A stretch of DNA of 64,000 nt from Maribacter ulvicola (GTDB lineage: Bacteria; Bacteroidota; Bacteroidia; Flavobacteriales; Flavobacteriaceae). A program made the translations under genes and the position numbers. Below the pieces are notes generated by a model, which had not been told where the DNA came from, ran no database searches, and saw nothing but the letters and a program-made list of their open reading frames with translations. The DNA lies in NCBI RefSeq assembly GCF_900155985.1, contig NZ_FTMA01000001.1:744001-808000 (forward strand), given 5' to 3'. This document shows positions 1 through 64,000 of the stretch, in pieces; position 1 is the first letter of the stretch, and the number at the start of each line of letters is the position of its first letter.

Positions 1-2735
1 GTAAAACCAGGTTTTAAGCCAGAGTAGATGGTTACTACTCGTTTACCATCACGGTGTTTAATAGCGCTAAAGCCAGATGTGTTTTTCTCTCTCGCAACAG
101 CAGAAATCGGAATCTCCTTAATCTGTCCGTTAGAAGGGTCTCTAAAAATGATATTCTGATTGAATAACGCACTCTTGTTGTACCTTAAATCTTCATTAAA
201 TCTGATGTTGATATCATAATCTTCACCATCTTCTTTGTAAACACCTGCTTTTTCACCAAAAATGGAACGCCTTAACTGGCTACCTACTTGGCCAACCGCA
301 ACACCTAATTCACCCGCTTTTTCACGATCCACTATGACTTGCATGGCTGGTTTTCCTTTGTTAACATCAATCTTCAATTCTTCAATACCCGCAATATTTT
401 TGGTATTGATGAAGTTTTTAATGTCCTCTGCAGTATTGATCAACACATCATAATCATTACCTTCAAGTTCAATATTAATAGGGAAACCTGCTGGCGGACC
501 ATTGGCATCTTTCTCCACGGATATGGCAACACCAGGGTAAATACCTTGCAATGCAGCTTGAACACGAGCCCTTATATCTTCGGTATTTAAACCATTACGA
601 TATTTATACTCACTAAAGTTTACGGTTACTTTTCCCTTATGTGGCATTTCTGCAGATGAGCCGCCATCTGTTAACGGATTACCGGCACCTTCACCTACAA
701 CAGATACTGCAGAGGCCATCATAAAGTTTTTACCATCTTTTTGATACTTAGGGTCGTCCATAATGGCATACACCTGATTTTCGACTTCTTTGGTTATCTC
801 ATTGGTTTTTTCAATAGATGTTCCTTCTGGGTATTCTACATACACATAGATTTCATTTGGTTTGTTATCCGGAAAGAATTCAATTTTAGTTCTTCCGCTG
901 CCAACAGACATACCAAATAGCATAAATACACCGATCAACATTAAAAATGTAATACCAAAATACCAATATACATTGCTACCCCTTAAAGCGTGCTTTAAAC
1001 GACGCTCATACCAGTTTTCAAAACGAGCCATGGTTTTCTTTTGAAACCTAATAGCTGAACCTTTAATAATATATTTATAAGCCCAAAACATGATTGCAGT
1101 AAGAAACAATACGGAACCTAACCCGCGCATTGCGCCACCAAATATTAAAATTAATGTTCCTAGACTACCTAGAATAACACTCATTCTAATCAATTGTTTT
1201 AGGGTCAATTCTTTTTCATCGGTACTCATGAATTTAGATACTAACATGGAGTTCATGAAAATTGCCACGAATAATGATGATCCCAATACCACAGAAAGTG
1301 TAATAGGGAAATAGATCATAAATTGGCCAAAAATACCAGGCCAAAGTCCTAGTGGAACAAATGCGGCCACTGTTGTAGCAGTAGATATAATAATGGGGTA
1401 GGCAATTTCGCCGATCCCTTTTTTAGCAGCTTCGGTTCTTGACAAACCTTCATCCATTAAACGGTATACGTTTTCAACTACCACAATACCATTATCTACC
1501 AACATACCAAGACCCATAATCATCCCAAAAAGAATCATGGTGTTCAGCGTATAACCAAGCCATGATAGAATTACGAAAGACATGAACATGGACATAGGAA
1601 TTGCAAAGCCAACGAATAAGGCATTTCTAAATCCTAAGAAAAACATTAAAACGGTGACCACTAGGATAATACCAAAGATGATGTTGTTTACCAAATCATC
1701 AACCTGGTTCAATGTACGAGTAGAAGAATCATTGGCAATAGAAATGTTTAAATCTGGCGGAAAATAATCTGCTTTCTCCTTCTTTACCAATGCTTTAATC
1801 TTATCTGCTGCAGAAATTGAATTTCTACCAGCTCTCTTTTTAACATCGAGCATGACTACGTTCTTCCCAAATTCACGAGCATAAGTAGTTTTGTCCTTGG
1901 ACTGAAAGTTAACGGTGGCAATATCTTTTAAGTATACGGCACCGTTCTCAGATTTAACAACAAAATTATTCAGTTCTTTAGGATCCTCTACTTCACCTAG
2001 AATACGAATGGTACGTCTTTGCCCTACGGTTTTTAAGTTACCTGCAGACATGGTCATATTACCATTACTGATGGCATTGATTACATCTTGAAAACTAATT
2101 TTCGCAGCCATCATTTTGTAAATGTCCACACCTACTTCTACTTCTAAATCTTGTGCGCCACGAATATCCGCTTGTTTAATTTCGGGCAGGTCTTCTACTT
2201 CATCCTGTAAGTATTCTGCAAATTCCTTTAATTTTTCTACAGGATAATCTCCTGTAAAATTGATATTCATTATCGGTACTTCTTCGGAAAAGTTAAGATC
2301 GAACACATTTGGCTCTACCTTGGCTCCATTAAATGTTGGCCAGTCTTCACTTGCTTTTTCACTATCTACTTCATCTTTTACCTTTTGCTTTGCTTGTTCA
2401 ACGGTAATATCCTCGTCAAACTCTATGGTTACAATAGCATAATCTTCTTGAGAGGTAGATACTATTTCTACAACGTTGCTAATATTTTTTAAACGATCTT
2501 CTAATGGGTCGGTTATTAGTTTTTCAATATCTTCAGCGGTGTTACCTGGATAGGGAGTACTAATGTAGATCTTGGTCTCTATGATTTCAGGAAAATCTTC
2601 TCTTGGCATGGCCATGTAGGCGCTAAATCCCAACCAAAGGAAAATGGCTATCATAACATAAATAACCGAAGGGTTATCAATGGCCCAAGACGATAAACCG
2701 AATTCTTTATCGGCGTTCTTTTGTACTTTGCTCAT
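1..2735 (-). CDS. RND efflux transporter permease (C-terminus outside window)
   Basis: Inner-membrane pump of a tripartite efflux system, expected to use proton-motive force to drive substrate out through its adaptor and TolC partner. Translating the minus strand from the ATG at 2735 gives an open frame of 911 codons that runs off the left edge. It begins MSKVQKNADKEFGL, then a first membrane helix (VIYVMIAIFLWLGF), a porter domain, a helix bundle near residues 340-560 and a second periplasmic half. The TM4 stretch reads GMLVDNGIVVVENV, so the second Asp of the AcrB pair is Asn, as in several Gram-positive and Bacteroidetes RND pumps. The N-terminal half and most of the second half are intact. 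It lies 6 bp after the adaptor gene, as last visible gene of the operon. Substrate cannot be told; drug/hydrophobe efflux is more likely than metal efflux because CusA-type motifs are absent. Confidence 0.9.
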   Translation of the reverse strand, partial: MSKVQKNADKEFGLSSWAIDNPSVIYVMIAIFLWLGFSAYMAMPREDFPEIIETKIYISTPYPGNTAEDIEKLITDPLEDRLKNISNVVEIVSTSQEDYAIVTIEFDEDITVEQAKQKVKDEVDSEKASEDWPTFNGAKVEPNVFDLNFSEEVPIMNINFTGDYPVEKLKEFAEYLQDEVEDLPEIKQADIRGAQDLEVEVGVDIYKMMAAKISFQDVINAISNGNMTMSAGNLKTVGQRRTIRILGEVEDPKELNNFVVKSENGAVYLKDIATVNFQSKDKTTYAREFGKNVVMLDVKKRAGRNSISAADKIKALVKKEKADYFPPDLNISIANDSSTRTLNQVDDLVNNIIFGIILVVTVLMFFLGFRNALFVGFAIPMSMFMSFVILSWLGYTLNTMILFGMIMGLGMLVDNGIVVVENVYRLMDEGLSRTEAAKKGIGEIAYPIIISTATTVAAFVPLGLWPGIFGQFMIYFPITLSVVLGSSLFVAIFMNSMLVSKFMSTDEKELTLKQLIRMSVILGSLGTLILIFGGAMRGLGSVLFLTAIMFWAYKYIIKGSAIRFQKKTMARFENWYERRLKHALRGSNVYWYFGITFLMLIGVFMLFGMSVGSGRTKIEFFPDNKPNEIYVYVEYPEGTSIEKTNEITKEVENQVYAIMDDPKYQKDGKNFMMASAVSVVGEGAGNPLTDGGSSAEMPHKGKVTVNFSEYKYRNGLNTEDIRARVQAALQGIYPGVAISVEKDANGPPAGFPINIELEGNDYDVLINTAEDIKNFINTKNIAGIEELKIDVNKGKPAMQVIVDREKAGELGVAVGQVGSQLRRSIFGEKAGVYKEDGEDYDINIRFNEDLRYNKSALFNQNIIFRDPSNGQIKEIPISAVAREKNTSGFSAIKHRDGKRVVTIYSGLKPGF

Positions 2736-2741
2736 CGATAT

Positions 2742-3908
2742 TTATTTTTTAATTTTAACTTTTTGACCATCCTTGACGCTTCTTGCGCCTTCTTGTATAA
2801 TACGATTACCATCAGCAAGTCCTTTTAAAACTTCAATAGTTGCACCCTGTGTTTTGCCCGTAGTGATGATAGTTCGTTTTACAAGAGATACACCTTCATC
2901 ATTTGGCTCTTCTGCTACAAAAACATATTGCTCACCTTCTGCATTTTCTGATATTATACTAGTAGGTATTAAAATAGCATCTTCACTGGTGTAGTCGTTT
3001 ATAGCTACTTTAGCAGTTAAATTAGGTTTTATTTTTCCTTCTTTGTTCGGTACCGGAATTTCAGCTTCAAAAGATCGGTTAGACGGATTAATGAAGTTGC
3101 CCGTTTCTCTTATTTTTGTAATGGTACTATCGCCTAAAACAGGAAAATATACCAATGCTTCTTTTCCTTTGGTTACACTACCAATATAAGATTCAGGTAC
3201 CTCTACCTCAATGTACATGTTAGATAGGTTTACAATACGGAATACTTCGGATCCTTGTCCAGGAGCAACTACTGTACCTTGATCTTTTATGACATTATCA
3301 ATAATACCTGAAAAAGGTGCTCTAATATTAGATTTCCTTAGTTGGCTCTCGGTTTGGGAAACCATATTTTCTGCAGCTTCGTAATTGGTCTTAGCTTGTA
3401 AGTATTGAATTTCTGATCCAATGTTCTGGTTCCATAGGCGTTCTTGGCGCTCAAAGGTGGTTTTTGCCAATGTGGATTGTGTTTTTAGTTGGTCTAATTG
3501 GCTTGACATTCCGCCATCATCTATAGTTGCTAATATTTGACCTTTAGTAACTTTGTCTCCTTCTTTAACATACACTCTTTGTAATGTGCCCGCCATTTCT
3601 GGATAGATCAATACGTTTTGTTTGGTAGATACATCGCCCTGTAATTCTAGGTAGTGGTTAAATACTTGTTCTTTAGCGGTCAAAGTATTTACTAGTGGTA
3701 ATTTTTCTTCATTGCCTAAAATTGCAATAGCAGAATCTAATGACTTTAACTGTGCATCAATATTTTTCTGCTGTGCGGTAATTTCATTTTTCTTAGCTCT
3801 TATGGCCTCTAGATTTTGCTGGCTTATAATATCTGCTACCGATTGCTCGTCACCGCCACATGAGTATATGCCCATGGTTGCCATTAATATAACTAGTATT
3901 TTCTTCAT
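2742..3908 (-). CDS. RND efflux periplasmic adaptor (membrane fusion) lipoprotein
   Basis: 388-aa AcrA/MdtA-type adaptor linking the RND pump to the outer-membrane channel. The N-terminus MKKILVILMATMGIYSC is a lipoprotein signal with the acylated Cys at residue 17. A Lys/Gln-rich coiled coil follows (about 30-65), then a lipoyl-like half-motif (YPEMAGTLQRVYVKEGDKV, about 101-119), an alpha-hairpin around 135-185, the second lipoyl half (IRAPFSGIIDNV), a beta-barrel domain and a membrane-proximal domain ending in KIKK. Length is usual for the family. It sits 25 bp after the TolC-like gene and 6 bp before the RND gene on the same strand, so it is part of one operon. No frame damage is visible. 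Confidence 0.93.
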   Translation of the reverse strand: MKKILVILMATMGIYSCGGDEQSVADIISQQNLEAIRAKKNEITAQQKNIDAQLKSLDSAIAILGNEEKLPLVNTLTAKEQVFNHYLELQGDVSTKQNVLIYPEMAGTLQRVYVKEGDKVTKGQILATIDDGGMSSQLDQLKTQSTLAKTTFERQERLWNQNIGSEIQYLQAKTNYEAAENMVSQTESQLRKSNIRAPFSGIIDNVIKDQGTVVAPGQGSEVFRIVNLSNMYIEVEVPESYIGSVTKGKEALVYFPVLGDSTITKIRETGNFINPSNRSFEAEIPVPNKEGKIKPNLTAKVAINDYTSEDAILIPTSIISENAEGEQYVFVAEEPNDEGVSLVKRTIITTGKTQGATIEVLKGLADGNRIIQEGARSVKDGQKVKIKK

Positions 3909-3933
3909 GATTGTATTTTTAATGATTGATTAT

Positions 3934-5274
3934 TTAGTCTTTTGAATTTAATATGTTTTCCAGGTCGGTTTTTTTATTTATGACCTCTACCATGGATTGT
4001 AGGAACTCTTGTTGTGTAGTATATAATTGTGTTTGTGCTTGCCTTAACTCAAAACTGGTTGCCAAGCCTTCTTTATATTTTATTTGGTTTTTATTTTCAA
4101 TACGTTCAGATAACATTAGGTTTTGCTTAGCCGTCTCATAGTTATCTATAGCAAGCGTGTAGTTATTTTTGGCATGTTCTAACCGTAATCTAATTTGTTG
4201 TTCAGCTTCGGTTAACTGTGTTTTTGTTTTTTCCAAAGCAATTTTAGCGCGCTGGGTACTGGCACTTCTTTTAAGCGAACTAAATATGGGAATGTTAAGA
4301 TCAAAACCTAATACAGAAGAGTCGAACCATTGTTGGTCTCCACTGAAAAAATCAAAACTTTCAGAATATGCAGAGCTACCGTAATTTACAAAGGCATTTA
4401 AAGTAGGTAATGCACGACTTCTAGCTAGTTTCCATTCAAAATAACGCTGTTCATTTGAATTCTTTGCTAGCTTGTAATCTACGTTTTCATTAATATTGAA
4501 TTCGGTGTTAAGAATACCTAAATCCATTTTAGACATGGTTAAATCCTCTAGTTTTTCCTGTAACTGAGTAGGGGCGCTAAGATCTAGACCCATACTTACA
4601 TTTAACATTTGCAAGGTAATCTCTTTAAGTCTAAGGGCGTTTTGCAGTTGATTGTCAATAGATGATAATGTTATCTGAAGTTGGTCAACACTTTCTTCAT
4701 CGCCTAATCCGTTTTCAAACAATTTTGAAGTTTCATAAAGGTTTTTTTCAAGTGTTGCCTTATTCTTTTCCAATATTTTTACACTTTCGTTGGCTAGAAG
4801 TACGTTGCCGTATGCTTCTACAACTTGCTTTCTAACATCTAGTTCAGTTTTTTCTTTGTTGTTGTCGCTGTAACTTAAAAAAGCCTTTGTTGCTTGAACA
4901 CCAACAATATATGAGCCATCAAAAATTTGTTGTTTAAGGGTGGCAGTTGCGGTCATTGATTGCGGCTGAGAGAAAACTACGGGTAAAAATTCACCAGCTG
5001 GCCCACCAGCCAATTCTGCTGGTAATAAGGTTACAGGTTGTTTTAATTGATTAGAGTACCCTACGGATCCATCTATTTGAGGTAATCCGCCCGCAATGGT
5101 TTCCCATTTTTGTTTTTGGGCATCAATAATGTCTCTATTCGCATTAATAGCTGAATAGTTGTTCTCTAAAGCAAATTGTATGGCTTCTTCTAGTGTAAAG
5201 CTGTAGCTCTGCTCTTGTGAGTATCCTAAGCTGATATTTAGAATTGTGATTAAAATTACTAACTGATTTCGCAT
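3934..5274 (-). CDS. TolC-family outer membrane efflux protein
   Basis: 446-aa outer-membrane channel of the efflux system. A signal peptide (MRNQLVILITILNISLGYSQ, cleavage near residue 20) precedes the typical opening SFTLEEAIQFALENNYSAINANRDI of OEP repeats. There are two OEP-type repeats with long helical stretches rich in Glu, Gln, Lys and Asn (about 95-235 and 290-440). The start codon (5272-5274) abuts the stop codon of the TetR gene (5275-5277) with no gap, which implies translational coupling and one transcript tetR-tolC-adaptor-pump. Length is normal for Bacteroidetes TolC homologues. Confidence 0.93.
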   Translation of the reverse strand: MRNQLVILITILNISLGYSQEQSYSFTLEEAIQFALENNYSAINANRDIIDAQKQKWETIAGGLPQIDGSVGYSNQLKQPVTLLPAELAGGPAGEFLPVVFSQPQSMTATATLKQQIFDGSYIVGVQATKAFLSYSDNNKEKTELDVRKQVVEAYGNVLLANESVKILEKNKATLEKNLYETSKLFENGLGDEESVDQLQITLSSIDNQLQNALRLKEITLQMLNVSMGLDLSAPTQLQEKLEDLTMSKMDLGILNTEFNINENVDYKLAKNSNEQRYFEWKLARSRALPTLNAFVNYGSSAYSESFDFFSGDQQWFDSSVLGFDLNIPIFSSLKRSASTQRAKIALEKTKTQLTEAEQQIRLRLEHAKNNYTLAIDNYETAKQNLMLSERIENKNQIKYKEGLATSFELRQAQTQLYTTQQEFLQSMVEVINKKTDLENILNSKD

Positions 5275-5880
5275 TTATTCTTGATTTGAATTGATGATGT
5301 TGTTTAAAATGTTTTTTCCTTTTGGGGTTACTATACCTCTAAGGTGATACTCTAAAAATGAGTCCATTAATTTTGATATTGGAAAAATAGTTATGGGAAA
5401 TATAGTTTGGTCTTTTATACTGTTCATACCAGAAAAATATATTCTTGCTATAAATTCTGGATCTATATTAGCTCTGAATAACTCTTGTTGCAACCCACGA
5501 TCTACATTTAATAACACGCACTTATGCATTTTTTCGAAGTGCATTGATTTAACCGATTTATATATTTTCGGGTAATATTTCATTAACTGATACTGAGGAG
5601 AGCTTTTCTCTTCATTTAGGTGGGACATTACATATTTTTTAATCTCGTACAGTTCCTCAATAGCGTTTTTCTCCATCGCAATTATTAAGTCTATACCATC
5701 GCTTAAATCACAAAACTTGTTCATGACGCAATCTTCTACCAACGAAGTTTTATTATTGTATTCACTGTAAATCGTTTTTTTTGAAATGCCAATTTCATTG
5801 GCAATATCGTCCATGGTAATACTCTTAAAGCCTCGTTCAAGGAATAGTTGTGATGCCGTTTCCCTAATTTTTTCTTTCAT
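5275..5880 (-). CDS. TetR-family transcriptional regulator of the efflux operon
   Basis: 201-aa one-component repressor. I place the start at the ATG 5878-5880 (MKEKIRETASQLFLERGF). The frame stays open to 6039, but those 53 extra residues show no TetR similarity. The N-terminal helix-turn-helix is clear at about residues 21-41 (ITMDDIANEIGISKKTIYSEY); the C-terminal ligand domain is diverged, as usual. It is the first gene of the efflux operon and its stop touches the tolC start, so it probably represses its own operon and responds to an efflux substrate. Repeated GAAACT half sites lie just upstream, around a TATCTTTG -7 box. That box is only 8-15 bp from the ATG, so the message may be nearly leaderless. 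Confidence 0.88.
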   Translation of the reverse strand: MKEKIRETASQLFLERGFKSITMDDIANEIGISKKTIYSEYNNKTSLVEDCVMNKFCDLSDGIDLIIAMEKNAIEELYEIKKYVMSHLNEEKSSPQYQLMKYYPKIYKSVKSMHFEKMHKCVLLNVDRGLQQELFRANIDPEFIARIYFSGMNSIKDQTIFPITIFPISKLMDSFLEYHLRGIVTPKGKNILNNIINSNQE

Positions 5881-5888
5881 AATGGCTG

Positions 5889-5937
5889 CAAAGATACACC
5901 AGGAAACTTTAGAAACTAAATAAGTTTCCAAAGTTTT
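5889..5937 (-). promoter_or_regulatory. tetR promoter with overlapping candidate TetR operators
   Basis: On the minus strand TATCTTTG (plus 5889-5896) matches the Bacteroidetes -7 consensus. Upstream of it lie GGAAACT (5902-5908), GAAACT (5912-5917), AGTTTCC (5923-5929) and AAAGTTTT (5930-5937). GGAAACT/AGTTTCC is a perfect 7-bp inverted repeat with a 14-bp spacer. GAAACT/AGTTTC is a perfect 6-bp repeat with a 5-bp spacer. Such symmetry over the promoter fits autorepression by the adjacent TetR protein; binding itself is inferred. Confidence 0.5.
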
Positions 5938-6143
5938 ACATTTTTTTAATGTTAGGATGTTTAACCATATATTTAAATCTTCAACTCTAAAGGTATAGCG
6001 GTCTATTCTCTTGTATGATACTGCAATACAGATGATCAACTTATTTGTTCAATGGTTGCTCTTTGGTATAAGAGTCCTTTGAAACGGTAACATACCATTC
6101 CATGATTTATTGCTTGGTTGTAGTAAGTGTGCAAGAGAAGTAG

Positions 6144-7835
6144 TTACTTTTTCTTTTTGAATAACGTGTAAAGGATGATTATAACAAGCAAAGCACCAAG
6201 TAGGGGTAAAGAGTTGAATGTTTCTTTTTTAGGTTGCACAATTTCATTGATCTGTAATTGTTGATTGATTTCAACATTGGTTAGTATCTGAGTATTGCCA
6301 CCGGTCCAGTCTATAATAACGGAGTCTACTTTTGTATTTGCTCCTAAACCAAAGTGTACTATGACAGAGTTTTGAGATAAATGACTAGACCCGCCACCAT
6401 CTATTTCCCTAATAGTTCTTTTTCCATTGGTGACCACCGTAACTCTAGAGCCAATCCCATTGGTTTCAGAAGCAGTACCTTTTAATGCTACTTTTAGCCA
6501 ATTACCATTGGCAATGTCATTTCTAAAAAGACGTGTGGTTGATGCTATGGGATAATTTAAAATAGGTTGTTGGTTTACCACCAATAGGTCCATATCACCA
6601 TCATTGTCCATGTCAAAGATTACCGATCCCCTACCTATTCCGTAATCGTTAATTGCTAGTTCTCTTCCTTTTTCGGTGTATGTATTTGCGCTGTTGTCAA
6701 AATAGAAATTACCCATAGGGGTGCAATTCGGGTTTAGGTCTCCATTAGAGACAAACAGATCTAAATCTTGGTCATGGTCAAAATCGGCAAAGTTTGCGCC
6801 CCAACTAATGGCTAAATTATAAGTGCCCAATTCCTTAGCTTTGTCTACAAAGGGATTGTTATTACCTTGATTTTCCATTAGCATGTTAAACTTAATGTTG
6901 GTAATGTAATAATCCATCCACCCATCTCCGTTATAGTCACCAACAGCAGCTCCCATGGCGTTTATTTTCAAATCCATTTCGGTTTGTTCGCTAACGTCAT
7001 CAAAATGGTCTTCAGGGTATTCATTTTGGTAAAGAAAATTAGGTACAGCTTTATACCCAAAATCTTGATTCACCAATAGGTCCAGGTCTTGGTCATTGTC
7101 ATAATCGGTGAATACACCGCCAAAGCCAAATCCTTTATGCCCCAAACCATATTCATCATATACATTTTTAAAACTTTTGCCGCCTTCATTTTTTAATAAG
7201 TAACTTCTAGCTGTTTGGTTGGCACTTACTATGGTGGCATCTTTTAGAATTCCCAGCGTACCAGTAAATTCTTTAAAATAGTTACCTACAAACAAGTCTG
7301 GATAACCATCTGCATCTATATCTCCAAAACTGGGTCCTGTGCTAAAGGAGTTTAAATCTTCTAAACCATATTCATTTGTGACGTTATTAAACGTAGCATC
7401 TCCATTATTTAAGAATAGTAAGTTTTTAGCTCTTGGTATTACACTTTTGCCATCTGTAGTGGTAATGGTGGTAATGAACAGGTCTCTATATCCATCTTTA
7501 TTGATGTCTGCACTTGCAACACCTTGGGTAACATAATCATTGGTAACTTCTAGACCAGAGCCTTTAAAAATATCTTTAAAAGTACCGTTACCATTATTGA
7601 TATATAGTCTATCGGACTTTATACCGCTCGTGATATAAAGGTCTTCGAATCCGTCATTGTTACAATCAAAAACGGTCACTCCGCCACCAAAAGTTCCTTC
7701 ATAGACTTCATATTGGTGATCTAATCCGGCATCTTCGGTAACGTCAACAAATGTTTGTTGTGCAGTACTAATCCATCCGCTGAAAAAAAGCAGTACACTA
7801 AAGATTGTTATTATTGATGCTTTGTTGTTTTTCAT
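6144..7835 (-). CDS. FG-GAP/VCBS repeat protein with ASPIC/UnbV domain and C-terminal membrane anchor (CRTAC1-like)
   Basis: 563-aa exported protein. A signal peptide at about 1-25 (ending in STAQQ) is followed by VTEDAGLDHQYE and by FG-GAP repeats carrying Asp-rich calcium-loop motifs (for example DCNNDGFEDLY, DINKDGYRDLF, DIDADGYPDLF, DYNGDGWMDYY, DMDNDGDMDLL), predicted to fold as a beta-propeller. An ASPIC/UnbV domain covers about 430-520 (NWLKVALKGTASETNGIGSR, IREIDGGGSSHLSQNS). The tail is a hydrophobic helix (about 543-559) closed by KKKK, unusual for a secreted propeller. Its start overlaps the end of the haloperoxidase gene by 38 bp, so the two are probably translated together. It is the last gene of the SusC/SusD operon. 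The biochemical role is unknown; a surface or periplasmic scaffold is one possibility. Confidence 0.85.
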   Translation of the reverse strand: MKNNKASIITIFSVLLFFSGWISTAQQTFVDVTEDAGLDHQYEVYEGTFGGGVTVFDCNNDGFEDLYITSGIKSDRLYINNGNGTFKDIFKGSGLEVTNDYVTQGVASADINKDGYRDLFITTITTTDGKSVIPRAKNLLFLNNGDATFNNVTNEYGLEDLNSFSTGPSFGDIDADGYPDLFVGNYFKEFTGTLGILKDATIVSANQTARSYLLKNEGGKSFKNVYDEYGLGHKGFGFGGVFTDYDNDQDLDLLVNQDFGYKAVPNFLYQNEYPEDHFDDVSEQTEMDLKINAMGAAVGDYNGDGWMDYYITNIKFNMLMENQGNNNPFVDKAKELGTYNLAISWGANFADFDHDQDLDLFVSNGDLNPNCTPMGNFYFDNSANTYTEKGRELAINDYGIGRGSVIFDMDNDGDMDLLVVNQQPILNYPIASTTRLFRNDIANGNWLKVALKGTASETNGIGSRVTVVTNGKRTIREIDGGGSSHLSQNSVIVHFGLGANTKVDSVIIDWTGGNTQILTNVEINQQLQINEIVQPKKETFNSLPLLGALLVIIILYTLFKKKK

Positions 7836-9132
7836 TTGTTTTCTTCCATTCTAGGGCATAAACATTTTTTGCTATCTCTACTCCTTTTTCTAATCCTATT
7901 TGGTTATCTAATTGTGTGTGAATACCGCCATAAAATCTGGAATCTGCAGTTTCTTGAGCGGCCTCCCAAAATGAGTCAAATGAACGGATTACAAAATCGG
8001 TTTCTTTTAATTCATCTCGCTCCCTGCCTTCATGAGCTCTATCGGTAAAAGTGAATTCCTTACCAAAGTTGTGTTCTAAAACAGTGGCTGCGGCAGCCGC
8101 TTGTATGGCATGTCCTGAGGGAAAAGAAGGAAATGGTGGGTCAGGCCAAAAAGACTCCCACTCTTCATCAATATATTTAGGTATAAACGTATTAGGTCGC
8201 TCGGTAAAGAATTGATATTTCCATTTCCAGCAATTTATAAATGCATCTGCTACCGCCATACCTACTTGTGCAAATACCTGTGTAGTTTTAATTAGTGAGA
8301 TATCATGGCCTTCTACGGCAAGTGATGCAAAATAATACGAATGACCGGGAGGGGTAAAACTTACATCTGGATCATCGCCCCACCAAATAGCGGCTTCTTT
8401 TTCAAGTTGGGTCAATTTTAAATCTTTACGGTATACATTCTCAAATTGTTTATAGTAGGGAGAACCGGGAGTGGTGTCATACGGAATCATTTTAGGGTCT
8501 TCAAGTTTTTTGTTCGTTGAAGCAAAGGTTCTGTTTTCTCCCCAGTGCGGGTGTAATGGGTGATGGCTAAAAGACTGTGCAAATAATGGTGGTTTCCAAG
8601 CTCCTGGTCTATCTGGGTGCACCATTGTTTTATCGAAATTATTGAGATAGCCTCTATGACCGCCATCAGTTTTAGACCATTCAAAAATGGTGTTGGCTAC
8701 AGATTTCCCAAAATTCACAGAGCGAGAAATAGTTTCTTTATCTAAATATGGTGCCAGTTGATTGTAAATGACTTGCTCTAAGGAATCAATTTTTTGAACA
8801 TTCTCTTGGGAGGTTTGAACGTATATTTTCTTTAGAATTTCTGACTGACCGGCATTTAATGCCAAGACCCAATTGTACTCCTTGGTATCATTTGCCATAG
8901 GAAACATTTCTAACCCTTTCAATTGTCCATTCATTGATTTGTATTCAGGGAAACCTTGTACAATTGTTTCATACATGGTTAGTCCGGTATAGGCAAAAGC
9001 CCTAGATGCGAAAGTAGGGGAGTTAGATGGTGTATATCTTGTAATGAACAAGGTCATGTTGACCCATTTTAAAGCAACCTCTTTATCACTCAGTTTTGGT
9101 TGTTCTTTGGTGGAACATGCTGTAAATAGCAA
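7798..9132 (-). CDS. vanadium-dependent haloperoxidase / PAP2-superfamily lipoprotein (5' end interrupted)
   Basis: 444-aa mature region of a vanadium-chloroperoxidase/PAP2-fold enzyme. All vanadate/phosphate-binding signatures are present: KYQFFTERP (K305, R312), FPSGHA (S339, G340, H341) and RFYGGIHTQLD (R399, H405), numbered from the TTG at 9132. That start leaves only MLFTAC before the lipobox Cys, too short for an export signal. In the same frame an ATG at 9186 begins a complete lipoprotein signal, but its sixth codon is TAA (9169-9171). CAA there would give MTTTKQPIHITT followed by a hydrophobic core and LFTAC. The gene thus has a nonsense codon in its signal peptide, or starts at a rare codon such as ATT or ATA after it. 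It is operonic with FG-GAP proteins and SusCD. Halide oxidation versus phosphatase activity cannot be decided from sequence. Confidence 0.82.
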   Translation of the reverse strand: MLFTACSTKEQPKLSDKEVALKWVNMTLFITRYTPSNSPTFASRAFAYTGLTMYETIVQGFPEYKSMNGQLKGLEMFPMANDTKEYNWVLALNAGQSEILKKIYVQTSQENVQKIDSLEQVIYNQLAPYLDKETISRSVNFGKSVANTIFEWSKTDGGHRGYLNNFDKTMVHPDRPGAWKPPLFAQSFSHHPLHPHWGENRTFASTNKKLEDPKMIPYDTTPGSPYYKQFENVYRKDLKLTQLEKEAAIWWGDDPDVSFTPPGHSYYFASLAVEGHDISLIKTTQVFAQVGMAVADAFINCWKWKYQFFTERPNTFIPKYIDEEWESFWPDPPFPSFPSGHAIQAAAAATVLEHNFGKEFTFTDRAHEGRERDELKETDFVIRSFDSFWEAAQETADSRFYGGIHTQLDNQIGLEKGVEIAKNVYALEWKKTNEKQQSINNNNL

Positions 9133-9168
9133 GAAGAAAAGGCAGATAATGGTTGTTATATGTATTGG

Positions 9169-9171
9169 TTA
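9169..9171 (-). other. in-frame TAA in the haloperoxidase signal peptide
   Basis: The ATG at 9184-9186 is in the same frame as the haloperoxidase and lies 14 bp after the stop of the upstream FG-GAP gene, exactly where a start is expected. Codons 1-5 read MTTTK, codon 6 is TAA, and the frame then stays open to 7798. A single C-to-T change (CAA to TAA) explains it, as would a sequencing error. Confidence 0.8.
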
Positions 9172-9200
9172 TTTGGTAGTGGTCATGGTTTAATTAAAAG

Positions 9201-12200
9201 CTATTCTAATAGTTTATAGGTTTTGGTAGCTGCGCCATAACTAGTAAGAATAAGTTCGTTATCTATTAACAATGCGTGTGTATTACTACCTTGGATCGAT
9301 AGGCCGGATTGTGTCTGTGGCAAATAATTAAAATTACCCTCACCGGTTCCTAATAATACTGTTCCGTAATTAGCGTCGAACTTTCCTATTCTTAATTTAT
9401 AGTGATCGTTGTTACCTAAAAGTAATATGTCTTCATTGCCATCTTTGTTAAAATCTGCACTAACGATTTCAGAAATAGGGGAGTATTGTGCTTGAATTGG
9501 TAGTAATATATTTTGATATTTGCCACTTTTGGTACTCATTAAAACTGTAGTTTCTTGATGGGTAATCACCAATTTATTGGCTTTCTGTAACTCGGTTTCA
9601 TTGAATATATCATTTATGGTTGCGTCGGCATATTTTTCATAACTATTGAATTGTTGTCGCTTACCTGAAAGTTGCCCTAATAGCTCATCTCTGGTTACAT
9701 ATGGGTAGCTAGTACCATCCATATAAAAATTTAAAATAGGGTCTACTGATCCGTTTTGGTCAAAATCGGAGAAATACAATTCTGCTGGGTGGTCAGAGCT
9801 CACTTTAAACTGTGTATTTGTACCCATATTACCTGCTATAATATCGGGTTTTCCGTCTTTATTTAGGTCGGTAACCTGAATACTGGTCCATAAACCAGAT
9901 AATGATTCACTAAAAAATTGATCAGTTTCATTAATTAATTTACCATTTTTATTCAAGTAAATAGTAATAGGCATCCATTCACCAACAACTATTAAATCTT
10001 CTTTTTTGTCACCGTCTATGTCTGTCCAAACGGCATCTGTAATCAATCCTAAATTTTTTAAAGTAGGTTGTACGTTATCGGTTTGGTCTGTGAAATTACC
10101 TTTTCCATCATTGATGAGAACGTAACTTCTAGGGATTTCTGGAAAACGACCGGGAATACCATATCCACCTACAAAAACATCTAAAAACGAATCGTTGTTA
10201 ATATCTGAAAATGAGATCGACCCTGTGCTTATCAACATTTTTGGTAGGGAATTTTTGGTAATTTCGAAATTACCTTTTCCATCACCTATGTATATTCTGT
10301 CTTGCAATAATAGATCGTTAGCAGCTAAATTATGATAACCGCCACTTGCAACATAGATATCCAAATTACCGTCATTGTTGGCATCGAATAATGCTATATC
10401 TGTATCAACATATTTCTTGTCTTGTTCAAAACCAGAATTGTTATTTAGATAGAAATTCTTGTTCTTGGATTTAATGAATACCGATGTGGCTTGATTTATA
10501 CCCCCACCAATAATTATATCTTCTAAACCGTCATTATTAATGTCGCCTTTAGCCATTGGCGGACCATCATGAGACAGTTGTTTCAGCAATAACGATTGTC
10601 TTTTAAAGTCGTTAACAGAAGAAGATTTGTGCGTGTATTTTATTTTACTAGTTATTTTTGAAAACAAGTCTTTTGATTTGTCTTTTAGTACAGTTAATTT
10701 GCTAGCATTGCTTTCTTCTAAAACTAATAGTTGATTGGTGGTAACATCTCTTAAAGTTTCCGTTTTACCAGAATTCCATAGTACTATCAATGAATCTATA
10801 GTACTGGTGTCATTAAGTCCAAAATGTAAAATAGATGAAACGGTTGATAGATACCCTTGTGTTGGCATTTGTTCAACAACTTGTGTTTTTTCGTTGCTAT
10901 AGACACTCACTTTTGCTCCAATACCTTGGGTGTTTTTGTTTGCACCTTTTAATTGAATATTGATTTGATGGCTCGTTTCTTTTTTAGTATCATTTCTGTA
11001 TATAAATGCAGGTTTATTGATGTTGTTTACTACTAAATCTAAATCGCCATCATTATCTAAATCAACATAAATTGATCCGTTGCTATTTGCGGGTTGGTCA
11101 ATACCTGCTTGGGTTGTGTTATCAATGAAATTTATGCCGTCTTTATTACTGTAGTAGAAGTTTGTAAGGTTAGATGCGGGCATTTCTTTTATCAATTCCA
11201 ATACATCTTGGCGTTGCAACCTTCCTTTAGACTGTACGTAACTGTCCATGTAATTGATGAAGTCTAAATTGGTGTAATCCCTGAAATACCCGTTAGAAAT
11301 AAACAGATCTTTAAATCCGTCATTATCAAAATCAGCAAATAGGGGAGCCCAACTCCAATCTGTATTTGATATGCCAGATAGTTGCCCAATTTCACTGAAG
11401 GTATCATCCCCATTGTTTAATTGTAACATGTTGCGCATGTACTGATGGTGAAAACCGCTTCTAATATTTAAATCGAATTTTTCGTAATTGTCAGGTGATA
11501 GTAATAGTTTTTGACGGTAGTTATCTTTTGGTAACATGTCCAATGTGAAAATATCCTGTAGCCCATCATTATTAATATCGGCTATATTGTTACCCATAGA
11601 GAAATGACTTGTATGCCCCATTTGGATACCTAATTGGTCAGTGAAAGTGCCATTTTTATTATTGATATATAAGTAATCTGGTACCGTATAATCATTGGAA
11701 ATGTAGAAATCTTGCCAGCCATCGTTGTTAATATCGCTAATGCCAATACCTAAACCATAGGTGAGTGCAGAACCGCTGATACCTGCTTTTTCAGTGACAT
11801 CAAAAAAGGTGTTGTTTTTTTGTTCAAAGAGACGTGTACCCTGATAGGGATCATCTTTCTTTAAAAATTCTCTTGTGCTAACTTCGTTTAAGACTGGTAA
11901 TGATTTTGGATTATGGTTTAGTAAAAGCATATCTAAATCGCCATCTTTATCATAATCAAAAAAATAACCTTGGTTACTAAATGCAGCACTCGCTAAGCCG
12001 TATTCTTCTGCTTGTTCTTTAAAAATGGGTATGTTGTTGGCATCGTTACCTTGGTTTATGAAAAGTTGATTTTTACGCTTGGCATCTGGTAAAGCACCTG
12101 AATAACATAGGTATAAGTCTAATTTTCCGTCACCGTTTACATCGGCAGTTGTGATACCTGTTTTCCAAGGTCCTGGTCTACCCGCAACTTTAGAAATTAT

Positions 12201-12542
12201 AGTTACATCTTTAAAGGTGAAATCACCTTCATTCAAATAGAACTTATTTTCACCCATGTTAGAGGTGAAATAGAGATCTTGTAAACCATCATTGTTAAAG
12301 TCTCCCGTGGCAATACCGCCGCCATTATAAAGGTATTCGTATACCAGTACATTGGCATTTAATCCTTCTTTTAATGTATTTTGAAAAGTTATGTTTGTTT
12401 TACTTTCAGATAAAAGAGTAAAGAGAGGCGGCTCTTCAATTGTATTGATAGTAGAAGATGCTTCATCTTTTTTTTGGTTCTCTGCACAGCTTAGTAGCAG
12501 TAGGAATGCAGTTAAAAGAATGAAGATAGAATTTTTTGTCAT
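9201..12542 (-). CDS. large FG-GAP/VCBS repeat lipoprotein with ASPIC/UnbV domain
   Basis: 1113-aa lipoprotein. The signal MTKNSIFILLTAFLLLLSC gives a lipid-modified Cys at residue 19. Two propeller-like blocks of FG-GAP/VCBS repeats are separated by an ASPIC/UnbV domain near residues 520-610 (INIQLKGANKNTQGIGAKVS, MPTQGYLSTVSS). Many DxNxDGxxDL calcium-type loops are visible (DFNNDGLQDLYF, DVNGDGKLDLYL, DINNDGWQDFYI, DINNDGLEDIII, DLNKDGKPDII, DFNKDGNEDILL). It follows susD after a 73-bp gap holding a strong hairpin and precedes the haloperoxidase by 14 bp. Similar proteins accompany SusCD pairs in marine Bacteroidetes. A surface-exposed binding partner of the transporter is plausible, but the ligand is unknown. 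Confidence 0.87.
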   Translation of the reverse strand: MTKNSIFILLTAFLLLLSCAENQKKDEASSTINTIEEPPLFTLLSESKTNITFQNTLKEGLNANVLVYEYLYNGGGIATGDFNNDGLQDLYFTSNMGENKFYLNEGDFTFKDVTIISKVAGRPGPWKTGITTADVNGDGKLDLYLCYSGALPDAKRKNQLFINQGNDANNIPIFKEQAEEYGLASAAFSNQGYFFDYDKDGDLDMLLLNHNPKSLPVLNEVSTREFLKKDDPYQGTRLFEQKNNTFFDVTEKAGISGSALTYGLGIGISDINNDGWQDFYISNDYTVPDYLYINNKNGTFTDQLGIQMGHTSHFSMGNNIADINNDGLQDIFTLDMLPKDNYRQKLLLSPDNYEKFDLNIRSGFHHQYMRNMLQLNNGDDTFSEIGQLSGISNTDWSWAPLFADFDNDGFKDLFISNGYFRDYTNLDFINYMDSYVQSKGRLQRQDVLELIKEMPASNLTNFYYSNKDGINFIDNTTQAGIDQPANSNGSIYVDLDNDGDLDLVVNNINKPAFIYRNDTKKETSHQINIQLKGANKNTQGIGAKVSVYSNEKTQVVEQMPTQGYLSTVSSILHFGLNDTSTIDSLIVLWNSGKTETLRDVTTNQLLVLEESNASKLTVLKDKSKDLFSKITSKIKYTHKSSSVNDFKRQSLLLKQLSHDGPPMAKGDINNDGLEDIIIGGGINQATSVFIKSKNKNFYLNNNSGFEQDKKYVDTDIALFDANNDGNLDIYVASGGYHNLAANDLLLQDRIYIGDGKGNFEITKNSLPKMLISTGSISFSDINNDSFLDVFVGGYGIPGRFPEIPRSYVLINDGKGNFTDQTDNVQPTLKNLGLITDAVWTDIDGDKKEDLIVVGEWMPITIYLNKNGKLINETDQFFSESLSGLWTSIQVTDLNKDGKPDIIAGNMGTNTQFKVSSDHPAELYFSDFDQNGSVDPILNFYMDGTSYPYVTRDELLGQLSGKRQQFNSYEKYADATINDIFNETELQKANKLVITHQETTVLMSTKSGKYQNILLPIQAQYSPISEIVSADFNKDGNEDILLLGNNDHYKLRIGKFDANYGTVLLGTGEGNFNYLPQTQSGLSIQGSNTHALLIDNELILTSYGAATKTYKLLE

Positions 12543-12556
12543 TTGTTTAAAAGTAA

Positions 12557-12585
12557 AAGATCTATCCCAAAAAGGGATAGATCTT
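12557..12585 (-). terminator. 12-bp hairpin between susD and downstream genes (attenuating terminator or processing site)
   Basis: AAGATCTATCCC (12557-12568) and GGGATAGATCTT (12574-12585) are perfect complements around a 5-nt loop. Read on the minus strand the stem is followed by TTACTTTT, an imperfect U tract. It sits between the susD stop and the 1113-aa gene, so it probably lowers read-through or protects the upstream susCD message. Confidence 0.7.
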
Positions 12586-12615
12586 AAAATTAACTCAATT
12601 TAATTTAAACTGAAC

Positions 12616-14493
12616 TTAATAACCTGGATTTTGGATCAGTAGGTTATTTCTGTTGATTTCATCCCTGCTTAAAGGCATGAAATACATTTTGTCCTCCCAA
12701 GTTCTTGTTTCGTTATCATTGTTGTCTACAACGGTATACGTGTAATTATACACTGATGTATCATGCTGATAAGGAGATCTTGGTGATGCACCAGCTTTTA
12801 AGGTTGCGGTTACTTTCATTACCTTAATACCTCTACCTAACGTTTGATCGGCGATCATCCACCTTCTGGCATCATGATACCTGTGTTCTTCATAAGCCAA
12901 CTCAATTCGTCTTTCATTGATGTAATCTTCTAAAAGTTCGCTGCCAGAAGAATTAAGTGCAGGCATACCTGCCCTAAAACGAATTTTGTTCAACCAGGTT
13001 CTAGCTTCACCTTCATCACCCAAGGCAATTGAAGCTTCTACGTAGTTCAATACAATTTCAGTATATCTGATAAACGGCCAAGGAACTACTTGTGCGCTAG
13101 ATTGATTATCCACTAAAGATGGGTCTGGATCGATAAACTTGCGTACATAATATCCGGTTCTACTTCCGTTCCAGTTTTCGATTGGCGAATCTCTCATATC
13201 TACACCTGGTATTATTCCTCCGCTACCATCTGCATATGTTCCCGTTTGTATTTCGTCATAAGGATCAATAGCAGATACATCGTCAGGTCTTGGTTTCCAA
13301 GGTGAACCATCATAAAGAATGGTAGCAGCTAACCTTGGATCCCTATCATTGTATGGGTCAGCAGCATGGTCAGGGTTACCCCAATCAAAATCAGAACCGT
13401 CCATCATTTGATAGTCATCTACCAATTGTTGAATAGGTGTATTACCTGCCCAGTTGTGGTATCCGTTGGGACCATTATTGATTCCTTGATGAATACCACC
13501 TAGGGGCCAGTTGCTTTCTGCCGTAAATAATGGGGAGTGTGTTCTTTCAAATATAAGTTCTGATCTAGCAGCGGCATCGCCCACAGCACTTCCGCCTCCC
13601 ATAGCAATGGAGATATAGTTTTGTTTAGCTTCTTCAGCTGTAGCAGGAGCTGTTAAATCTAACTTGTATCCAGATGTTGCGTCTAATACAGCTTTTGCAG
13701 CGGTCTTGGCAGCGCTCCATCTTGCATCTCTATCTCCGGAGGTATAAGCAATCAATTCTAGATTTGAATATCCCCCTAATACAGATGAATTTGCACTAGC
13801 AGTAGGTCCGTCTCGTAAATCACTTGCTGCATAGATAAGTATTCTTGATTTTAATCCCATAGCACTTAACTTAGACGCTCTTCCTGGGGTAACTTCTTTA
13901 CTATCCAATAAAGAAATTGCCATATCTAGGTCATTTGTAACGAAAGCTACGTTTTCTTCATAAGTGCCTCTAGCTATAGTATAGTCATCATCTAAACCAT
14001 AGGGTTGGTCAATTAACGGAGCGCTACCATAATAACGCATTAATTGATGATAGTAATACGCTCTTAAAAAATGAGCTTCACCTAATAACCTATCTTTTAA
14101 TGGTTGGTCATCGAAGGTGGAGTTTGGTAGTTCTTGAATAGCAATATTAGCTTTCCGTATAGCTGAATATAATTCGTTCCATTGTGGTATAATATTCACA
14201 TTTCCTGTACCTGATGGTGAAAGTGAACCTTCAGTGATTACATTTATTCCTCTACCGGAGTGTGTAAACATTGCTTCATCTGTTAATGAAGCCAAGCCTT
14301 CCTCTTCAAAACCTCCATAGCCTAGGGATGAATATACACCAAATACGAATGCTTGCGCTGTTGCCCCATCGGCCCAAGTAGCATCTGCAGATAAGGCATC
14401 TAACGGCTCCGTTTCTAAGAAATCTTCATTACACGAAATAGGTGCTAACGCTAGCGTTAGCAGACCTAAGAGTACTAATTTTCCTTTTTTCAT
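12616..14493 (-). CDS. SusD/RagB-family nutrient-binding outer-membrane lipoprotein
   Basis: 625-aa surface lipoprotein that caps the SusC channel and captures substrate. The lipoprotein signal ends at Cys21 (LTLALAPISC). The usual SusD opening follows (NEDFLETEPLDALSADATW), then TPR-like helices (LLGEAHFLRAYYYHQLMRYYG at about 130-150) and the C-terminal SusD_RagB region (EIVLNYVEASIALGDEGEA, INERRIELAYEEHRYHDARRW, ending IQNPGY). Every family hallmark is intact. It lies 9 bp after the SusC gene on the same strand. No glycoside hydrolase or sulfatase lies nearby, so this is not a classic polysaccharide locus. Confidence 0.95.
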   Translation of the reverse strand: MKKGKLVLLGLLTLALAPISCNEDFLETEPLDALSADATWADGATAQAFVFGVYSSLGYGGFEEEGLASLTDEAMFTHSGRGINVITEGSLSPSGTGNVNIIPQWNELYSAIRKANIAIQELPNSTFDDQPLKDRLLGEAHFLRAYYYHQLMRYYGSAPLIDQPYGLDDDYTIARGTYEENVAFVTNDLDMAISLLDSKEVTPGRASKLSAMGLKSRILIYAASDLRDGPTASANSSVLGGYSNLELIAYTSGDRDARWSAAKTAAKAVLDATSGYKLDLTAPATAEEAKQNYISIAMGGGSAVGDAAARSELIFERTHSPLFTAESNWPLGGIHQGINNGPNGYHNWAGNTPIQQLVDDYQMMDGSDFDWGNPDHAADPYNDRDPRLAATILYDGSPWKPRPDDVSAIDPYDEIQTGTYADGSGGIIPGVDMRDSPIENWNGSRTGYYVRKFIDPDPSLVDNQSSAQVVPWPFIRYTEIVLNYVEASIALGDEGEARTWLNKIRFRAGMPALNSSGSELLEDYINERRIELAYEEHRYHDARRWMIADQTLGRGIKVMKVTATLKAGASPRSPYQHDTSVYNYTYTVVDNNDNETRTWEDKMYFMPLSRDEINRNNLLIQNPGY

Positions 14494-14502
14494 GATTTTT
14501 CT

Positions 14503-17500
14503 TTAAAATGTTAAACTAAAACCTGTGTTAATAATTGACTGTTGTGGGTAGAATTGACCACTATTGCTAGTCGATTCAGGATCATATATATCTTGAGCCG
14601 CCCATGTGGCCAAGTTTAGACCACTCATGTATACTTTAAAATTGGATAAGCCAAATTGCTCAATCATTTCTGATGGAAAGTTATATGCTAATTGAACATT
14701 CTTAAGTCTTAAATAATCTTTACTAAATAAGTTGTATGTATTGTCACCATAATCACCACCCGAATAATATGTATCTCCACGACTAGCAAGTCTTGGGTGT
14801 ACACTGCTGGGGTTTTCTGGACTCCATCTATTGTCATAACTATACTTTAGAAAGTTACCAATATCTCCTGACTCTGTTTGAATAAATAGTTTAGCACCTG
14901 TAGCACCTTGAAGCAGAACAGAGAGGTCGAAGTTTTTGTAAGAGGCATTGAACGTAACACCAAAATTGAAATTGGGGTTGATGCTGTTCTTCAGTCTTAC
15001 TTGATCTAAATCATTTATAGCTCCATCACCATTAATATCTTTAAACTTCATGTCACCAGGTTCTAAGGTTGGTTTAACTGCACTATAATCTAATGGGTCA
15101 GCGTCTATAGCAGCTTGGTCTATAAAAACACCATCAGATTCATAGACTAAATAAGATCCAATGGGTTTTCCTTCTTGTAATTGATATTCTGGTGCTCCAG
15201 GAATTTCATCTAAGAATTTAACGGTGTTCTGTGCGTAACCACCGTTTACTCCAACATCCCACTTGAAGCCATCAACATTTCCGCCATAATAATTTACTGC
15301 AAACTCAAAACCTTCGTTATTCACCTTACCAGCGTTTACAGGTGGTAAGAGGTCGGAAATTCCAGATGATCCAGGTGTAGAACCAGTTTTTTGAATTAAG
15401 ATCTGGTCACGTTTGTTCAGAAAGTATTCTAAAGTAAAACTCAGTTTGCCGTCAAGAACAATACCATCTAATCCAATATTAAAATTTTTAGCGCGCTCCC
15501 AAGTAAAGCTAGGATTGGCCAATAACGGTTCGGTTAAGATCGTTTGTACTTGTCCGTTTATAGGATACTGACCAAACTCGTAAATTGACCTATATGCATA
15601 TTCCTGTAATTCATCATCTGAAATTTCTCCGTCTTCGTTAACATCAAAAGAAACTTGATCGTTACCCATTTCACCATAAGAACCTCTTAGCTTCAAATAA
15701 CTAATCGAATCTATATTGAACCAATCTTCGTTGTTTATGTTCCAACCGACTAATAAACCTGGAAAGAAACCAAAACGATCGTTACCTGGGAAGATGTAAG
15801 AACCATCATATCTCCAGATAAATTCTGCTAAATACTTTTCTTTAAAATTGTACTGTGCACGCCCATAGTATCCTAAACGAGTTCTATTATAACCATAACC
15901 ATCAGTTTCTTGTGCAATTTCACCACCAACGCCTAATTGGTCAACTGCTGTAGATAAATAGTTTCTTCTAAAAGCGGAGAAATACTCACCTTGAAAATTT
16001 TCACGAGTTACACCGGCTAATAAATTGATAGTGTGATCATCACCAATTGTTTTGTCATAACTTAACAAACCGGTGAGGTTGGTATTTAATACATTATTAG
16101 ATGATTGTAAGAGTCTTGCATCGGTAAAATTTGAACGTATTGATCCACTAAGCTCTGGAACACCTGTAGCTATATAGTTGGCACGGTCAAGAGAGTAAAG
16201 GGTCCAAGGTGTTTGCCATTGTTTTCTGCGTAGCTGACTTTGATCTACACCGGCTAATAAGGTCATTTTTAAACCTTCTATCCATGGATTTGTAATGTCT
16301 ACAGAACCTGTAAATTGTAAATAGTCTGTTGGTTGTTTGTCATAACCTGTAGCATTTGTAGTAACTACTACTGGTTGTTGACCGTTTTCAATATCAGGGC
16401 CTGGTAAGCCATTTGGCCATATTGCAGGTTCGTTAGGTCTACCTCTCATTAACATTCTGAAAATTGAACCTGCGCCTTCCGTAGGGAAAGTTCTATCTTC
16501 TTTTCTGTATCCCATACTTAATTTGGTAGATAAGTAGTCGTTAATTCTAGCATCGGTATTGATTCTAAAATTGTATTGTTGATATCTGTTGGCAGAATTC
16601 TTATATATAGCTCCTTGGTCAGCATAACCTATTGAGGCAAAATATTTTAAGTCTTCACTTCCGCCACTAATAGATAGGTTATGTCTTTGTTGCTCCGCCC
16701 AGTCTTGAAAAGTAGCGCCAAACCAATCTGTATCTGGGTAGAGCCATGGGTCTGCTTTTGTTCTGTGGTTATTAATTGTTTCTGGACTAAAGGCTGCGTT
16801 TACAGTTTCTGAAGGACTGCTTCCAGGAATGGTATAACTGCCTGAGTTTTGAAACGCAGTATTTGCCACTCCCCATTGAGAAGCCGGAATATTACTATTA
16901 TAAATAGCCAATTCGTTCATTATGGTCTGGTACTCAACTGCACTTGCCATTTCAGGAGTTCTCGTGGGTCTAGTAATACCAAAATCTGCTTTGTAATTAA
17001 TTTGCATTTTACCGGCTTTACCAGATTTTGTCGTCACAATAATTGCACCGTTTGCTGCTCTAGCACCATAAATTGCGGCAGAGGCATCTTTTAGTACAGA
17101 AATATTAGCTATATCATCTGCATTGATACGACCAATACCGCCATCTCTATCTGGTATACCGTCAATAACAATTAAAGGTTGATTATTCCCCAATGTATTT
17201 GTACCTCGAATACTAATGTTAGATTCGTCATTGCCAGGCTCCCCACTGGTTTGAACGATTACGACCCCAGGCAATCTACCTGCCAAGGAGTTAGATACAC
17301 TAATTGCCGGTGAACTTTCTAGTACAGGGCCTTGTACTGCGGTAACCGCACCGGTTACAGTAGCTTTTTTCTGAGTTCCATAGCCAACGACAACGACCTC
17401 GTCAAGGTTGGCTACATCTTCTTCTAAAGATACGTTAATGGTATTTTGACTGTTTACAGGGACTACAATAGTTTTAAAACCAATGTAGCTAAAGCGTAAA

Positions 17501-17754
17501 CTAGAATTGCCGTCATCGATGGTGATGGTGAAATTTCCATCAAAATCTGCCTGTACTCCTGTTGTTGGGTTATTTGCATCAATGACGGATACCCCCGGTA
17601 ATGGCATATTGTCTGAAGCTGAGGTAACAGTTCCAGAAACGGTTGTCTGTGCGTGGAGACTCATAAAGAGAAACCCACTAAAAAATAAAATCATCGCTAA
17701 TCTTACGTGATTACGAAGCATGTAAAACTTAGAAAAGTTTTTTTGATAATTCAT
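14503..17754 (-). CDS. SusC/RagA-family TonB-linked outer membrane transporter
   Basis: 1083-aa TonB-dependent channel. A long N-terminal signal region (to about residue 35, ...SLHAQ) is followed by a carboxypeptidase-D-like regulatory domain (TTVSGTVTSASDNMPLPGVS, about 37-110), the SusC signature DEVVVVGYGTQKKATVTGAV, a plug (about 130-240, IRGTNTLGNNQPLIVIDGIP) and a 22-strand-type barrel ending GFSLTF. Length fits SusC (about 1000-1100). ATG at 17752-17754 is the assigned start; an internal ATG at residue 12 (MLRNHVR) gives a more typical signal peptide. It heads the operon with susD. No anti-sigma/ECF pair is adjacent and no N-terminal STN domain is present, so control is probably by another regulator. 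Confidence 0.95.
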   Translation of the reverse strand: MNYQKNFSKFYMLRNHVRLAMILFFSGFLFMSLHAQTTVSGTVTSASDNMPLPGVSVIDANNPTTGVQADFDGNFTITIDDGNSSLRFSYIGFKTIVVPVNSQNTINVSLEEDVANLDEVVVVGYGTQKKATVTGAVTAVQGPVLESSPAISVSNSLAGRLPGVVIVQTSGEPGNDESNISIRGTNTLGNNQPLIVIDGIPDRDGGIGRINADDIANISVLKDASAAIYGARAANGAIIVTTKSGKAGKMQINYKADFGITRPTRTPEMASAVEYQTIMNELAIYNSNIPASQWGVANTAFQNSGSYTIPGSSPSETVNAAFSPETINNHRTKADPWLYPDTDWFGATFQDWAEQQRHNLSISGGSEDLKYFASIGYADQGAIYKNSANRYQQYNFRINTDARINDYLSTKLSMGYRKEDRTFPTEGAGSIFRMLMRGRPNEPAIWPNGLPGPDIENGQQPVVVTTNATGYDKQPTDYLQFTGSVDITNPWIEGLKMTLLAGVDQSQLRRKQWQTPWTLYSLDRANYIATGVPELSGSIRSNFTDARLLQSSNNVLNTNLTGLLSYDKTIGDDHTINLLAGVTRENFQGEYFSAFRRNYLSTAVDQLGVGGEIAQETDGYGYNRTRLGYYGRAQYNFKEKYLAEFIWRYDGSYIFPGNDRFGFFPGLLVGWNINNEDWFNIDSISYLKLRGSYGEMGNDQVSFDVNEDGEISDDELQEYAYRSIYEFGQYPINGQVQTILTEPLLANPSFTWERAKNFNIGLDGIVLDGKLSFTLEYFLNKRDQILIQKTGSTPGSSGISDLLPPVNAGKVNNEGFEFAVNYYGGNVDGFKWDVGVNGGYAQNTVKFLDEIPGAPEYQLQEGKPIGSYLVYESDGVFIDQAAIDADPLDYSAVKPTLEPGDMKFKDINGDGAINDLDQVRLKNSINPNFNFGVTFNASYKNFDLSVLLQGATGAKLFIQTESGDIGNFLKYSYDNRWSPENPSSVHPRLASRGDTYYSGGDYGDNTYNLFSKDYLRLKNVQLAYNFPSEMIEQFGLSNFKVYMSGLNLATWAAQDIYDPESTSNSGQFYPQQSIINTGFSLTF

Positions 17755-17863
17755 AAGCTAGTTGTTAAAGTTGTTAAAGTTGTTTTGTGTAGAAGCATGT
17801 ATTACGGTCTCTTTAGGAAGCATTTTGAGAAGAAGAGTCCATGATACAGTATGCTACCGATCA

Positions 17864-17885
17864 CAAATATATGTTAATATATTAA
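17864..17885 (-). promoter_or_regulatory. susC promoter and adjacent palindrome
   Basis: Minus-strand TATATTTG (plus 17864-17871) matches TAnnTTTG, with TTTA about 19 bp further upstream as a weak -33 element, giving a leader of about 100 nt for susC. The 12-bp palindrome TTAATATATTAA (17874-17885) lies between the two boxes and could be an operator, although AT-rich palindromes occur by chance. Confidence 0.45.
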
Positions 17886-18400
17886 TCATGTAAATATTTC
17901 AGTATTTAAATTATAATGACACTATAAAAATCATAAATAAACATCAAATAGTTAAAAAATTAAGTAAATTATAGATGTGAGTTTTAAGTTGTTTATGTAG
18001 ATATTTAGATGCAATCTATACCTATTTAAAATTGTTTTGTGGCTTGTAAAGTGTAATGTTTAAGGGCTTTTCTTGGCATTCTTTAATTAAAAGATATAGA
18101 ATATTTTATGTGATTGCACTCTTTTGAACTATAAGGAAAGATTAGCTATAGTCGCTTTTATATTGATACTGTTTGGAAAACATAATGTGCCTAGTGGAAT
18201 TAAGATTATTTCTATATAATAAGCATTGAGTTAAGGTTTTTGGTAGGACATATATAAATTGAAAATTTTACTCAGATAAATACATCGACAAGATGAATTA
18301 AACGGACTACCTAATGCTATAGTTTAGGTGTGAATGATTACAATTTTCTTTTGGCCATTTTATAGGTTTAGAGTTTTGTTTCTTCTTGTGCCAAAGCACC

Positions 18401-18429
18401 TTGTTTAATTCATTTTTATTCTATTTTTG
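18401..18429 (+). promoter_or_regulatory. promoter of the polyprenyl diphosphate synthase gene
   Basis: TTG at 18401-18403 and TATTTTTG at 18422-18429 are separated by 18 bp, matching the Bacteroidetes -33/-7 pattern. The predicted transcript starts near 18435, about 12 nt before the ATG at 18447. Confidence 0.55.
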
Positions 18430-18446
18430 AAAAAAAATTGCGAGTA

Positions 18447-19421
18447 ATGCATACTATTGAAGAATATAGAGAGGAGTTTATTGCGTATTTAGACTCAAAA
18501 AAAATTACAAAGGAACCTAGGAACCTTTATGAGCCCATTACCTATATTCTTGGTTTAGGCGGAAAACGTCTAAGGCCTATTTTGGTATTAATGACTGCTG
18601 AGATTTTTAAAGCGGATTTCAAAAAAGCTTTAGATGCTGCAGTAGCGGTAGAAGTGTTCCATAACTTTTCATTGGTACATGATGATATTATGGACGACGC
18701 CCCAGTTCGTAGAGGGCAAACTACCGTTCATGAAAAATGGGATATTAATACGGGTATTCTTTCTGGTGATGCCATGCTAATTATGGCGTATCAGCTTTTT
18801 GAAAATTATGAACCCAATGTGTTTCGCGATTTGGCCAAGCTTTTCAGTAAAACAGCACTAGAAGTTTGTGAAGGTCAGCAGTACGATGTTGATTTTGAAA
18901 CTAGAGATGATGTTATGCTGCCCGAATATCTTAAAATGATTGAATATAAAACTGCGGTTCTTGTAGCTGCAGCTTTAAAAATGGGGGCTATTGTTGCAGG
19001 TGCCTCAGATATTGCTCAAGAACAAATGTATAATTTTGGACTAAATCTAGGTATTGCCTTTCAATTGCAAGATGATTATTTAGATGTATTTGGAGATCCT
19101 GAAACGTTTGGAAAACAAGTTGGCGGTGATATTATTGAGAATAAGAAAACATACCTATATCTAAAGGCATTAAAATCTGGTTCTGAGGTGATGACTAAAG
19201 AATTAGAGCACCTATATTCTATTCAGCCGAAAGAAACGGAAGCTAAAATAAGAGCGGTCCGCTCAATTTTTGAAAAAACCGAAGCGGACAAAGCTACTAA
19301 AAGTGCTATTTCAGACTATACAACAAAAGCATTTGGGGTGCTTACTGATATGGATGTTGAAGAGGAAAATAAAGATTTGCTTAGAGAATTTGGTAAAAAC
19401 CTGATGAACAGAACCGTTTAG
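18447..19421 (+). CDS. polyprenyl diphosphate synthase (trans-isoprenyl diphosphate synthase)
   Basis: 324-aa enzyme that condenses isopentenyl diphosphate onto allylic diphosphates to make a long-chain or geranylgeranyl diphosphate for quinones or carotenoids. I use the ATG at 18447 (MHTIEEYREEF); an in-frame TTG nine bases earlier would only add MRV. The first aspartate-rich motif is LVHDDIMDDAPVRRG and the second LQDDYLDVFGD, with GGKRLRPIL at the substrate site, so the active site is complete. It ends in a 4-bp overlap with the convergent lycopene cyclase gene. That neighbour makes a carotenoid precursor role plausible, but the octaprenyl/solanesyl type cannot be excluded from sequence alone. 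Confidence 0.9.
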   Translation: MHTIEEYREEFIAYLDSKKITKEPRNLYEPITYILGLGGKRLRPILVLMTAEIFKADFKKALDAAVAVEVFHNFSLVHDDIMDDAPVRRGQTTVHEKWDINTGILSGDAMLIMAYQLFENYEPNVFRDLAKLFSKTALEVCEGQQYDVDFETRDDVMLPEYLKMIEYKTAVLVAAALKMGAIVAGASDIAQEQMYNFGLNLGIAFQLQDDYLDVFGDPETFGKQVGGDIIENKKTYLYLKALKSGSEVMTKELEHLYSIQPKETEAKIRAVRSIFEKTEADKATKSAISDYTTKAFGVLTDMDVEEENKDLLREFGKNLMNRTV

Positions 19422-20560
19422 AATATCCGTTTTAGCAACGCTTTTATAAATGGAATTTTTGGGCAAGCGTTTATGTAAATAATATCTTCTTTTAAACTGG
19501 TGTTCTCATCTAAAAATTTAAATACCATTTGTGGTTTTAATGTTTTGAATATAGATTCAAATACGATGTGTCCGTTTGCATTGTCATGATGTAACACGTC
19601 TAAGAAGAGCATATCATAAAACCAAAACTTGCCTTTTAGTTTCAATTTTTGAAGTGGTTTTCCTTGTTTTATAAAATCTACCAGTTTCGGTATTTTCTTT
19701 GCCGTACTCATTAAGGTATAGCCCGTGCTAGGTTTTGCCCATCCGCCTGCGGTACCAATGTATCTAATTCTGTTGGTATGGTGTTCCCTAAAATCATATG
19801 CCGTCATGGGTATACTACCAGCTTCCTTTTCAATAACTGCATAGTTTTCGCATTGAAAACGTTCCACAATATAGTCTTTTATAGCAGCTTCATATTCGGC
19901 CTTTGGTAATAGTTGCTCTGAAAATAATGTGTATTCTATCAATGCCGTGTCATTAGCAAAGGGCAACACATACATAAAACGGGTATTTCCTTTCTGTGGA
20001 ATTGAAAAATCCATGTAAGTAACTTCATTGGTATTAAAAATTGGTTTTTCGGTTTTAATTACCCAACCTACAAAATGCTGTTGCAATACCGGATATTTAC
20101 TTTGACCCGTGGCCATTTTATAGTCAAAAAGGCTGTTAAATAAGTACTTGCCAGTATAGGTGTTATTGGTAGTCTGTACGGTAACTTCAGTATCTGTTTC
20201 AAATAGGTTTACCAAAGCTTCTTGAATAAAGGTGATGTTGGTAGATTCTTTAATCTGACTTAAGTAGTGGTTATAGAAATCAATGCTTTTAATCATTTTA
20301 TAGGAATACGGACTTATTTCTGTCCTTTTAAGGACATCTTCTCCTTGAAAATGAATAGAATTCCATTTTTTATGTACGATTGCTTCAAACTGACCATCTC
20401 CTTTTTCCCAAAAACACCAAGTTCTATCATTGGTGTTCTTGGGGTCTTTGTCTAGTAGTAATATTTTTTTATGATTAAAAAACGAATCATTCAGCATGGC
20501 ATTTGCTAATAATAAACCTGATGCACCTGCGCCAATAATAATATAATCGTAATTGTTCAT
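19418..20560 (-). CDS. crtY: lycopene cyclase (CrtY/LcyB type)
   Basis: 380-aa FAD/NAD(P)-dependent flavoprotein-fold cyclase that forms beta-ionone rings on lycopene to make beta-carotene, en route to zeaxanthin-type pigments of flavobacteria. The N-terminal dinucleotide-binding motif is YDYIIIGAGASGLLLA (5-20), followed by DRTWCFWE (about 45-52) and the conserved GTAGGWAKPSTGYTLM (about 270-285). Length is normal. It overlaps the convergent prenyl synthase by 4 bp. A minus-strand TATTTTTG box lies at 20603-20610, about 43 bp upstream of the start. No other carotenoid gene is in the window. Confidence 0.9.
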   Translation of the reverse strand: MNNYDYIIIGAGASGLLLANAMLNDSFFNHKKILLLDKDPKNTNDRTWCFWEKGDGQFEAIVHKKWNSIHFQGEDVLKRTEISPYSYKMIKSIDFYNHYLSQIKESTNITFIQEALVNLFETDTEVTVQTTNNTYTGKYLFNSLFDYKMATGQSKYPVLQQHFVGWVIKTEKPIFNTNEVTYMDFSIPQKGNTRFMYVLPFANDTALIEYTLFSEQLLPKAEYEAAIKDYIVERFQCENYAVIEKEAGSIPMTAYDFREHHTNRIRYIGTAGGWAKPSTGYTLMSTAKKIPKLVDFIKQGKPLQKLKLKGKFWFYDMLFLDVLHHDNANGHIVFESIFKTLKPQMVFKFLDENTSLKEDIIYINACPKIPFIKALLKRIF

Positions 20561-20602
20561 ATTTTTTTAATATAACTCAGATTACGTTGCTGCTGAGATG
20601 AT

Positions 20603-20610
20603 CAAAAATA
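20603..20610 (-). promoter_or_regulatory. lycopene cyclase promoter (-7 box)
   Basis: TATTTTTG on the minus strand matches TAnnTTTG. The expected start near 20597 gives a leader of about 36 nt. CTCAG and CTGAG arms occur within that leader and could form a small hairpin. Confidence 0.45.
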
Positions 20611-20633
20611 CAAATAGCAATTGGCTTTTGTGC

Positions 20634-22910
20634 TTAATTCAAGGTATAACGCATTCCAAAAAATGACCGTATGCCTTGGTTAGGGCCATAAACGTAAGAT
20701 GGGTCAAAAGTTAATGCGTTTGGGTTGTTTGGTGTGGCAACTGCATTGCCGTTAGCGTCAAACGTAACTTCCTTGTCAAATGGGTCGTTAGCACGGGCAA
20801 TAATAAAAGGGTTGCCGTTATTTGGAGTCCAATCTAATAGGTTTTTCACCCCTCCGTAAAATTCTAAATTTTTGAACCCGTCATACGTAAATTGAATATT
20901 CTGTATGCTCCACACAGGAGAAAAATCTCTTCTAGGGTCGCTTTCACCCAATGTAGGTAATCGCATGGGTCCATATAAATTTCCGGTGTAATCAATAGTT
21001 AGGTCCCAAGTACGTATATCATAGCTAACGCTCCAGTTGGCAGAATAACTTTCTGTAAGTATCTGTCTTTGTTTTACGCCATTCTCGGTATTACTGACAT
21101 TTTGTAGCGTGCCACCGATCATTAATTTTAATCCGTTATAAAAAGCCACATCTAAGTTGGCACTTACCCCCTTTGAAATTGAAGTACCGTTTAAATTATC
21201 ATATATGATTTGATTAGGGTTTGTCTCATAGTCCGGAATGATGATGTTTTGGAAATTGGTATAAAAGACCGATGCATCTAAGCCAATAAATGTGCCATTG
21301 TTACCGTAAATTTTCTTTAAGTAATTCAGGTTTACATTAAACGAACGTTCCGGTTTCAGTTCTTCGGCAATGATGACATCTCTAGATCCGGTTAACGCTG
21401 CGTGTTCTTCAGTAAAAAGATTTACTACCCTAAAACCTGTACCTGCATTTATACGAATGATGTCATTATCGGTAAATTTAAAACGATAAGCGGCTCTTGG
21501 AGTAAAAATATTTCCGTGTCGGCTGTCATAGTCGTAACGTCCGCCTAGAAGTAAAGAGTGTTTTTTGTTGAACGCTATTTCATCTTGCACGAATATACTT
21601 GGTATTACTACTTCATCAGGTTTATTGCCGTCAGTAGTTGCAGTGGCAGGGGTGTTGTCATCATAGTAATTGTACCGTAGTGCGGTGCCTGCTAAAAGGC
21701 TATGTTTCCCTACTGTTTTATCCCAGGTTAATTGGGTAAAACCTATGCGTTGGTCAGCCAGATAAAGAACATCTCCATAAACAGAATTTTGCTTATGGTC
21801 GTTATATGAAAAAGAAAGCATCATGTTTTCTTCTGTCGGTAATTGATATTTACCTAAAAGTTCCCATCTGCGTGTGTAAATACTTTCTCCATAAATTTCA
21901 TTACCTCCCCTAAATTCTGGAGTCCATTGCATTTCTCCGCCCCACCTGTCTTCGTAGAAAAAACGTCCTGCCAAAGAGAGAATTCGGGAGTTTTTCCTGG
22001 TGAAATTCCATTTCTGAAATACCGAAATTCTATCCTGTAAGGTTAGGTCGGTGAAGTTATCTCCGTTATTATCAATAGGGTTGTCATATCTAAAATAATT
22101 AGCTCCTAAAAGCACATTGGTTTTCTTACCTACATTAAATTTTGTGCCCACATCAAGATTATATTCTCCCCAATCTGTTACAAAACTATCGGCAAAAAAA
22201 TGGGGTGCCGTCAGGTTGTTTTTGGTGATGATGTTTATGAGCCCACCCACCGCTTCACTTCCATAAAGGGTAGAAGCAGGACCTTTTACTACCTCTATTT
22301 GTTCAATTAGCGAATTTGGTATTCCAGATAATCCATATACTGTACCAAGACCACTTACAATGGGCATACCGTCTATAAGAACTAAGGTATACGGACCTTC
22401 TAATCCGTTTATATGAATATCGCCCGTATTGCACACGTTACAGTTGATCTGTGGTCGTACACCGTTTACGTTTTGTAAAGCTTCAAAAATACTTGCGGTT
22501 GGGTTTTTCTTGAAGAAAGTGGGTTTGTACACTTCCACGGGAACCGGACTCTCTAATCTGCTTACAGGTTTTAGGGTGCCGGTAACGACCATTTCATCTA
22601 AAGATTCTGTAGATGGTACTAAGTTGATGTTGATATGTCTATCCTCACCTTTAGTAAGGGTTAAAGTTTTGTAAAACTTCTCAAAACCGATGTTAGAAGC
22701 TATAATAGTGTGTTTCCCTGGCGGGACATTTTTAAGGACATAGTTACCATTTTCATCTGAAGCAGCACCAATTGTGGTTCCTTTCAAAAAAATATTCACG
22801 AAGGCTTCAGGAGAATTAGCTGATGCTATGGTTCCAGATATGGTAGCATTTTGAGCATTAGCAGAAACAAAAATCAAAATAGAGCAGGCAAAAAATATTA
22901 TTTTATTCAT
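20634..22910 (-). CDS. TonB-dependent receptor under probable DtxR control (metal/chelate uptake)
   Basis: 758-aa outer-membrane receptor. A signal peptide (MNKIIFFACSILIFVSANAQ) is followed by a carboxypeptidase-D-like domain (ATISGTIASANSPEAFVNIF), a plug (about 110-235) with the Cys pair QINCNVCNTGDIHINGLEG and LVLIDGMPIVSGLGTVYG, the IEVVKGPASTLYGSEAVGGLINI motif and a 22-strand barrel ending FGMRYTLN. It is transcribed away from a DtxR-type repressor gene across only 78 bp. A 20-bp palindrome there overlaps the receptor's -7 box. With the ZIP transporter beyond the repressor, this points to iron, manganese or zinc acquisition. The exact ligand is unknown. Confidence 0.9.
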   Translation of the reverse strand: MNKIIFFACSILIFVSANAQNATISGTIASANSPEAFVNIFLKGTTIGAASDENGNYVLKNVPPGKHTIIASNIGFEKFYKTLTLTKGEDRHININLVPSTESLDEMVVTGTLKPVSRLESPVPVEVYKPTFFKKNPTASIFEALQNVNGVRPQINCNVCNTGDIHINGLEGPYTLVLIDGMPIVSGLGTVYGLSGIPNSLIEQIEVVKGPASTLYGSEAVGGLINIITKNNLTAPHFFADSFVTDWGEYNLDVGTKFNVGKKTNVLLGANYFRYDNPIDNNGDNFTDLTLQDRISVFQKWNFTRKNSRILSLAGRFFYEDRWGGEMQWTPEFRGGNEIYGESIYTRRWELLGKYQLPTEENMMLSFSYNDHKQNSVYGDVLYLADQRIGFTQLTWDKTVGKHSLLAGTALRYNYYDDNTPATATTDGNKPDEVVIPSIFVQDEIAFNKKHSLLLGGRYDYDSRHGNIFTPRAAYRFKFTDNDIIRINAGTGFRVVNLFTEEHAALTGSRDVIIAEELKPERSFNVNLNYLKKIYGNNGTFIGLDASVFYTNFQNIIIPDYETNPNQIIYDNLNGTSISKGVSANLDVAFYNGLKLMIGGTLQNVSNTENGVKQRQILTESYSANWSVSYDIRTWDLTIDYTGNLYGPMRLPTLGESDPRRDFSPVWSIQNIQFTYDGFKNLEFYGGVKNLLDWTPNNGNPFIIARANDPFDKEVTFDANGNAVATPNNPNALTFDPSYVYGPNQGIRSFFGMRYTLN

Positions 22911-22916
22911 CTAAAA

Positions 22917-22936
22917 TTAGTTTTAGACAAAACTAA
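22917..22936. promoter_or_regulatory. candidate DtxR-family operator over the receptor promoter
   Basis: TTAGTTTTAGACAAAACTAA is a perfect inverted repeat (8-bp arms, 4-bp centre) whose TTAG...CTAA ends resemble the DtxR/IdeR consensus TTAGGTTAGSCTAACCTAA. It covers the minus-strand -7 box TAGTTTTG (plus 22928-22935) of the TonB receptor. Binding of the adjacent metal-loaded repressor here would block receptor transcription. Confidence 0.6.
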
Positions 22937-22940
22937 ATAA

Positions 22941-22969
22941 TTGTTTTTATATATAAAAATGTATTTTTG
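22941..22969 (+). promoter_or_regulatory. promoter of the DtxR-type regulator
   Basis: TTG at 22941-22943 and TATTTTTG at 22962-22969, 18 bp apart, match the Bacteroidetes promoter. The transcript would start near 22975, which excludes the upstream in-frame codons at 22941 and supports the ATG at 22989. Confidence 0.55.
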
Positions 22970-22988
22970 TATTAATATTGTTTTCCAA

Positions 22989-23651
22989 ATGACACTATCA
23001 GAAGAAGATTACATAAAAACTATTTATCACTTAAGTGAGTTCAACAGTAAATCTGTTGCTACCAATGCTATTGCAGAGCAGATGAAAACGAAACCATCAT
23101 CAGTTACCGATATGGTCAAGAAACTTTCTGAAAAGTCTTTAGTGAACTATAAAAAATACCAGGGCGTCTTACTTTCTGAGAAAGGAAGGTTGGTGGCACT
23201 TTCTATTATTAGAAAACACCGTTTGTGGGAAGTTTTTTTGGTAGATAAACTAAATTTTTCTTGGGATGAGGTTCACGTGGTCGCCGAACAATTAGAGCAT
23301 ATTAAAAGTGATGCATTAATAGATAAGTTAGATGCCCACTTAGGATATCCAAAAGTTGATCCCCATGGAGACCCAATACCTAATAAAGATGGGGTGTTCA
23401 CTAAATCTGTTAAGAAATTGATCAGTGAATTGCCCGTGGGCAGTCAAGGAGTTTGTGTGGGTGTGAATGATTCGTCGGCTGCATTTTTAAAGTTTTTAGA
23501 CAAGAATAAAATCGCTTTGGGCGATACTTTTAAAATAATGGAAATTGAAGAATTTGATGGTTCTGTTACTATTTCTACAAGGTCAGGATCCATTCGTATT
23601 TCCAAACAAATAGCAACAAATTTATTTTTAGAGATTGTAGATGAAGAATAG
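22989..23651 (+). CDS. DtxR/MntR-family metal-dependent transcriptional repressor
   Basis: 220-aa regulator, start taken at MTLSEEDYIKTIYHLSEF because the promoter lies within the longer frame. The N-terminal winged helix covers about 1-70 (TNAIAEQMKTKPSSVTDMVKKLSEKSLV), then the dimerisation/metal-binding domain (about 70-140, RKHRLWEVFLVDKLNFSWDEVHVVAEQLEH, PHGDPIPNKDG) and a C-terminal FeoA/SH3-like domain (about 150-220). His, Glu and Asp ligands of the family (HRLWE, AEQLEH, GDPIP) are visible. In this family Fe(II) or Mn(II) binding activates DNA binding. It is divergent from the TonB receptor and 27 bp upstream of a ZIP transporter with which it is probably co-transcribed. Confidence 0.92.
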   Translation: MTLSEEDYIKTIYHLSEFNSKSVATNAIAEQMKTKPSSVTDMVKKLSEKSLVNYKKYQGVLLSEKGRLVALSIIRKHRLWEVFLVDKLNFSWDEVHVVAEQLEHIKSDALIDKLDAHLGYPKVDPHGDPIPNKDGVFTKSVKKLISELPVGSQGVCVGVNDSSAAFLKFLDKNKIALGDTFKIMEIEEFDGSVTISTRSGSIRISKQIATNLFLEIVDEE

Positions 23652-23678
23652 GTTTTAAAAAAATTAATTATTGAAATT

Positions 23679-24500
23679 ATGAATGAAGTTATAGCGTATT
23701 TTAAATCCATTGACCCCGTATTGGCTGCTTTTTATGCAACATTGTTTACATGGGGACTAACCGCCGCCGGTGCTTCATTGGTGTTTTTGTTCAAAACCAT
23801 GAACCGTGCCGTTTTAGATGGTATGCTGGGCTTTACTGGCGGAGTTATGGTTGCGGCAAGTTTTTGGAGTTTGTTGGCGCCCGGTATAGAAATGAGCCCT
23901 GGGGAAGGATTTGTAAAGGTCATACCAGCGGCAATTGGCTTTTTTCTAGGGGCTATGTTTATTTTTGGGTTGGATAAAGTGCTGCCGCACTTGCATATTA
24001 ATTTTAAGGAAAGCGAGGCCGAAGGGGTAAAGACACCTTGGCGTAGAACTACCTTATTGACCTTGGCAATTACCTTGCACAACATACCGGAAGGTTTGGC
24101 GGTCGGTGTTCTATTTGGAGGTGTAGCCGCTGGTTTTGACGGGGCATCTATTGGCGGTGCCGTTGCCCTGGCATTAGGTATTGGGTTGCAGAATTTTCCA
24201 GAAGGTTTTGCTGTGGCCATGCCATTAAGAAGACATGGTTTAAGTAGGACAAAAAGTTTTATGTATGGTCAGGCATCTGCAATTGTAGAACCAATTGCTG
24301 CTGTTTTAGGGGCTTGGGCAGTATTGACATTTCAACCGATCTTGCCTTATGCTCTTTCGTTTGCTGCGGGGGCTATGATCTTTGTTGTGGTTGAAGAGGT
24401 AATACCAGAGACACAACAAGATAAATATACGGATATTGCTACTATGGGCTTCATTGGCGGATTTATTATTATGATGACTTTAGATGTAGGTCTAGGATAA
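23679..24500 (+). CDS. ZIP-family divalent metal transporter
   Basis: 273-aa inner-membrane ZIP (ZupT-like) transporter with about eight predicted helices. The metal-site motifs are TLHNIPEGLAVGVLFGG in TM4 (H134, N135, E138) and GLQNFPEGFAVAMPLRRHG in TM5, where Asn replaces the usual His of HxxPEG. A variable, slightly acidic loop (LHINFKESEAEGVKTP) precedes TM4. It starts 27 bp after the DtxR-type regulator, so it is probably in the same operon. Uptake of Zn, Fe or Mn into the cytoplasm is the family role; which metal cannot be read from the sequence. Confidence 0.9.
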   Translation: MNEVIAYFKSIDPVLAAFYATLFTWGLTAAGASLVFLFKTMNRAVLDGMLGFTGGVMVAASFWSLLAPGIEMSPGEGFVKVIPAAIGFFLGAMFIFGLDKVLPHLHINFKESEAEGVKTPWRRTTLLTLAITLHNIPEGLAVGVLFGGVAAGFDGASIGGAVALALGIGLQNFPEGFAVAMPLRRHGLSRTKSFMYGQASAIVEPIAAVLGAWAVLTFQPILPYALSFAAGAMIFVVVEEVIPETQQDKYTDIATMGFIGGFIIMMTLDVGLG

Positions 24501-24587
24501 GCTAAAAGTGTTTTTGCTATTTGATAATTTAATGTGGATTTTACCGTTTAAGGCTTTAGTATTGTTAACTTGAGACTTTAACTTTTT

Positions 24588-25028
24588 ATGCATTCTTCTA
24601 AGAAAAATTGGATTTGGACACTAACCTTGATTGTAACTGTTGTTTGTTGTGCGGCAATTTTAATACTTCATGTTAAGAACTGGGTGACCAATGATGATTA
24701 TAGGCTTGCGCTACGCTCGGGTTTTTATCACGTTGAAGTTCCTTTAAATGAATTAGATAGTGTTGTTTTGGTAGAAAGAATACCGCCAATGCAGCGTTTA
24801 CATGGCTTTTCTGCCTTGGAAAAGGAAAAAGGGGTATTTAGGGAATTTAAAGATTCTTTAACGGAAAAGAAAGTGCACGTTTTTGTAGATAATATCAACC
24901 AGAATAAAGTAAAGTTGGTCTATAAAGATTCCTCCTATATTTACTTTAATTTAAAGGATTCTGTAGAAACTGTTCAATTATTTCAAAAACTAGGCGCTAA
25001 AACCAAAGCTTTAAGTGAGACCAATTAG
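24588..25028 (+). CDS. hypothetical single-helix membrane protein
   Basis: 146-aa protein of unknown function. One N-terminal transmembrane helix (about 10-30, WIWTLTLIVTVVCCAAILIL) is followed by a soluble domain of about 110 residues rich in beta-strand patterns (FYHVEVPLNELDSVVLVERI, KVKLVYKDSSYIYFNLKD), which recalls small PH-like bacterial domains but without a clear match. The first Met (24588) suits the helix. It lies 87 bp after the ZIP gene on the same strand and about 150 bp before the DUF2141 gene; no shared function is evident. Confidence 0.6.
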   Translation: MHSSKKNWIWTLTLIVTVVCCAAILILHVKNWVTNDDYRLALRSGFYHVEVPLNELDSVVLVERIPPMQRLHGFSALEKEKGVFREFKDSLTEKKVHVFVDNINQNKVKLVYKDSSYIYFNLKDSVETVQLFQKLGAKTKALSETN

Positions 25029-25185
25029 AGGTCTGTAGTTATAAATTACAAAAAGGTTAATATGTAAATTAGCTTTGGCATAACTATTGAAATTATTTTT
25101 TACTTGATAATCGAGATTTATATAAATTTTTTAATTCAATGCCTAGCGGGCTTGTCCAGAGGTTGTTTAATTCTAAATAGTGCCC

Positions 25186-25608
25186 ATGATTAAAAAAAAG
25201 TTTTTAGCATTTTTTATAATAGGTTTATTGTCTACAGGTCTTTTTGCGCAACATAATCTTAGTTTAAGTATAGAAGGCGTTGCTTCTGAAGAAGGGAATA
25301 TTTGTTTTGCTATTTACAATAATGAAGATTCATTTTTAAAGTTTGATGAAGTTTTTAAATCTGGCTCTGAGAAAGCGGTGAAAGGAAAAACAGCTTTTGA
25401 TATCACAGATTTACCAGAAGGTGATTATGCAATCGCAATATTTCATGATGCTAACGGCAATAAAAGCTTAGACACTAATATGCTTGGTATCCCCAAAGAA
25501 CAAATAGCTTTTTCAAAAGGAAAGATGAAAATGTTCGGTCCACCAAAATATAAGGAATGTGTGTTTACATTTAGTTCTAACATGGAAATGAATATTAGCT
25601 TAAACTAA
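25186..25608 (+). CDS. DUF2141 domain exported protein
   Basis: 140-aa small secreted protein. I use the ATG at 25186 (MIKKKFLAFFIIGLLSTGLFAQ, a Sec signal peptide); a GTG six bases earlier is also in frame. The mature part has the DUF2141 pattern: an N-terminal strand pair (LSLSIEGVASEEGNICFAIY), GDYAIAIFHDANGNKSLDTNMLGIPKE, and FGPPKYKECVFTF near the end. The family is widespread in Bacteroidetes and Proteobacteria, has a predicted beta-sandwich fold and no established function. It appears monocistronic. Confidence 0.82.
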   Translation: MIKKKFLAFFIIGLLSTGLFAQHNLSLSIEGVASEEGNICFAIYNNEDSFLKFDEVFKSGSEKAVKGKTAFDITDLPEGDYAIAIFHDANGNKSLDTNMLGIPKEQIAFSKGKMKMFGPPKYKECVFTFSSNMEMNISLN

Positions 25609-25705
25609 ATATTTATTAGTAGCACAGATTTGCAACTGTAAGAGATAATAGATTCTGTTGTTTATGAATTAAAAGAAGATGATAGTATCTTTGAATTAAA
25701 AAGAT

Positions 25706-26092
25706 ATGGTTTTAGTAGCGCAATTGGTAGGAGCTTTGTTAGGATTGTTAGCGGTTGTATTTGGTGCGTTTGGGGCACATTTACTGAAGAAAACCTTTAC
25801 GGCAGATCAATTGAATAGTTTTGAAACCGGAGTTAAATATCAAATGTATCATGCCCTATTGATACTTATGTTGAGCTTTAATCTTAACCTGGAAACGGGG
25901 TTGGAGAAAGCAATCATCTACTGTTTAATTATAGGTACAATTCTTTTTTCCTTTAGTATCTACGGATTGTGTATTTCTGCATCCAAAGGAAATAAAATAA
26001 AGATATTGGGTCCTATAACCCCACTTGGCGGACTATTCTTAGTAGTAGGCTGGGGATTATTAATCTATAACTTTATAAAGAATTTTATCTAA
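25706..26092 (+). CDS. DUF423 family small membrane protein
   Basis: 128-aa inner-membrane protein with four predicted helices. The signature AAVFGAFGAHxL is seen as VVFGAFGAHLLKKTF (about 17-31), followed by FETGVKYQMYHALLILMLSF and a C-terminal LGPITPLGGLFLVVGWGLLIY, all typical of DUF423 (YgdD-like). Function in the family is not known. It ends one base before the stop of the convergent 26094-27632 gene, so no terminator separates them. Confidence 0.85.
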   Translation: MVLVAQLVGALLGLLAVVFGAFGAHLLKKTFTADQLNSFETGVKYQMYHALLILMLSFNLNLETGLEKAIIYCLIIGTILFSFSIYGLCISASKGNKIKILGPITPLGGLFLVVGWGLLIYNFIKNFI

Positions 26093-26093
26093 T

Positions 26094-27632
26094 TTATTCT
26101 GCAGAGGTAGCGGTAAATTCTTTAATGGCCGTATTTGGTTCCATAATGGCATAACCTTCCCAGAATGTTGGGTCGTATTTAGGCATATAGGTAGGTGATA
26201 CGGCGTTATTTTCTGTAAAACCATCATATGTAGCCTGTGTAATATATTCGGACTCAAATACAATCATTTCATTCTTCTCTGTAGTGTTGATAACAAAATC
26301 CATATCTCCAGATAGTTCGTTCTGCTTATTTCTTCCTTTAACAATTTTGTTCTTTTCAATTATTTTTAGCGGTCTTCTAATTCCAACTCGCATCGCATTT
26401 TCAGATTCATAGTATCGTAATGCATAATAACCATCTTTGCCTTTGTTGTAAATTATCTTTCCTTTAGAGAGGTAATTGTTGCTTGAAATACCTAGTAAAC
26501 TAAATTTACTAGTAGGTTTAACATTGGTATAATCTACTTGTATTACGGCAAAATCATCTGCATTGATATATAAGGTGCCCTCGTAATCTGCTGAGCGGCT
26601 AGGTGTAAACGAAATCACGTATACGGCAGTATCACCTAGGTAAGTAAACGCTTGAAGCGTATAATCGTATTTTCTTGTCTTATATATAAAATTAAGATCG
26701 GAATCTTTGTGAGTAGGTATGGTTTTGAAAATGTCCTTTAATTCACGTTTTTTCCAAAGACCATAGTTTTTTTGTTGCGCTTCTTTATCCTTTTTCTTTT
26801 TTTCTAATTCTTGATTAACGGCCGCAATATCTGTAGAATCGGCATCTTCTTCAATTAGTTCGCTAACTTCTTCGGCATCTATTTTAGTGCCGAACAAACC
26901 AGACTTAATTTTAAAATAAGACCCCTCTTTTACGTTCTCCTTTAAAATCTCATTGAACTTCTCCTCTAATTTTTCTGCATCTAGCTCTTTGCTTTTATCA
27001 TATAACTTAGAAGCTTTTAAAAGATCTAGTTTTAATAATTCTTGAGAAGAATTACCGTATAAATCACCAACTATTTCAGAATAATAACTATTGTTTTTTG
27101 GAACGGTATTTATTATGCTATCCAAAAACTTCTGATTTAATACGTCAATAGATGATTTCTTGACTTTGAAGTCGCTTTTTGTCCAACGATTAAAACTAGA
27201 GGTTCTGTGAAATAGTCTTTTTTTGGACAGATCATTTGTATAATTCTTTTCAAGATGGTCCTCAACGAAATCCATAATCTCGTCTGCCGTGTAATTTTTG
27301 TTAGAGACGATAACTTCTCTTAGTTCTATAGCTTTGGGTACTAATGCGATTTTGGTGGAAGTAAATTCAGATATGGGTCTGGTCAAGGTTTCATAACCCA
27401 TTGAAGACACGGTTAGCGAATCGAATTCAGTGATAACCTCATCGAAAATTAAATGGAAACTACCTTCTTCGTTCGTAATGACCCACTTTTCCTTTAATTG
27501 AACCGAGGCAAAGGGAATAGGTTGTTGGCTTACGCTATCAATTACCGTAGCGTTTAGACTTTGCGCATTGGCGTTAAATAGGTTAAATATTAAAAAAGTA
27601 AAAAGAGGTAATAAAAACGATCTTGAGTTCAT
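26094..27632 (-). CDS. carboxypeptidase-like regulatory domain exported protein
   Basis: 512-aa exported protein, start taken at MNSRSFLLPLFTFLIFNLFNANAQ because it gives a proper signal peptide; eight further in-frame residues from an upstream ATG at 27656 weaken it. After the signal comes a CarboxypepD_reg-like/CNA-type beta domain (SLNATVIDSVSQQPIPFASV through ITEFDSLTVSSMGYETL, about 26-105), then a charged helical region (about 120-290, rich in Lys and Glu), and a C-terminal beta-rich domain (about 320-480). Such proteins are common in Flavobacteriia, with no proven activity. It lies downstream of the feo genes on the same strand but after a 106-bp gap, so co-transcription is uncertain. 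Confidence 0.75.
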   Translation of the reverse strand: MNSRSFLLPLFTFLIFNLFNANAQSLNATVIDSVSQQPIPFASVQLKEKWVITNEEGSFHLIFDEVITEFDSLTVSSMGYETLTRPISEFTSTKIALVPKAIELREVIVSNKNYTADEIMDFVEDHLEKNYTNDLSKKRLFHRTSSFNRWTKSDFKVKKSSIDVLNQKFLDSIINTVPKNNSYYSEIVGDLYGNSSQELLKLDLLKASKLYDKSKELDAEKLEEKFNEILKENVKEGSYFKIKSGLFGTKIDAEEVSELIEEDADSTDIAAVNQELEKKKKDKEAQQKNYGLWKKRELKDIFKTIPTHKDSDLNFIYKTRKYDYTLQAFTYLGDTAVYVISFTPSRSADYEGTLYINADDFAVIQVDYTNVKPTSKFSLLGISSNNYLSKGKIIYNKGKDGYYALRYYESENAMRVGIRRPLKIIEKNKIVKGRNKQNELSGDMDFVINTTEKNEMIVFESEYITQATYDGFTENNAVSPTYMPKYDPTFWEGYAIMEPNTAIKEFTATSAE

Positions 27633-27738
27633 AGTGATATGATTATTCCTATGCAATCTAGACGAACCAGGGTAAGTAACGTTACAGTTTTAGAAACTGT
27701 TTTGAACGTTTTACAAAATATTTAACAGAGTTGCTCAT

Positions 27739-27888
27739 TTAGTGACAACCACAATCATTCTTACCACAAGCTTTTGAATTACTCTTTTTACTGGACCAAA
27801 TGGATTTTGGAATTAAAAATTTATTCACTAGATAACCTACTGAAATAGCCAAAGTAATGTACACCAAAATGTGTTGTATAATATCCAT
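27739..27888 (-). CDS. FeoB-associated Cys-rich membrane peptide
   Basis: 49-aa peptide read from the ATG at 27886-27888, beginning MDIIQHILVYITLAISVGYL. One transmembrane helix (about 4-22) is followed by a basic stretch (KSIWSSKKSNSK) and a Cys/His tail CGKNDCGCH, the layout of the FeoB_associated family. It starts 2 bp after the feoB stop on the same strand, which fixes the operon feoA-feoB-this gene. The Cys cluster is thought to bind iron or assist FeoB at the inner membrane; its precise role is not established. Confidence 0.88.
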   Translation of the reverse strand: MDIIQHILVYITLAISVGYLVNKFLIPKSIWSSKKSNSKACGKNDCGCH

Positions 27889-27890
27889 AT

Positions 27891-30077
27891 CTATTTTAAT
27901 GATTGGTAAGCAACTAAAGCTACAATATACGCAAAAAGACTCATGAATACTAGTTGACTAGCCGGCCATTTCCATGAATTGGTCTCTCTTTTTACTACGG
28001 CCAAGGTGCTCATGCATTGCATGGCAAAAGCATAGAACAATAGTAGTGAAATACCTGAAGCCAAATTAAACAAGGGCTTTTTAGTTCTAGGATTTATTTC
28101 TGCTGCCATTCTGTTTTTTATAGTTTCTTCCTCATCATTACCAACACTATAAATGGTGGCAAGTGTACCTACGAATACCTCGCGTGCGGCAAATGAAGTA
28201 AGTACTGCAATACCAATTTTCCAATCATAACCCAATGGTCTAACTATGGGTTCTATTGCTTTACCCATATAACCCATATAGGAATGTTCTAATTTATATC
28301 CGGCTATTTCTTGTGCTAAGGCACGTTCTTCTAATTCTTTTTGTTTATTTGAGATGTCTTGGTCGTTAATACTCAATTCATCTTGATGGGTCTCAAAATA
28401 AATTTCACTACTAGCACTAAAACCATTTTCCTCCACTCTATTGGTTACAATGGTTTCTGCATTTTTGAACTCATCAGAAAATCCGTTAGAACCTAAAAAC
28501 CAAAGTACAATAGAGATGGCAAGGATAATTTTACCGGCACCAAAAACAAAACTTTTGGTCTTTTCAAGAACGGTAAAGCCAACATTTTTAAGTAATGGCA
28601 ACTTGTAATTTGGCATCTCTACCACAAAGAAAGATTTGCTCTTAATCTTTAAAATTTTGTTTAATATTACAGCGGATAGGATAGCTGCTGCAAAACCCAT
28701 GAGGTATAAAGACATTAGTGTCAGTGCCTTATAGCTTAGTCCTAGAAAACTACCTTCAGGTATCACTAGTGCAATAATAATTAGATAGACCGGTAATCTT
28801 GCAGAACAGGTGGTGAACGGGGTAACCAGAATTGTAATTAATCTTTCTTTCCAGTTTTCAATAGTTCTAGTGGCCATTACCGCAGGTATAGCGCAAGCGG
28901 TACCAGAAATTAAAGGAACAACACTTTTACCACTTAACCCGAACGGTCTCATGATTCTATCCATTAAGAATACAACTCTGCTCATATAGCCTGTTTCTTC
29001 CAGTAGCGCTATAAACAGGAACAAAAATGCTATTTGAGGTATGAATATGACAATACCGCCAATACCGGCTAAAATTCCTTCGGCAATCAGGTTAGTAAAT
29101 ACCCCGGGTGGTAAGGTGTTTTTTATCCACTCTGTGGCAGAAGCAAAGAACCCGTCTATTACATCCATTGGGTACTCACTCCACCCATAAATGGCTTGAA
29201 AAATAGTGAGTAGTATTAAAAAGAAGATGACATATCCAAAAACCTTATGGGTCAAGACTTTGTCTAAAGTGGCCCTAAATCCTTTGGCTGCATTGACATC
29301 TACTTTGTAGGTTTCTTTTAAAATACCGTTTATATACTGATAGCGTAAAATGGTTTCTTTTTGTTGAAGACGCTTAAGCTCAGATTTTGATTTGGTAGTA
29401 AAAGAAGAGGTGTCTTTGGTAACCGTCTTTTCTAACGGCATGAAATTGACATCTTGTGTAATAACCAGCCATAATTTATAAATATCTTCTTTTGGGAAAG
29501 CGTTTTTAAGACGTTTAAAATATTCAGGGGCAATAACAGAAGTATCAATATTCTGTGTTTTTGAAAGATTTTTATAATCTGCAATTAATTCTCTTAATCG
29601 CTCAATACCCGTTTCTTTACGGGTACTGACCAATGCAATTTTTGAGTTTAATTTTTTTTCTAATAATTCAATGTCAATCGTTATCCCTTTTCTAGACATA
29701 CGATCCGCCATATTTATAACCAGTATGGTAGGGATCTTTAAATCTTTTATTTGTGTAAAAAGGAGAAGATTTCTTTTAAGATTTTCTACATCAGAAACAA
29801 CAATGGCTACATCTGGGTGGTCCTTGTCATTTTTATTCAAAAGAAGTTCAACTGCTACACTTTCATCTAAAGAAGTAGTGTTTAGGCTATAGGTGCCCGG
29901 TAAATCTAAAATGTGTGCTTTTACACCACGGGGAAGCTTACAGATACCTTCCTTTTTCTCAACAGTTATACCGGGGTAGTTACCTACTTTTTGGTTTAAT
30001 CCTGTTAATTGATTAAAAACCGATGTTTTACCGGTATTGGGGTTGCCTATTAGGGCAACATTGATTTGTTTGCTCAT
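27891..30077 (-). CDS. feoB: ferrous iron transporter FeoB
   Basis: 728-aa Fe(II) importer of the inner membrane. The N-terminal GTPase domain shows G1 GNPNTGKTSVFNQLTG (11-26), G3 LDLPGTYSL and the G4-type sequence VINMAD (about 121-126). A GDI-like helical region follows, then the permease with two Gate repeats (LAGIGGIVIFIPQIAFLFLFI and the region around TSFAAREVFVGTLATIYS), SGTACAIPAVMATR, and a C-terminal helix pair. A soluble insert (about 535-585) is rich in Glu. Length and motifs are standard. It overlaps feoA by 4 bp and is followed after 2 bp by the Cys-rich peptide gene, a compact anaerobic/low-iron-type uptake operon. Confidence 0.96.
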   Translation of the reverse strand: MSKQINVALIGNPNTGKTSVFNQLTGLNQKVGNYPGITVEKKEGICKLPRGVKAHILDLPGTYSLNTTSLDESVAVELLLNKNDKDHPDVAIVVSDVENLKRNLLLFTQIKDLKIPTILVINMADRMSRKGITIDIELLEKKLNSKIALVSTRKETGIERLRELIADYKNLSKTQNIDTSVIAPEYFKRLKNAFPKEDIYKLWLVITQDVNFMPLEKTVTKDTSSFTTKSKSELKRLQQKETILRYQYINGILKETYKVDVNAAKGFRATLDKVLTHKVFGYVIFFLILLTIFQAIYGWSEYPMDVIDGFFASATEWIKNTLPPGVFTNLIAEGILAGIGGIVIFIPQIAFLFLFIALLEETGYMSRVVFLMDRIMRPFGLSGKSVVPLISGTACAIPAVMATRTIENWKERLITILVTPFTTCSARLPVYLIIIALVIPEGSFLGLSYKALTLMSLYLMGFAAAILSAVILNKILKIKSKSFFVVEMPNYKLPLLKNVGFTVLEKTKSFVFGAGKIILAISIVLWFLGSNGFSDEFKNAETIVTNRVEENGFSASSEIYFETHQDELSINDQDISNKQKELEERALAQEIAGYKLEHSYMGYMGKAIEPIVRPLGYDWKIGIAVLTSFAAREVFVGTLATIYSVGNDEEETIKNRMAAEINPRTKKPLFNLASGISLLLFYAFAMQCMSTLAVVKRETNSWKWPASQLVFMSLFAYIVALVAYQSLK

Positions 30078-30319
30078 ATAACAACAGTATCATCTATAAT
30101 ATCAAGTGCAATATGTAAGGCCATTTCTCTTCTAATGGCAATATGAGATCCGTTGACATTAATGTAAATTGGATCCTTTAAAGGTGCAACTTGTACAAGT
30201 TCAACTTCATTACCAGGTAGGCAACCTAGTTCTAACAACTTTATAGGTAATAAGTTTTCTGTGAATTCTTTTATTATTCCCTTCTGGCCTCTCTTTAAAT
30301 CTGCAACTGTAGTCTCCAA
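30074..30319 (-). CDS. feoA: FeoA family protein
   Basis: 81-aa cytoplasmic SH3-like protein needed for FeoB activity. The family pattern is complete: TTVADLKRGQKGIIKEF, LPIKLLELGCLPGNEVELVQ and DPIYINVNGSHIAIRREMALHI, ending in an acidic/hydrophobic tail. The stop codon overlaps the feoB start by 4 bp, so the two are translationally coupled. A TACTTTTG -7 box lies about 29 bp upstream on the same strand. Confidence 0.95.
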   Translation of the reverse strand: METTVADLKRGQKGIIKEFTENLLPIKLLELGCLPGNEVELVQVAPLKDPIYINVNGSHIAIRREMALHIALDIIDDTVVI

Positions 30320-30347
30320 TTTTTATTTAGATTCATTATAAGTAAGG

Positions 30348-30355
30348 CAAAAGTA
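30348..30355 (-). promoter_or_regulatory. feo operon promoter (-7 box)
   Basis: Minus-strand TACTTTTG (plus 30348-30355) fits TAnnTTTG, with a weak TTTA about 19 bp further upstream. The predicted leader is about 22 nt. I did not find a copy of the 22917-22936 palindrome or an obvious Fur box here. Confidence 0.45.
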
Positions 30356-30436
30356 ATGGAAATAATTCAATTAATAAATTAATACATCTTAATTCTAAAT
30401 ACCGTTTTTTTATGTAGATTTTTAGGAGTATTTGCG

Positions 30437-31111
30437 CTAGTTCTCGTGAGATTTTTTCAAAATTTCTATATCGGCTAATATTTTTTCGATATCCTCTTTT
30501 TTTGTGCCGTCGTAAAAACCTCTAATTCTTCTTTTCTCATCCACTAGAATAAAATTTTCAGTGTGGATCATGTCAAATGGTCCGCCATCGCCATCAGTCT
30601 TAACGGCTAAATAGGATTTGCGAGCCAGGTCGTAGATTTGTTTCTTGTCGCCCGTAACTAAATTCCAATTGCTATCATCGATCCCTTTTTCCAAGGCGTA
30701 TTTTTTTAATTGAGCTACTGAATCAATTTCTGGTGTTACCGAGTGTGATAATAACATGACGTCAGAGTCTTTACCAAGAGATTGTTGTAGATCCACCATA
30801 TTTTTGGTCATGATCGGGCAAATGGTAGGGCAGGTCGTAAAAAAGAAATCGGCAACGTAAATTTTACCCTTATAATGGTCTTGTGTAATATTTTCTCCAT
30901 TTTGGTTCGTTAAAGAAAAATCACCGATCGTATGGTACTTTCTAACATGCTGAATTTCTTCAGGTACCAATTCTGCATTTACCATGGCAGGCGAGTAAAC
31001 GGGTAATAGCACTACGGGCTGTAGGGCATTATAAAATAGATACATAATAACTGCTGAAATGAGCAGTAATACCAGCCCGAATAATTTATATTTAGCGAAT
31101 AAAGACCGCAT
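30437..31111 (-). CDS. SCO1/SenC family copper-binding protein
   Basis: 224-aa membrane-anchored thioredoxin-fold protein that delivers copper to the CuA site of cytochrome c oxidase, or acts as a periplasmic thiol reductase. An N-terminal helix (about 10-28) anchors it. The conserved CxxxC is FFTTCPTICPIM (C94, C98) and the copper-ligand His lies in FDMIHTENF (H183), so the metal site is intact. Length is typical. It is separated from the feo genes by about 120 bp and has its own TACCTTTG promoter box (plus 31124-31131, minus strand), so it is probably monocistronic. Confidence 0.92.
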   Translation of the reverse strand: MRSLFAKYKLFGLVLLLISAVIMYLFYNALQPVVLLPVYSPAMVNAELVPEEIQHVRKYHTIGDFSLTNQNGENITQDHYKGKIYVADFFFTTCPTICPIMTKNMVDLQQSLGKDSDVMLLSHSVTPEIDSVAQLKKYALEKGIDDSNWNLVTGDKKQIYDLARKSYLAVKTDGDGGPFDMIHTENFILVDEKRRIRGFYDGTKKEDIEKILADIEILKKSHEN

Positions 31112-31123
31112 AAGAATTTTTTA

Positions 31124-31131
31124 CAAAGGTA
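31124..31131 (-). promoter_or_regulatory. SCO gene promoter (-7 box)
   Basis: TACCTTTG on the minus strand with TTG 20 bp upstream matches the -33/-7 pattern; the expected leader is about 7-15 nt before the ATG at 31111. Confidence 0.45.
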
Positions 31132-31238
31132 CGTTAGGGGTGCATATTTTTCAAGTTAATTTACCTGGTCAGCTGATAAATTATTCATAAAATACCACAA
31201 CCTCAATGGGTTTCTTTTTTTTAGCGGTTGTAAAAATG

Positions 31239-31246
31239 TACTTTTG
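31239..31246 (+). promoter_or_regulatory. rseP promoter (-7 box)
   Basis: TACTTTTG at 31239-31246 fits TAnnTTTG. It overlaps the first codons of the longest frame (from 31244), which supports the ATG at 31274 as the true start. Confidence 0.45.
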
Positions 31247-31273
31247 TGCGATTTTAATTTTCAGGAAAAACGG

Positions 31274-32626
31274 ATGAGCCCTATTATTATAAAGACCATA
31301 CAATTTTTTTTAAGCCTTTCTATACTTATCGTTCTGCACGAGTTAGGGCATTTTATACCAGCAAAATATTTTAAAACCAGAGTAGAAAAATTCTATTTGT
31401 TCTTTGATGTAAAGTTCTCGCTTTTCAAAAAGAAAATTGGTGAAACCGAATACGGTATTGGTTGGTTGCCTTTAGGCGGATATGTAAAAATATCTGGAAT
31501 GATAGATGAGAGCATGGATAAAGAAGCCATGGCAGAAGAACCTAAGGAGTGGGAGTTTAGAAGCAAACCGGCTTGGCAACGTTTAATTATTATGTTGGGC
31601 GGGGTAACGGTAAACTTTATTTTAGCGGTAATTATTTTTATTGGTTTGGCATTTGCTTATGGAGAGCAATATGTGGCAAATGATAGTTTAAAAGATGGTA
31701 TTTGGGTAACCGATACAACATTAGGTAATGCACTTGGTGTTCAGACTGGAGATAAAATTTTGGCTGTTGATGGTAAAAGAATTGAAGCTTTGAATAGTAT
31801 AGTTCCAGAAGTGGTCTATGGAGAGCAGATTACTATTGAACGCAATGGTCAGAAAATTGAAAAGGAAATACCAGTAGATTTTATTGAGACTATTTCCAAT
31901 AATAAGGAAAACGCACGTTTTATAAGTCAAAGAAGCCCTTTTATTATTAAAGGAATTCCAGAAAACTCTCCTAATATAAATACCGGTTTTGAAAAAGGTG
32001 ATGCTTTAGTTGAAATAGAAGGAACCGCTGTTGAGTATTTAGATCAGGTAAGCCCTTTGTTAGAAGTCAATAAAGGAAAAACCGTTAATGTTGTTGTGGA
32101 GCGTAATGGTACAACATTGCCGCTACTGGCTAAAATATCTGATGAAGGTAAAGTTGGTGTGTCGTTAGGTTTTGATAGCCTGGAAGATTATGAAAAAGCA
32201 GGTTATTTTAAAGTGAAGCAATTAGATTATACATTCCTTGAATCTATACCTGCCGGATGGGATAAAGGTGTTAAGACCCTTACGGATTATATTAAGGGGA
32301 TGAAGAAGATTTTTAATCCTGATACCGGTGCATATAAAGAGGTGGGTGGTTTTGCCGCTATTGGTGGTATGTTCCCAGATACTTGGAACTGGCCACAGTT
32401 TTGGGCTACAACGGCTTTTATATCTATTATTTTGGCGTTTATGAATATTCTGCCTATTCCCGCATTGGATGGCGGACACGTCATGTTTTTACTTTATGAA
32501 ATGATTACGGGAAGAAAGCCAAGTGATAAATTTTTAGAGTACGCACAAGTTACCGGATTCTTTATTTTAATAGCGCTTTTACTGTTCGCTAACGGTAATG
32601 ATGTTTATAAATTGATATTTAAATAA
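31274..32626 (+). CDS. rseP: RIP metalloprotease RseP (site-2 protease, M50B)
   Basis: 450-aa intramembrane zinc protease that cuts membrane-bound anti-sigma factors or signal peptides. I use the ATG at 31274 (MSPIIIKTIQFFLSL). The zinc motif is LIVLHELGHFIPAKYF (H22, E23, H26) in the first helix, and the third metal ligand lies in the C-terminal NILPIPALDGGHVMF. PLGGYVKISGMIDES, two PDZ-like domains (about 130-200 and 220-290) and four helices complete the family layout. It ends about 120 bp before tRNA-Asn and shows no obvious co-transcribed partner. Confidence 0.95.
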   Translation: MSPIIIKTIQFFLSLSILIVLHELGHFIPAKYFKTRVEKFYLFFDVKFSLFKKKIGETEYGIGWLPLGGYVKISGMIDESMDKEAMAEEPKEWEFRSKPAWQRLIIMLGGVTVNFILAVIIFIGLAFAYGEQYVANDSLKDGIWVTDTTLGNALGVQTGDKILAVDGKRIEALNSIVPEVVYGEQITIERNGQKIEKEIPVDFIETISNNKENARFISQRSPFIIKGIPENSPNINTGFEKGDALVEIEGTAVEYLDQVSPLLEVNKGKTVNVVVERNGTTLPLLAKISDEGKVGVSLGFDSLEDYEKAGYFKVKQLDYTFLESIPAGWDKGVKTLTDYIKGMKKIFNPDTGAYKEVGGFAAIGGMFPDTWNWPQFWATTAFISIILAFMNILPIPALDGGHVMFLLYEMITGRKPSDKFLEYAQVTGFFILIALLLFANGNDVYKLIFK

Positions 32627-32643
32627 AAAAAATAATTTATTTG

Positions 32644-32674
32644 TTTGGCGAATTTGAAAAAACTACTATATTTG
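32644..32674 (+). promoter_or_regulatory. tRNA-Asn promoter
   Basis: TTTG (32644-32647) and TATATTTG (32667-32674) are 19 bp apart, the best Bacteroidetes-type promoter in the window. It implies a start near 32681 and a 5' leader of about 70 nt before the tRNA. Confidence 0.6.
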
Positions 32675-32749
32675 CACCCGCTTTAGGAAGCTAAAGCAAT
32701 AAAGTATTGCAAAATACAAGTCAAAAAAAGACTCTAAAATGACATAAAT

Positions 32750-32823
32750 TCCTCCTTAGCTCAGTTGGTTAGAGCATCTGACTGTTAATCAGAGGGTCCT
32801 TGGTTCGAGCCCAAGAGGGGGAG
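32750..32823 (+). tRNA. tRNA-Asn (anticodon GTT)
   Basis: A complete cloverleaf is readable. The acceptor stem is TCCTCCT (32750-32756) with AGGGGGA (32816-32822). The D arm is GCTC/GAGC. The anticodon stem is TCTGA/TCAGA with loop CTGTTAA (anticodon GTT at 32784-32786). The T arm is CTTGG/CCAAG with loop TTCGAGC, and the discriminator is G at 32823. CCA is not encoded. The abi-type gene on the opposite strand begins right after it, so this tRNA may be an integration point. Confidence 0.97.
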
Positions 32824-32832
32824 CAGATAAAG

Positions 32833-32864
32833 CCCAGCAGGTACTATACTTACTGGGTTTTTTG
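32833..32864 (+). terminator. intrinsic terminator after tRNA-Asn
   Basis: CCCAG (32833-32837) pairs with CTGGG (32853-32857), extended by partial GTA/TAC pairing, and is followed by a run of six T. Confidence 0.65.
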
Positions 32865-32943
32865 TTTGTAAGGATGTTTTTTATCCAAGAAATTATCCAA
32901 TATTTGAAATAGTAGATGTGAATCTGTGTAGTATCTTAATTTA

Positions 32944-33873
32944 TTACTTCCACAAATCTTCCGAAACCCAGTTCTTTGTGTATCCTAGTGCGCTTAAATC
33001 CACATTTGGATACTTTATGTACAATTCACTTAATTTTTCCTTAAAAGTGTTGTTGGGGTTAATTTGGTCAAGTAGGTATTTAATCATGCAAATGGAGAAA
33101 TATGTTCTGTCTTTAATATTTCTTGACGAACCATCTCTGTCATCAATTATATTAAAGTTATTAATCCATGGACCAGTAGTTTTCTTTGGTAGTTCTACTT
33201 TTATTTTAATTCTTTTATTCCATAATCTACTATGATGTGCACAAACATTCCTAATGTAGACCATTGAATGTATCCAAGTTTCAAAAACTTTTTCATTCAA
33301 GCCGAATTTGTCGGCTATTTTTCTTTTGTTTAGACCTGAATTTAGATTGCTGTATATGCGGGATAGACTGCCAAACGAACAAACTTCTAGGGTAATCCAA
33401 CTTGGCGGAAGTTCTTCTGTGTAATTATTTTTATACTCTTGCAAGAATAATTCCTTACTTCTATTAATTTCATTGAAAATTGCATTTATACAAGAGGTGT
33501 ATTCTTTAAATATTTTAAAATTATCTTTTTCGGAAAGCCAAAAAACACCTAGTTCATTTGAACATTCATAAGCGATAATTGCTCTTATTGAAACCTCTAT
33601 TTTTTCAATTTGATTAAGAATCAATAGTCGTAGTTCTCTGTCAAAGCAATAAAGTGAAAAGGCTTGATTAAACGATGAGCCATCTTTAAAAATATGACTC
33701 TTTTTCGGTTCGTTAAGTAAAGAGTACCAATATCCAGATAATCTATAATAACTTAAATTTTGGAGTAAGTGTATTGCTTTAGAGTCATCTTCAACAATTA
33801 ACCCTCGTTCCTTAAGTTTGTCTAATTGTTGTGAATAAGTAAGGGATGGTTTTTTGTAATTATTCTTGATGAT
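32944..33873 (-). CDS. Abi_2 family (AbiF/AbiD-type) abortive infection protein, HEPN RNase fold, non-canonical start
   Basis: Defence or toxin protein. Minus-strand translation is open from a TAG at about 33918 down to 32944 and shows the full Abi_2 layout: NNYKKPSLTYSQQLDKLKER, then SYYRLSGYWYSLL, IFKDGSSFNQAF, FDRELRLLILNQIEKIEVSI, and VYIRNVCAHHSRLWN near 205-219, with the HEPN motif RX4H (R208, H213). It ends SEDLWK. About 309 residues from 33873 is the usual family length. There is no ATG, GTG or TTG between the TAG and residue 84. The first TTG (33624) would remove a conserved N-terminus, so initiation probably uses ATC at 33873 or 33870, or the gene lacks a start. A structured RNA candidate with promoter and terminator lies immediately upstream. 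Family members are abortive-infection RNases; target RNA is unknown. Confidence 0.85.
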   Translation of the reverse strand: MIKNNYKKPSLTYSQQLDKLKERGLIVEDDSKAIHLLQNLSYYRLSGYWYSLLNEPKKSHIFKDGSSFNQAFSLYCFDRELRLLILNQIEKIEVSIRAIIAYECSNELGVFWLSEKDNFKIFKEYTSCINAIFNEINRSKELFLQEYKNNYTEELPPSWITLEVCSFGSLSRIYSNLNSGLNKRKIADKFGLNEKVFETWIHSMVYIRNVCAHHSRLWNKRIKIKVELPKKTTGPWINNFNIIDDRDGSSRNIKDRTYFSICMIKYLLDQINPNNTFKEKLSELYIKYPNVDLSALGYTKNWVSEDLWK

Positions 33874-33887
33874 ATTAGATTTAAAAC

Positions 33888-33940
33888 AAAAAAAACTTAC
33901 CCTGAGCGCGCTGATCTAACGAGAAGCGGGGTAAGTATGT
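33888..33940 (-). ncRNA. candidate abiF-type small RNA upstream of the Abi_2 gene
   Basis: About 53 nt on the minus strand. A TATATTTG -7 box (plus 33946-33953) places the start near 33940. ACTTACCC (plus 33929-33936) then pairs perfectly with GGGTAAGT (plus 33895-33902), enclosing an inner CGCT/AGCG stem with a 12-nt loop and a CGCTCA bulge. It is directly followed by eight T, so the RNA carries its own terminator. It ends about 15 nt before the presumed Abi start. Its position and shape recall the abiF RNA motif reported upstream of Abi_2 genes; that identity is from memory and not verified by covariance. Confidence 0.65.
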
Positions 33941-33945
33941 TACTG

Positions 33946-33953
33946 CAAATATA
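33946..33953 (-). promoter_or_regulatory. promoter of the small RNA / abi locus (-7 box)
   Basis: TATATTTG on the minus strand matches TAnnTTTG. No clear TTTG is seen at -33. The same promoter would express the Abi protein only by read-through of the terminator at 33888-33936. Confidence 0.5.
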
Positions 33954-34394
33954 TATCGTTATTACTTATGAAGATTAGAATAGTAATACGTAATATCTAT
34001 TGTTGTGTGTTATTGAATAGAGCACCCTTATAAACATGTTTATATATACAAGATTATACTTTTTAAATATAAATCAACTTTAATCCTTTTATCGTTGGTT
34101 GATATTATAGATTTTCCGTCAAACGACTATATCTATCTAGTGTCTTGCCTTCAACAAATGAACCATTTCTCATATCTTATTTATTTAATCTCATTCATAA
34201 CCTCAACCTGACCACCTCCCATGATTTAGGTGCCGGTCATAACTAGAGAATGTGAACTATTGACCTCCTTCCGTATTTACATTGAATTAACCAAGTATGG
34301 TACTATCTTACCTACAATTCGGTAAAAAATTGACTATTACGTAAAGAATATGCAAATTTAGATAGCGTATAATGTAAATTTAAATTTTTCTAGC
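33954..34394. other. non-coding region between the abi locus and the M1 peptidase gene
   Basis: About 440 bp, very AT-rich in its first half, with no plausible gene on either strand, no repeat array and no recognisable insertion-sequence end. I see no good TAnnTTTG box before the peptidase gene at 34395. Confidence 0.6.
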
Positions 34395-36068
34395 ATGAAA
34401 AGATTCTTAGGTTGCCTACTGTTTGCTGCAATTTCAATTCAGCTTCATGCCCAAGAAAAGAAATTTACGCATGCCGATACACTTCGAGGTACTATCACTC
34501 CTGAAAGAGCCTGGTGGGACGTGCTGAAATATGATATTTCTGTAACGCCCAATTTTGAAAAAAAATATACGTCAGGTTGTAACATTATCACATATAAAGT
34601 GGTTCAGGAAAAACATCCAGAGGTAATGCAGATCGATTTACAAGAACCATTAAAAATTGATAGTATCGTCTACGATAAGACAAAGTCTTTAACTTTTAAG
34701 CGTGAAGGAAATGTTTTTTATGTTCAAACCCCCAAACAAAAAATAAATTCTAAGCATGAGGTACAGGTTTATTTCAGTGGTAAACCTCATGAAGCTGTAC
34801 GTCCTCCCTGGGATGGAGGATGGACATTTGTAAATGATGAAAAAGGAAGACCATGGATGACAGTTACCTGTCAGGAAATAGGTGCTTCTATCTGGTACCC
34901 CAACAAGGATCATCAAAGTGATGAGCCTGATAACGGAGCCTCACTAACCATGCGGGTTTCAAAAGAACTTATGGCTGTGGGGAATGGTCATTTGTTAGAT
35001 ACCACTCAACATAAAGACGGGACCGTTTCTTATAAATGGGGGGTAGAGAACCCAATAAGTAATTATACCATTATACCATACATAGGGCATTATGAAAATT
35101 TTTCAGAAACCTACAAAGGTCTAAATGGAAAACTAGAGCTAGATTATTGGGTGTTGGATTATAACCTTAAAAAAGCCAAAGAATATATGCCGCCAGAAGT
35201 TAATAATACACTTAAGGCCTTTGAATATTGGTTTGGACCCTATCCGTTTTATGAAGATGGATTTAAAATAGTTGAAAGCGAACATTTGGGAATGGAACAC
35301 CAGTCTAATATAGCATATGGTAATCGGTTTTCCGGAGGATATAAAGGCAAAGATCTTTCAAACACGGGAATAGGTCTAACCTGGGACTTTGTAATTGTGC
35401 ATGAAGCAGGGCATGAATGGTTTGGAAACAATGTCACTGTTAATGACTTGGCAGATTTGTATATTCATGAGAGCTTCACCAATTATAGCGAAACATTATT
35501 TATAGACTATTGGTATGGAGAGGAAGCGGCTAACGACTATAATTACGGAATAAGAAGTGGAATTAAGAATGATACACCTATCATTCCTTCTTATGGTGTA
35601 AATGCTCGTGGAAGTGGAGATATGTATCCAAAAGGAGGTAACATGCTTCATAGTATTCGTCATAGTATGTCAGATGATGCCTTGTTTAGACAGATTCTTA
35701 TAGGCATTAATAAGGATTACCGTAATGGAACAATAGCTGGGAAGGTAATTCTAGATTATATTTCAAAACAAGCCAATTATAATTATTCAAAGGTATATGA
35801 GCAATATTTGACTACAATTCAAATTCCAAAATTGCAATTATATATAGATGCTCCAAGGAGTAGAATATTCTATAGATATGTGAACTGTGTAGATGGATTC
35901 AATTTACCCTTGGTATTAAAAGGCGATAAAGATAAAATTAAAATAGTTCCTTCTTCAGAATGGCAAAGTGTGGGCATTCAGAAAGAAAATCAATATTTGC
36001 TCACCCCTTGGAGGATAGAACATAAATATTATGTAGATGTTGAACTGGTTAAAGAAATGGAAAAATAA
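34395..36068 (+). CDS. M1 family metallo-aminopeptidase, exported
   Basis: 557-aa zinc aminopeptidase with a signal peptide (MKRFLGCLLFAAISIQLHAQ), so it acts in the periplasm or outside. The N-terminal beta-saddle domain covers about 25-240. The exopeptidase motif region is GMEHQSNIAYGNRF (GxMEN-like, about 299-312), and the zinc motif is VIVHEAGHEWFGNN with FTNYSE following: H336, E337, H340 and E359, the exact HExxH-18-E spacing. It lacks the long C-terminal helical domain of full M1 enzymes, as many Bacteroidetes members do. Its stop codon is directly followed by the ATG of the Xaa-Pro aminopeptidase, and dipeptidyl peptidase IV follows, forming a peptide-degrading operon. Confidence 0.92.
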   Translation: MKRFLGCLLFAAISIQLHAQEKKFTHADTLRGTITPERAWWDVLKYDISVTPNFEKKYTSGCNIITYKVVQEKHPEVMQIDLQEPLKIDSIVYDKTKSLTFKREGNVFYVQTPKQKINSKHEVQVYFSGKPHEAVRPPWDGGWTFVNDEKGRPWMTVTCQEIGASIWYPNKDHQSDEPDNGASLTMRVSKELMAVGNGHLLDTTQHKDGTVSYKWGVENPISNYTIIPYIGHYENFSETYKGLNGKLELDYWVLDYNLKKAKEYMPPEVNNTLKAFEYWFGPYPFYEDGFKIVESEHLGMEHQSNIAYGNRFSGGYKGKDLSNTGIGLTWDFVIVHEAGHEWFGNNVTVNDLADLYIHESFTNYSETLFIDYWYGEEAANDYNYGIRSGIKNDTPIIPSYGVNARGSGDMYPKGGNMLHSIRHSMSDDALFRQILIGINKDYRNGTIAGKVILDYISKQANYNYSKVYEQYLTTIQIPKLQLYIDAPRSRIFYRYVNCVDGFNLPLVLKGDKDKIKIVPSSEWQSVGIQKENQYLLTPWRIEHKYYVDVELVKEMEK

Positions 36069-37457
36069 ATGTTTGCAAGAGAAACGTATGTGCAGCGACG
36101 AGAAATTTTAAAGAATACGGTAAAATCAGGAATTCTCATAATTCCCGGGAATAAGGAAACCGGTATGAATTATAAAGATAATTGGTATCCATTCCGTCAG
36201 GATAGTACTTTCTTATATTACATGGGAATTAACCTTCCAAACTTGTACATAGTAATTGATTTAGATGAAGACAGAGAGATTCTTTTTGGAGATGATTTAA
36301 CCCCTGAGGATATGGTATGGGTGGGAGCTTCTGAACCTTTAAATACCTATGCGGAAAAATGTGGAATTGCGGAGGTAAAAGCAATGTCCAAGCTTAAAGA
36401 AACAGTACGGAAAGCAAAACAAAAAGGACAAAGGTTACATTACCTGCCGCCCTACCGAAGTAAAGTAACCATTGAAATTAGTGAGCTTACGGGAATTCCT
36501 GTGGCTGAAGTGGGAGCAACCAAATCTATTGAGTTTATCAAAGCAGTGATTGCTCAACGTTCTATAAAATCAGAGGAAGAAATTATAGAACTGCATAAAG
36601 CGGTAAACATTACTGCTAACATGCATCGCCATGCAATTAGGCGTACAAAACATGGAGTTTCTGAAAAGCAGATTGCGGGAGAATTACAGGCAATAGCCAT
36701 AGCAGGTGGCGGAAATATTTCTTTCCCGATAATTTTTACTAAAAACGGACAGTATCTTCATAATCATGCAACCCAGGCAGTGGTAGAAAACGGGGACATT
36801 GTTTTATGTGATTGTGGTGCGGAAACAGCAATGAATTATGCTGGTGACATGACACGTACTTTTCCGGTTGCCGAAAGGTTTACAGCTATACAACGTGAAA
36901 TTTATTCCATTGTGTTGGATGCTCACGAGTCGTCTTCTTCCGTTTTAAAACCAGGACATAAATTTAAAGATGCTCATATATTAGCATGTAACCGCATTGT
37001 GGAAGGCTTAAAAGGTCTGGGTTTAATGAAAGGAGATACTCAGGAGGCTGTGAATGCAGGTGCGAGTACCTTGTTTTTTCAATGCGGATTAGGACATTTT
37101 ATGGGACTGGACGTACACGATATGGAAAATTTTGGAGAGCAGTTGGTAGGTTATACGGATGAGATTAAAAAAAGTACCGATTTTGGCTTAAAATCTCTTC
37201 GCTTAGGAAAAGCACTGGAAGCCGGTAATGTACTTACCGTAGAACCCGGAATTTATTTTAATCCGTATCTAATAGACGCCTGGAAAGCTCAAGGAAAATA
37301 TAGCGATTTTGTGAATTATGATAAGGTAGAGCAGTTCAAAGATTTTGGAGGAATGCGTATTGAAGAAGATTTTCTCATCACAACTACCGGAAAACAGTTG
37401 TTAGGAGAGCCTTTGGCCAAAACAATAGAAGAATTAGAAGAACTGAAAAATTCATAA
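36069..37457 (+). CDS. Xaa-Pro aminopeptidase (M24B)
   Basis: 462-aa dinuclear metallopeptidase that removes the N-terminal residue before proline. An N-terminal creatinase-like domain (about 1-165) precedes the pita-bread catalytic domain. Metal ligands are visible in CDCGAETAMNYAGDMTRTFPV (the two Asp), GLGHFMGLDVHDMENFG (His), LTVEPGIYFNP (Glu) and GGMRIEEDFLIT (Glu). No signal peptide is seen, so it is cytoplasmic unlike its neighbours. It starts immediately after the M1 peptidase stop and is followed 14 bp later by DPP IV, so the three are co-transcribed and specialised for proline-rich peptides. Confidence 0.94.
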   Translation: MFARETYVQRREILKNTVKSGILIIPGNKETGMNYKDNWYPFRQDSTFLYYMGINLPNLYIVIDLDEDREILFGDDLTPEDMVWVGASEPLNTYAEKCGIAEVKAMSKLKETVRKAKQKGQRLHYLPPYRSKVTIEISELTGIPVAEVGATKSIEFIKAVIAQRSIKSEEEIIELHKAVNITANMHRHAIRRTKHGVSEKQIAGELQAIAIAGGGNISFPIIFTKNGQYLHNHATQAVVENGDIVLCDCGAETAMNYAGDMTRTFPVAERFTAIQREIYSIVLDAHESSSSVLKPGHKFKDAHILACNRIVEGLKGLGLMKGDTQEAVNAGASTLFFQCGLGHFMGLDVHDMENFGEQLVGYTDEIKKSTDFGLKSLRLGKALEAGNVLTVEPGIYFNPYLIDAWKAQGKYSDFVNYDKVEQFKDFGGMRIEEDFLITTTGKQLLGEPLAKTIEELEELKNS

Positions 37458-37471
37458 GTAATACTAAAAGG

Positions 37472-39733
37472 ATGATGTCTTCAACATTACAATCGATATC
37501 TTTTTTATTGAGTTTCTTGGCTTTTACCTTTTTAGGTATTGCTCAGAAAAACGATTCTTTGTTAAATCTTGATCGTATCTATGTATCTAAAGAATTTAAA
37601 AGCGATCGTCTGGCGCCACTATTCTGGGTAGAAGATGGAAATGCCTTTGTGACTATAGAAAAGAGTGAAAATGGGAATGATCAGCTTATAAAATATAGGA
37701 GTAAAGATTATAAAAGTGATGTTTACCTGTCTACAGAAAAGCTCACATCTAATGGAGTAAATCTAAAAATTGAAGATTTTTCGTTATCGCCAGACGGAAG
37801 TAAGGTGATGATCTTTACAAATTCCAGTAGGGTTTGGCGAACAAATTCAAAAGGAGATTTTTGGGTGTATGATTTTGATACGGATAAGCTAAAAAAATTA
37901 GGGAAAGATTTTTCACCTTCTTCTTTAATGTTTGCAAAATTCTCTGATAATAATCAATTTGTAGCCTATGTTAAGGATTTTAATATTTATAAGGAGAATT
38001 TTAAAACTGGAGAAATTACACCATTAACAACGGATGGCACCGGAGCTATTATTAACGGTACTTTTGATTGGGTATATGAGGAAGAATTTGGAGTTCGAGA
38101 CGGTTTTACCTGGAGTCCAGACGCTTCAAAAATAGCCTTCTGGCAATTAGATGCTTCAGAAATTGGTACCTTCTATATGATTAATAATACAGATTCTGTG
38201 TATGCGGAACCTATATCTGTACAATACCCTAAAGCAGGTTTTAATCCTTCCTCAGCTAAACTTGGATTAATCAATACAAAAACTTCAGAAATCAATTGGA
38301 TTCCTGTTCCCGGTGATCCCGCTCAACATTATCTGCCGGCTATGCAGTGGGTGAATAAAGATGTACTGTTGATTCAACAAATGAACAGAAAGCAAAATGA
38401 ACTGAATGTCTATACTTATAGACCTTCTTCGAATAAACTTCGTAAAATATATACTGAAACTGAAGATACTTGGGTAGATTTAAGATATCCGGATATAGCA
38501 TCAAACCATTGGGGAAATAACGATCAGTTAATTGTAGATAACGGGAAAAGTTTTTTAAGAATGACTGAAAATGATGGCTGGCGCCATATGTATAAAATCA
38601 GTTTGGAGACCGGAAAAAAAACGCTTGTAACTCCCGGAAATTATGATGTGGCCGCTTATTATCAAACCAATGCTGAAAATTTATATATCGTAGCTTCTCC
38701 AAATAATGCAACTCAACGTTATTTATATAGTGTTCCTTTAAATGGAGCAGGAAAATTAACTAGGATCACACCAGCAGCATTTGGTGGTGTAAATAGCTAT
38801 GATGTTTCTTTAAACGGTGAGTATGCAATTCACAAATTCACTGATGTAAATACACCTAATACCCTGAGTTTGGTAAGCCTTCCAAAGCATAAAACAATAC
38901 AGAAATTAGTAGATAATAAACAACTAAAGAACAGGTTAAAAAGCCTGGCAATTCCAGAAACTTCATTCTTTAAGGTAACCACTAAGGAAGGTATTGTAAT
39001 GGATGGTAGAATGACAAAACCTTTAAATTTTAATGAATCTAAAAAATATCCTGTTTTGTTTCATGTTTATGGGGAACCTTGGGGAGTTGTAGCCACTGAT
39101 CAATGGATCGGTTTATATGAAATCTATATGGCGCAAAAAGGTTTTGTGGTAATTAATATAGACAACCGTGGTACCCCAAGTTTAAAAGGAAGCGAATGGC
39201 GAAAAAGCATATATCAGAAACTTGGGGTCCTCAATTCTAGAGATCAGGCATTAGCGGCGCAAAAAGTTTTAAAAACGTATAATTTTTTAGATAAAGACCG
39301 TGTAAATGTTTGGGGCTGGAGTGGGGGAGGTTCTATGACTCAAAACTTGCTTTTTCGTTATCCTGAAATTTACAAAACCGGGGTTGCAGTAGCCGGTGTG
39401 GCAAACCAATTATTGTATGACAATATATATCAGGAAAGATATATGGGTTTGCCAAATGAAGATAAGGATAAATTCATTGAAGGATCACCGATCACCTATG
39501 CTAAGAATTTAAAGGGGAATTTACTGCTAATTCATGGTACCGGTGATGATAATGTGCATTACCAGAATATGGAACTATTGGTAAATGAGCTTATTAGAAA
39601 TAATAAGGAGTTTGAAATGATGGCTTATCCTAATCGCTCTCATGGTATTTATGAGGGTCAGGGTACTAGCTTGCATTTATACACTTTAATTACTAATTAT
39701 TTTTTGAAACATAACAAATTTGATAATAACTAA
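37472..39733 (+). CDS. dipeptidyl peptidase IV (S9B), exported
   Basis: 753-aa serine peptidase that releases Xaa-Pro dipeptides. A signal peptide (to about residue 24, ...FTFLGIAQ) is followed by the eight-bladed propeller (about 45-490), which holds the substrate-anchoring Glu pair in DWVYEEEFGVRDGF, and the alpha/beta-hydrolase domain with GWSGGGSM (S617), HGTGDDNVHYQN (D692) and NRSHGIYEG (H724). The triad is complete. It ends 4 bp before the stop of the convergent hydroxyproline dehydratase gene. With the two upstream peptidases it would turn proline-rich oligopeptides into dipeptides and free amino acids. Confidence 0.95.
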   Translation: MMSSTLQSISFLLSFLAFTFLGIAQKNDSLLNLDRIYVSKEFKSDRLAPLFWVEDGNAFVTIEKSENGNDQLIKYRSKDYKSDVYLSTEKLTSNGVNLKIEDFSLSPDGSKVMIFTNSSRVWRTNSKGDFWVYDFDTDKLKKLGKDFSPSSLMFAKFSDNNQFVAYVKDFNIYKENFKTGEITPLTTDGTGAIINGTFDWVYEEEFGVRDGFTWSPDASKIAFWQLDASEIGTFYMINNTDSVYAEPISVQYPKAGFNPSSAKLGLINTKTSEINWIPVPGDPAQHYLPAMQWVNKDVLLIQQMNRKQNELNVYTYRPSSNKLRKIYTETEDTWVDLRYPDIASNHWGNNDQLIVDNGKSFLRMTENDGWRHMYKISLETGKKTLVTPGNYDVAAYYQTNAENLYIVASPNNATQRYLYSVPLNGAGKLTRITPAAFGGVNSYDVSLNGEYAIHKFTDVNTPNTLSLVSLPKHKTIQKLVDNKQLKNRLKSLAIPETSFFKVTTKEGIVMDGRMTKPLNFNESKKYPVLFHVYGEPWGVVATDQWIGLYEIYMAQKGFVVINIDNRGTPSLKGSEWRKSIYQKLGVLNSRDQALAAQKVLKTYNFLDKDRVNVWGWSGGGSMTQNLLFRYPEIYKTGVAVAGVANQLLYDNIYQERYMGLPNEDKDKFIEGSPITYAKNLKGNLLLIHGTGDDNVHYQNMELLVNELIRNNKEFEMMAYPNRSHGIYEGQGTSLHLYTLITNYFLKHNKFDNN

Positions 39734-39737
39734 CGCA

Positions 39738-40808
39738 TTATCTTAATATAAATCCGTCTTTCATTGGGTCGTCCGGATCAATGATAAAAGTTTGCATTCC
39801 TGTAATATAAGCGGTTCCTTCTACTTGCGGGATAACAGCTTTGTATATTCCGTAATCCACTTCAGAAATTACCGATGCCTTAAATACAGAGTTTGTTATA
39901 CTTTCAATGTTCATTGTTTGTCCTATTTCAATTTCCTTACGTTTTTTATGGATAGCCATCCTGCCAGAGACTCCAGAACCTGTTGGTGAACGATCTACCT
40001 CTCCTTCAGCAAAAACGCATACATTTCTACTATCCGCCCCAGATACTTGCTTTGTATTATCTATAAAAATAGTACCATATAAAAAACTTAAATCCTTTTC
40101 AAAAGGATGTATAATATTTTTATGGGTATGGATTACAGCTTTCTTAATTTCCATTCCTTGGCTAATTATTGACCTATAGGATTCTGGATTTAAATCAAAA
40201 TCAAAATTATTTTTTGCTATATCCACATATGCATAAAAGGCTCCTCCATAAGCTAAATCATAGGTTACATTTCCTAAACCTGGTACTTCAACACTAGTAT
40301 CAAGAGAAACTACAAAACTAGGAACACAGTGAAAACGAACGTGCATTACTTTGCCATTTACTACTTTGGTATAAGAAGTAATTCTTCCACATGGAGCATC
40401 AATTTTTAAGATATTATCACCTTCCTTTACATTGATCCATTTCATTTTTACCGCTAATGTTGATATGGCTATAATGGCATGACCGCACATGGTAGAGTAG
40501 CCTTCATTGTGTAAAAAAATAATTCCAAAATCGCCTTCACTATCATTAGCGGGTAATAAAATACAACCGTACATATCTGCATGGCCACGTGGCTCAAACA
40601 TTAAAGCGGTACGCAACTCGTCATAATGCTCTTTACAATATCTACGATATTCCAAAACAGAGTTTCCTTTTAATTCAGGGAAACCATTGACAATAACCCG
40701 AAGCGGTTCACCTCCTGTATGCATGTCTATGGTTTTTATTTGCAGCCAATTTTCTGGTGGTGTAAATTGTGTTTTGCGTACTATGTTTTGGAAGGTTGTT
40801 TTAGGCAT
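39738..40808 (-). CDS. trans-3-hydroxy-L-proline dehydratase (proline racemase family)
   Basis: 356-aa proline-racemase-fold enzyme. The two catalytic positions decide the reaction. The first is Cys108 in NEGYSTMCGHAII. The second, Cys in racemases and 4-hydroxyproline epimerases, is Thr276 in VDRSPTGSGVSGRM. A Cys/Thr pair is the mark of trans-3-hydroxy-L-proline dehydratases (human L3HYPDH has Cys104/Thr273), which give delta-1-pyrroline-2-carboxylate. HTGGEPLRVI and GGAFYAYVD are also family features. Its ATG overlaps the stop of the upstream reductase gene by 8 bp (ATGCCTAA), so the two are translationally coupled, and the reductase can take the product to L-proline. Reaction assignment is inferred from residues and context. 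Confidence 0.88.
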   Translation of the reverse strand: MPKTTFQNIVRKTQFTPPENWLQIKTIDMHTGGEPLRVIVNGFPELKGNSVLEYRRYCKEHYDELRTALMFEPRGHADMYGCILLPANDSEGDFGIIFLHNEGYSTMCGHAIIAISTLAVKMKWINVKEGDNILKIDAPCGRITSYTKVVNGKVMHVRFHCVPSFVVSLDTSVEVPGLGNVTYDLAYGGAFYAYVDIAKNNFDFDLNPESYRSIISQGMEIKKAVIHTHKNIIHPFEKDLSFLYGTIFIDNTKQVSGADSRNVCVFAEGEVDRSPTGSGVSGRMAIHKKRKEIEIGQTMNIESITNSVFKASVISEVDYGIYKAVIPQVEGTAYITGMQTFIIDPDDPMKDGFILR

Positions 40809-41760
40809 TGAGGTATTTTTTATAATAATAACTTGCGGCCGTTAGGTCTTGTAGTGCGTGGCCAACAGATTTGAATACAGTTATTTCCTTAGAGTTAACC
40901 CTTCCATTCTTTGTATTGGAGCAAAGTTCAAATAAATCTGCTTTAATATCTGATTCTTGTATAATTCCATTTTCTAATGGAATAACGATATCACCACTTT
41001 CTTTTAACCCACCTTCATAAGTGTCAATAAAAACTGAAGCTCTCAAAATAGTATCGTTATCTGCTTCCCTCATATCTTTTTTATATGCTCCAACTAAATC
41101 AATATGCTGTCCAGCTGACAAATATTTTCCTAGCACCAATGGACTTTCTGATAATGTAGCAGAAGAAATTATCGCAACTTCAGAAATTTTTTCTTTAATG
41201 GATTTAATAGGGGTAATAGTAAATGCTTCATCTGATAACTGATTACATATATTTTGCGCTTTTTTGTAATCTCTGCCCCATACAAATACGTTTTCAATGG
41301 GTCTGACTGAAGCGTGAGCCTTAATGAGGTTAGTGGATAATGCACCAGTGCCTATCATTAACAGTGAGTTGGAATCCTCTCTTGACAAGTAAGAAGAAGC
41401 TAAAGCGGAAGCTGCAGCTGTTCTTTTTACCGTTAGGGCTTTCGCTTCCAGAATTGCCTTTATAGTCCCTTTAGTAGCATTAAGGTATATGTAGGTTCCA
41501 TTGATTGAAGGTAAATTAAAACGCCCGTTATCTGGACTTACCGTAGCAATTTTTATTCCAGCATCATTACCAGGGTTCCAGGCGGGCATCAATAGTAATG
41601 TAGAATCTTTGTTTGTTGTAGGATTAGGAAAATCATGATGATGGCGCAATGGGACCATAACTTTTCTATCTGAAAAATTGTATTTTAATTGTTTGATCAA
41701 TTCAGGGAAGTGTGTGTTCTTTTCAATAAAATGATCGTCTATTTGAATAATTTTATCCAT
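40801..41760 (-). CDS. ornithine cyclodeaminase family protein, probable delta-1-pyrroline-2-carboxylate reductase
   Basis: 319-aa NAD(P)-dependent enzyme of the ornithine cyclodeaminase/mu-crystallin family. It has an N-terminal substrate domain with KVMVPLRHHHDFPNP and the Rossmann motif SLLMIGTGALSTNLIKAH (about 134-151) followed by NVFVWGRDYKKAQ. The family includes ornithine cyclodeaminase, alanine dehydrogenase-like enzymes and ketimine reductases (LhpI). Because it is coupled to a trans-3-hydroxyproline dehydratase, reduction of delta-1-pyrroline-2-carboxylate to L-proline is the most economical assignment. Ornithine cyclodeaminase itself would also give proline and cannot be excluded. 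It is the first gene of a two-gene operon. Confidence 0.82.
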   Translation of the reverse strand: MDKIIQIDDHFIEKNTHFPELIKQLKYNFSDRKVMVPLRHHHDFPNPTTNKDSTLLLMPAWNPGNDAGIKIATVSPDNGRFNLPSINGTYIYLNATKGTIKAILEAKALTVKRTAAASALASSYLSREDSNSLLMIGTGALSTNLIKAHASVRPIENVFVWGRDYKKAQNICNQLSDEAFTITPIKSIKEKISEVAIISSATLSESPLVLGKYLSAGQHIDLVGAYKKDMREADNDTILRASVFIDTYEGGLKESGDIVIPLENGIIQESDIKADLFELCSNTKNGRVNSKEITVFKSVGHALQDLTAASYYYKKYLNA

Positions 41761-42100
41761 TCTTTTAGTTTAGGGTTTAATTGATTTGTGTTAGGGTATA
41801 TTGATATTTCACCGTTCTTAATTCAACAAATGAAAATACAAAACCTGATTTCTAATTTGCTTAATAGAATAATTTCTTTTAAAATTAAGTGGAACTCCCT
41901 TTACCACAATATTCATTCAAGTACACGGAGACTTAAATCATTTACCCCTAAATTTATTTCTATCATGTTTGTTATTAAATGGTTGAACTTTGAAATAAAC
42001 ACAATACAATTAGAAGTAGCATATTCTTCATGATACTGTGAATTTGTAAAAAAAATAAAATTAAAGTATAAGCGGTTAAGCTATTAGCTGCTTATTATCT

Positions 42101-42115
42101 TATAGTGACACTATA
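42101..42115. promoter_or_regulatory. 15-bp palindrome, possible operator
   Basis: TATAGTGACACTATA is a perfect odd palindrome (7-bp arms) between the reductase gene and the carboxylase operon. It could be a regulator site for either side, but arms of this length are expected a few times by chance in the window. Confidence 0.3.
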
Positions 42116-42122
42116 TTAACTG

Positions 42123-42155
42123 AAATCCAATCTACTTATTTAGGTTGGATTTTTT
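42123..42155 (+). terminator. intrinsic terminator, plus orientation
   Basis: AAATCCAA (42123-42130) pairs with TTGGATTT (42145-42152), followed by more T. No real gene on the plus strand lies just upstream, so it may insulate the carboxylase operon from stray transcription. Confidence 0.6.
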
Positions 42156-42323
42156 GTTTTAGTCAATATTGATATTTATTGCTATTTTATCATATACATC
42201 TATTTTGTCTTGTACATTAACGATTTATGAGTTGTCTATTGATACCTTCATAATTCATCATATAATCAGTTAGTTATATAGGGCTCATTTTAATTTGATA
42301 ATTATATCGCCAATCTTTTTCGA

Positions 42324-42331
42324 TATATTTG
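42324..42331 (+). promoter_or_regulatory. promoter of the acyl-CoA carboxylase operon (-7 box)
   Basis: TATATTTG at 42324-42331 matches TAnnTTTG. It overlaps the first codons of the longest frame (42329), supporting translation from the ATG at 42365. Confidence 0.45.
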
Positions 42332-42364
42332 ATTCACTTTAAAAGTTGTTTTTATAAAATAGAT

Positions 42365-42844
42365 ATGTCGAACTACTTGATTACCGTAAACGGAGAAGAA
42401 TTGGATTGTAAAACCAGTGATGCCGATTCTTTAGATAGCATTGTAGTAAATGCAAATACCCTTCATGTATTGGATCAAAATAGTGCGTTTAAGGTAGAGA
42501 TGTTACAAACAGATTTTTCGAATAAAAAGGTGACACTCTCTATAAATGGAAACGTTTATGAGGTTAAATTGGAAGATGAATATGATCAGCAAATTAAAAA
42601 GATGGGATTACTAGCGGTAACTACCCAAAAATTGAATGAGGTAAAAGCGCCAATGCCAGGTCTTATTGTTGACGTTATGGTTGAGGTAGGTCAAGAGATT
42701 GTAGAAGGTACACCGTTATTGGTTTTATCAGCTATGAAAATGGAAAATGTTATTCTAGCTCAGGGTGAAGGAATAGTGAAGTCTATTAAAGTGGAAAAAG
42801 ATGATGCCGTAGAAAAAGGGCAGTTGATTATTGAAATGGAATAG
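42365..42844 (+). CDS. biotin carboxyl carrier protein of an acyl-CoA carboxylase
   Basis: 159-aa biotinylated subunit, start at MSNYLITVNGEELDC. The N-terminal 85 residues resemble the linker domain of three-subunit propionyl-CoA/oxaloacetate-type carboxylases. The C-terminal biotinyl domain carries VKAPMPGLIVDVMVEVGQ and the biotinylation site SAMKMEN (K125). It is followed by a biotin carboxylase (92 bp gap) and a carboxyltransferase, an order typical of propionyl-CoA carboxylases in Bacteroidetes and distinct from AccB of fatty-acid synthesis. Confidence 0.9.
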   Translation: MSNYLITVNGEELDCKTSDADSLDSIVVNANTLHVLDQNSAFKVEMLQTDFSNKKVTLSINGNVYEVKLEDEYDQQIKKMGLLAVTTQKLNEVKAPMPGLIVDVMVEVGQEIVEGTPLLVLSAMKMENVILAQGEGIVKSIKVEKDDAVEKGQLIIEME

Positions 42845-42936
42845 AAATATACGATTGTCATATGAGGAAACTCTTAAGTAATAGATGCTAAATCGTTACG
42901 TATTTAAATCTCGATTATCGAGTAAATTAAGTTTTA

Positions 42937-44409
42937 ATGAAAAAAATACTAATAGCCAACCGCGGTGAAATCGCTTTAAGAATAATGAAGACTGCCCAGA
43001 AAATGGGTATCAAAACAGTTGCCGTTTATTCAGAAGTCGACCGCCATTCGCCACACGTAAAATTCGCTGATGAAGCGGTGTTATTAGGTCCAGCGCCATC
43101 ATCAGAATCTTATCTGATCATGGAGAAAGTTATCGATGCTGCTAAGGTGACAGGTGCAGATGGTATTCACCCGGGATACGGATTCTTAAGTGAAAATGCC
43201 GTGTTCGCACAAATGGTCGAGGATAACGGTATTGTTTTTATTGGACCCAAGCCTCATGCCATTAAGGTTATGGGAAATAAGCTAGCGGCAAAAGAAGCGG
43301 TTCGTGATTATGACATTCCTATGGTGCCAGGTATTGAAGAGGCAATAACTGACGTTGCCTTGGCTGAAAAAGTAGCCAAACAAATAGGATTTCCTATCCT
43401 AATAAAGGCATCTGCAGGCGGCGGCGGTAAAGGTATGCGTGTTGTAGAAAACTTAAAAGATCTTCCAGAACAAATGGAAAGAGCTATTGGCGAAGCACTA
43501 GCTGCTTTTGGTGATGGTTCCGTATTTATAGAAAAGTATGTAGGCTCTCCAAGGCATATAGAAATTCAGGTATTAGCCGATACACATGGCAATACGGTTC
43601 ATTTGTTTGAACGGGAATGTAGTGTGCAAAGAAGGCATCAAAAAGTGGTAGAAGAAGCTCCATCAGCAGTATTGACTCCAGAAATTAGAACAGCAATGGG
43701 GGAAGCTGCTATTAAAGTGGCAAAAGCCTGTGATTATGTAGGTGCGGGTACGGTGGAGTTCTTGCTTGATGAAAACAAGAATTTTTACTTTTTAGAAATG
43801 AATACCAGGCTGCAAGTTGAGCATCCGGTGACTGAGTTGATATCAGGTATTGATTTGGTAGAGCAACAAATAAAAGTAGCTCGTGGCGAAAAGTTGGCTT
43901 TTACGCAAAGCGATTTGAACATTAAAGGTCATGCGCTTGAAGTTCGTGTGTATGCAGAAGATCCGTTAGCTAATTTTATGCCGAGTATTGGTACGCTGTC
44001 AACCTATAAAATTCCCGTGGGTGAAGGTATTCGTGTAGATGATGGTTTTGAGGAAGGTATGGAGGTTCCCATTTATTACGACCCTATGATTTCTAAGTTG
44101 ATTACCTATGGAAAGAATAGGGAAGAGGCTATACAGTTAATGATCAAAGCGATTGATAATTACAAAGTGGAAGGGGTGGCAACAACACTGCCTTTTGGTA
44201 AATTTGTGTGTGAGCACGAGGCTTTTACTTCTGGAAATTTTGATACTCATTTTGTTAAAAACTACTATTCTCCAGAGCATCTAGAAAAGCAATATGCCGA
44301 GGAAAGAAGAATTGCAGCTTTGGTGGCTTTGAAACTGTATTTAGAAAACGATAAGACGTTAAAAATTCCAACTAAAATTTCTTCGAACTGGCAGAAAAGT
44401 AGAACATAA
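42937..44409 (+). CDS. biotin carboxylase subunit of acyl-CoA (propionyl-CoA) carboxylase
   Basis: 490-aa ATP-grasp enzyme that carboxylates the biotin of the carrier subunit. It opens with KKILIANRGEIALRIMKTAQ, has GIHPGYGFLSENA, the glycine-rich ATP loop ASAGGGGKGMRVV (about 158-170), the His/Glu region HLFERECSVQRRHQKVVEEAPS and the catalytic EMNTRLQVEHPVTE (about 287-300). It is about 40 residues longer than AccC of fatty-acid synthesis; the extra C-terminus is as expected for acyl-CoA carboxylases. It is the middle gene of the operon, 28 bp before the carboxyltransferase. Confidence 0.93.
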   Translation: MKKILIANRGEIALRIMKTAQKMGIKTVAVYSEVDRHSPHVKFADEAVLLGPAPSSESYLIMEKVIDAAKVTGADGIHPGYGFLSENAVFAQMVEDNGIVFIGPKPHAIKVMGNKLAAKEAVRDYDIPMVPGIEEAITDVALAEKVAKQIGFPILIKASAGGGGKGMRVVENLKDLPEQMERAIGEALAAFGDGSVFIEKYVGSPRHIEIQVLADTHGNTVHLFERECSVQRRHQKVVEEAPSAVLTPEIRTAMGEAAIKVAKACDYVGAGTVEFLLDENKNFYFLEMNTRLQVEHPVTELISGIDLVEQQIKVARGEKLAFTQSDLNIKGHALEVRVYAEDPLANFMPSIGTLSTYKIPVGEGIRVDDGFEEGMEVPIYYDPMISKLITYGKNREEAIQLMIKAIDNYKVEGVATTLPFGKFVCEHEAFTSGNFDTHFVKNYYSPEHLEKQYAEERRIAALVALKLYLENDKTLKIPTKISSNWQKSRT

Positions 44410-44437
44410 AATCGCATTAAGGATTTGAACGAATAGA

Positions 44438-45979
44438 ATGGAAGATAATAAAGAGATTTTAGCAGAGAAACTAGCATTGGCAAAATTGGGTGGTGGTCAA
44501 GAACGTATAGACAAACAGCACGCCAAAGGAAAGTTAACTGCTTATGAACGTATTCATTTTTTATTGGATGAGGGTTCATTTGAAGAAATGGGAGCTTTGG
44601 TTACCCATCGTACCAAAGATTTTGGTATGGAAAAACAAGTCTTTTATGGTGACGGAGTAGTTACAGGTTACGGAACTATCAACGGAAGACAAGTTTGTGT
44701 TTTTGCACAAGATTTTACGGTTTTTGGTGGTGCGTTATCTGAAACCCATGCCGAAAAAATCTGTAAAATTATGGATATGGCTATGAAAATAGGCGTGCCA
44801 ATGATAGGTCTAAATGATAGCGGTGGTGCCAGAATCCAAGAGGGAGTACGTTCGTTGGGCGGCTATGCCGATATTTTCCATAAAAATGTAATGGCATCTG
44901 GGGTAATTCCTCAAATTTCTGCCATAATGGGTCCTTGTGCCGGTGGTGCGGTGTACTCTCCAGCAATGACCGATTTTACCTTAATGGTAGAGAACTCTAG
45001 TTATATGTTTGTTACCGGACCCAATGTAGTGAAGACCGTAACCAATGAGGAAGTAACCTCAGAAGAGCTTGGTGGTGCGTTGACCCATGCTACCAAATCT
45101 GGCGTAACACATTTAACGGCTGCTAATGATATTCAATGTATCAATCAAATTAAGCAGATAATCAGCTACATGCCTCAAAACTGCGAAGATAAACCAGCTG
45201 ATATTTCAATTGAACTTGGTAACGAGGTTAGAGAAGCATTAGAAGATATTGTTCCTGAGAATGCGAATCATCCTTATGATATGCGTAACGTTATCAACGG
45301 AATTATTGATGAAGATACCTTCTTTGAAATACATGAAGCGTATGCCGATAATATCGTAGTTGGCTTTGCAAGACTTGGAGGTAAAAGTATTGGTATTGTT
45401 GCCAATCAGCCCATTAGTCTCGCGGGTGTTTTAGACGTTGACAGCTCTAAAAAGGCAGCACGTTTTACACGTTTTTGCGATTGTTTCAATATTCCACTTT
45501 TGGTTTTGGTAGATGTTCCAGGATTTTTGCCAGGTACCGATCAAGAATGGAACGGAATTATAACCAACGGTGCTAAATTACTGTATGCCTTAAGTGAAGC
45601 AACGGTGCCAAAAGTAACCGTAATTACCAGAAAAGCCTATGGTGGTGCTTATGATGTGATGAATTCTAAGCATATTGGAGCCGATTTAAATTATGCTTGG
45701 CCAGGTGCAGAAATTGCGGTAATGGGAGCCAAAGGTGCAAGTGAAATCATTTTTAGAAAAGAAATAAGTGCTGCGGATGATCCAGAAGCGAAATTGGCGG
45801 AAAAAGAAGCAGAGTATGCAAAATTATTTGCAAACCCTTATAGTGCCGCTGAAAGAGGATTTGTAGATGAGGTAATTCTACCAAAAGATACAAGACGAAA
45901 GTTAATAAAAGCATACACAATGCTTGAGAATAAAGTTGCGGTTTTACCCAAGAAAAAACATGGCAATATTCCGTTGTAA
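44438..45979 (+). CDS. acyl-CoA carboxylase carboxyltransferase subunit, propionyl-CoA type
   Basis: 513-aa carboxyltransferase with two crotonase-like halves. The oxyanion-hole regions are seen in [23 protein letters not shown] with [16 protein letters not shown], and in [14 protein letters not shown] with [14 protein letters not shown]. The Asp in GGAYDVM corresponds, as far as I recall, to the residue that favours propionyl-CoA over acetyl-CoA in Streptomyces PccB. The C-terminus KKKHGNIPL is also characteristic. With the carrier and biotin carboxylase it would make methylmalonyl-CoA, used by the mutase genes at 58141-61669. Acetyl-CoA or methylcrotonyl-CoA as substrate is less likely but possible. 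Confidence 0.92.
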
Positions 45980-46031
45980 TTGTTCAATTTTTTAAAGTGG
46001 ATATCTGCTTATTTTAAGAAGTATTGTAGCC

Positions 46032-46409
46032 TTATACCATTAATGAAGAGTCTCTCACGATAAGATTAGTTTTGATTTCAACGGTTTTTGTGATTACATC
46101 ATTCGTAGGGTTTTCTATTTCTTCAATTAAAAATCGTACTGCTGTACGACCAATTTTATCACCAGGTTGGTCTACTGTTGTTAATGCAGGGCTCACGATG
46201 GTGGAGTTAATGGAGTTGCTAAAGCCAACTACTGCTATTTCCTCAGGTATTTTAACCTTGAACTTGTGTAATGCTTTTATGGCGCCAATGGCTGCATTGT
46301 CGGTAATGGCGAAAATAATATCTGGGCGTTTTTTTATGCATAGTAAGATGATGATTAGTCGTCTGCCATTATTTATAGATATGTCTTTTGTACTAAGCAT
46401 TAGTGGCAA
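46032..46409 (-). pseudogene. truncated LacI-family regulator (C-terminal fragment only)
   Basis: An open frame of 125 codons whose last 100 residues match the C-terminal sugar-binding subdomain of LacI/PurR regulators: KKRPDIIFAITDNAAIGAIK, KIPEEIAVVGFSNS and SPALTTVDQPGDKIGRTAV. Full-length members have about 330-340 residues with an N-terminal DNA-binding domain. Here only about 50 bp separate the fragment from the glycerate kinase gene, so the N-terminal two thirds are missing. The first 25 residues do not match well. It is a relic of a regulator, perhaps of the neighbouring kinase, and should be non-functional as a DNA-binding protein. Confidence 0.8.
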
Positions 46410-46460
46410 TAGTTGCTTTTAGTGTTGCATTCCCAAATATTTTGAACTAATCTTATAGCC

Positions 46461-47585
46461 ATGAAACTTGTAATAGCACCAGATAAATTTAAAGGCTCAC
46501 TAACCGGATTCGAATTTTGCGATGCCGTGGAAGAGGGTATAAAAATGGTTTTTAATGATGCAGAAATTGTTAAGAAACCACTGGCTGATGGTGGCGATGG
46601 TACTATGGAGATTGCCAAGCATTATATAAAAGGAGAAACGGTTTCCATTACGGTAAATGACCCCCTATTTAGAGCTATAAATGCTTCTTATTTATATTCT
46701 GACGAAAGAAAGATTGCCTACATTGAAATGGCAGAAGCATCCGGATTAAAATTACTGAATGTTGATGAGTTCAACTGTATGGAAACGACAACATTTGGCA
46801 CAGGCGAATTGATTTATGATGCGCTTGAAAAAGGAGCAACAGAAATAATTTTAGGTATTGGTGGTAGTGCAACCAATGATGGTGGTATGGGCATTGCAAA
46901 TGCCTTGGGATATCGGTTTTTAGATGAGGCAGGACAAGTGTTGTCACCGGTCGGTAAAAACCTCTCTAAGGTCAAAACAATTGATGATTCCAATAAACAT
47001 CCCCAACTGGACAAGATGACCGTTAAAGTGGCATGTGATGTTACCAACCCTTTTTATGGATTACAAGGTGCCGCTTATATTTACGGTGCACAAAAAGGTG
47101 CTTCTGAAAATGAGATTATATTTTTAAATCAGGGTTTGTACAATTTTGCTGAAATTATTAAGAATCGCTATGAAATCGATTTACAAATAGTAAGTGGCGC
47201 CGGTGCAGCAGGTGGAGTAGGAGGTGGTGCTCTTGTTTTTCTAAAAGGGGAGCTGATTTCAGGCAATAATCTGGTAAAAGAATTAGCCGATTTTGATAAT
47301 GCCATTGAGGGTGCGGATTGGATCATTACTGGCGAAGGTCAGTTAGACGAGCAAACCTTATCTGGAAAAACCATAGCTGGTGTAGTATCGTCTGCAAAAT
47401 CAAAAAGCATACCTGTTGCTGCACTCTGTGGATCGGTAAGTATAACCGTGGCACAGCAACAAGATTTTGGTTTGGCCTACGTAGCATCGATTGTTAGAGG
47501 TATTTCTACCTTAAAGCAAGCTATGGAGCAGAGTAAGGACAACCTTGTAAATGCCGCCTTTAATTTTGCAAGTTTGATTAAATAA
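46461..47585 (+). CDS. glycerate kinase (GarK/GlxK family)
   Basis: 374-aa kinase that phosphorylates glycerate to 2- or 3-phosphoglycerate in glyoxylate/glycerate or serine breakdown. The family signature is full: MKLVIAPDKFKGSLTGFEFC, KKPLADGGDGTMEI (about 34-47), TFGTGELIYDALEKGA, ILGIGGSATNDGGMGIANALGY, GAGAAGGVGGGALVF and DWIITGEGQLDEQTLSGKT. It is intact although the adjacent LacI-type regulator is decayed. No hydroxypyruvate reductase or glyoxylate carboligase gene lies next to it. Confidence 0.95.
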   Translation: MKLVIAPDKFKGSLTGFEFCDAVEEGIKMVFNDAEIVKKPLADGGDGTMEIAKHYIKGETVSITVNDPLFRAINASYLYSDERKIAYIEMAEASGLKLLNVDEFNCMETTTFGTGELIYDALEKGATEIILGIGGSATNDGGMGIANALGYRFLDEAGQVLSPVGKNLSKVKTIDDSNKHPQLDKMTVKVACDVTNPFYGLQGAAYIYGAQKGASENEIIFLNQGLYNFAEIIKNRYEIDLQIVSGAGAAGGVGGGALVFLKGELISGNNLVKELADFDNAIEGADWIITGEGQLDEQTLSGKTIAGVVSSAKSKSIPVAALCGSVSITVAQQQDFGLAYVASIVRGISTLKQAMEQSKDNLVNAAFNFASLIK

Positions 47586-47591
47586 TATTAC

Positions 47592-49370
47592 TTAATTCAT
47601 ATTTGGGTTGACTACTTCTATTTCTTTTACAACATGTAGCGGTTTACCGTACGTAGTAAACCCGTTTAAAATTACCTCGTAAGTTCCCTCTATATCTGAA
47701 GTGAAAAATTCAAACTGATAATCACTATCGGCAATATTTAAAAGTGGATTCCAATATAACATTCTTCTGTAATCTGGTATTCTGTTAAACGAAGTGTACT
47801 CAGTTTTATAGGTTTGTACAAAATAGTTCTTTTTAGCTACCGCTTGAGTAAACGGCACTACTAGGCTATTTTTAGCAGTATAGGTGTCAAGAAAATCTGT
47901 ATTGGTAGTTTCAATAGAAATAATACCTTGATATTCTTTTTGACCTAAACGAAATTGGTCTCTTGTTATACTGATTTTTTCAATTTTACGGGCATCAAAT
48001 GCTCTTATTTGCTCATGATGTGGAATGTATATACCGTCTATTAAAACAATGGCAGGGAAGTCGTTATATTCCTCGTCATAGGATTTAAAATCCTGTCCAA
48101 TTCTTATGTAAGCTTCACTTGTGTTCGCTTTTCTAAATCCAGCAAATTGTACCACTTCAACCAAAGTTTCTTCAAGGGTTGGAAAACGTGTGTATTCATC
48201 AAGTAAAATAACTTCTGGTATGCCACCATTAAATATATCAATAGGGTTACTCTGTAAGGTAGAATCTGGTTTAGCGCTAAAGAACTGATTTTCTATTTGG
48301 TTTAATATGCTTCTGTTCTTTATATATTCCGCTTGCTCCTTTGATAATCTGAAATTTGTGAATGATAGATTGGCTAGGTCAATAGGACTAGGTGTTCCTT
48401 TTTCAATGGTATAGGTTTTGCTTTTATCTTCAACCTGTATAACCATCATAGGGTTTTTACGGTCTTTGCGTATGTAAGAATAGAATTTTCCATTTTGGTC
48501 GGTTTTAGAGAATTTTAGTAAAGATTCTTTGCCAGGTATAGAAATAACTACAGGAAGGTTTTCAGCGGGTAACCCCGTCTCACTATTTTTCACTGTTCCG
48601 TATACTAGTTCTCCACGCTGTTCTGGTAAAAAGATGCTATCACCAATGGTCTGTTTAATTTCTTTATCTGCATTGAAATATGCATTACCATAGGTTACTG
48701 AATTGAGGGAAGATGGAATAGCGATCTCTTCTTTTCTTTTCACTTTAATACTATAGAAACCATGACCTAAAGCTCCTTTATAATTTTTGATGCTCAGGTC
48801 TACTTTATCTCGAGGTAAATATTTAGATCGGTTAGTTCTAATTGTAATTGTTGATGAGTCTGAAACCGAAATAGCATCAGTTGAAATTGACGATGGCGCA
48901 TCGGGTTTCTTTTCTAGAAGGGTAGATTGGTCTACCAAATACGGGTTGATGATTATAATATTATCTTTAAAAACTTGAGATAGACCTGCGTTTTTCATCC
49001 ATTGGGTATAACCTAAAAGCTTGTACCTACCCGATGGTATATCTGTAGACACAAAGAAATCTCCATAACCATGCCCTTTGTTCAATTTTATTTTATGTTC
49101 AAAAATGAAGTCTCTCTCTTCGTTTACAAGTGCTACATACCCAATTGTACTTATTTTACTAGGGTTATTGGTTTGGGCATTGAAACAGTGAATTGAGTAA
49201 TACAAATATTCCCCAGATAATACCAATGGTCCGTTATGGTCTACAAATGCTTTCTCTTGGGGCACTTTTTTTAAATTTAAAAGTTCAGCACCATCTTTGA
49301 TCACATATTGGGTGTGACCAAGATTGACGATTAAAATGATTATTGCGGTAAGTATTTGTGTTGTCTTCAT
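47592..49370 (-). CDS. exported macroglobulin-like protein with TonB plug-like domain
   Basis: 592-aa exported protein, start at MKTTQILTAIIILIVNLGHTQ because the upstream in-frame ATG at 49391 overlaps the previous gene. It has an N-terminal MG2-like beta domain (HNGPLVLSGEYLYYSIHCFNA, SGRYKLLGYTQWMKNAG), a carboxypeptidase-D-like domain (GELVYGTVKNSETGLPAENL) and a C-terminal TonB-plug-like segment (FPAIVLIDGIYIPHHEQIRA, IEKISITRDQFRLGQKEYQG), but no barrel. It lies 8 bp after DUF4249 and below a TonB receptor on the same strand. The trio is recurrent in Bacteroidetes and may form an outer-membrane complex; substrate unknown. Confidence 0.75.
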   Translation of the reverse strand: MKTTQILTAIIILIVNLGHTQYVIKDGAELLNLKKVPQEKAFVDHNGPLVLSGEYLYYSIHCFNAQTNNPSKISTIGYVALVNEERDFIFEHKIKLNKGHGYGDFFVSTDIPSGRYKLLGYTQWMKNAGLSQVFKDNIIIINPYLVDQSTLLEKKPDAPSSISTDAISVSDSSTITIRTNRSKYLPRDKVDLSIKNYKGALGHGFYSIKVKRKEEIAIPSSLNSVTYGNAYFNADKEIKQTIGDSIFLPEQRGELVYGTVKNSETGLPAENLPVVISIPGKESLLKFSKTDQNGKFYSYIRKDRKNPMMVIQVEDKSKTYTIEKGTPSPIDLANLSFTNFRLSKEQAEYIKNRSILNQIENQFFSAKPDSTLQSNPIDIFNGGIPEVILLDEYTRFPTLEETLVEVVQFAGFRKANTSEAYIRIGQDFKSYDEEYNDFPAIVLIDGIYIPHHEQIRAFDARKIEKISITRDQFRLGQKEYQGIISIETTNTDFLDTYTAKNSLVVPFTQAVAKKNYFVQTYKTEYTSFNRIPDYRRMLYWNPLLNIADSDYQFEFFTSDIEGTYEVILNGFTTYGKPLHVVKEIEVVNPNMN

Positions 49371-49378
49371 AATGCTAT

Positions 49379-50680
49379 TTAATCTACCCAAAAATCTGGT
49401 TTAATATTACTGCCTAAAACTGTACAATCTCCACAAACTCTTGGAACAAAAATATGGGGTCCGCCACAGTCTACGTCATTGACATTAGGTTTTACATAAC
49501 TTATTAAGTTCAGGTCTACTTGCTGTATCACCGATTGTGGACAAGGGTTAGGTCCTCTAGGTCCACTAAAACAAAATGAAACATGAGATTCTGGCGCAGT
49601 CAGTTCTCTGCAATTAAAAGGATATGGGGGTAATTCTTCATTCGGATAAAAATCGGCGTAATTGAAAAAGAGCCTTTCTTTAGAAGCGGATACCACATCA
49701 AAAAAACCGATTACGTTACCTTGAGAACCATCGTCTGAAGAAAGATTACCTTGTAAAAAACCAGGTTGTACTTGAGAAAAAATGCTACCGGTCTGGCTGA
49801 AGTTGTTTAATTGGTCGTAGAAACTAAAAGATGCTGCGCTTGATACTAGTTGTTCTACTTCAATACTATATCTATGGCTTATGATAAAGTTTTCTTGGTC
49901 AATAAAGCGTACCATAAACTTTTTAATGTTATTGCTCAAGCTACCTTGTTGTGCTTGAATTATAGTGTTCGATAAGTTATTACCGAAGCATACTTGTTGC
50001 TCTTCTTCTCGTTCTACAATTTCTAGGTCATAAGTAACTACAGGTAGTGCACACGGTTCGTAATTGGTAAGTTTAAAAGCTTCTGGAGTCCAATTTGGCG
50101 CAATAACCTTATAAGTTTCATCATAGGTATAGCGCAAGTTTTGCACATTGCCAGATGTTACGGCGTTGTCAACGAAAATACCAATACCTTGCGCTCCAGA
50201 TTCGCTTGTTGTTTTTTCTGCATAAATGTTAGAAATGCTAGCTAAGCCTTCTATTTGCATAGCTGAAGAAGAATATGTTTTACCGTCTGCTGTAATAATA
50301 TTTAATTGATACGTATTGCCCATTTCTGCGGCAAATTCAATATCCGATTCATAAACACCCGGACTAGCTTCATTAAATGAATAAGTGGAGCCATTGCTAT
50401 TTTCTATAGAAACTAGGGCGTTAGCTTCATAACGAACTAAATCTCTATTAATATCTCGTATTGGTGTGTATGGATTGTAGATAGAATCAATGCCTAAATC
50501 TACCAAAGTGTCCATTCTACTTATGGTGACCCTATGGTTCTTAATTTCGTCGGTTATTGTGGCTTCTACAATTAGAATTTTTAATACGTCATCATTTGAC
50601 GGAATACCAAGATCAACCTTTTCAATACAAGAGATGAAGGTAGAAATGCAAATTATAAATAGAATAAACTTTTTCATCAC
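49379..50680 (-). CDS. DUF4249 family outer-membrane lipoprotein
   Basis: 433-aa lipoprotein. The signal MMKKFILFIICISTFISC places the lipidated Cys at residue 18. The mature part has the DUF4249 pattern: IEKVDLGIPSNDDVLKILIVEATITDEI, a repeated beta-sandwich with YRYSIEVEQL-type strands, and a Cys-rich C-terminus (CREL, CFSG, CPQS, CGGPH, CGDCT). Proteins of this family are nearly always encoded next to TonB-dependent receptors with an N-terminal carboxypeptidase-like domain, as here. They are thought to be receptor accessory proteins; no function is proven. The gap to the receptor gene is 21 bp. Confidence 0.88.
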   Translation of the reverse strand: MMKKFILFIICISTFISCIEKVDLGIPSNDDVLKILIVEATITDEIKNHRVTISRMDTLVDLGIDSIYNPYTPIRDINRDLVRYEANALVSIENSNGSTYSFNEASPGVYESDIEFAAEMGNTYQLNIITADGKTYSSSAMQIEGLASISNIYAEKTTSESGAQGIGIFVDNAVTSGNVQNLRYTYDETYKVIAPNWTPEAFKLTNYEPCALPVVTYDLEIVEREEEQQVCFGNNLSNTIIQAQQGSLSNNIKKFMVRFIDQENFIISHRYSIEVEQLVSSAASFSFYDQLNNFSQTGSIFSQVQPGFLQGNLSSDDGSQGNVIGFFDVVSASKERLFFNYADFYPNEELPPYPFNCRELTAPESHVSFCFSGPRGPNPCPQSVIQQVDLNLISYVKPNVNDVDCGGPHIFVPRVCGDCTVLGSNIKPDFWVD

Positions 50681-50701
50681 TAATGATTTTTTCGAGTACT
50701 A

Positions 50702-53551
50702 TTAAAATTTAAAATTATAAGTAATGGACGGAATAGGAACTGAGAATATTGAACTTTGCAGTGCCTTAACTTCACCATCATCAGTTACGAAAAACACCGA
50801 ATATGGATTGTTTCTACCTAATACATTGTAAACCGATATGGTAACAAAACTATGTGCTAACTTATTTTTCTTGTGGTTTCCTTCTATATTAAGACCTAAA
50901 TCTAAACGGTAGAAATCTGGTATTCTAAATTCGTTTCTATCACTAAAAGCAACAAAATCTGCGTTATTGAATCTAAATGTACCTACAGGGTAGGTAATAG
51001 GTCTACCGGTTTGGTACACAAAGTTTGTAGATAGACTATACCGTTTTGTAAAACGATAGTTGGTAATAACGCTTACATCATGGGGCTTGTCAAAATTGGA
51101 AGGAAAGAATTCTCCGTTATTGATACGCTCTTCGCTAAATTCACTGTCAAAACGGTATAAAGATCTAGAGTAGGTGTAACTCAGCCATCCGTTTAAATCA
51201 CCGCTTTTCTTTTTTAATAGAAACTCTACCCCATATGCCTTACCATCACCCTGTAATATTTGTGTTTCTACATTTTCATTTAAGAAGAGGTTGGCACCGG
51301 TTTTAAAATCGAGCACATTTTCCATTTTCTTGTAATAGCCTTCAATACTTAATTCATACTCGTTTTCTTTAAAATTTTTATATAAACCTAAAGAAGCTTG
51401 ATAGCCCTTTTGTGCTTCAATATTCAGATCAGAAAGTTTCCACGTATCAATGGGGGAAACCGTGGTATTGTTTGAAAGGGTATGTAAAAATTGATATGAA
51501 TTATTAAGACTTGCCTTTACCGAAAAATCTGGCGTAAATAAATATCTAGTGGAAATCCTTGCTTCTGGTCCACCATAGGTTTTTATATTTTCATTACTAG
51601 AATAGGCTATGGTATCTTGAACGGTAGATTCGTTCTTTGGCATGCCTTCTTCATAGGTTCTTTGGGTAGCTTCACCTAAGGATGCAAAAAACGCATATCT
51701 CACGCCTAAATTGACAGAAAGTTTTTCATTAAAGGTTATTTCATCCCCAATAAAAAGTGCAGCTTCAAGGGCTTGTTCGTTATCAATAGTAAGCTCAATG
51801 ACATTAGATTCGCTTCCGTCAGGTTCAATACTTCCTGGATTAACCGAATAATATTTCGCGGAACCACCGTAGTCTAACGTGTTTTTATCGTTTATAGATG
51901 TACGAAGCTTATATTTTAATTCGGTTTCGTTAATACTGTAGTCAAGTTTAAAATCGGTGTTTGTATCACCGTCAAAATCAATTCCAAATCCGTAATTACT
52001 ATTATCAACAATTAATGCACTATTTGTTTTGACACTCTTTCTGTGATCCCAACGTACAGAAAAAAGTCGGTTGTCATAATTGTATAAAGAATCGGACGTA
52101 ATACTAAAAGCATCTCTACTATAATAAGCGGTTGCTTTTACCTCATTTTTATCATTTATTTTATTGTGATATTTAACGATGCCATCAAAAAAAGAGGCGT
52201 TGCTATTACGTAATGATTCGTCATCTAAAGATCGTAGAATCCAGTCGGCATAGGCTCCTCTACCACCAACAACAAGTGAAGATTTTTCTTTTTCTAGCGG
52301 AATTTCCAATGCCAAGTTTCCGGTAACGGGACCAATAGAACCTTCACCTGAGAATTTTTCTACGTTTCCGTTTTTTGTTCTGATATCAAAGACAGATGAA
52401 AGCCTGCCTCCAAACTCTACGGGTATAGCACCTTTATAGATGTCTACACCTTTGGTCGTAAACGGATTCAATGCTTGAAAGATTCCAAAAAAGTGCTGCG
52501 GGTTGTATATTACCGCATCGTCTAACAGCACTAAGTTTTGGTCTGTTTTACCCCCACGAACGTTTAAGCCCATAGCACCTTCACCGGCAGAGGATATACC
52601 GGGCAATGCCTTGGCTACAGAAAGAATATCACGTTCCCCTAATACCAACGGAATATTTTTAGATTCCTCAGAATCTATTTGTTCGCTACCTGTAATAGCA
52701 TCTTCTACATTTTTAAAGGCATCTGCCTCTACAACAACTTCGTCTAATTGTTGTAGCCCTTCTTCCATCAATACATCTAAATTACCATTATTGAACATAA
52801 TAATCTCACGGTCTGTAGCGGCTATACCCATGGCGCGTATACTTAATACATTGTAACCTGCAGGTAATTGTAGGTTGTAATTACCATTGGCATCGGTTAC
52901 CGTAATTTGATTGGAAGTCTTAACACGAATGGCTAAATCTTGAATAGGCTCACCTGTTTTAGAATTGATTGCCCTTCCTGTCAACCTATAGCTTTCTTGT
53001 AAATGGTTAGGGTCACTTTTACCAATCTTGGCAACATCGTAATTTCGTTTGGTTTGGGTATTGGCAGAATAAAATGTAGGCGGTGGTGCGGTAGCTTTTG
53101 TTTGCGTATTACTATTTGCTACAATTACTTCTTCAGAACCAAAAAAACCATTGGGTAGTTCGTCATAAACAATGGTGTTTTCTAAAAGAATGATGCGTTT
53201 CTGAGATTCTAGAAAGTGAAAGTTTAATGAAGTGTTTTCAAGAACGGTTTGTAGGGCGGTATTAATATCCTCGTTTTCGTAGGTTTTTGTTATGCTAATT
53301 CCATGAACCCATTGGTCTAAAAAGTAGAATTTAAAATTTGTTTGTTTTTCAATATCAACAATGACCTCTTTTAATGCTGTTGCTGAGTATTGACCAGAAA
53401 TAGACGGTAATTCTTGTGAATACCCCGTAATAGTAATTGAGAATAAGGTTAGGGATGATAGAAAGATTTTAAAATGTCTATTAGTTGTAGAAGACAACAT
53501 CTTTTTAATAGCTGTTTGAAAAAAACAGCTACCCTTTTGTTGTTTGGTCAT
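50702..53551 (-). CDS. TonB-dependent receptor with STN and carboxypeptidase-like domains
   Basis: 949-aa outer-membrane transporter. The export signal sits near residues 27-45 (FKIFLSSLTLFSITITGYSQ), so the second Met (residue 18) may be the true start. A secretin/TonB short N-terminal (STN) domain follows (LPSISGQYSATALKEVIVDIEKQ, about 47-115), then a CarboxypepD_reg domain (about 185-270), a plug (NVRGGKTDQNLVLLDDAVIYNPQHFFGIFQ) and the barrel ending SITYNFKF. The STN domain usually signals through an anti-sigma factor, but none is adjacent. It heads the trio with DUF4249 and the plug-like protein. Confidence 0.92.
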   Translation of the reverse strand: MTKQQKGSCFFQTAIKKMLSSTTNRHFKIFLSSLTLFSITITGYSQELPSISGQYSATALKEVIVDIEKQTNFKFYFLDQWVHGISITKTYENEDINTALQTVLENTSLNFHFLESQKRIILLENTIVYDELPNGFFGSEEVIVANSNTQTKATAPPPTFYSANTQTKRNYDVAKIGKSDPNHLQESYRLTGRAINSKTGEPIQDLAIRVKTSNQITVTDANGNYNLQLPAGYNVLSIRAMGIAATDREIIMFNNGNLDVLMEEGLQQLDEVVVEADAFKNVEDAITGSEQIDSEESKNIPLVLGERDILSVAKALPGISSAGEGAMGLNVRGGKTDQNLVLLDDAVIYNPQHFFGIFQALNPFTTKGVDIYKGAIPVEFGGRLSSVFDIRTKNGNVEKFSGEGSIGPVTGNLALEIPLEKEKSSLVVGGRGAYADWILRSLDDESLRNSNASFFDGIVKYHNKINDKNEVKATAYYSRDAFSITSDSLYNYDNRLFSVRWDHRKSVKTNSALIVDNSNYGFGIDFDGDTNTDFKLDYSINETELKYKLRTSINDKNTLDYGGSAKYYSVNPGSIEPDGSESNVIELTIDNEQALEAALFIGDEITFNEKLSVNLGVRYAFFASLGEATQRTYEEGMPKNESTVQDTIAYSSNENIKTYGGPEARISTRYLFTPDFSVKASLNNSYQFLHTLSNNTTVSPIDTWKLSDLNIEAQKGYQASLGLYKNFKENEYELSIEGYYKKMENVLDFKTGANLFLNENVETQILQGDGKAYGVEFLLKKKSGDLNGWLSYTYSRSLYRFDSEFSEERINNGEFFPSNFDKPHDVSVITNYRFTKRYSLSTNFVYQTGRPITYPVGTFRFNNADFVAFSDRNEFRIPDFYRLDLGLNIEGNHKKNKLAHSFVTISVYNVLGRNNPYSVFFVTDDGEVKALQSSIFSVPIPSITYNFKF

Positions 53552-53877
53552 GGTAGTTGGTTGAATACCTACAAGATAAGAAAAAGAACAGTATCACGGA
53601 ATGTGCTTTTTAGGTTTTAATACCAACGCTATAAATGATTGAAAATGCCTTGGGTATAAATTACGAATGTGGCCATGTTGAATTACTACTTGTATTCATT
53701 GTTCTCATAGTTATTGTAAACCGGAAATATTTTTCGTTGAAGACTTTTTATTGGTTTTTTGAAGGAGGCATGACAACCGATATTTAAAAATACTTTTTTG
53801 CCAATCTTATTTGTATTTCGTTATATATCAGTAATTTATTGTTATTTTTAGCGTAAATACTTGTTAAAATTAAGACT
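53552..53877. other. divergent intergenic region before the histidine kinase
   Basis: About 325 bp between the divergently transcribed TonB receptor and the sensor kinase. I find no gene, RNA or clear inverted repeat. TTATTTGTATTTCG near 53808-53820 is at best a weak promoter-like match for the kinase. Confidence 0.5.
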
Positions 53878-56172
53878 TTGGGCCAATACAATAATACGGA
53901 GCTGCTTGAAAAGCATCATCAAATTTTTATTGAACAAACCCCAACGGCTATAGCCATGTTAGATGTTAATATGGTGTATTTAGCGGCTTCTCAGCGTTGG
54001 GTTAAAGATTTTAAATTAGAAGGCGAGAAAATTGTAGGTAGATCTCATTATGATATTTTTCCGGAAATAGGTGAGGATTGGAAAATTAAAAATCAAGAAT
54101 GTTTGAACGGGGCAATAGATATCTGCGATGAAGCCCCTTTCTACAGAAAAGACGGTACCATGCAGTGGATTTATTGGGATGTTCGTCCTTGGTATAATAT
54201 GGATGGGGAAATAGGCGGTCTGTTGATGCATACCGGTGACATTACCGAGCAAAAAGAAAAGGAACTCGAGAAAAAACGTTTTGAAACTATTTTAAATGAT
54301 ACCAGCAAAATTGCACGTATAGGAACTTGGGAATTAAACCTTTCAACCAACAAGATTATATGGAGTAAAATGATTTATGATATTCATGAAGTTTCACAAG
54401 ATTTTGAACCCACTATAGAATCAAGCTTAGAATTTTTTAAAGAAGGAGAAAGTAGAGATGCTGCAACTGTTGCCATACAAAATGCAATTAGTCAAGGTAG
54501 TTCTATAAATCTAGATTTAGAGTTGATTAATGCAAAGGGTAAAAGTGTTTGGGCAAAATTTATTGGTAAAGTAGAATATGTTAAAGGTACGCCGACAAGA
54601 TTTTACGGAATTATGCAAGACATAAGTAGTATAAGAAGTACCGAACAACGACTTAATAAAGCACATTCAGAACTAGAAGCCATTTTTAACTCTAAATCTA
54701 TTGCTGTAATTACTACAGATAAGGATGGAATCATTAATCGTTATAATAGTGGTGCAGAACAATTACTAGGATACTCTGCCGCAGAAATGATAGGTAAGCA
54801 AAAACCAGAAATTTATATGCTTGAAGAGGAATTAATGCAATTTAGGAAAGACATGATTGCCGAGTTCAATGATGATGTTACCGACAAAGATTTTAACTAT
54901 AGAAATGAAAACATTAACGATACCCGACAATGGACATTTAAAAGAAAAAATGGGACAACTTTTCCTGTATTATCAACGATAACAGCTGTTAATAATGAAC
55001 AAAGTCAAAATGAAGGATTTATCGCAGTAGCTACGGATATTTCTAAAATAAAGGATGTTAAGGATAAGTTGCGAAGAAAGAACGAGCTTTTAAATCATGC
55101 CGAAAAGATTACCATGATGGGTAATTGGCAATGGAACATGGTTTTGGACACCGTTGTTTGGTCTTCAAATTTATATGAAATTTTTGGTTTTGACGAGGAG
55201 AATGTTGAATTGAAATATGATACTTATTTAGATTTTGTTCATCCAGATGATAAAGATTTTGTTGTTGAACATATAAAGAATTTTATAGCTAGTAATAAAA
55301 AGAAAGGTCTTGTTCATCGTATTGTATTAGAGGATGGAACCGTAAAAACGATAAAGCTGATCGGTGAAGTAATAACAAATGCCAAAGGGGAAATAACAGA
55401 AGTTATTGGAGCTTGCCAAGATATAACCGAATCTAAAAAAGCCGAAGATAAGTTGATCGAAGCAAAAGAGGAATTAGAAATCTTCACTAAAAAATTATCA
55501 TCACGAAATCAACAATTGGCAGATTTCACTCATATTACGTCACACAACCTTAGGGCGCCTGTAGCCAACCTTAATTCGTTATTGGAAATCTATGGCTATT
55601 CTGAAGATGAAGAAGAACGCGCAGATATCTTTGATAAATTCAGCAACGTTATCCATCACTTAACTTCTACCTTAAATACCCTTATTGAAGCTTTAAAAAC
55701 AAAGGTGGGTAATGCCAACGAGAATCTTGATGATTGCGATTTAAATGTTCTGCTGGAAAACACCACCCAAATATTAAGTGGAGAGATTTTAAAAAGTAAT
55801 ATTGTGATAACAAGTGATTTTTCTCAGGTCTCAAATCTTACTTATAATAAAATTTACCTTGAAAGTATTTTTCTAAATTTGGTTGGAAACGCAATTAAAT
55901 ATAGATCAGAAAATAGATCCCCCGAAATAAATATAACTTCCGAAATTATAGATGGAAAGATTAATTTGAAATTTCAGGATAACGGTCTTGGTATTGATCT
56001 GAAAAAGCACGGGCACAAGCTTTTTGGACTCAATAAAATTTTTCACAGACACCCAGAAGCAAAGGGTGTTGGTTTGTTTCTGACAAAAACTCAAATTGAA
56101 GCGATGGGAGGCTCTATATCTGCTGTCAGTGAGGTAAATGTTGGGACTACATTTATAATTAATTTTAATTAA
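53878..56172 (+). CDS. multi-PAS sensor histidine kinase, TTG start
   Basis: 764-aa cytoplasmic sensor kinase without membrane helices. Four PAS domains are visible at about 14-120, 140-255, 265-395 and 405-525, with PAC-type ends (HTGDITEQKEKE, GIMQDISSIRS, AVATDISKIKD, GACQDITESKK). Then come a coiled linker, the HisKA-like helix DFTHITSHNLRAPVANLN (phospho-acceptor H556) and a HATPase domain with the N box LVGNAIKYRS, the G1 sequence DNGLGIDLKKHG and VGLFLTKTQIEAMGG. No ATG precedes the first PAS domain in frame; TTG at 53878 is the best start. Eight bases later a CheY-like regulator begins, so the two are a pair. The signal is unknown; PAS domains suggest light, redox or small ligands. 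Confidence 0.92.
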   Translation: MGQYNNTELLEKHHQIFIEQTPTAIAMLDVNMVYLAASQRWVKDFKLEGEKIVGRSHYDIFPEIGEDWKIKNQECLNGAIDICDEAPFYRKDGTMQWIYWDVRPWYNMDGEIGGLLMHTGDITEQKEKELEKKRFETILNDTSKIARIGTWELNLSTNKIIWSKMIYDIHEVSQDFEPTIESSLEFFKEGESRDAATVAIQNAISQGSSINLDLELINAKGKSVWAKFIGKVEYVKGTPTRFYGIMQDISSIRSTEQRLNKAHSELEAIFNSKSIAVITTDKDGIINRYNSGAEQLLGYSAAEMIGKQKPEIYMLEEELMQFRKDMIAEFNDDVTDKDFNYRNENINDTRQWTFKRKNGTTFPVLSTITAVNNEQSQNEGFIAVATDISKIKDVKDKLRRKNELLNHAEKITMMGNWQWNMVLDTVVWSSNLYEIFGFDEENVELKYDTYLDFVHPDDKDFVVEHIKNFIASNKKKGLVHRIVLEDGTVKTIKLIGEVITNAKGEITEVIGACQDITESKKAEDKLIEAKEELEIFTKKLSSRNQQLADFTHITSHNLRAPVANLNSLLEIYGYSEDEEERADIFDKFSNVIHHLTSTLNTLIEALKTKVGNANENLDDCDLNVLLENTTQILSGEILKSNIVITSDFSQVSNLTYNKIYLESIFLNLVGNAIKYRSENRSPEINITSEIIDGKINLKFQDNGLGIDLKKHGHKLFGLNKIFHRHPEAKGVGLFLTKTQIEAMGGSISAVSEVNVGTTFIINFN

Positions 56173-56179
56173 GCTTGCT

Positions 56180-56596
56180 ATGAATGATGTTTTAAAAACC
56201 TGTATTGTTGATGATGATTCTATTTATAGGTATACCATGGTAAAAACCTTGGAATCTACTCAATTACCTATGGAGATCATGACTTTTTCTGATGGTGAAG
56301 AAGCTATCGATTTTATGTTAGATAATCTAGATGAAGACTCTGTATTTCCAGATGTAATTTTTCTTGATATTGATATGCCCGTGATGGACGGCTTTCAGTT
56401 TATGGAAGAATACATTAAAATTAAACCTCGTGTAGGTAAGAAAATCACTATTTATATGGTTTCTTCTTCGCTTGATCCCGTTGATATAACAAGGGCAAAT
56501 AATATCAGCGCCATTTCAGATTACATTGTAAAGCCAATTGGCTTAGGCAAATTGAAAGAAATTATGACAGAGTTGTTAAAAGAAAGAAAAGACTGA
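56180..56596 (+). CDS. single-domain response regulator (CheY-like)
   Basis: 138-aa receiver domain without an output domain. The acidic pocket is IVDDDS (residues 9-14), the phospho-acceptor D63 lies in FLDIDMPVMDGFQF, the switch Ser in YMVSSS and the conserved Lys in YIVKPIG. It starts 7 bp after the upstream PAS kinase stop and is surely its partner. With no DNA-binding domain, it must act through protein contacts or as a phosphate relay. Confidence 0.95.
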   Translation: MNDVLKTCIVDDDSIYRYTMVKTLESTQLPMEIMTFSDGEEAIDFMLDNLDEDSVFPDVIFLDIDMPVMDGFQFMEEYIKIKPRVGKKITIYMVSSSLDPVDITRANNISAISDYIVKPIGLGKLKEIMTELLKERKD

Positions 56597-56702
56597 TTAC
56601 GGCAATTTAACTATTGCAACTTTTTAGGTTATCATTAAAATTAATTGAGTTAAGCTAAGTTGCTTAATCACAGTATTTTTGATAGAACCTAAAAATTAAA
56701 AC

Positions 56703-56855
56703 ATGTCGTTACTAACTATAATTTTGAATATCTTATTACCTCCTTTAGCCGTGTTTATGAAACATGGGGTAGGTACAACACTTTTAATCAGTATTTTATT
56801 GACTTTACTGGCATGGTTGCCTGGGGTTATTCATGCTTTTATTGTAAACCAATAA
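56703..56855 (+). CDS. Pmp3/YqaE family small membrane peptide
   Basis: 50-aa hydrophobic peptide read from the ATG at 56703. It begins MSLLTIILNILLPPLAVFMK, then HGVGTTLLISILLTLLAWLP and GVIHAFIVNQ. Two helices flank a short loop and the LPPLAVF and WLPGVIHA motifs identify the Pmp3 proteolipid family, stress-linked membrane proteins in bacteria, plants and yeast. A terminator follows 50 bp later. It is about 100 bp from the response regulator and probably independent of it. Confidence 0.92.
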   Translation: MSLLTIILNILLPPLAVFMKHGVGTTLLISILLTLLAWLPGVIHAFIVNQ

Positions 56856-56905
56856 GCGTATACATACATTTTATCTGTCTATTATAATTTGGTAAAAATT
56901 TTCAT

Positions 56906-56946
56906 AACCGAATGGTTATCACACTCTGATAATTATTCGGTTTTTC
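56906..56946 (+). terminator. intrinsic terminator after the Pmp3 gene
   Basis: AACCGAAT (56906-56913) pairs with ATTCGGTT (56935-56942), with partial GGTTATC/GATAATT pairing inside, followed by TTTCTTTT. Confidence 0.7.
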
Positions 56947-57134
56947 TTTTCTGTCTATCCTTATTCAATTTAAAAGAAGTATTAACAATTATTATGATAA
57001 GGCATCCAATAAACCATTTGTTTTAATAATAACTTTGGTTCGTTAGTAGTTACTTATTTTATCGACTAGTTGTTTATAAAAACCTTATAGGTAACAACGT
57101 TTTATCATTTAACATTAACTGATATCCTCTAGAT

Positions 57135-57944
57135 ATGAATCATTATTTTAAGATAGTATTTGGCTTTTTTTTTATAACCATCATTGGTTGTAAAGACCTT
57201 GGTAAGAACGATAAAGCCAAAAATGAAGAAGAACAATCTAGCTTAGAAGTGCCTGTAGAAAGTGCTGAAACTATTGTTCAGAATGCTATTAAAGCACACG
57301 GAGGAAATGCTTATGGTACAGCTAATTATGAATTTGTATTTAGAGACAAAATATACATGTTCAATAATGGCAATGGTTATGCTTATCGTGTAAATTTTAA
57401 AGATAGTCTAGGAAACAGAATTGAGGACAATTTAAAAAACGGAACATTTCATAGAAAGGTAAATGAAGAACTGGTTGAACTTTCCAAAAAGGATATTGCA
57501 ATACACAGTAATGCTTTGAACTCTGTTATTTATTTTGCCACTTTGCCGCATAAGTTAAACGATACCGCAGTTCAAAAAGAGCGTATTGGTGAAACCGTTA
57601 TAAAAGGTGAAGAGTATGATGTAGTACGTATTACTTTTGGTAAAGAAGGGGGTGGTACAGATCATGATGATGTTTTTATGTACTGGATAAACAAAAAATC
57701 ACATTACGTAAATTACCTGGCATATAGCTATAGTGTAAATGATGGTGGTGTTCGCTTTAGAAGTGCCTATAACCCACGAACAATTGATGGCATACGTTTT
57801 CAAGATTACATTAATTGGAAAGCACCTGTAGGTACAGCATTAAAAGACTTGCCTGCTATGTTTCAAAAAAACGAATTAAAGGAATTGTCAAGAATTGAAA
57901 CAGAGAAGGTACGTAATCTTAAAGGCACTGTATCAATTCAATAA
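57135..57944 (+). CDS. lipoprotein of unknown function (DUF6503-like)
   Basis: 269-aa lipoprotein. The signal MNHYFKIVFGFFFITIIGC gives a lipid-modified Cys at residue 19, followed by a charged linker (KDLGKNDKAKNEEEQ). The body begins with AETIVQNAIKAHGGNAYG, a helix-plus-glycine pattern like LolA/DUF6503-type lipoproteins, and continues with beta-strand pairs such as NYEFVFRDKIYMFNN, GEEYDVVRITFGKEGGG and SHYVNYLAYSY, suggesting an open beta-barrel that could bind a hydrophobic ligand. Function is unknown and the family name is from memory. It appears to be monocistronic. Confidence 0.7.
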   Translation: MNHYFKIVFGFFFITIIGCKDLGKNDKAKNEEEQSSLEVPVESAETIVQNAIKAHGGNAYGTANYEFVFRDKIYMFNNGNGYAYRVNFKDSLGNRIEDNLKNGTFHRKVNEELVELSKKDIAIHSNALNSVIYFATLPHKLNDTAVQKERIGETVIKGEEYDVVRITFGKEGGGTDHDDVFMYWINKKSHYVNYLAYSYSVNDGGVRFRSAYNPRTIDGIRFQDYINWKAPVGTALKDLPAMFQKNELKELSRIETEKVRNLKGTVSIQ

Positions 57945-58032
57945 TGCGGACTACTACATTATTTTAGAAATAACTGAGATTTAATGGCTTTGCAGCCAAT
58001 TAGTCCAGCAATGACAACTGGTTCTCAATAAT

Positions 58033-58073
58033 ACCTTGCCTCTTTACAAGGTGGTTTACTTATTGTATCTTTG
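58033..58073 (+). promoter_or_regulatory. promoter of the methylmalonyl-CoA mutase operon with inverted repeat
   Basis: TATCTTTG (58066-58073) fits TAnnTTTG, with TTTA (58043-58046) 19 bp upstream. The inverted repeat ACCTTG-N8-CAAGGT (58033-58052) spans the -33 region and could be an operator. Predicted leader about 60 nt. Confidence 0.45.
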
Positions 58074-58140
58074 AGAGAATGCATTGAATACAACTTCAAT
58101 GGCATATCTAAAAAACTTTTTTAATTAAACTTCGTCTTAC

Positions 58141-59514
58141 ATGAAGGGTAAAAACTTATTTGAAAGTTTTAGAAATATTTCTGAAAAAGAATGGAAGCAG
58201 AAAATTCAATATAATTTAAAAGGGAAAGATTATAATGAGGAGGTGATATGGAATTCTCCAGAGGGAATAAAAGTAAAACCTTTTTATCATTTAGATGATT
58301 TAGACCATGTAGTGGTTGGGTCCGCACACTTCTCTTCTTGGAATATTGGTCAAAATATTTATGCCGGTAATGCTATAATGGCAAATGAGAAAGCATTAAA
58401 AAGCATAGAAAAAGGAGCTGAAGCTATTCAATTTGTTATTCCGTCAGAAGCCGTAGATATAATAACTATTTTGAACAATATTAACTTAAGTGAAGTTAAG
58501 GTGTATCTAAGTATGCAATTTTTGTCTAAAATGTATATTGAGAATGTGCTTGATAGCATTCCACAAGCAAACAAAATTCATTTTCAGATTGATCCCATTG
58601 GTCATTTGGCAAAATCTGGAAATTGGTATAAATCCATGCCCCTAGATATATTATTGGTAAATGAATTATCGACATTGCCAATTGAAAATCTGTTAAGCAT
58701 TAATGTTTCACTTTATGAAAATGCCGGTGCAGATATGGTGCAACAATTAGCATATGCCATGTCTCATGCCAATGAGTATTTACATATTTTACAAGAGGGT
58801 GGAAATCTAGGGAGTTTAAAAACAATTGAATTTAAATTCGCTATCGGCGGTAATTATTTTTTTGAAATTGCAAAGCTGAAAGCCATTCGTATTCTTTGGG
58901 ATGCATTAACGAAGGAATATGATATTTCAGTTCCATGCCACATTATGTCTCAGCCTTCAAAACGAAACAAAACTATTTATGATTACAATGTAAATATGTT
59001 GAGGACCACTACGGAATGTATGTCTGCAGTTTTGGGTGGATCGGACACTGTTTTCAATCTGAATTATAATGCGGTGTATAAAAAGGACAATGACTTTGCC
59101 GATCGTATAGCTTTAAATCAGCTTATATTGTTGAAAGAAGAAAGCTATTTTGATAAGGTGGAAAATCCCGCAGAGGGCAGTTATTATATTGAAACCATAA
59201 CCAGTCAATTGGCAGAGAAAGCTTTAATTTTATTCAAGTCCATCGAAAAAGATGGTGGTTTCTTAAAGCAGTTAAAGAATCATACCATTCAAAATAGAAT
59301 TGCTGAGAGCGCCCGTAAACAGCAAGAGAAATTCAATACAAAGAAGATGGTTCTGGTGGGTACAAATGCATATCTAAATAAAAATGATAAAATGGCGAAG
59401 GAACTGGAACTGTATCCATTCGTAAAAAAGAATCCTAGAAAAACATTGATCACCCCTATTATAGGAAAACGATTGGCAGAAGAACTTGAGCAAAACCGTT
59501 TGTCACATGAGTAG
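58141..59514 (+). CDS. mutA: methylmalonyl-CoA mutase small (beta) subunit
   Basis: 457-aa non-catalytic subunit of the heterodimeric adenosylcobalamin-dependent mutase. It opens with [20 protein letters not shown], and has a TIM-barrel-like domain with [16 protein letters not shown] and the [17 protein letters not shown] region that parallels the catalytic subunit, but no cobalamin DxHxxG motif, as expected for MutA. It is shorter than classical MutA (about 620 aa), as is common in Bacteroidetes, where the C-terminal B12-like domain is absent. Its stop overlaps the start of the large subunit by 8 bp (ATGAGTAG), so synthesis of the pair is coupled. Confidence 0.93.
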
Positions 59515-61669
59515 AAAAGACGTACAACATATTCAATTAGCTGCTTCGGCTTTAACTGGTAAAGGGCAAAAAGATATTAAAATAGCAGCTGAAGCTACTC
59601 CGTTTATCACTGCGGAAACTATTCTGTTGAAAAAGAGATATTCCCTACAAGATTTAGAACATATTGAGCATTTAAATTTTGCAGCGGGTATACCGCCATT
59701 TCTTCGCGGGCCTTATGCTACAATGTATGTACAAAGACCTTGGACCATTAGACAGTATGCTGGTTATTCAACAGCAAAAGAAAGTAATGAATTTTATAGG
59801 AAGAACTTAAAAGCCGGTCAGAAAGGATTGTCCGTAGCTTTTGATCTGCCTACGCACAGAGGTTATGATAGTGATCATGAACGTGTGGTTGGTGATGTTG
59901 GTAAAGCCGGTGTGGCAATTGACACTGTTGAAGATATGAAAGTACTCTTTGATGGTATTCCGTTAAACGAAATGTCGGTTTCTATGACCATGAACGGAGC
60001 AGTATTACCTATCATGGCATTTTATATTGTTGCGGCAGAAGAGCAAGGTGTTTCTTTAGATAAGTTGTCAGGAACAATACAAAATGATATTCTTAAGGAA
60101 TTTATGGTACGTAATACTTATATCTATCCGCCAAAACCTTCTATGCAACTGGTAGCGGATATCTTTGAGTATACTAGTAAGTACATGCCCAAATTCAATA
60201 GTATCAGTATTTCTGGGTATCATATGCACGAAGCTGGTGCGCCTGCACATTTAGAATTGGCGTATACGTTGTCTGACGGATTGGAATATATTAGAACAGG
60301 AATAAAAGCTGGATTACAGATCGATGACTTTGCGCCGCGACTTTCTTTCTTTTGGGGAATTGGTATGAATCACTTTATGGAAATTGCCAAAATGCGGGCA
60401 GCAAGAATGTTGTGGGCAAAAGTGGTGAAAGAATTTAATCCACAGAATGAAAAATCGTTAATGCTTAGAACACATTGCCAAACTAGCGGATGGAGCCTCA
60501 CGGAACAAGATCCGTTCAACAATGTAGCTAGAACGACTATAGAGGCTGCTGCTGCCGTTTTTGGTGGCACACAGAGTCTGCACACCAATGCATTGGATGA
60601 AGCCATAGCCTTGCCTACAGATTTCTCCGCTCGTATAGCTAGGGAAACCCAGATATATCTTCAGCAAGAAACAAACATGACCAAAACTGTAGATCCATGG
60701 GCGGGTAGTTATTATGTGGAGAAACTTACACATGATTTGGTTCACAAAGCATGGGAGTTGATGGAAGAGGTAGAGAATCTTGGCGGTATGACAAAGGCTA
60801 TTGAAACAGGAATACCAAAAACTAGAATAGAAGAAGCTGCAGCCAGAAAACAGGCACGTATAGATAGTGAACAAGATGTAATTGTAGGTGTCAATAAATA
60901 CCAGTTGACAGAAGAAGATGAACTTCAAATCTTAGAGGTCGATAATAAAGAAGTGCGTAGGCGGCAATTAGAGCGATTAAAAGAGGTAAAAGCAAATAGG
61001 AATACCACTGTGGTTGTTCAAAAGTTGCAAGAACTTTCAATCGCGGCCAAAAATAAATTGAATGATAGTGACTCGGAAGAAAATTTACTAGCTTTAGCAG
61101 TAGCTGCAGCAAGAGAAAGAGCCACGTTAGGCGAAATAAGTAGTGCTCTTGAAGAGGCATTTGGTAGACATAAGGCAATTATAAATTCATTTACAGGTGT
61201 GTATTCAAGAGAAATAAAAGATGATTCAAGTTTTAAGAAGGCTCAAGAGCTAGCTGATCAGTTTGCAGAAAAAGATGGTCGTAGACCACGTATTATGGTT
61301 GCCAAAATGGGACAAGATGGTCATGATCGTGGAGCAAAAGTAGTAGCTACAGGCTATGCCGATTTAGGATTCGATGTAGATATAGGCCCACTTTTTCAAA
61401 CACCAAAAGAAACTGCAAAACAAGCAGTAGAGAATGACGTGCATATATTAGGAATTTCATCTTTAGCTGGCGGGCATAAAACGCTAGTGCCCGAAGTGGT
61501 TAAAGAGCTTAAAGGTTACGGCCGTGAAGATATTATGGTCATTGTTGGTGGAGTAGTGCCAAAACAAGATTATGAATTTTTGAAGGATGCAGGCGCAACT
61601 GCCGTATTTGGTCCAGGAACCAAGATCAGTGATGCGGCAATTCAGTTGTTGGAAATACTTCTAGAATAG
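59507..61669 (+). CDS. methylmalonyl-CoA mutase large (alpha) subunit
   Basis: 720-aa catalytic subunit converting (R)-methylmalonyl-CoA to succinyl-CoA. Start taken at the ATG 59507 ([14 protein letters not shown]), inside the 8-bp overlap with the beta gene; an upstream in-frame TTG (59486) is less likely. The barrel shows [22 protein letters not shown] (YxxRPWT substrate region), [22 protein letters not shown] and [17 protein letters not shown]. The C-terminal B12 domain has [14 protein letters not shown] (base-off ligand H606), SSLAGGH and GGVVPKQD. All motifs are intact. With the propionyl-CoA carboxylase at 42365-45979 this completes most of the propionate route; the epimerase and MeaB-type chaperone are not in the window. 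Confidence 0.96.
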
Positions 61670-61690
61670 ATAGGCCATAGTATAAACTAA

Positions 61691-61726
61691 AAATGCCCGA
61701 GCAATGAAATTGCTCGGGCATTTTTT
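61691..61726. terminator. strong bidirectional terminator
   Basis: AAATGCCCGAGCAA (61691-61704) and TTGCTCGGGCATTT (61710-61723) form a perfect 14-bp stem with a 5-nt loop, with T runs on both strands. It separates the mutase operon from the convergent MFS gene. Confidence 0.92.
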
Positions 61727-61742
61727 ATATCATTAAAAGAGA

Positions 61743-62987
61743 TTACGCTGTGGCAACTTCTGTATTAGCTTCTTTGTTCTTTAACCAGAAATATAGAATG
61801 GTAAATAGAACAATAAGTATAGCAGGAAAAAGTACCATAGTTCCTAAAGTTTCTTGACCAGATACCAGCTCTAACTCATCGCCTGTAAAACCTTGTGCAG
61901 CGGCAGCAGCTCTGTCAGCATCAATCCAACCACCAATAATGGGTTGAAAAATGGAAGTTGAGAACATACCTATAGCACCAATTATAGACATACCTAATGC
62001 ACCTGTTTTTGGTGTTTTAGTTGCCGCTAGACCAATCATGTTTGGCCAGAAATAAGCAACACCTAATGCAAATATTACCGCGGCAACATAAGCCATTATT
62101 CCCGTTTGTGTACTAAATAAATAGATACCTAATGTTGCTAAAACTGCAGAACCTAAAAGAACTCCGGTTTGATTGAATTGGGCCACCATACTTCCGCCAA
62201 AGTAACGTGCAACGGCCATTAAACCTGCCGTCAACGCTAAAATCAATGTTGGTTCAGCTCCGCTTTTAGAAAGAATTAACCCTACCCATTGGTTTGGTCC
62301 AAATTCAGAAATAGCGGTAAGTGCCATACATATTCCTATAAATAAAAATAATGGAGTAAACATACCTTTTAAGTTTCCGCTAATGGTAGCAGCTTCTTCA
62401 ATTTTAGCTTTTGGCCATGTTTGACCATAAAATAAGTAAGCATAGATGACCGCAGGTATCAATAATAACCATACTTGACTTTGGCCTATGATGTCCATAT
62501 CTGTCATAAAACCAGATAACAGGCTGCCTACAGCGATACCACCTGGAAACCACATGTGAAAACGGTTTAGCATGGTACTCATTCTATTGCCTTTGTAAGC
62601 ATCTGCGATCATTGGGTTACAAGCAGCTTCGGTACAGCCGTTACCAAGACCTATTAACAAATTTGCAACTAAAAGACCTATATAACTTCCTGAAAAAATT
62701 AGAAGTATAATACCAATGGCATGTGCAAAAAATGCAAATTGCATAATTGCTTTGCCACCAACTTTATGGTAGATCAAACCGCCGATCACCATGGCAATTG
62801 GGAAACCTAAAAACCACATAGAAGTAATTAATCCGGCTTGACTAGCCGTTAATTCTAATTCGGTTTTTAATTGATCCAGTATACCTGCTGCAATAGCAAA
62901 AGAGAATGCCGTGGTAATTAAAGCGAAACAGCTGGCATAAAAGAGCCTGTTCGCATTTACTTTAGAAGTTGCTGTAGAACTTTCCAT
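61743..62987 (-). CDS. MFS transporter, FHS (fucose/glucose/galactose)-like
   Basis: 414-aa inner-membrane permease with 12 predicted helices. The N-half signature is QAGLITSMWFLGFPIAMVIGGLIYHKVGGK (shown here in two parts: QAGLITSMWFLGF and IGGLIYHKVGGK), the usual loop 2-3 motif of the superfamily, followed by LLIGLGNGCTEAACNP and NRFHMWFPGGI in TM4-5. These parallel sugar transporters of the FHS family, where a similar N(x)FH..FG motif occurs, but the substrate could also be another small metabolite. It ends 16 bp beyond the shared bidirectional terminator and stands alone on its strand. Confidence 0.82.
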   Translation of the reverse strand: MESSTATSKVNANRLFYASCFALITTAFSFAIAAGILDQLKTELELTASQAGLITSMWFLGFPIAMVIGGLIYHKVGGKAIMQFAFFAHAIGIILLIFSGSYIGLLVANLLIGLGNGCTEAACNPMIADAYKGNRMSTMLNRFHMWFPGGIAVGSLLSGFMTDMDIIGQSQVWLLLIPAVIYAYLFYGQTWPKAKIEEAATISGNLKGMFTPLFLFIGICMALTAISEFGPNQWVGLILSKSGAEPTLILALTAGLMAVARYFGGSMVAQFNQTGVLLGSAVLATLGIYLFSTQTGIMAYVAAVIFALGVAYFWPNMIGLAATKTPKTGALGMSIIGAIGMFSTSIFQPIIGGWIDADRAAAAAQGFTGDELELVSGQETLGTMVLFPAILIVLFTILYFWLKNKEANTEVATA

Positions 62988-63224
62988 ATTTAAATTGATT
63001 TAGTTGTTGTTTTGTTAATCTGCTAAACTAATAAAAATGAAATAATATCAGCGCTTTTTTAGTAAAATGATACCTTAACTACGACAGAAAGCACAATACA
63101 TAAGATTTATATAATTTTTAATGTTTATTATGTAATTTGTAGCATCTTCATTTTGGCGTTATTGTGTTGATAATGAAGTGTTAGCTGACTTATGGCTTAA
63201 ATAATCACTATTAATTAAAAAAAT
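62988..63224. other. divergent promoter region between MFS and RidA-like genes
   Basis: About 237 bp, AT-rich, with no gene and no inverted repeat that I consider meaningful. Promoters for both flanking genes must lie here but no good TAnnTTTG match stands out. Confidence 0.4.
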
Positions 63225-63797
63225 ATGAAATACAGTATTTATCTTCTTATGAGCCTTTTTATGGTGAATTGTGCCGATACAAATAAGGCGCTTGATACTA
63301 AAAATGTTGAACCCATCAAGTCTGCAAGCGCAGATTATGACCCAGAAGCTAAGTTAGAAAGTTTAGGGATTGTATTTAGAGAGCAGGGAACTCCTGTTGC
63401 AAATTATGTGCATGCGGTAAGAACGAGCAATTTACTATTCTTAGCAGGTAAGGGACCAAAGCAAGCCAATGGAGAAAACATTGTTGGGAAATTAGGAGAT
63501 AGTTTAACCGTAGACCAAGGCTACCAAGCGGCAAGAGAAGTGGCTATTAACCAGCTATCGGTATTAAAAGCCGAATTGGGAAATTTAAATAAAGTAAAAA
63601 GAATTGTTAGTGTACACGGTATGGTGAACGCGTCGCCAGATTTCAAAGATCATTCAAAGGTTATTAATGGTTATTCAGACCTTATGGTAGAAGTGTTTGG
63701 TAATCATGGAAAACATGCGCGTGCAGCAGTAGGTATGGGTTCTTTGCCAGGAAACATGGCCGTTGAGGTAGAGATGATCGTTGAAGTTTATGAATAG
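63225..63797 (+). CDS. exported RidA-family (YjgF/UK114) protein
   Basis: 190-aa protein made of a lipoprotein-like leader and a RidA domain. The N-terminus MKYSIYLLMSLFMVNC has a hydrophobic core and a Cys at residue 16 with a weak lipobox, then a polar linker to about residue 45. The RidA fold follows: RTSNLLFLAGKGPKQANG, GYQAAREVAINQLSVLKAELGNL, RIVSVHGMVN and HARAAVGMGSLPGNMAVEVEMIVEV. The Arg and Glu that form the imine/enamine-hydrolase site of RidA (ARxxVG...EVEM) are present. RidA is normally cytosolic, so an export signal is unusual. Role is unknown; it could act on reactive amines in the periplasm. Confidence 0.87.
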   Translation: MKYSIYLLMSLFMVNCADTNKALDTKNVEPIKSASADYDPEAKLESLGIVFREQGTPVANYVHAVRTSNLLFLAGKGPKQANGENIVGKLGDSLTVDQGYQAAREVAINQLSVLKAELGNLNKVKRIVSVHGMVNASPDFKDHSKVINGYSDLMVEVFGNHGKHARAAVGMGSLPGNMAVEVEMIVEVYE

Positions 63798-63944
63798 TGC
63801 TCTTTGATTATAATTATGGTTTTTAATCTAAAACAAAAATTAGATAACAGACAGTTGATGTTTACATGACTTTGCAGCTAATTAAGAGCCATAATTTTAC
63901 AGGGCCTTTAAACAAGATATGTTTTTCGCTTGGGTTATTTTAGT

Positions 63945-63973
63945 AAAGCCGATTTATTCAATCGGCTTTTTTA
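63945..63973 (+). terminator. intrinsic terminator at the right edge
   Basis: AAAGCCGAT (63945-63953) pairs with ATCGGCTTT (63961-63969), loop of 7 nt, followed by TTTT. It lies about 150 bp after the RidA-like gene; the space between has no recognisable gene. Confidence 0.82.
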
Positions 63974-64000
63974 CTGCCATATAGTGAAGACTAATGTCTT

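Follow-up and report, generated by a model that had tools for sequence, protein, structure and literature searches.

A conserved SusC/SusD gene unit with a vanadium-haloperoxidase-fold lipoprotein and two FG-GAP/ASPIC proteins in Bacteroidota

Five genes of Maribacter ulvicola, encoding a SusC/SusD pair, an FG-GAP/ASPIC lipoprotein of 1113 aa, a vanadium-haloperoxidase-fold lipoprotein and an FG-GAP/ASPIC protein of 563 aa, form a real unit that is conserved across distantly related Bacteroidota. They lie in a window of 64,000 nucleotides (the whole stretch of contig NZ_FTMA01000001.1 that was analysed), to which all coordinates refer. The parts of this cassette belong to known families, and their combination is new as a variant of SusCD-type uptake. 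In the portions of the open-access PMC literature that were searched, no description of a SusCD pair with a haloperoxidase and ASPIC proteins was found. It is tentatively proposed, at somewhat less than an even chance, that the cassette serves the SusCD uptake of a glycoside or another sugar-containing molecule with an attached peroxide-dependent enzyme module.

Layout of the five-gene cluster

The five genes and the elements associated with them are as follows.

14503..17754, minus strand: SusC/RagA TonB-dependent transporter, the first gene, 1083 aa; Plug and CarbopepD_reg_2 (Pfam)
12616..14493, minus strand: SusD/RagB lipoprotein, 625 aa; SusD_RagB (E 1.7e-54) and SusD-like_3 (Pfam)
12557..12585, minus strand: terminator-like hairpin with a 12-bp stem, between susD and the 1113-aa gene
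9201..12542, minus strand: FG-GAP/ASPIC lipoprotein, 1113 aa; FG-GAP_3 in six stretches and UnbV_ASPIC (Pfam)
7798..9186, minus strand: vanadium-haloperoxidase-fold lipoprotein, with a 444-aa open frame at 7798-9132 from TTG; PAP2 (Pfam)
6144..7835, minus strand: FG-GAP/ASPIC propeller protein, 563 aa; FG-GAP_3 in four stretches and UnbV_ASPIC (Pfam)
17839..17857, minus strand: GntR operator-like site about 100 bp 5' of the susC start, with two mismatches to the consensus from GntR-bearing relatives
18249..18311, plus strand: possible 21-aa relic of a lost GntR gene, a weak match that may be due to chance (43% over 21 aa, E 0.57)

The initial annotation had described five genes on one strand, with gaps of 9, 73 and 14 bp (the last up to the ATG at 9186) and a 38-bp overlap, and the open reading frames reproduce this layout exactly. 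The identities that it had given to SusC, SusD, the two FG-GAP proteins and the haloperoxidase/PAP2 protein agree with the Pfam domains. SusC also matches TIGR04056 (E 2.6e-259), and its closest solved chain by sequence is 8aa4. NCBIfam searched at E 0.001 contains no family for the haloperoxidase or either FG-GAP protein, and Rfam gives no match at the gathering threshold for positions 2500-24500.

Both cassette propellers have FG-GAP repeats and an ASPIC domain, as do the CRTAC1/ASPIC-UnbV proteins. The model of the 1113-aa protein (pLDDT 85) is beta-rich, with FG-GAP repeats on either side of the ASPIC domain, and its top PDB match is murine CRTAC1 (9etn; E 1.9e-26, TMt 0.71). This protein probably consists of two propellers, as judged from the model without a blade count. 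The cassette proteins differ from CRTAC1 proteins in that they are bacterial, one is about twice as long, one is membrane-anchored according to prediction, and both are linked in an operon with SusCD and an enzyme of the peroxidase type.

The 563-aa protein has a hydrophobic N-terminus or signal in the alignment, and a C-terminal hydrophobic helix is present in 73 of 73 sequences, which suggests that the protein is anchored in the inner membrane and faces the periplasm, not the outer surface. In a crude test, the haloperoxidase and the 1113-aa lipoproteins do not show the net excess of acidic residues that follows the anchor cysteine in SusD, so that the haloperoxidase may face either side of the membrane. 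The lipobox pattern, which is likewise crude, is found in 58 of 71 haloperoxidases, 38 of 60 proteins of the 1113-aa type and 28 of 58 SusD proteins.

In the haloperoxidase frame, translation from the in-frame ATG at 9186 would meet a TAA at codon 6, a region at which the frame is open in all 14 Maribacter relatives listed. The TTG start at 9132 leaves 33 residues N-terminal to a conserved motif, as compared with 45-119 residues in the other sequences bearing this motif (45 of 70, in which it was located). The enzyme's predicted signal peptide is hence broken here, with a stop at codon 6 and too short a segment from the TTG start to the motif. The stop may represent a recent mutation or a sequencing or assembly error, or it may be bypassed through a non-standard start. 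Decay of the entire gene is unsupported, as dN/dS is 0.045-0.058 against four relatives and 0.053 for one pair of relatives, values that are rough because dS exceeds 1.

Conservation of the unit and its control elements

When named genome contigs are scanned with a profile of seven aligned haloperoxidase orthologs, 80 loci emerge. Seventy-nine are kept as orthologs (at least 56% identity in the best segment, some partial), and L132 from Streptomyces (24-28%) is left out. These loci are selected by the haloperoxidase, and the counts of gene order rest on the 55 loci with at least 9 kb of upstream DNA. All 55 have SusC and SusD, 54 have the 1113-aa type, and 49 show the exact order SusC-SusD-FG1113-VHPO-FG563. 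Chance clustering is ruled out by these 49 loci, and the neighbourhood survey thus bears out the expectation of the initial annotation that the genes are kept together. The six deviating loci either have an inverted SusCD or have the 1113-aa gene at another place, in divergent orientation or not at all. The 563-aa gene lies 3' of the haloperoxidase gene in 71 of 76 loci by rule and in 73 when L069 and L105 are read by hand; L087, L103 and L126 do not have it. It is immediately adjacent to the haloperoxidase gene in 71 of 79 loci, with an overlap of 11-16 bp in 38 of these 71, and would often be translationally coupled to the enzyme gene. The titles of the cassette-bearing records name members of classes that we take to be Flavobacteriia, Cytophagia, Saprospiria and Chitinophagia. 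Orthologs occur in Flavihumibacter, Emticicia and Arcicella, presumably non-marine hosts, which weakens a marine-only iodide role.

In an independent sample of 395 genomes of the class, the haloperoxidase, the 563-aa protein and SusD were each searched for separately (E 1e-110). Four genomes have the haloperoxidase at 58% identity or more, and these are also the four that have the 563-aa type (59% or more), adjacent to it. SusD (63% or more) lies about 5 kb off in each of the four and is found besides in one fragmented genome, where it lies on a 5-kb contig ending within the 1113-aa gene. Eleven further genomes contain sister SusDs (42-58%) and no haloperoxidase of this clade, although two of them have a 43-46% haloperoxidase relative elsewhere in the genome. 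The five proteins have mutually correlated pairwise distances (r 0.84-0.96 for 53 complete sets, to which shared phylogeny contributes; the frameshifted L117 is excluded from this set and from the protein-feature set), and the median identities of SusC and SusD to those of the window are 69% and 72% when the remaining 52 complete sets are considered. Around the five closest sister enzymes tested (42-47%, L146-L150), 20 kb of DNA contains neither SusCD nor an FG-GAP gene, and this speaks against a strict association of the enzyme clade with SusCD.

A GntR gene lies beside SusC in 19 of the 79 loci, divergent in 17 and on the same strand in L067 and L102. The effector domain of this regulator shows a weak likeness to periplasmic binding proteins (PF13377, below the Pfam cut-off). 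An operator-like site, GTAGCAnAGnnTATCATAG (in pattern form GTAGCA-N5-TATCATAG), is present 5' of susC in all 19 GntR loci, and the window has a copy with two mismatches. A scan of 200 bp detects the site in 17 of the 19 loci and in the window, together with a loose five-mismatch site in L091, and a scan of 340 bp adds L067 and L102. With up to two mismatches, a whole-locus scan detects the site in the 19 loci and the window and in none of the other 60 loci, some of which stop short of the susC promoter. In a pattern search of four genomes, sites with one mismatch are about as frequent as matches to the reversed control (3 versus 2), so that only the exact sites and the window's site in its conserved place are counted. 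The window's genome contains no close GntR copy (best match 32%) and retains a degenerate site, and therefore the regulator seems to have been lost in this lineage while the site drifts. Among the loci tested, FecR is located upstream in two (L071, L083) and a LacI-type gene nearby in three (L091, L099, L127). Candidates for a glycan-responsive regulator thus occur in relatives, and the earlier statement that the locus has no regulator holds for the window but not in general.

A hairpin stem of at least 9 bp is present in 56 of 66 gaps downstream of SusD, as compared with 11% of mononucleotide shuffles, where the gaps come from related loci and are not independent. The three genes 3' of the hairpin may be expressed less than susCD because of it, in such a way that SusCD would be kept more abundant than the enzyme part. 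The hairpin might also split the transcript, which counts against the proposed explanation.

The haloperoxidase-fold enzyme and its replacement

The PAP2 match of the enzyme (PF01569, E 4.9e-9; VCPO_N is under its Pfam cut-off) is common to phosphatases and haloperoxidases and therefore does not discriminate between them. The structure prediction that had been suggested for this purpose favours the haloperoxidases. The AlphaFold model (pLDDT 86.7) has a haloperoxidase fold along most of its chain and matches the Zobellia galactanivorans vanadium iodoperoxidase (4cit; Z 46.2, rmsd 2.9, 399 residues aligned, 31% identity; Z 46 over 399-402 residues for 4cit and 4usz), whereas acid phosphatases give Z of about 11-13 over about 190 residues. 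Chloroperoxidase-type enzymes and the homolog NapH3 (8cxl) give Z 30-31. NapH3 catalyses a non-halogenating reaction, which counts against the proposed explanation, and so does the score of the algal bromoperoxidases, which at Z 12-14 is no higher than that of the phosphatases. The vanadate-site motifs of the Zobellia enzyme are also aligned, but the cassette enzyme differs from it at about 30% identity, and the true ortholog of the Zobellia enzyme is another gene at another locus of this genome (E 1e-218), directly 3' of two 1100-aa FG-GAP genes. An 1100-aa-type FG-GAP gene adjoins the haloperoxidase paralog in 7 of 13 loci, these being the best-scoring ones and the genome's own out of well over a hundred matches listed.

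The residues that we take, with their roles, to form the vanadate site (K, R, S, G, H, R and H) are all present as K305, R312, S339, G340, H341, R399 and H405 and do not vary in any of the 44 aligned sequences. In weak local alignments, they correspond to positions 353, 360, 402, 403, 404, 490 and 496 of the fungal chloroperoxidase of Curvularia, and W302 and F334 correspond to positions 350 and 397. These residues do not reveal the choice of halide. The vanadate-site residues are also found in PAP2 phosphatases. The enzyme might be a PAP2 phosphatase that dephosphorylates the ligand before or after import, as the PAP2 match would allow and as the trapping of a phosphate intermediate by a fungal apo-chloroperoxidase (title of 3bb0) might suggest; this is quite improbable, however, because the full-length match is of the chloroperoxidase/iodoperoxidase type, W302 and F334 align with chloroperoxidase positions, and MauG-type haem proteins occasionally take the place of the enzyme.

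This replacement is seen beside relatives of the 563-aa protein. In one family (115 genomes), 20 loci of the 563-aa type are found. A haloperoxidase gene adjoins in eight of them, once with two small ORFs in between, and a di-haem CCP/MauG-type gene occupies its position and strand in three (two genomes of one genus and one of another); at a fourth locus, in a third genus, a CCP/MauG-type gene is divergent. Two of these MauG proteins are confirmed by Pfam, and the remaining two share 55-56% identity with them and have two CxxCH motifs. CCP/MauG proteins are unrelated to haloperoxidases and absent from the window, but both families use H2O2. That an unrelated protein which also uses H2O2 can take the place of the haloperoxidase speaks for peroxide chemistry, albeit from few independent cases. 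SusD lies directly 5' of the 563-aa type in eight of the 20 loci, with no peroxidase in between, which counts against the proposed explanation. For more distant relatives of the 563-aa protein, represented by 27 loci, SusCD is present in three (L183, L196, L204), a haloperoxidase is directly upstream in one (L200), 23 have neither, and none has a MauG gene. The initial annotation had left oxidation and dephosphorylation side by side as the reaction coupled to import; the SusCD/enzyme/propeller unit is conserved as it implied, and for the predicted enzyme a peroxidase is favoured over a phosphatase on the basis of the fold and of the exchange with MauG-type proteins.

Possible substrate and role of the cassette

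The locus L143, from another genus of the same family, has the same GntR (66%), the exact operator-like site, SusC (41%), SusD (46%) and a relative of the 1113-aa protein (38%); the positions of the last two cassette genes are taken by genes for an alpha-galactosidase-like enzyme and a haem protein. Relatives of this glycosidase (42-45%) lie directly 3' of the 563-aa gene in L067 and L102. Genes downstream of the cassette encode a 3-keto-disaccharide hydrolase in L083, a pectinesterase in L096, GH92 and GH28 in L100, and a GH42-like protein in L076. Together with the LacI-type regulators, the alpha-galactosidase-like sister locus and these neighbours point to a cassette ligand that contains sugar. 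The carbohydrate neighbours vary by lineage, and many cassette loci have none directly attached, which counts against this reading. Import of an organic compound other than a sugar (aromatic, halogenated or metal-chelating) that is oxidised at the envelope would agree with the finding by Pfam that none of the five genes encodes a glycoside hydrolase or other carbohydrate-active enzyme, and SusCD-like pairs can have non-sugar cargo. Such a cargo is nevertheless improbable, since LacI-type regulators and carbohydrate enzymes accompany the cassette or its sister cassettes in several lineages.

Like the SusCD polysaccharide utilisation loci (PULs), the cassette has adjacent SusC and SusD genes followed by a lipoprotein gene, and LacI or FecR types occur in some relatives. 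It differs from them in that its core enzyme is of the haloperoxidase fold and FG-GAP/ASPIC proteins are located where the known surface glycan-binding lipoproteins would be. Because no carbohydrate-active enzyme is among the five genes, the cassette may be said to work like a PUL but is not filed as one. The earlier remark that it is not a standard polysaccharide locus is accordingly correct for the five genes themselves, but the carbohydrate enzymes beside the cassette and its sister in several lineages qualify it.

According to the proposed mechanism, SusC and SusD would bind and import the ligand, and the 1113-aa lipoprotein would be an accessory propeller protein and partner of SusD. The haloperoxidase-fold lipoprotein would use H2O2, probably with halide, to oxidise the ligand, the ligand's non-sugar moiety or local halide, and the 563-aa propeller, with its C-terminal helix as an inner-membrane anchor, would hold or position the enzyme in the periplasm. 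In relatives, the unit would be under a GntR, LacI or FecR-type regulator. The sub-threshold match of the GntR effector domain and, in the window, the broken signal peptide and the lack of the regulator count against this mechanism. Alternatively, the peroxidase may be a protective or halogen-handling add-on, which consumes H2O2 and generates hypohalous acid or fixes iodide at the envelope during feeding, while the imported molecule itself is left untouched. H2O2 as the common substrate of the two enzyme families found in this position agrees with such a role, as do findings on other bacteria: iodine uptake by Arenibacter sp. C-21 required glucose, oxygen and calcium, a membrane-bound glucose oxidase and a haloperoxidase were proposed for it, and the strain's genome encodes at least five PAP2 homologs of the Zobellia enzyme (PMC5064120); in Zobellia itself, vIPO3 is upregulated on Ascophyllum relative to alginate (PMC9296495). 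An add-on role is, however, somewhat unlikely, as it leaves unexplained why one SusCD type is tied to one enzyme clade and why regulators and glycosidases occur among the relatives.

The proposed mechanism may be extended to a Bacteroidota-wide oxidative counterpart of PULs, in which an exchangeable haloperoxidase or MauG is docked on CRTAC1-like propellers and a sugar-containing substrate is oxidised during import, not hydrolysed. This extension is rather doubtful; if it is true, ASPIC/CRTAC1 propellers would be scaffolds of redox enzymes more generally. To our knowledge, Bacteroidota uptake loci are nearly always interpreted via glycoside hydrolases. A SusCD unit with a haloperoxidase-fold protein as its only core enzyme would imply oxidative substrate handling at the envelope, and the cassette would place many uncharacterised bacterial haloperoxidases, as well as ASPIC/CRTAC1-type propellers, in a physiological context for the first time.

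Haloperoxidase genes

The signal peptide of the haloperoxidase is interrupted by a stop at codon 6 (window 9169-9186), and the frame is open at this position in all 14 Maribacter relatives listed. A third, distant haloperoxidase-like gene is located elsewhere in the same genome (locus L052, 7401-8855; 24% identity, E 3e-7), and neither SusCD nor FG-GAP neighbours were found for it in the 20 kb examined.

Cassette genes and their neighbours in relatives

All five cassette genes of the Maribacter litopenaei record (L117) are split into several ORFs, perhaps because of sequencing frameshifts. In seven relatives' loci (L056, L060, L061, L065, L066, L068 and L073), the cassette is separated from the TetR-TolC-HlyD unit by two extra genes:

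With the 563-aa gene on one side and the TetR gene on the other: sigma-factor-like gene and small membrane-protein-like gene (labels assigned by eye, without a family search)

Neither gene was detected in the window by tblastn.

Flanks and position of the cassette

The cassette is flanked in the window by:

2742-6039: efflux-type unit
18438-20560: polyprenyl synthase and lycopene-cyclase-like genes

The efflux-side flank is common to L053-L066, but differs in the Croceivirga (L100) and Allomuricauda/Flagellimonas (L070-L072) loci. Therefore, the genomic position of the cassette varies among relatives.
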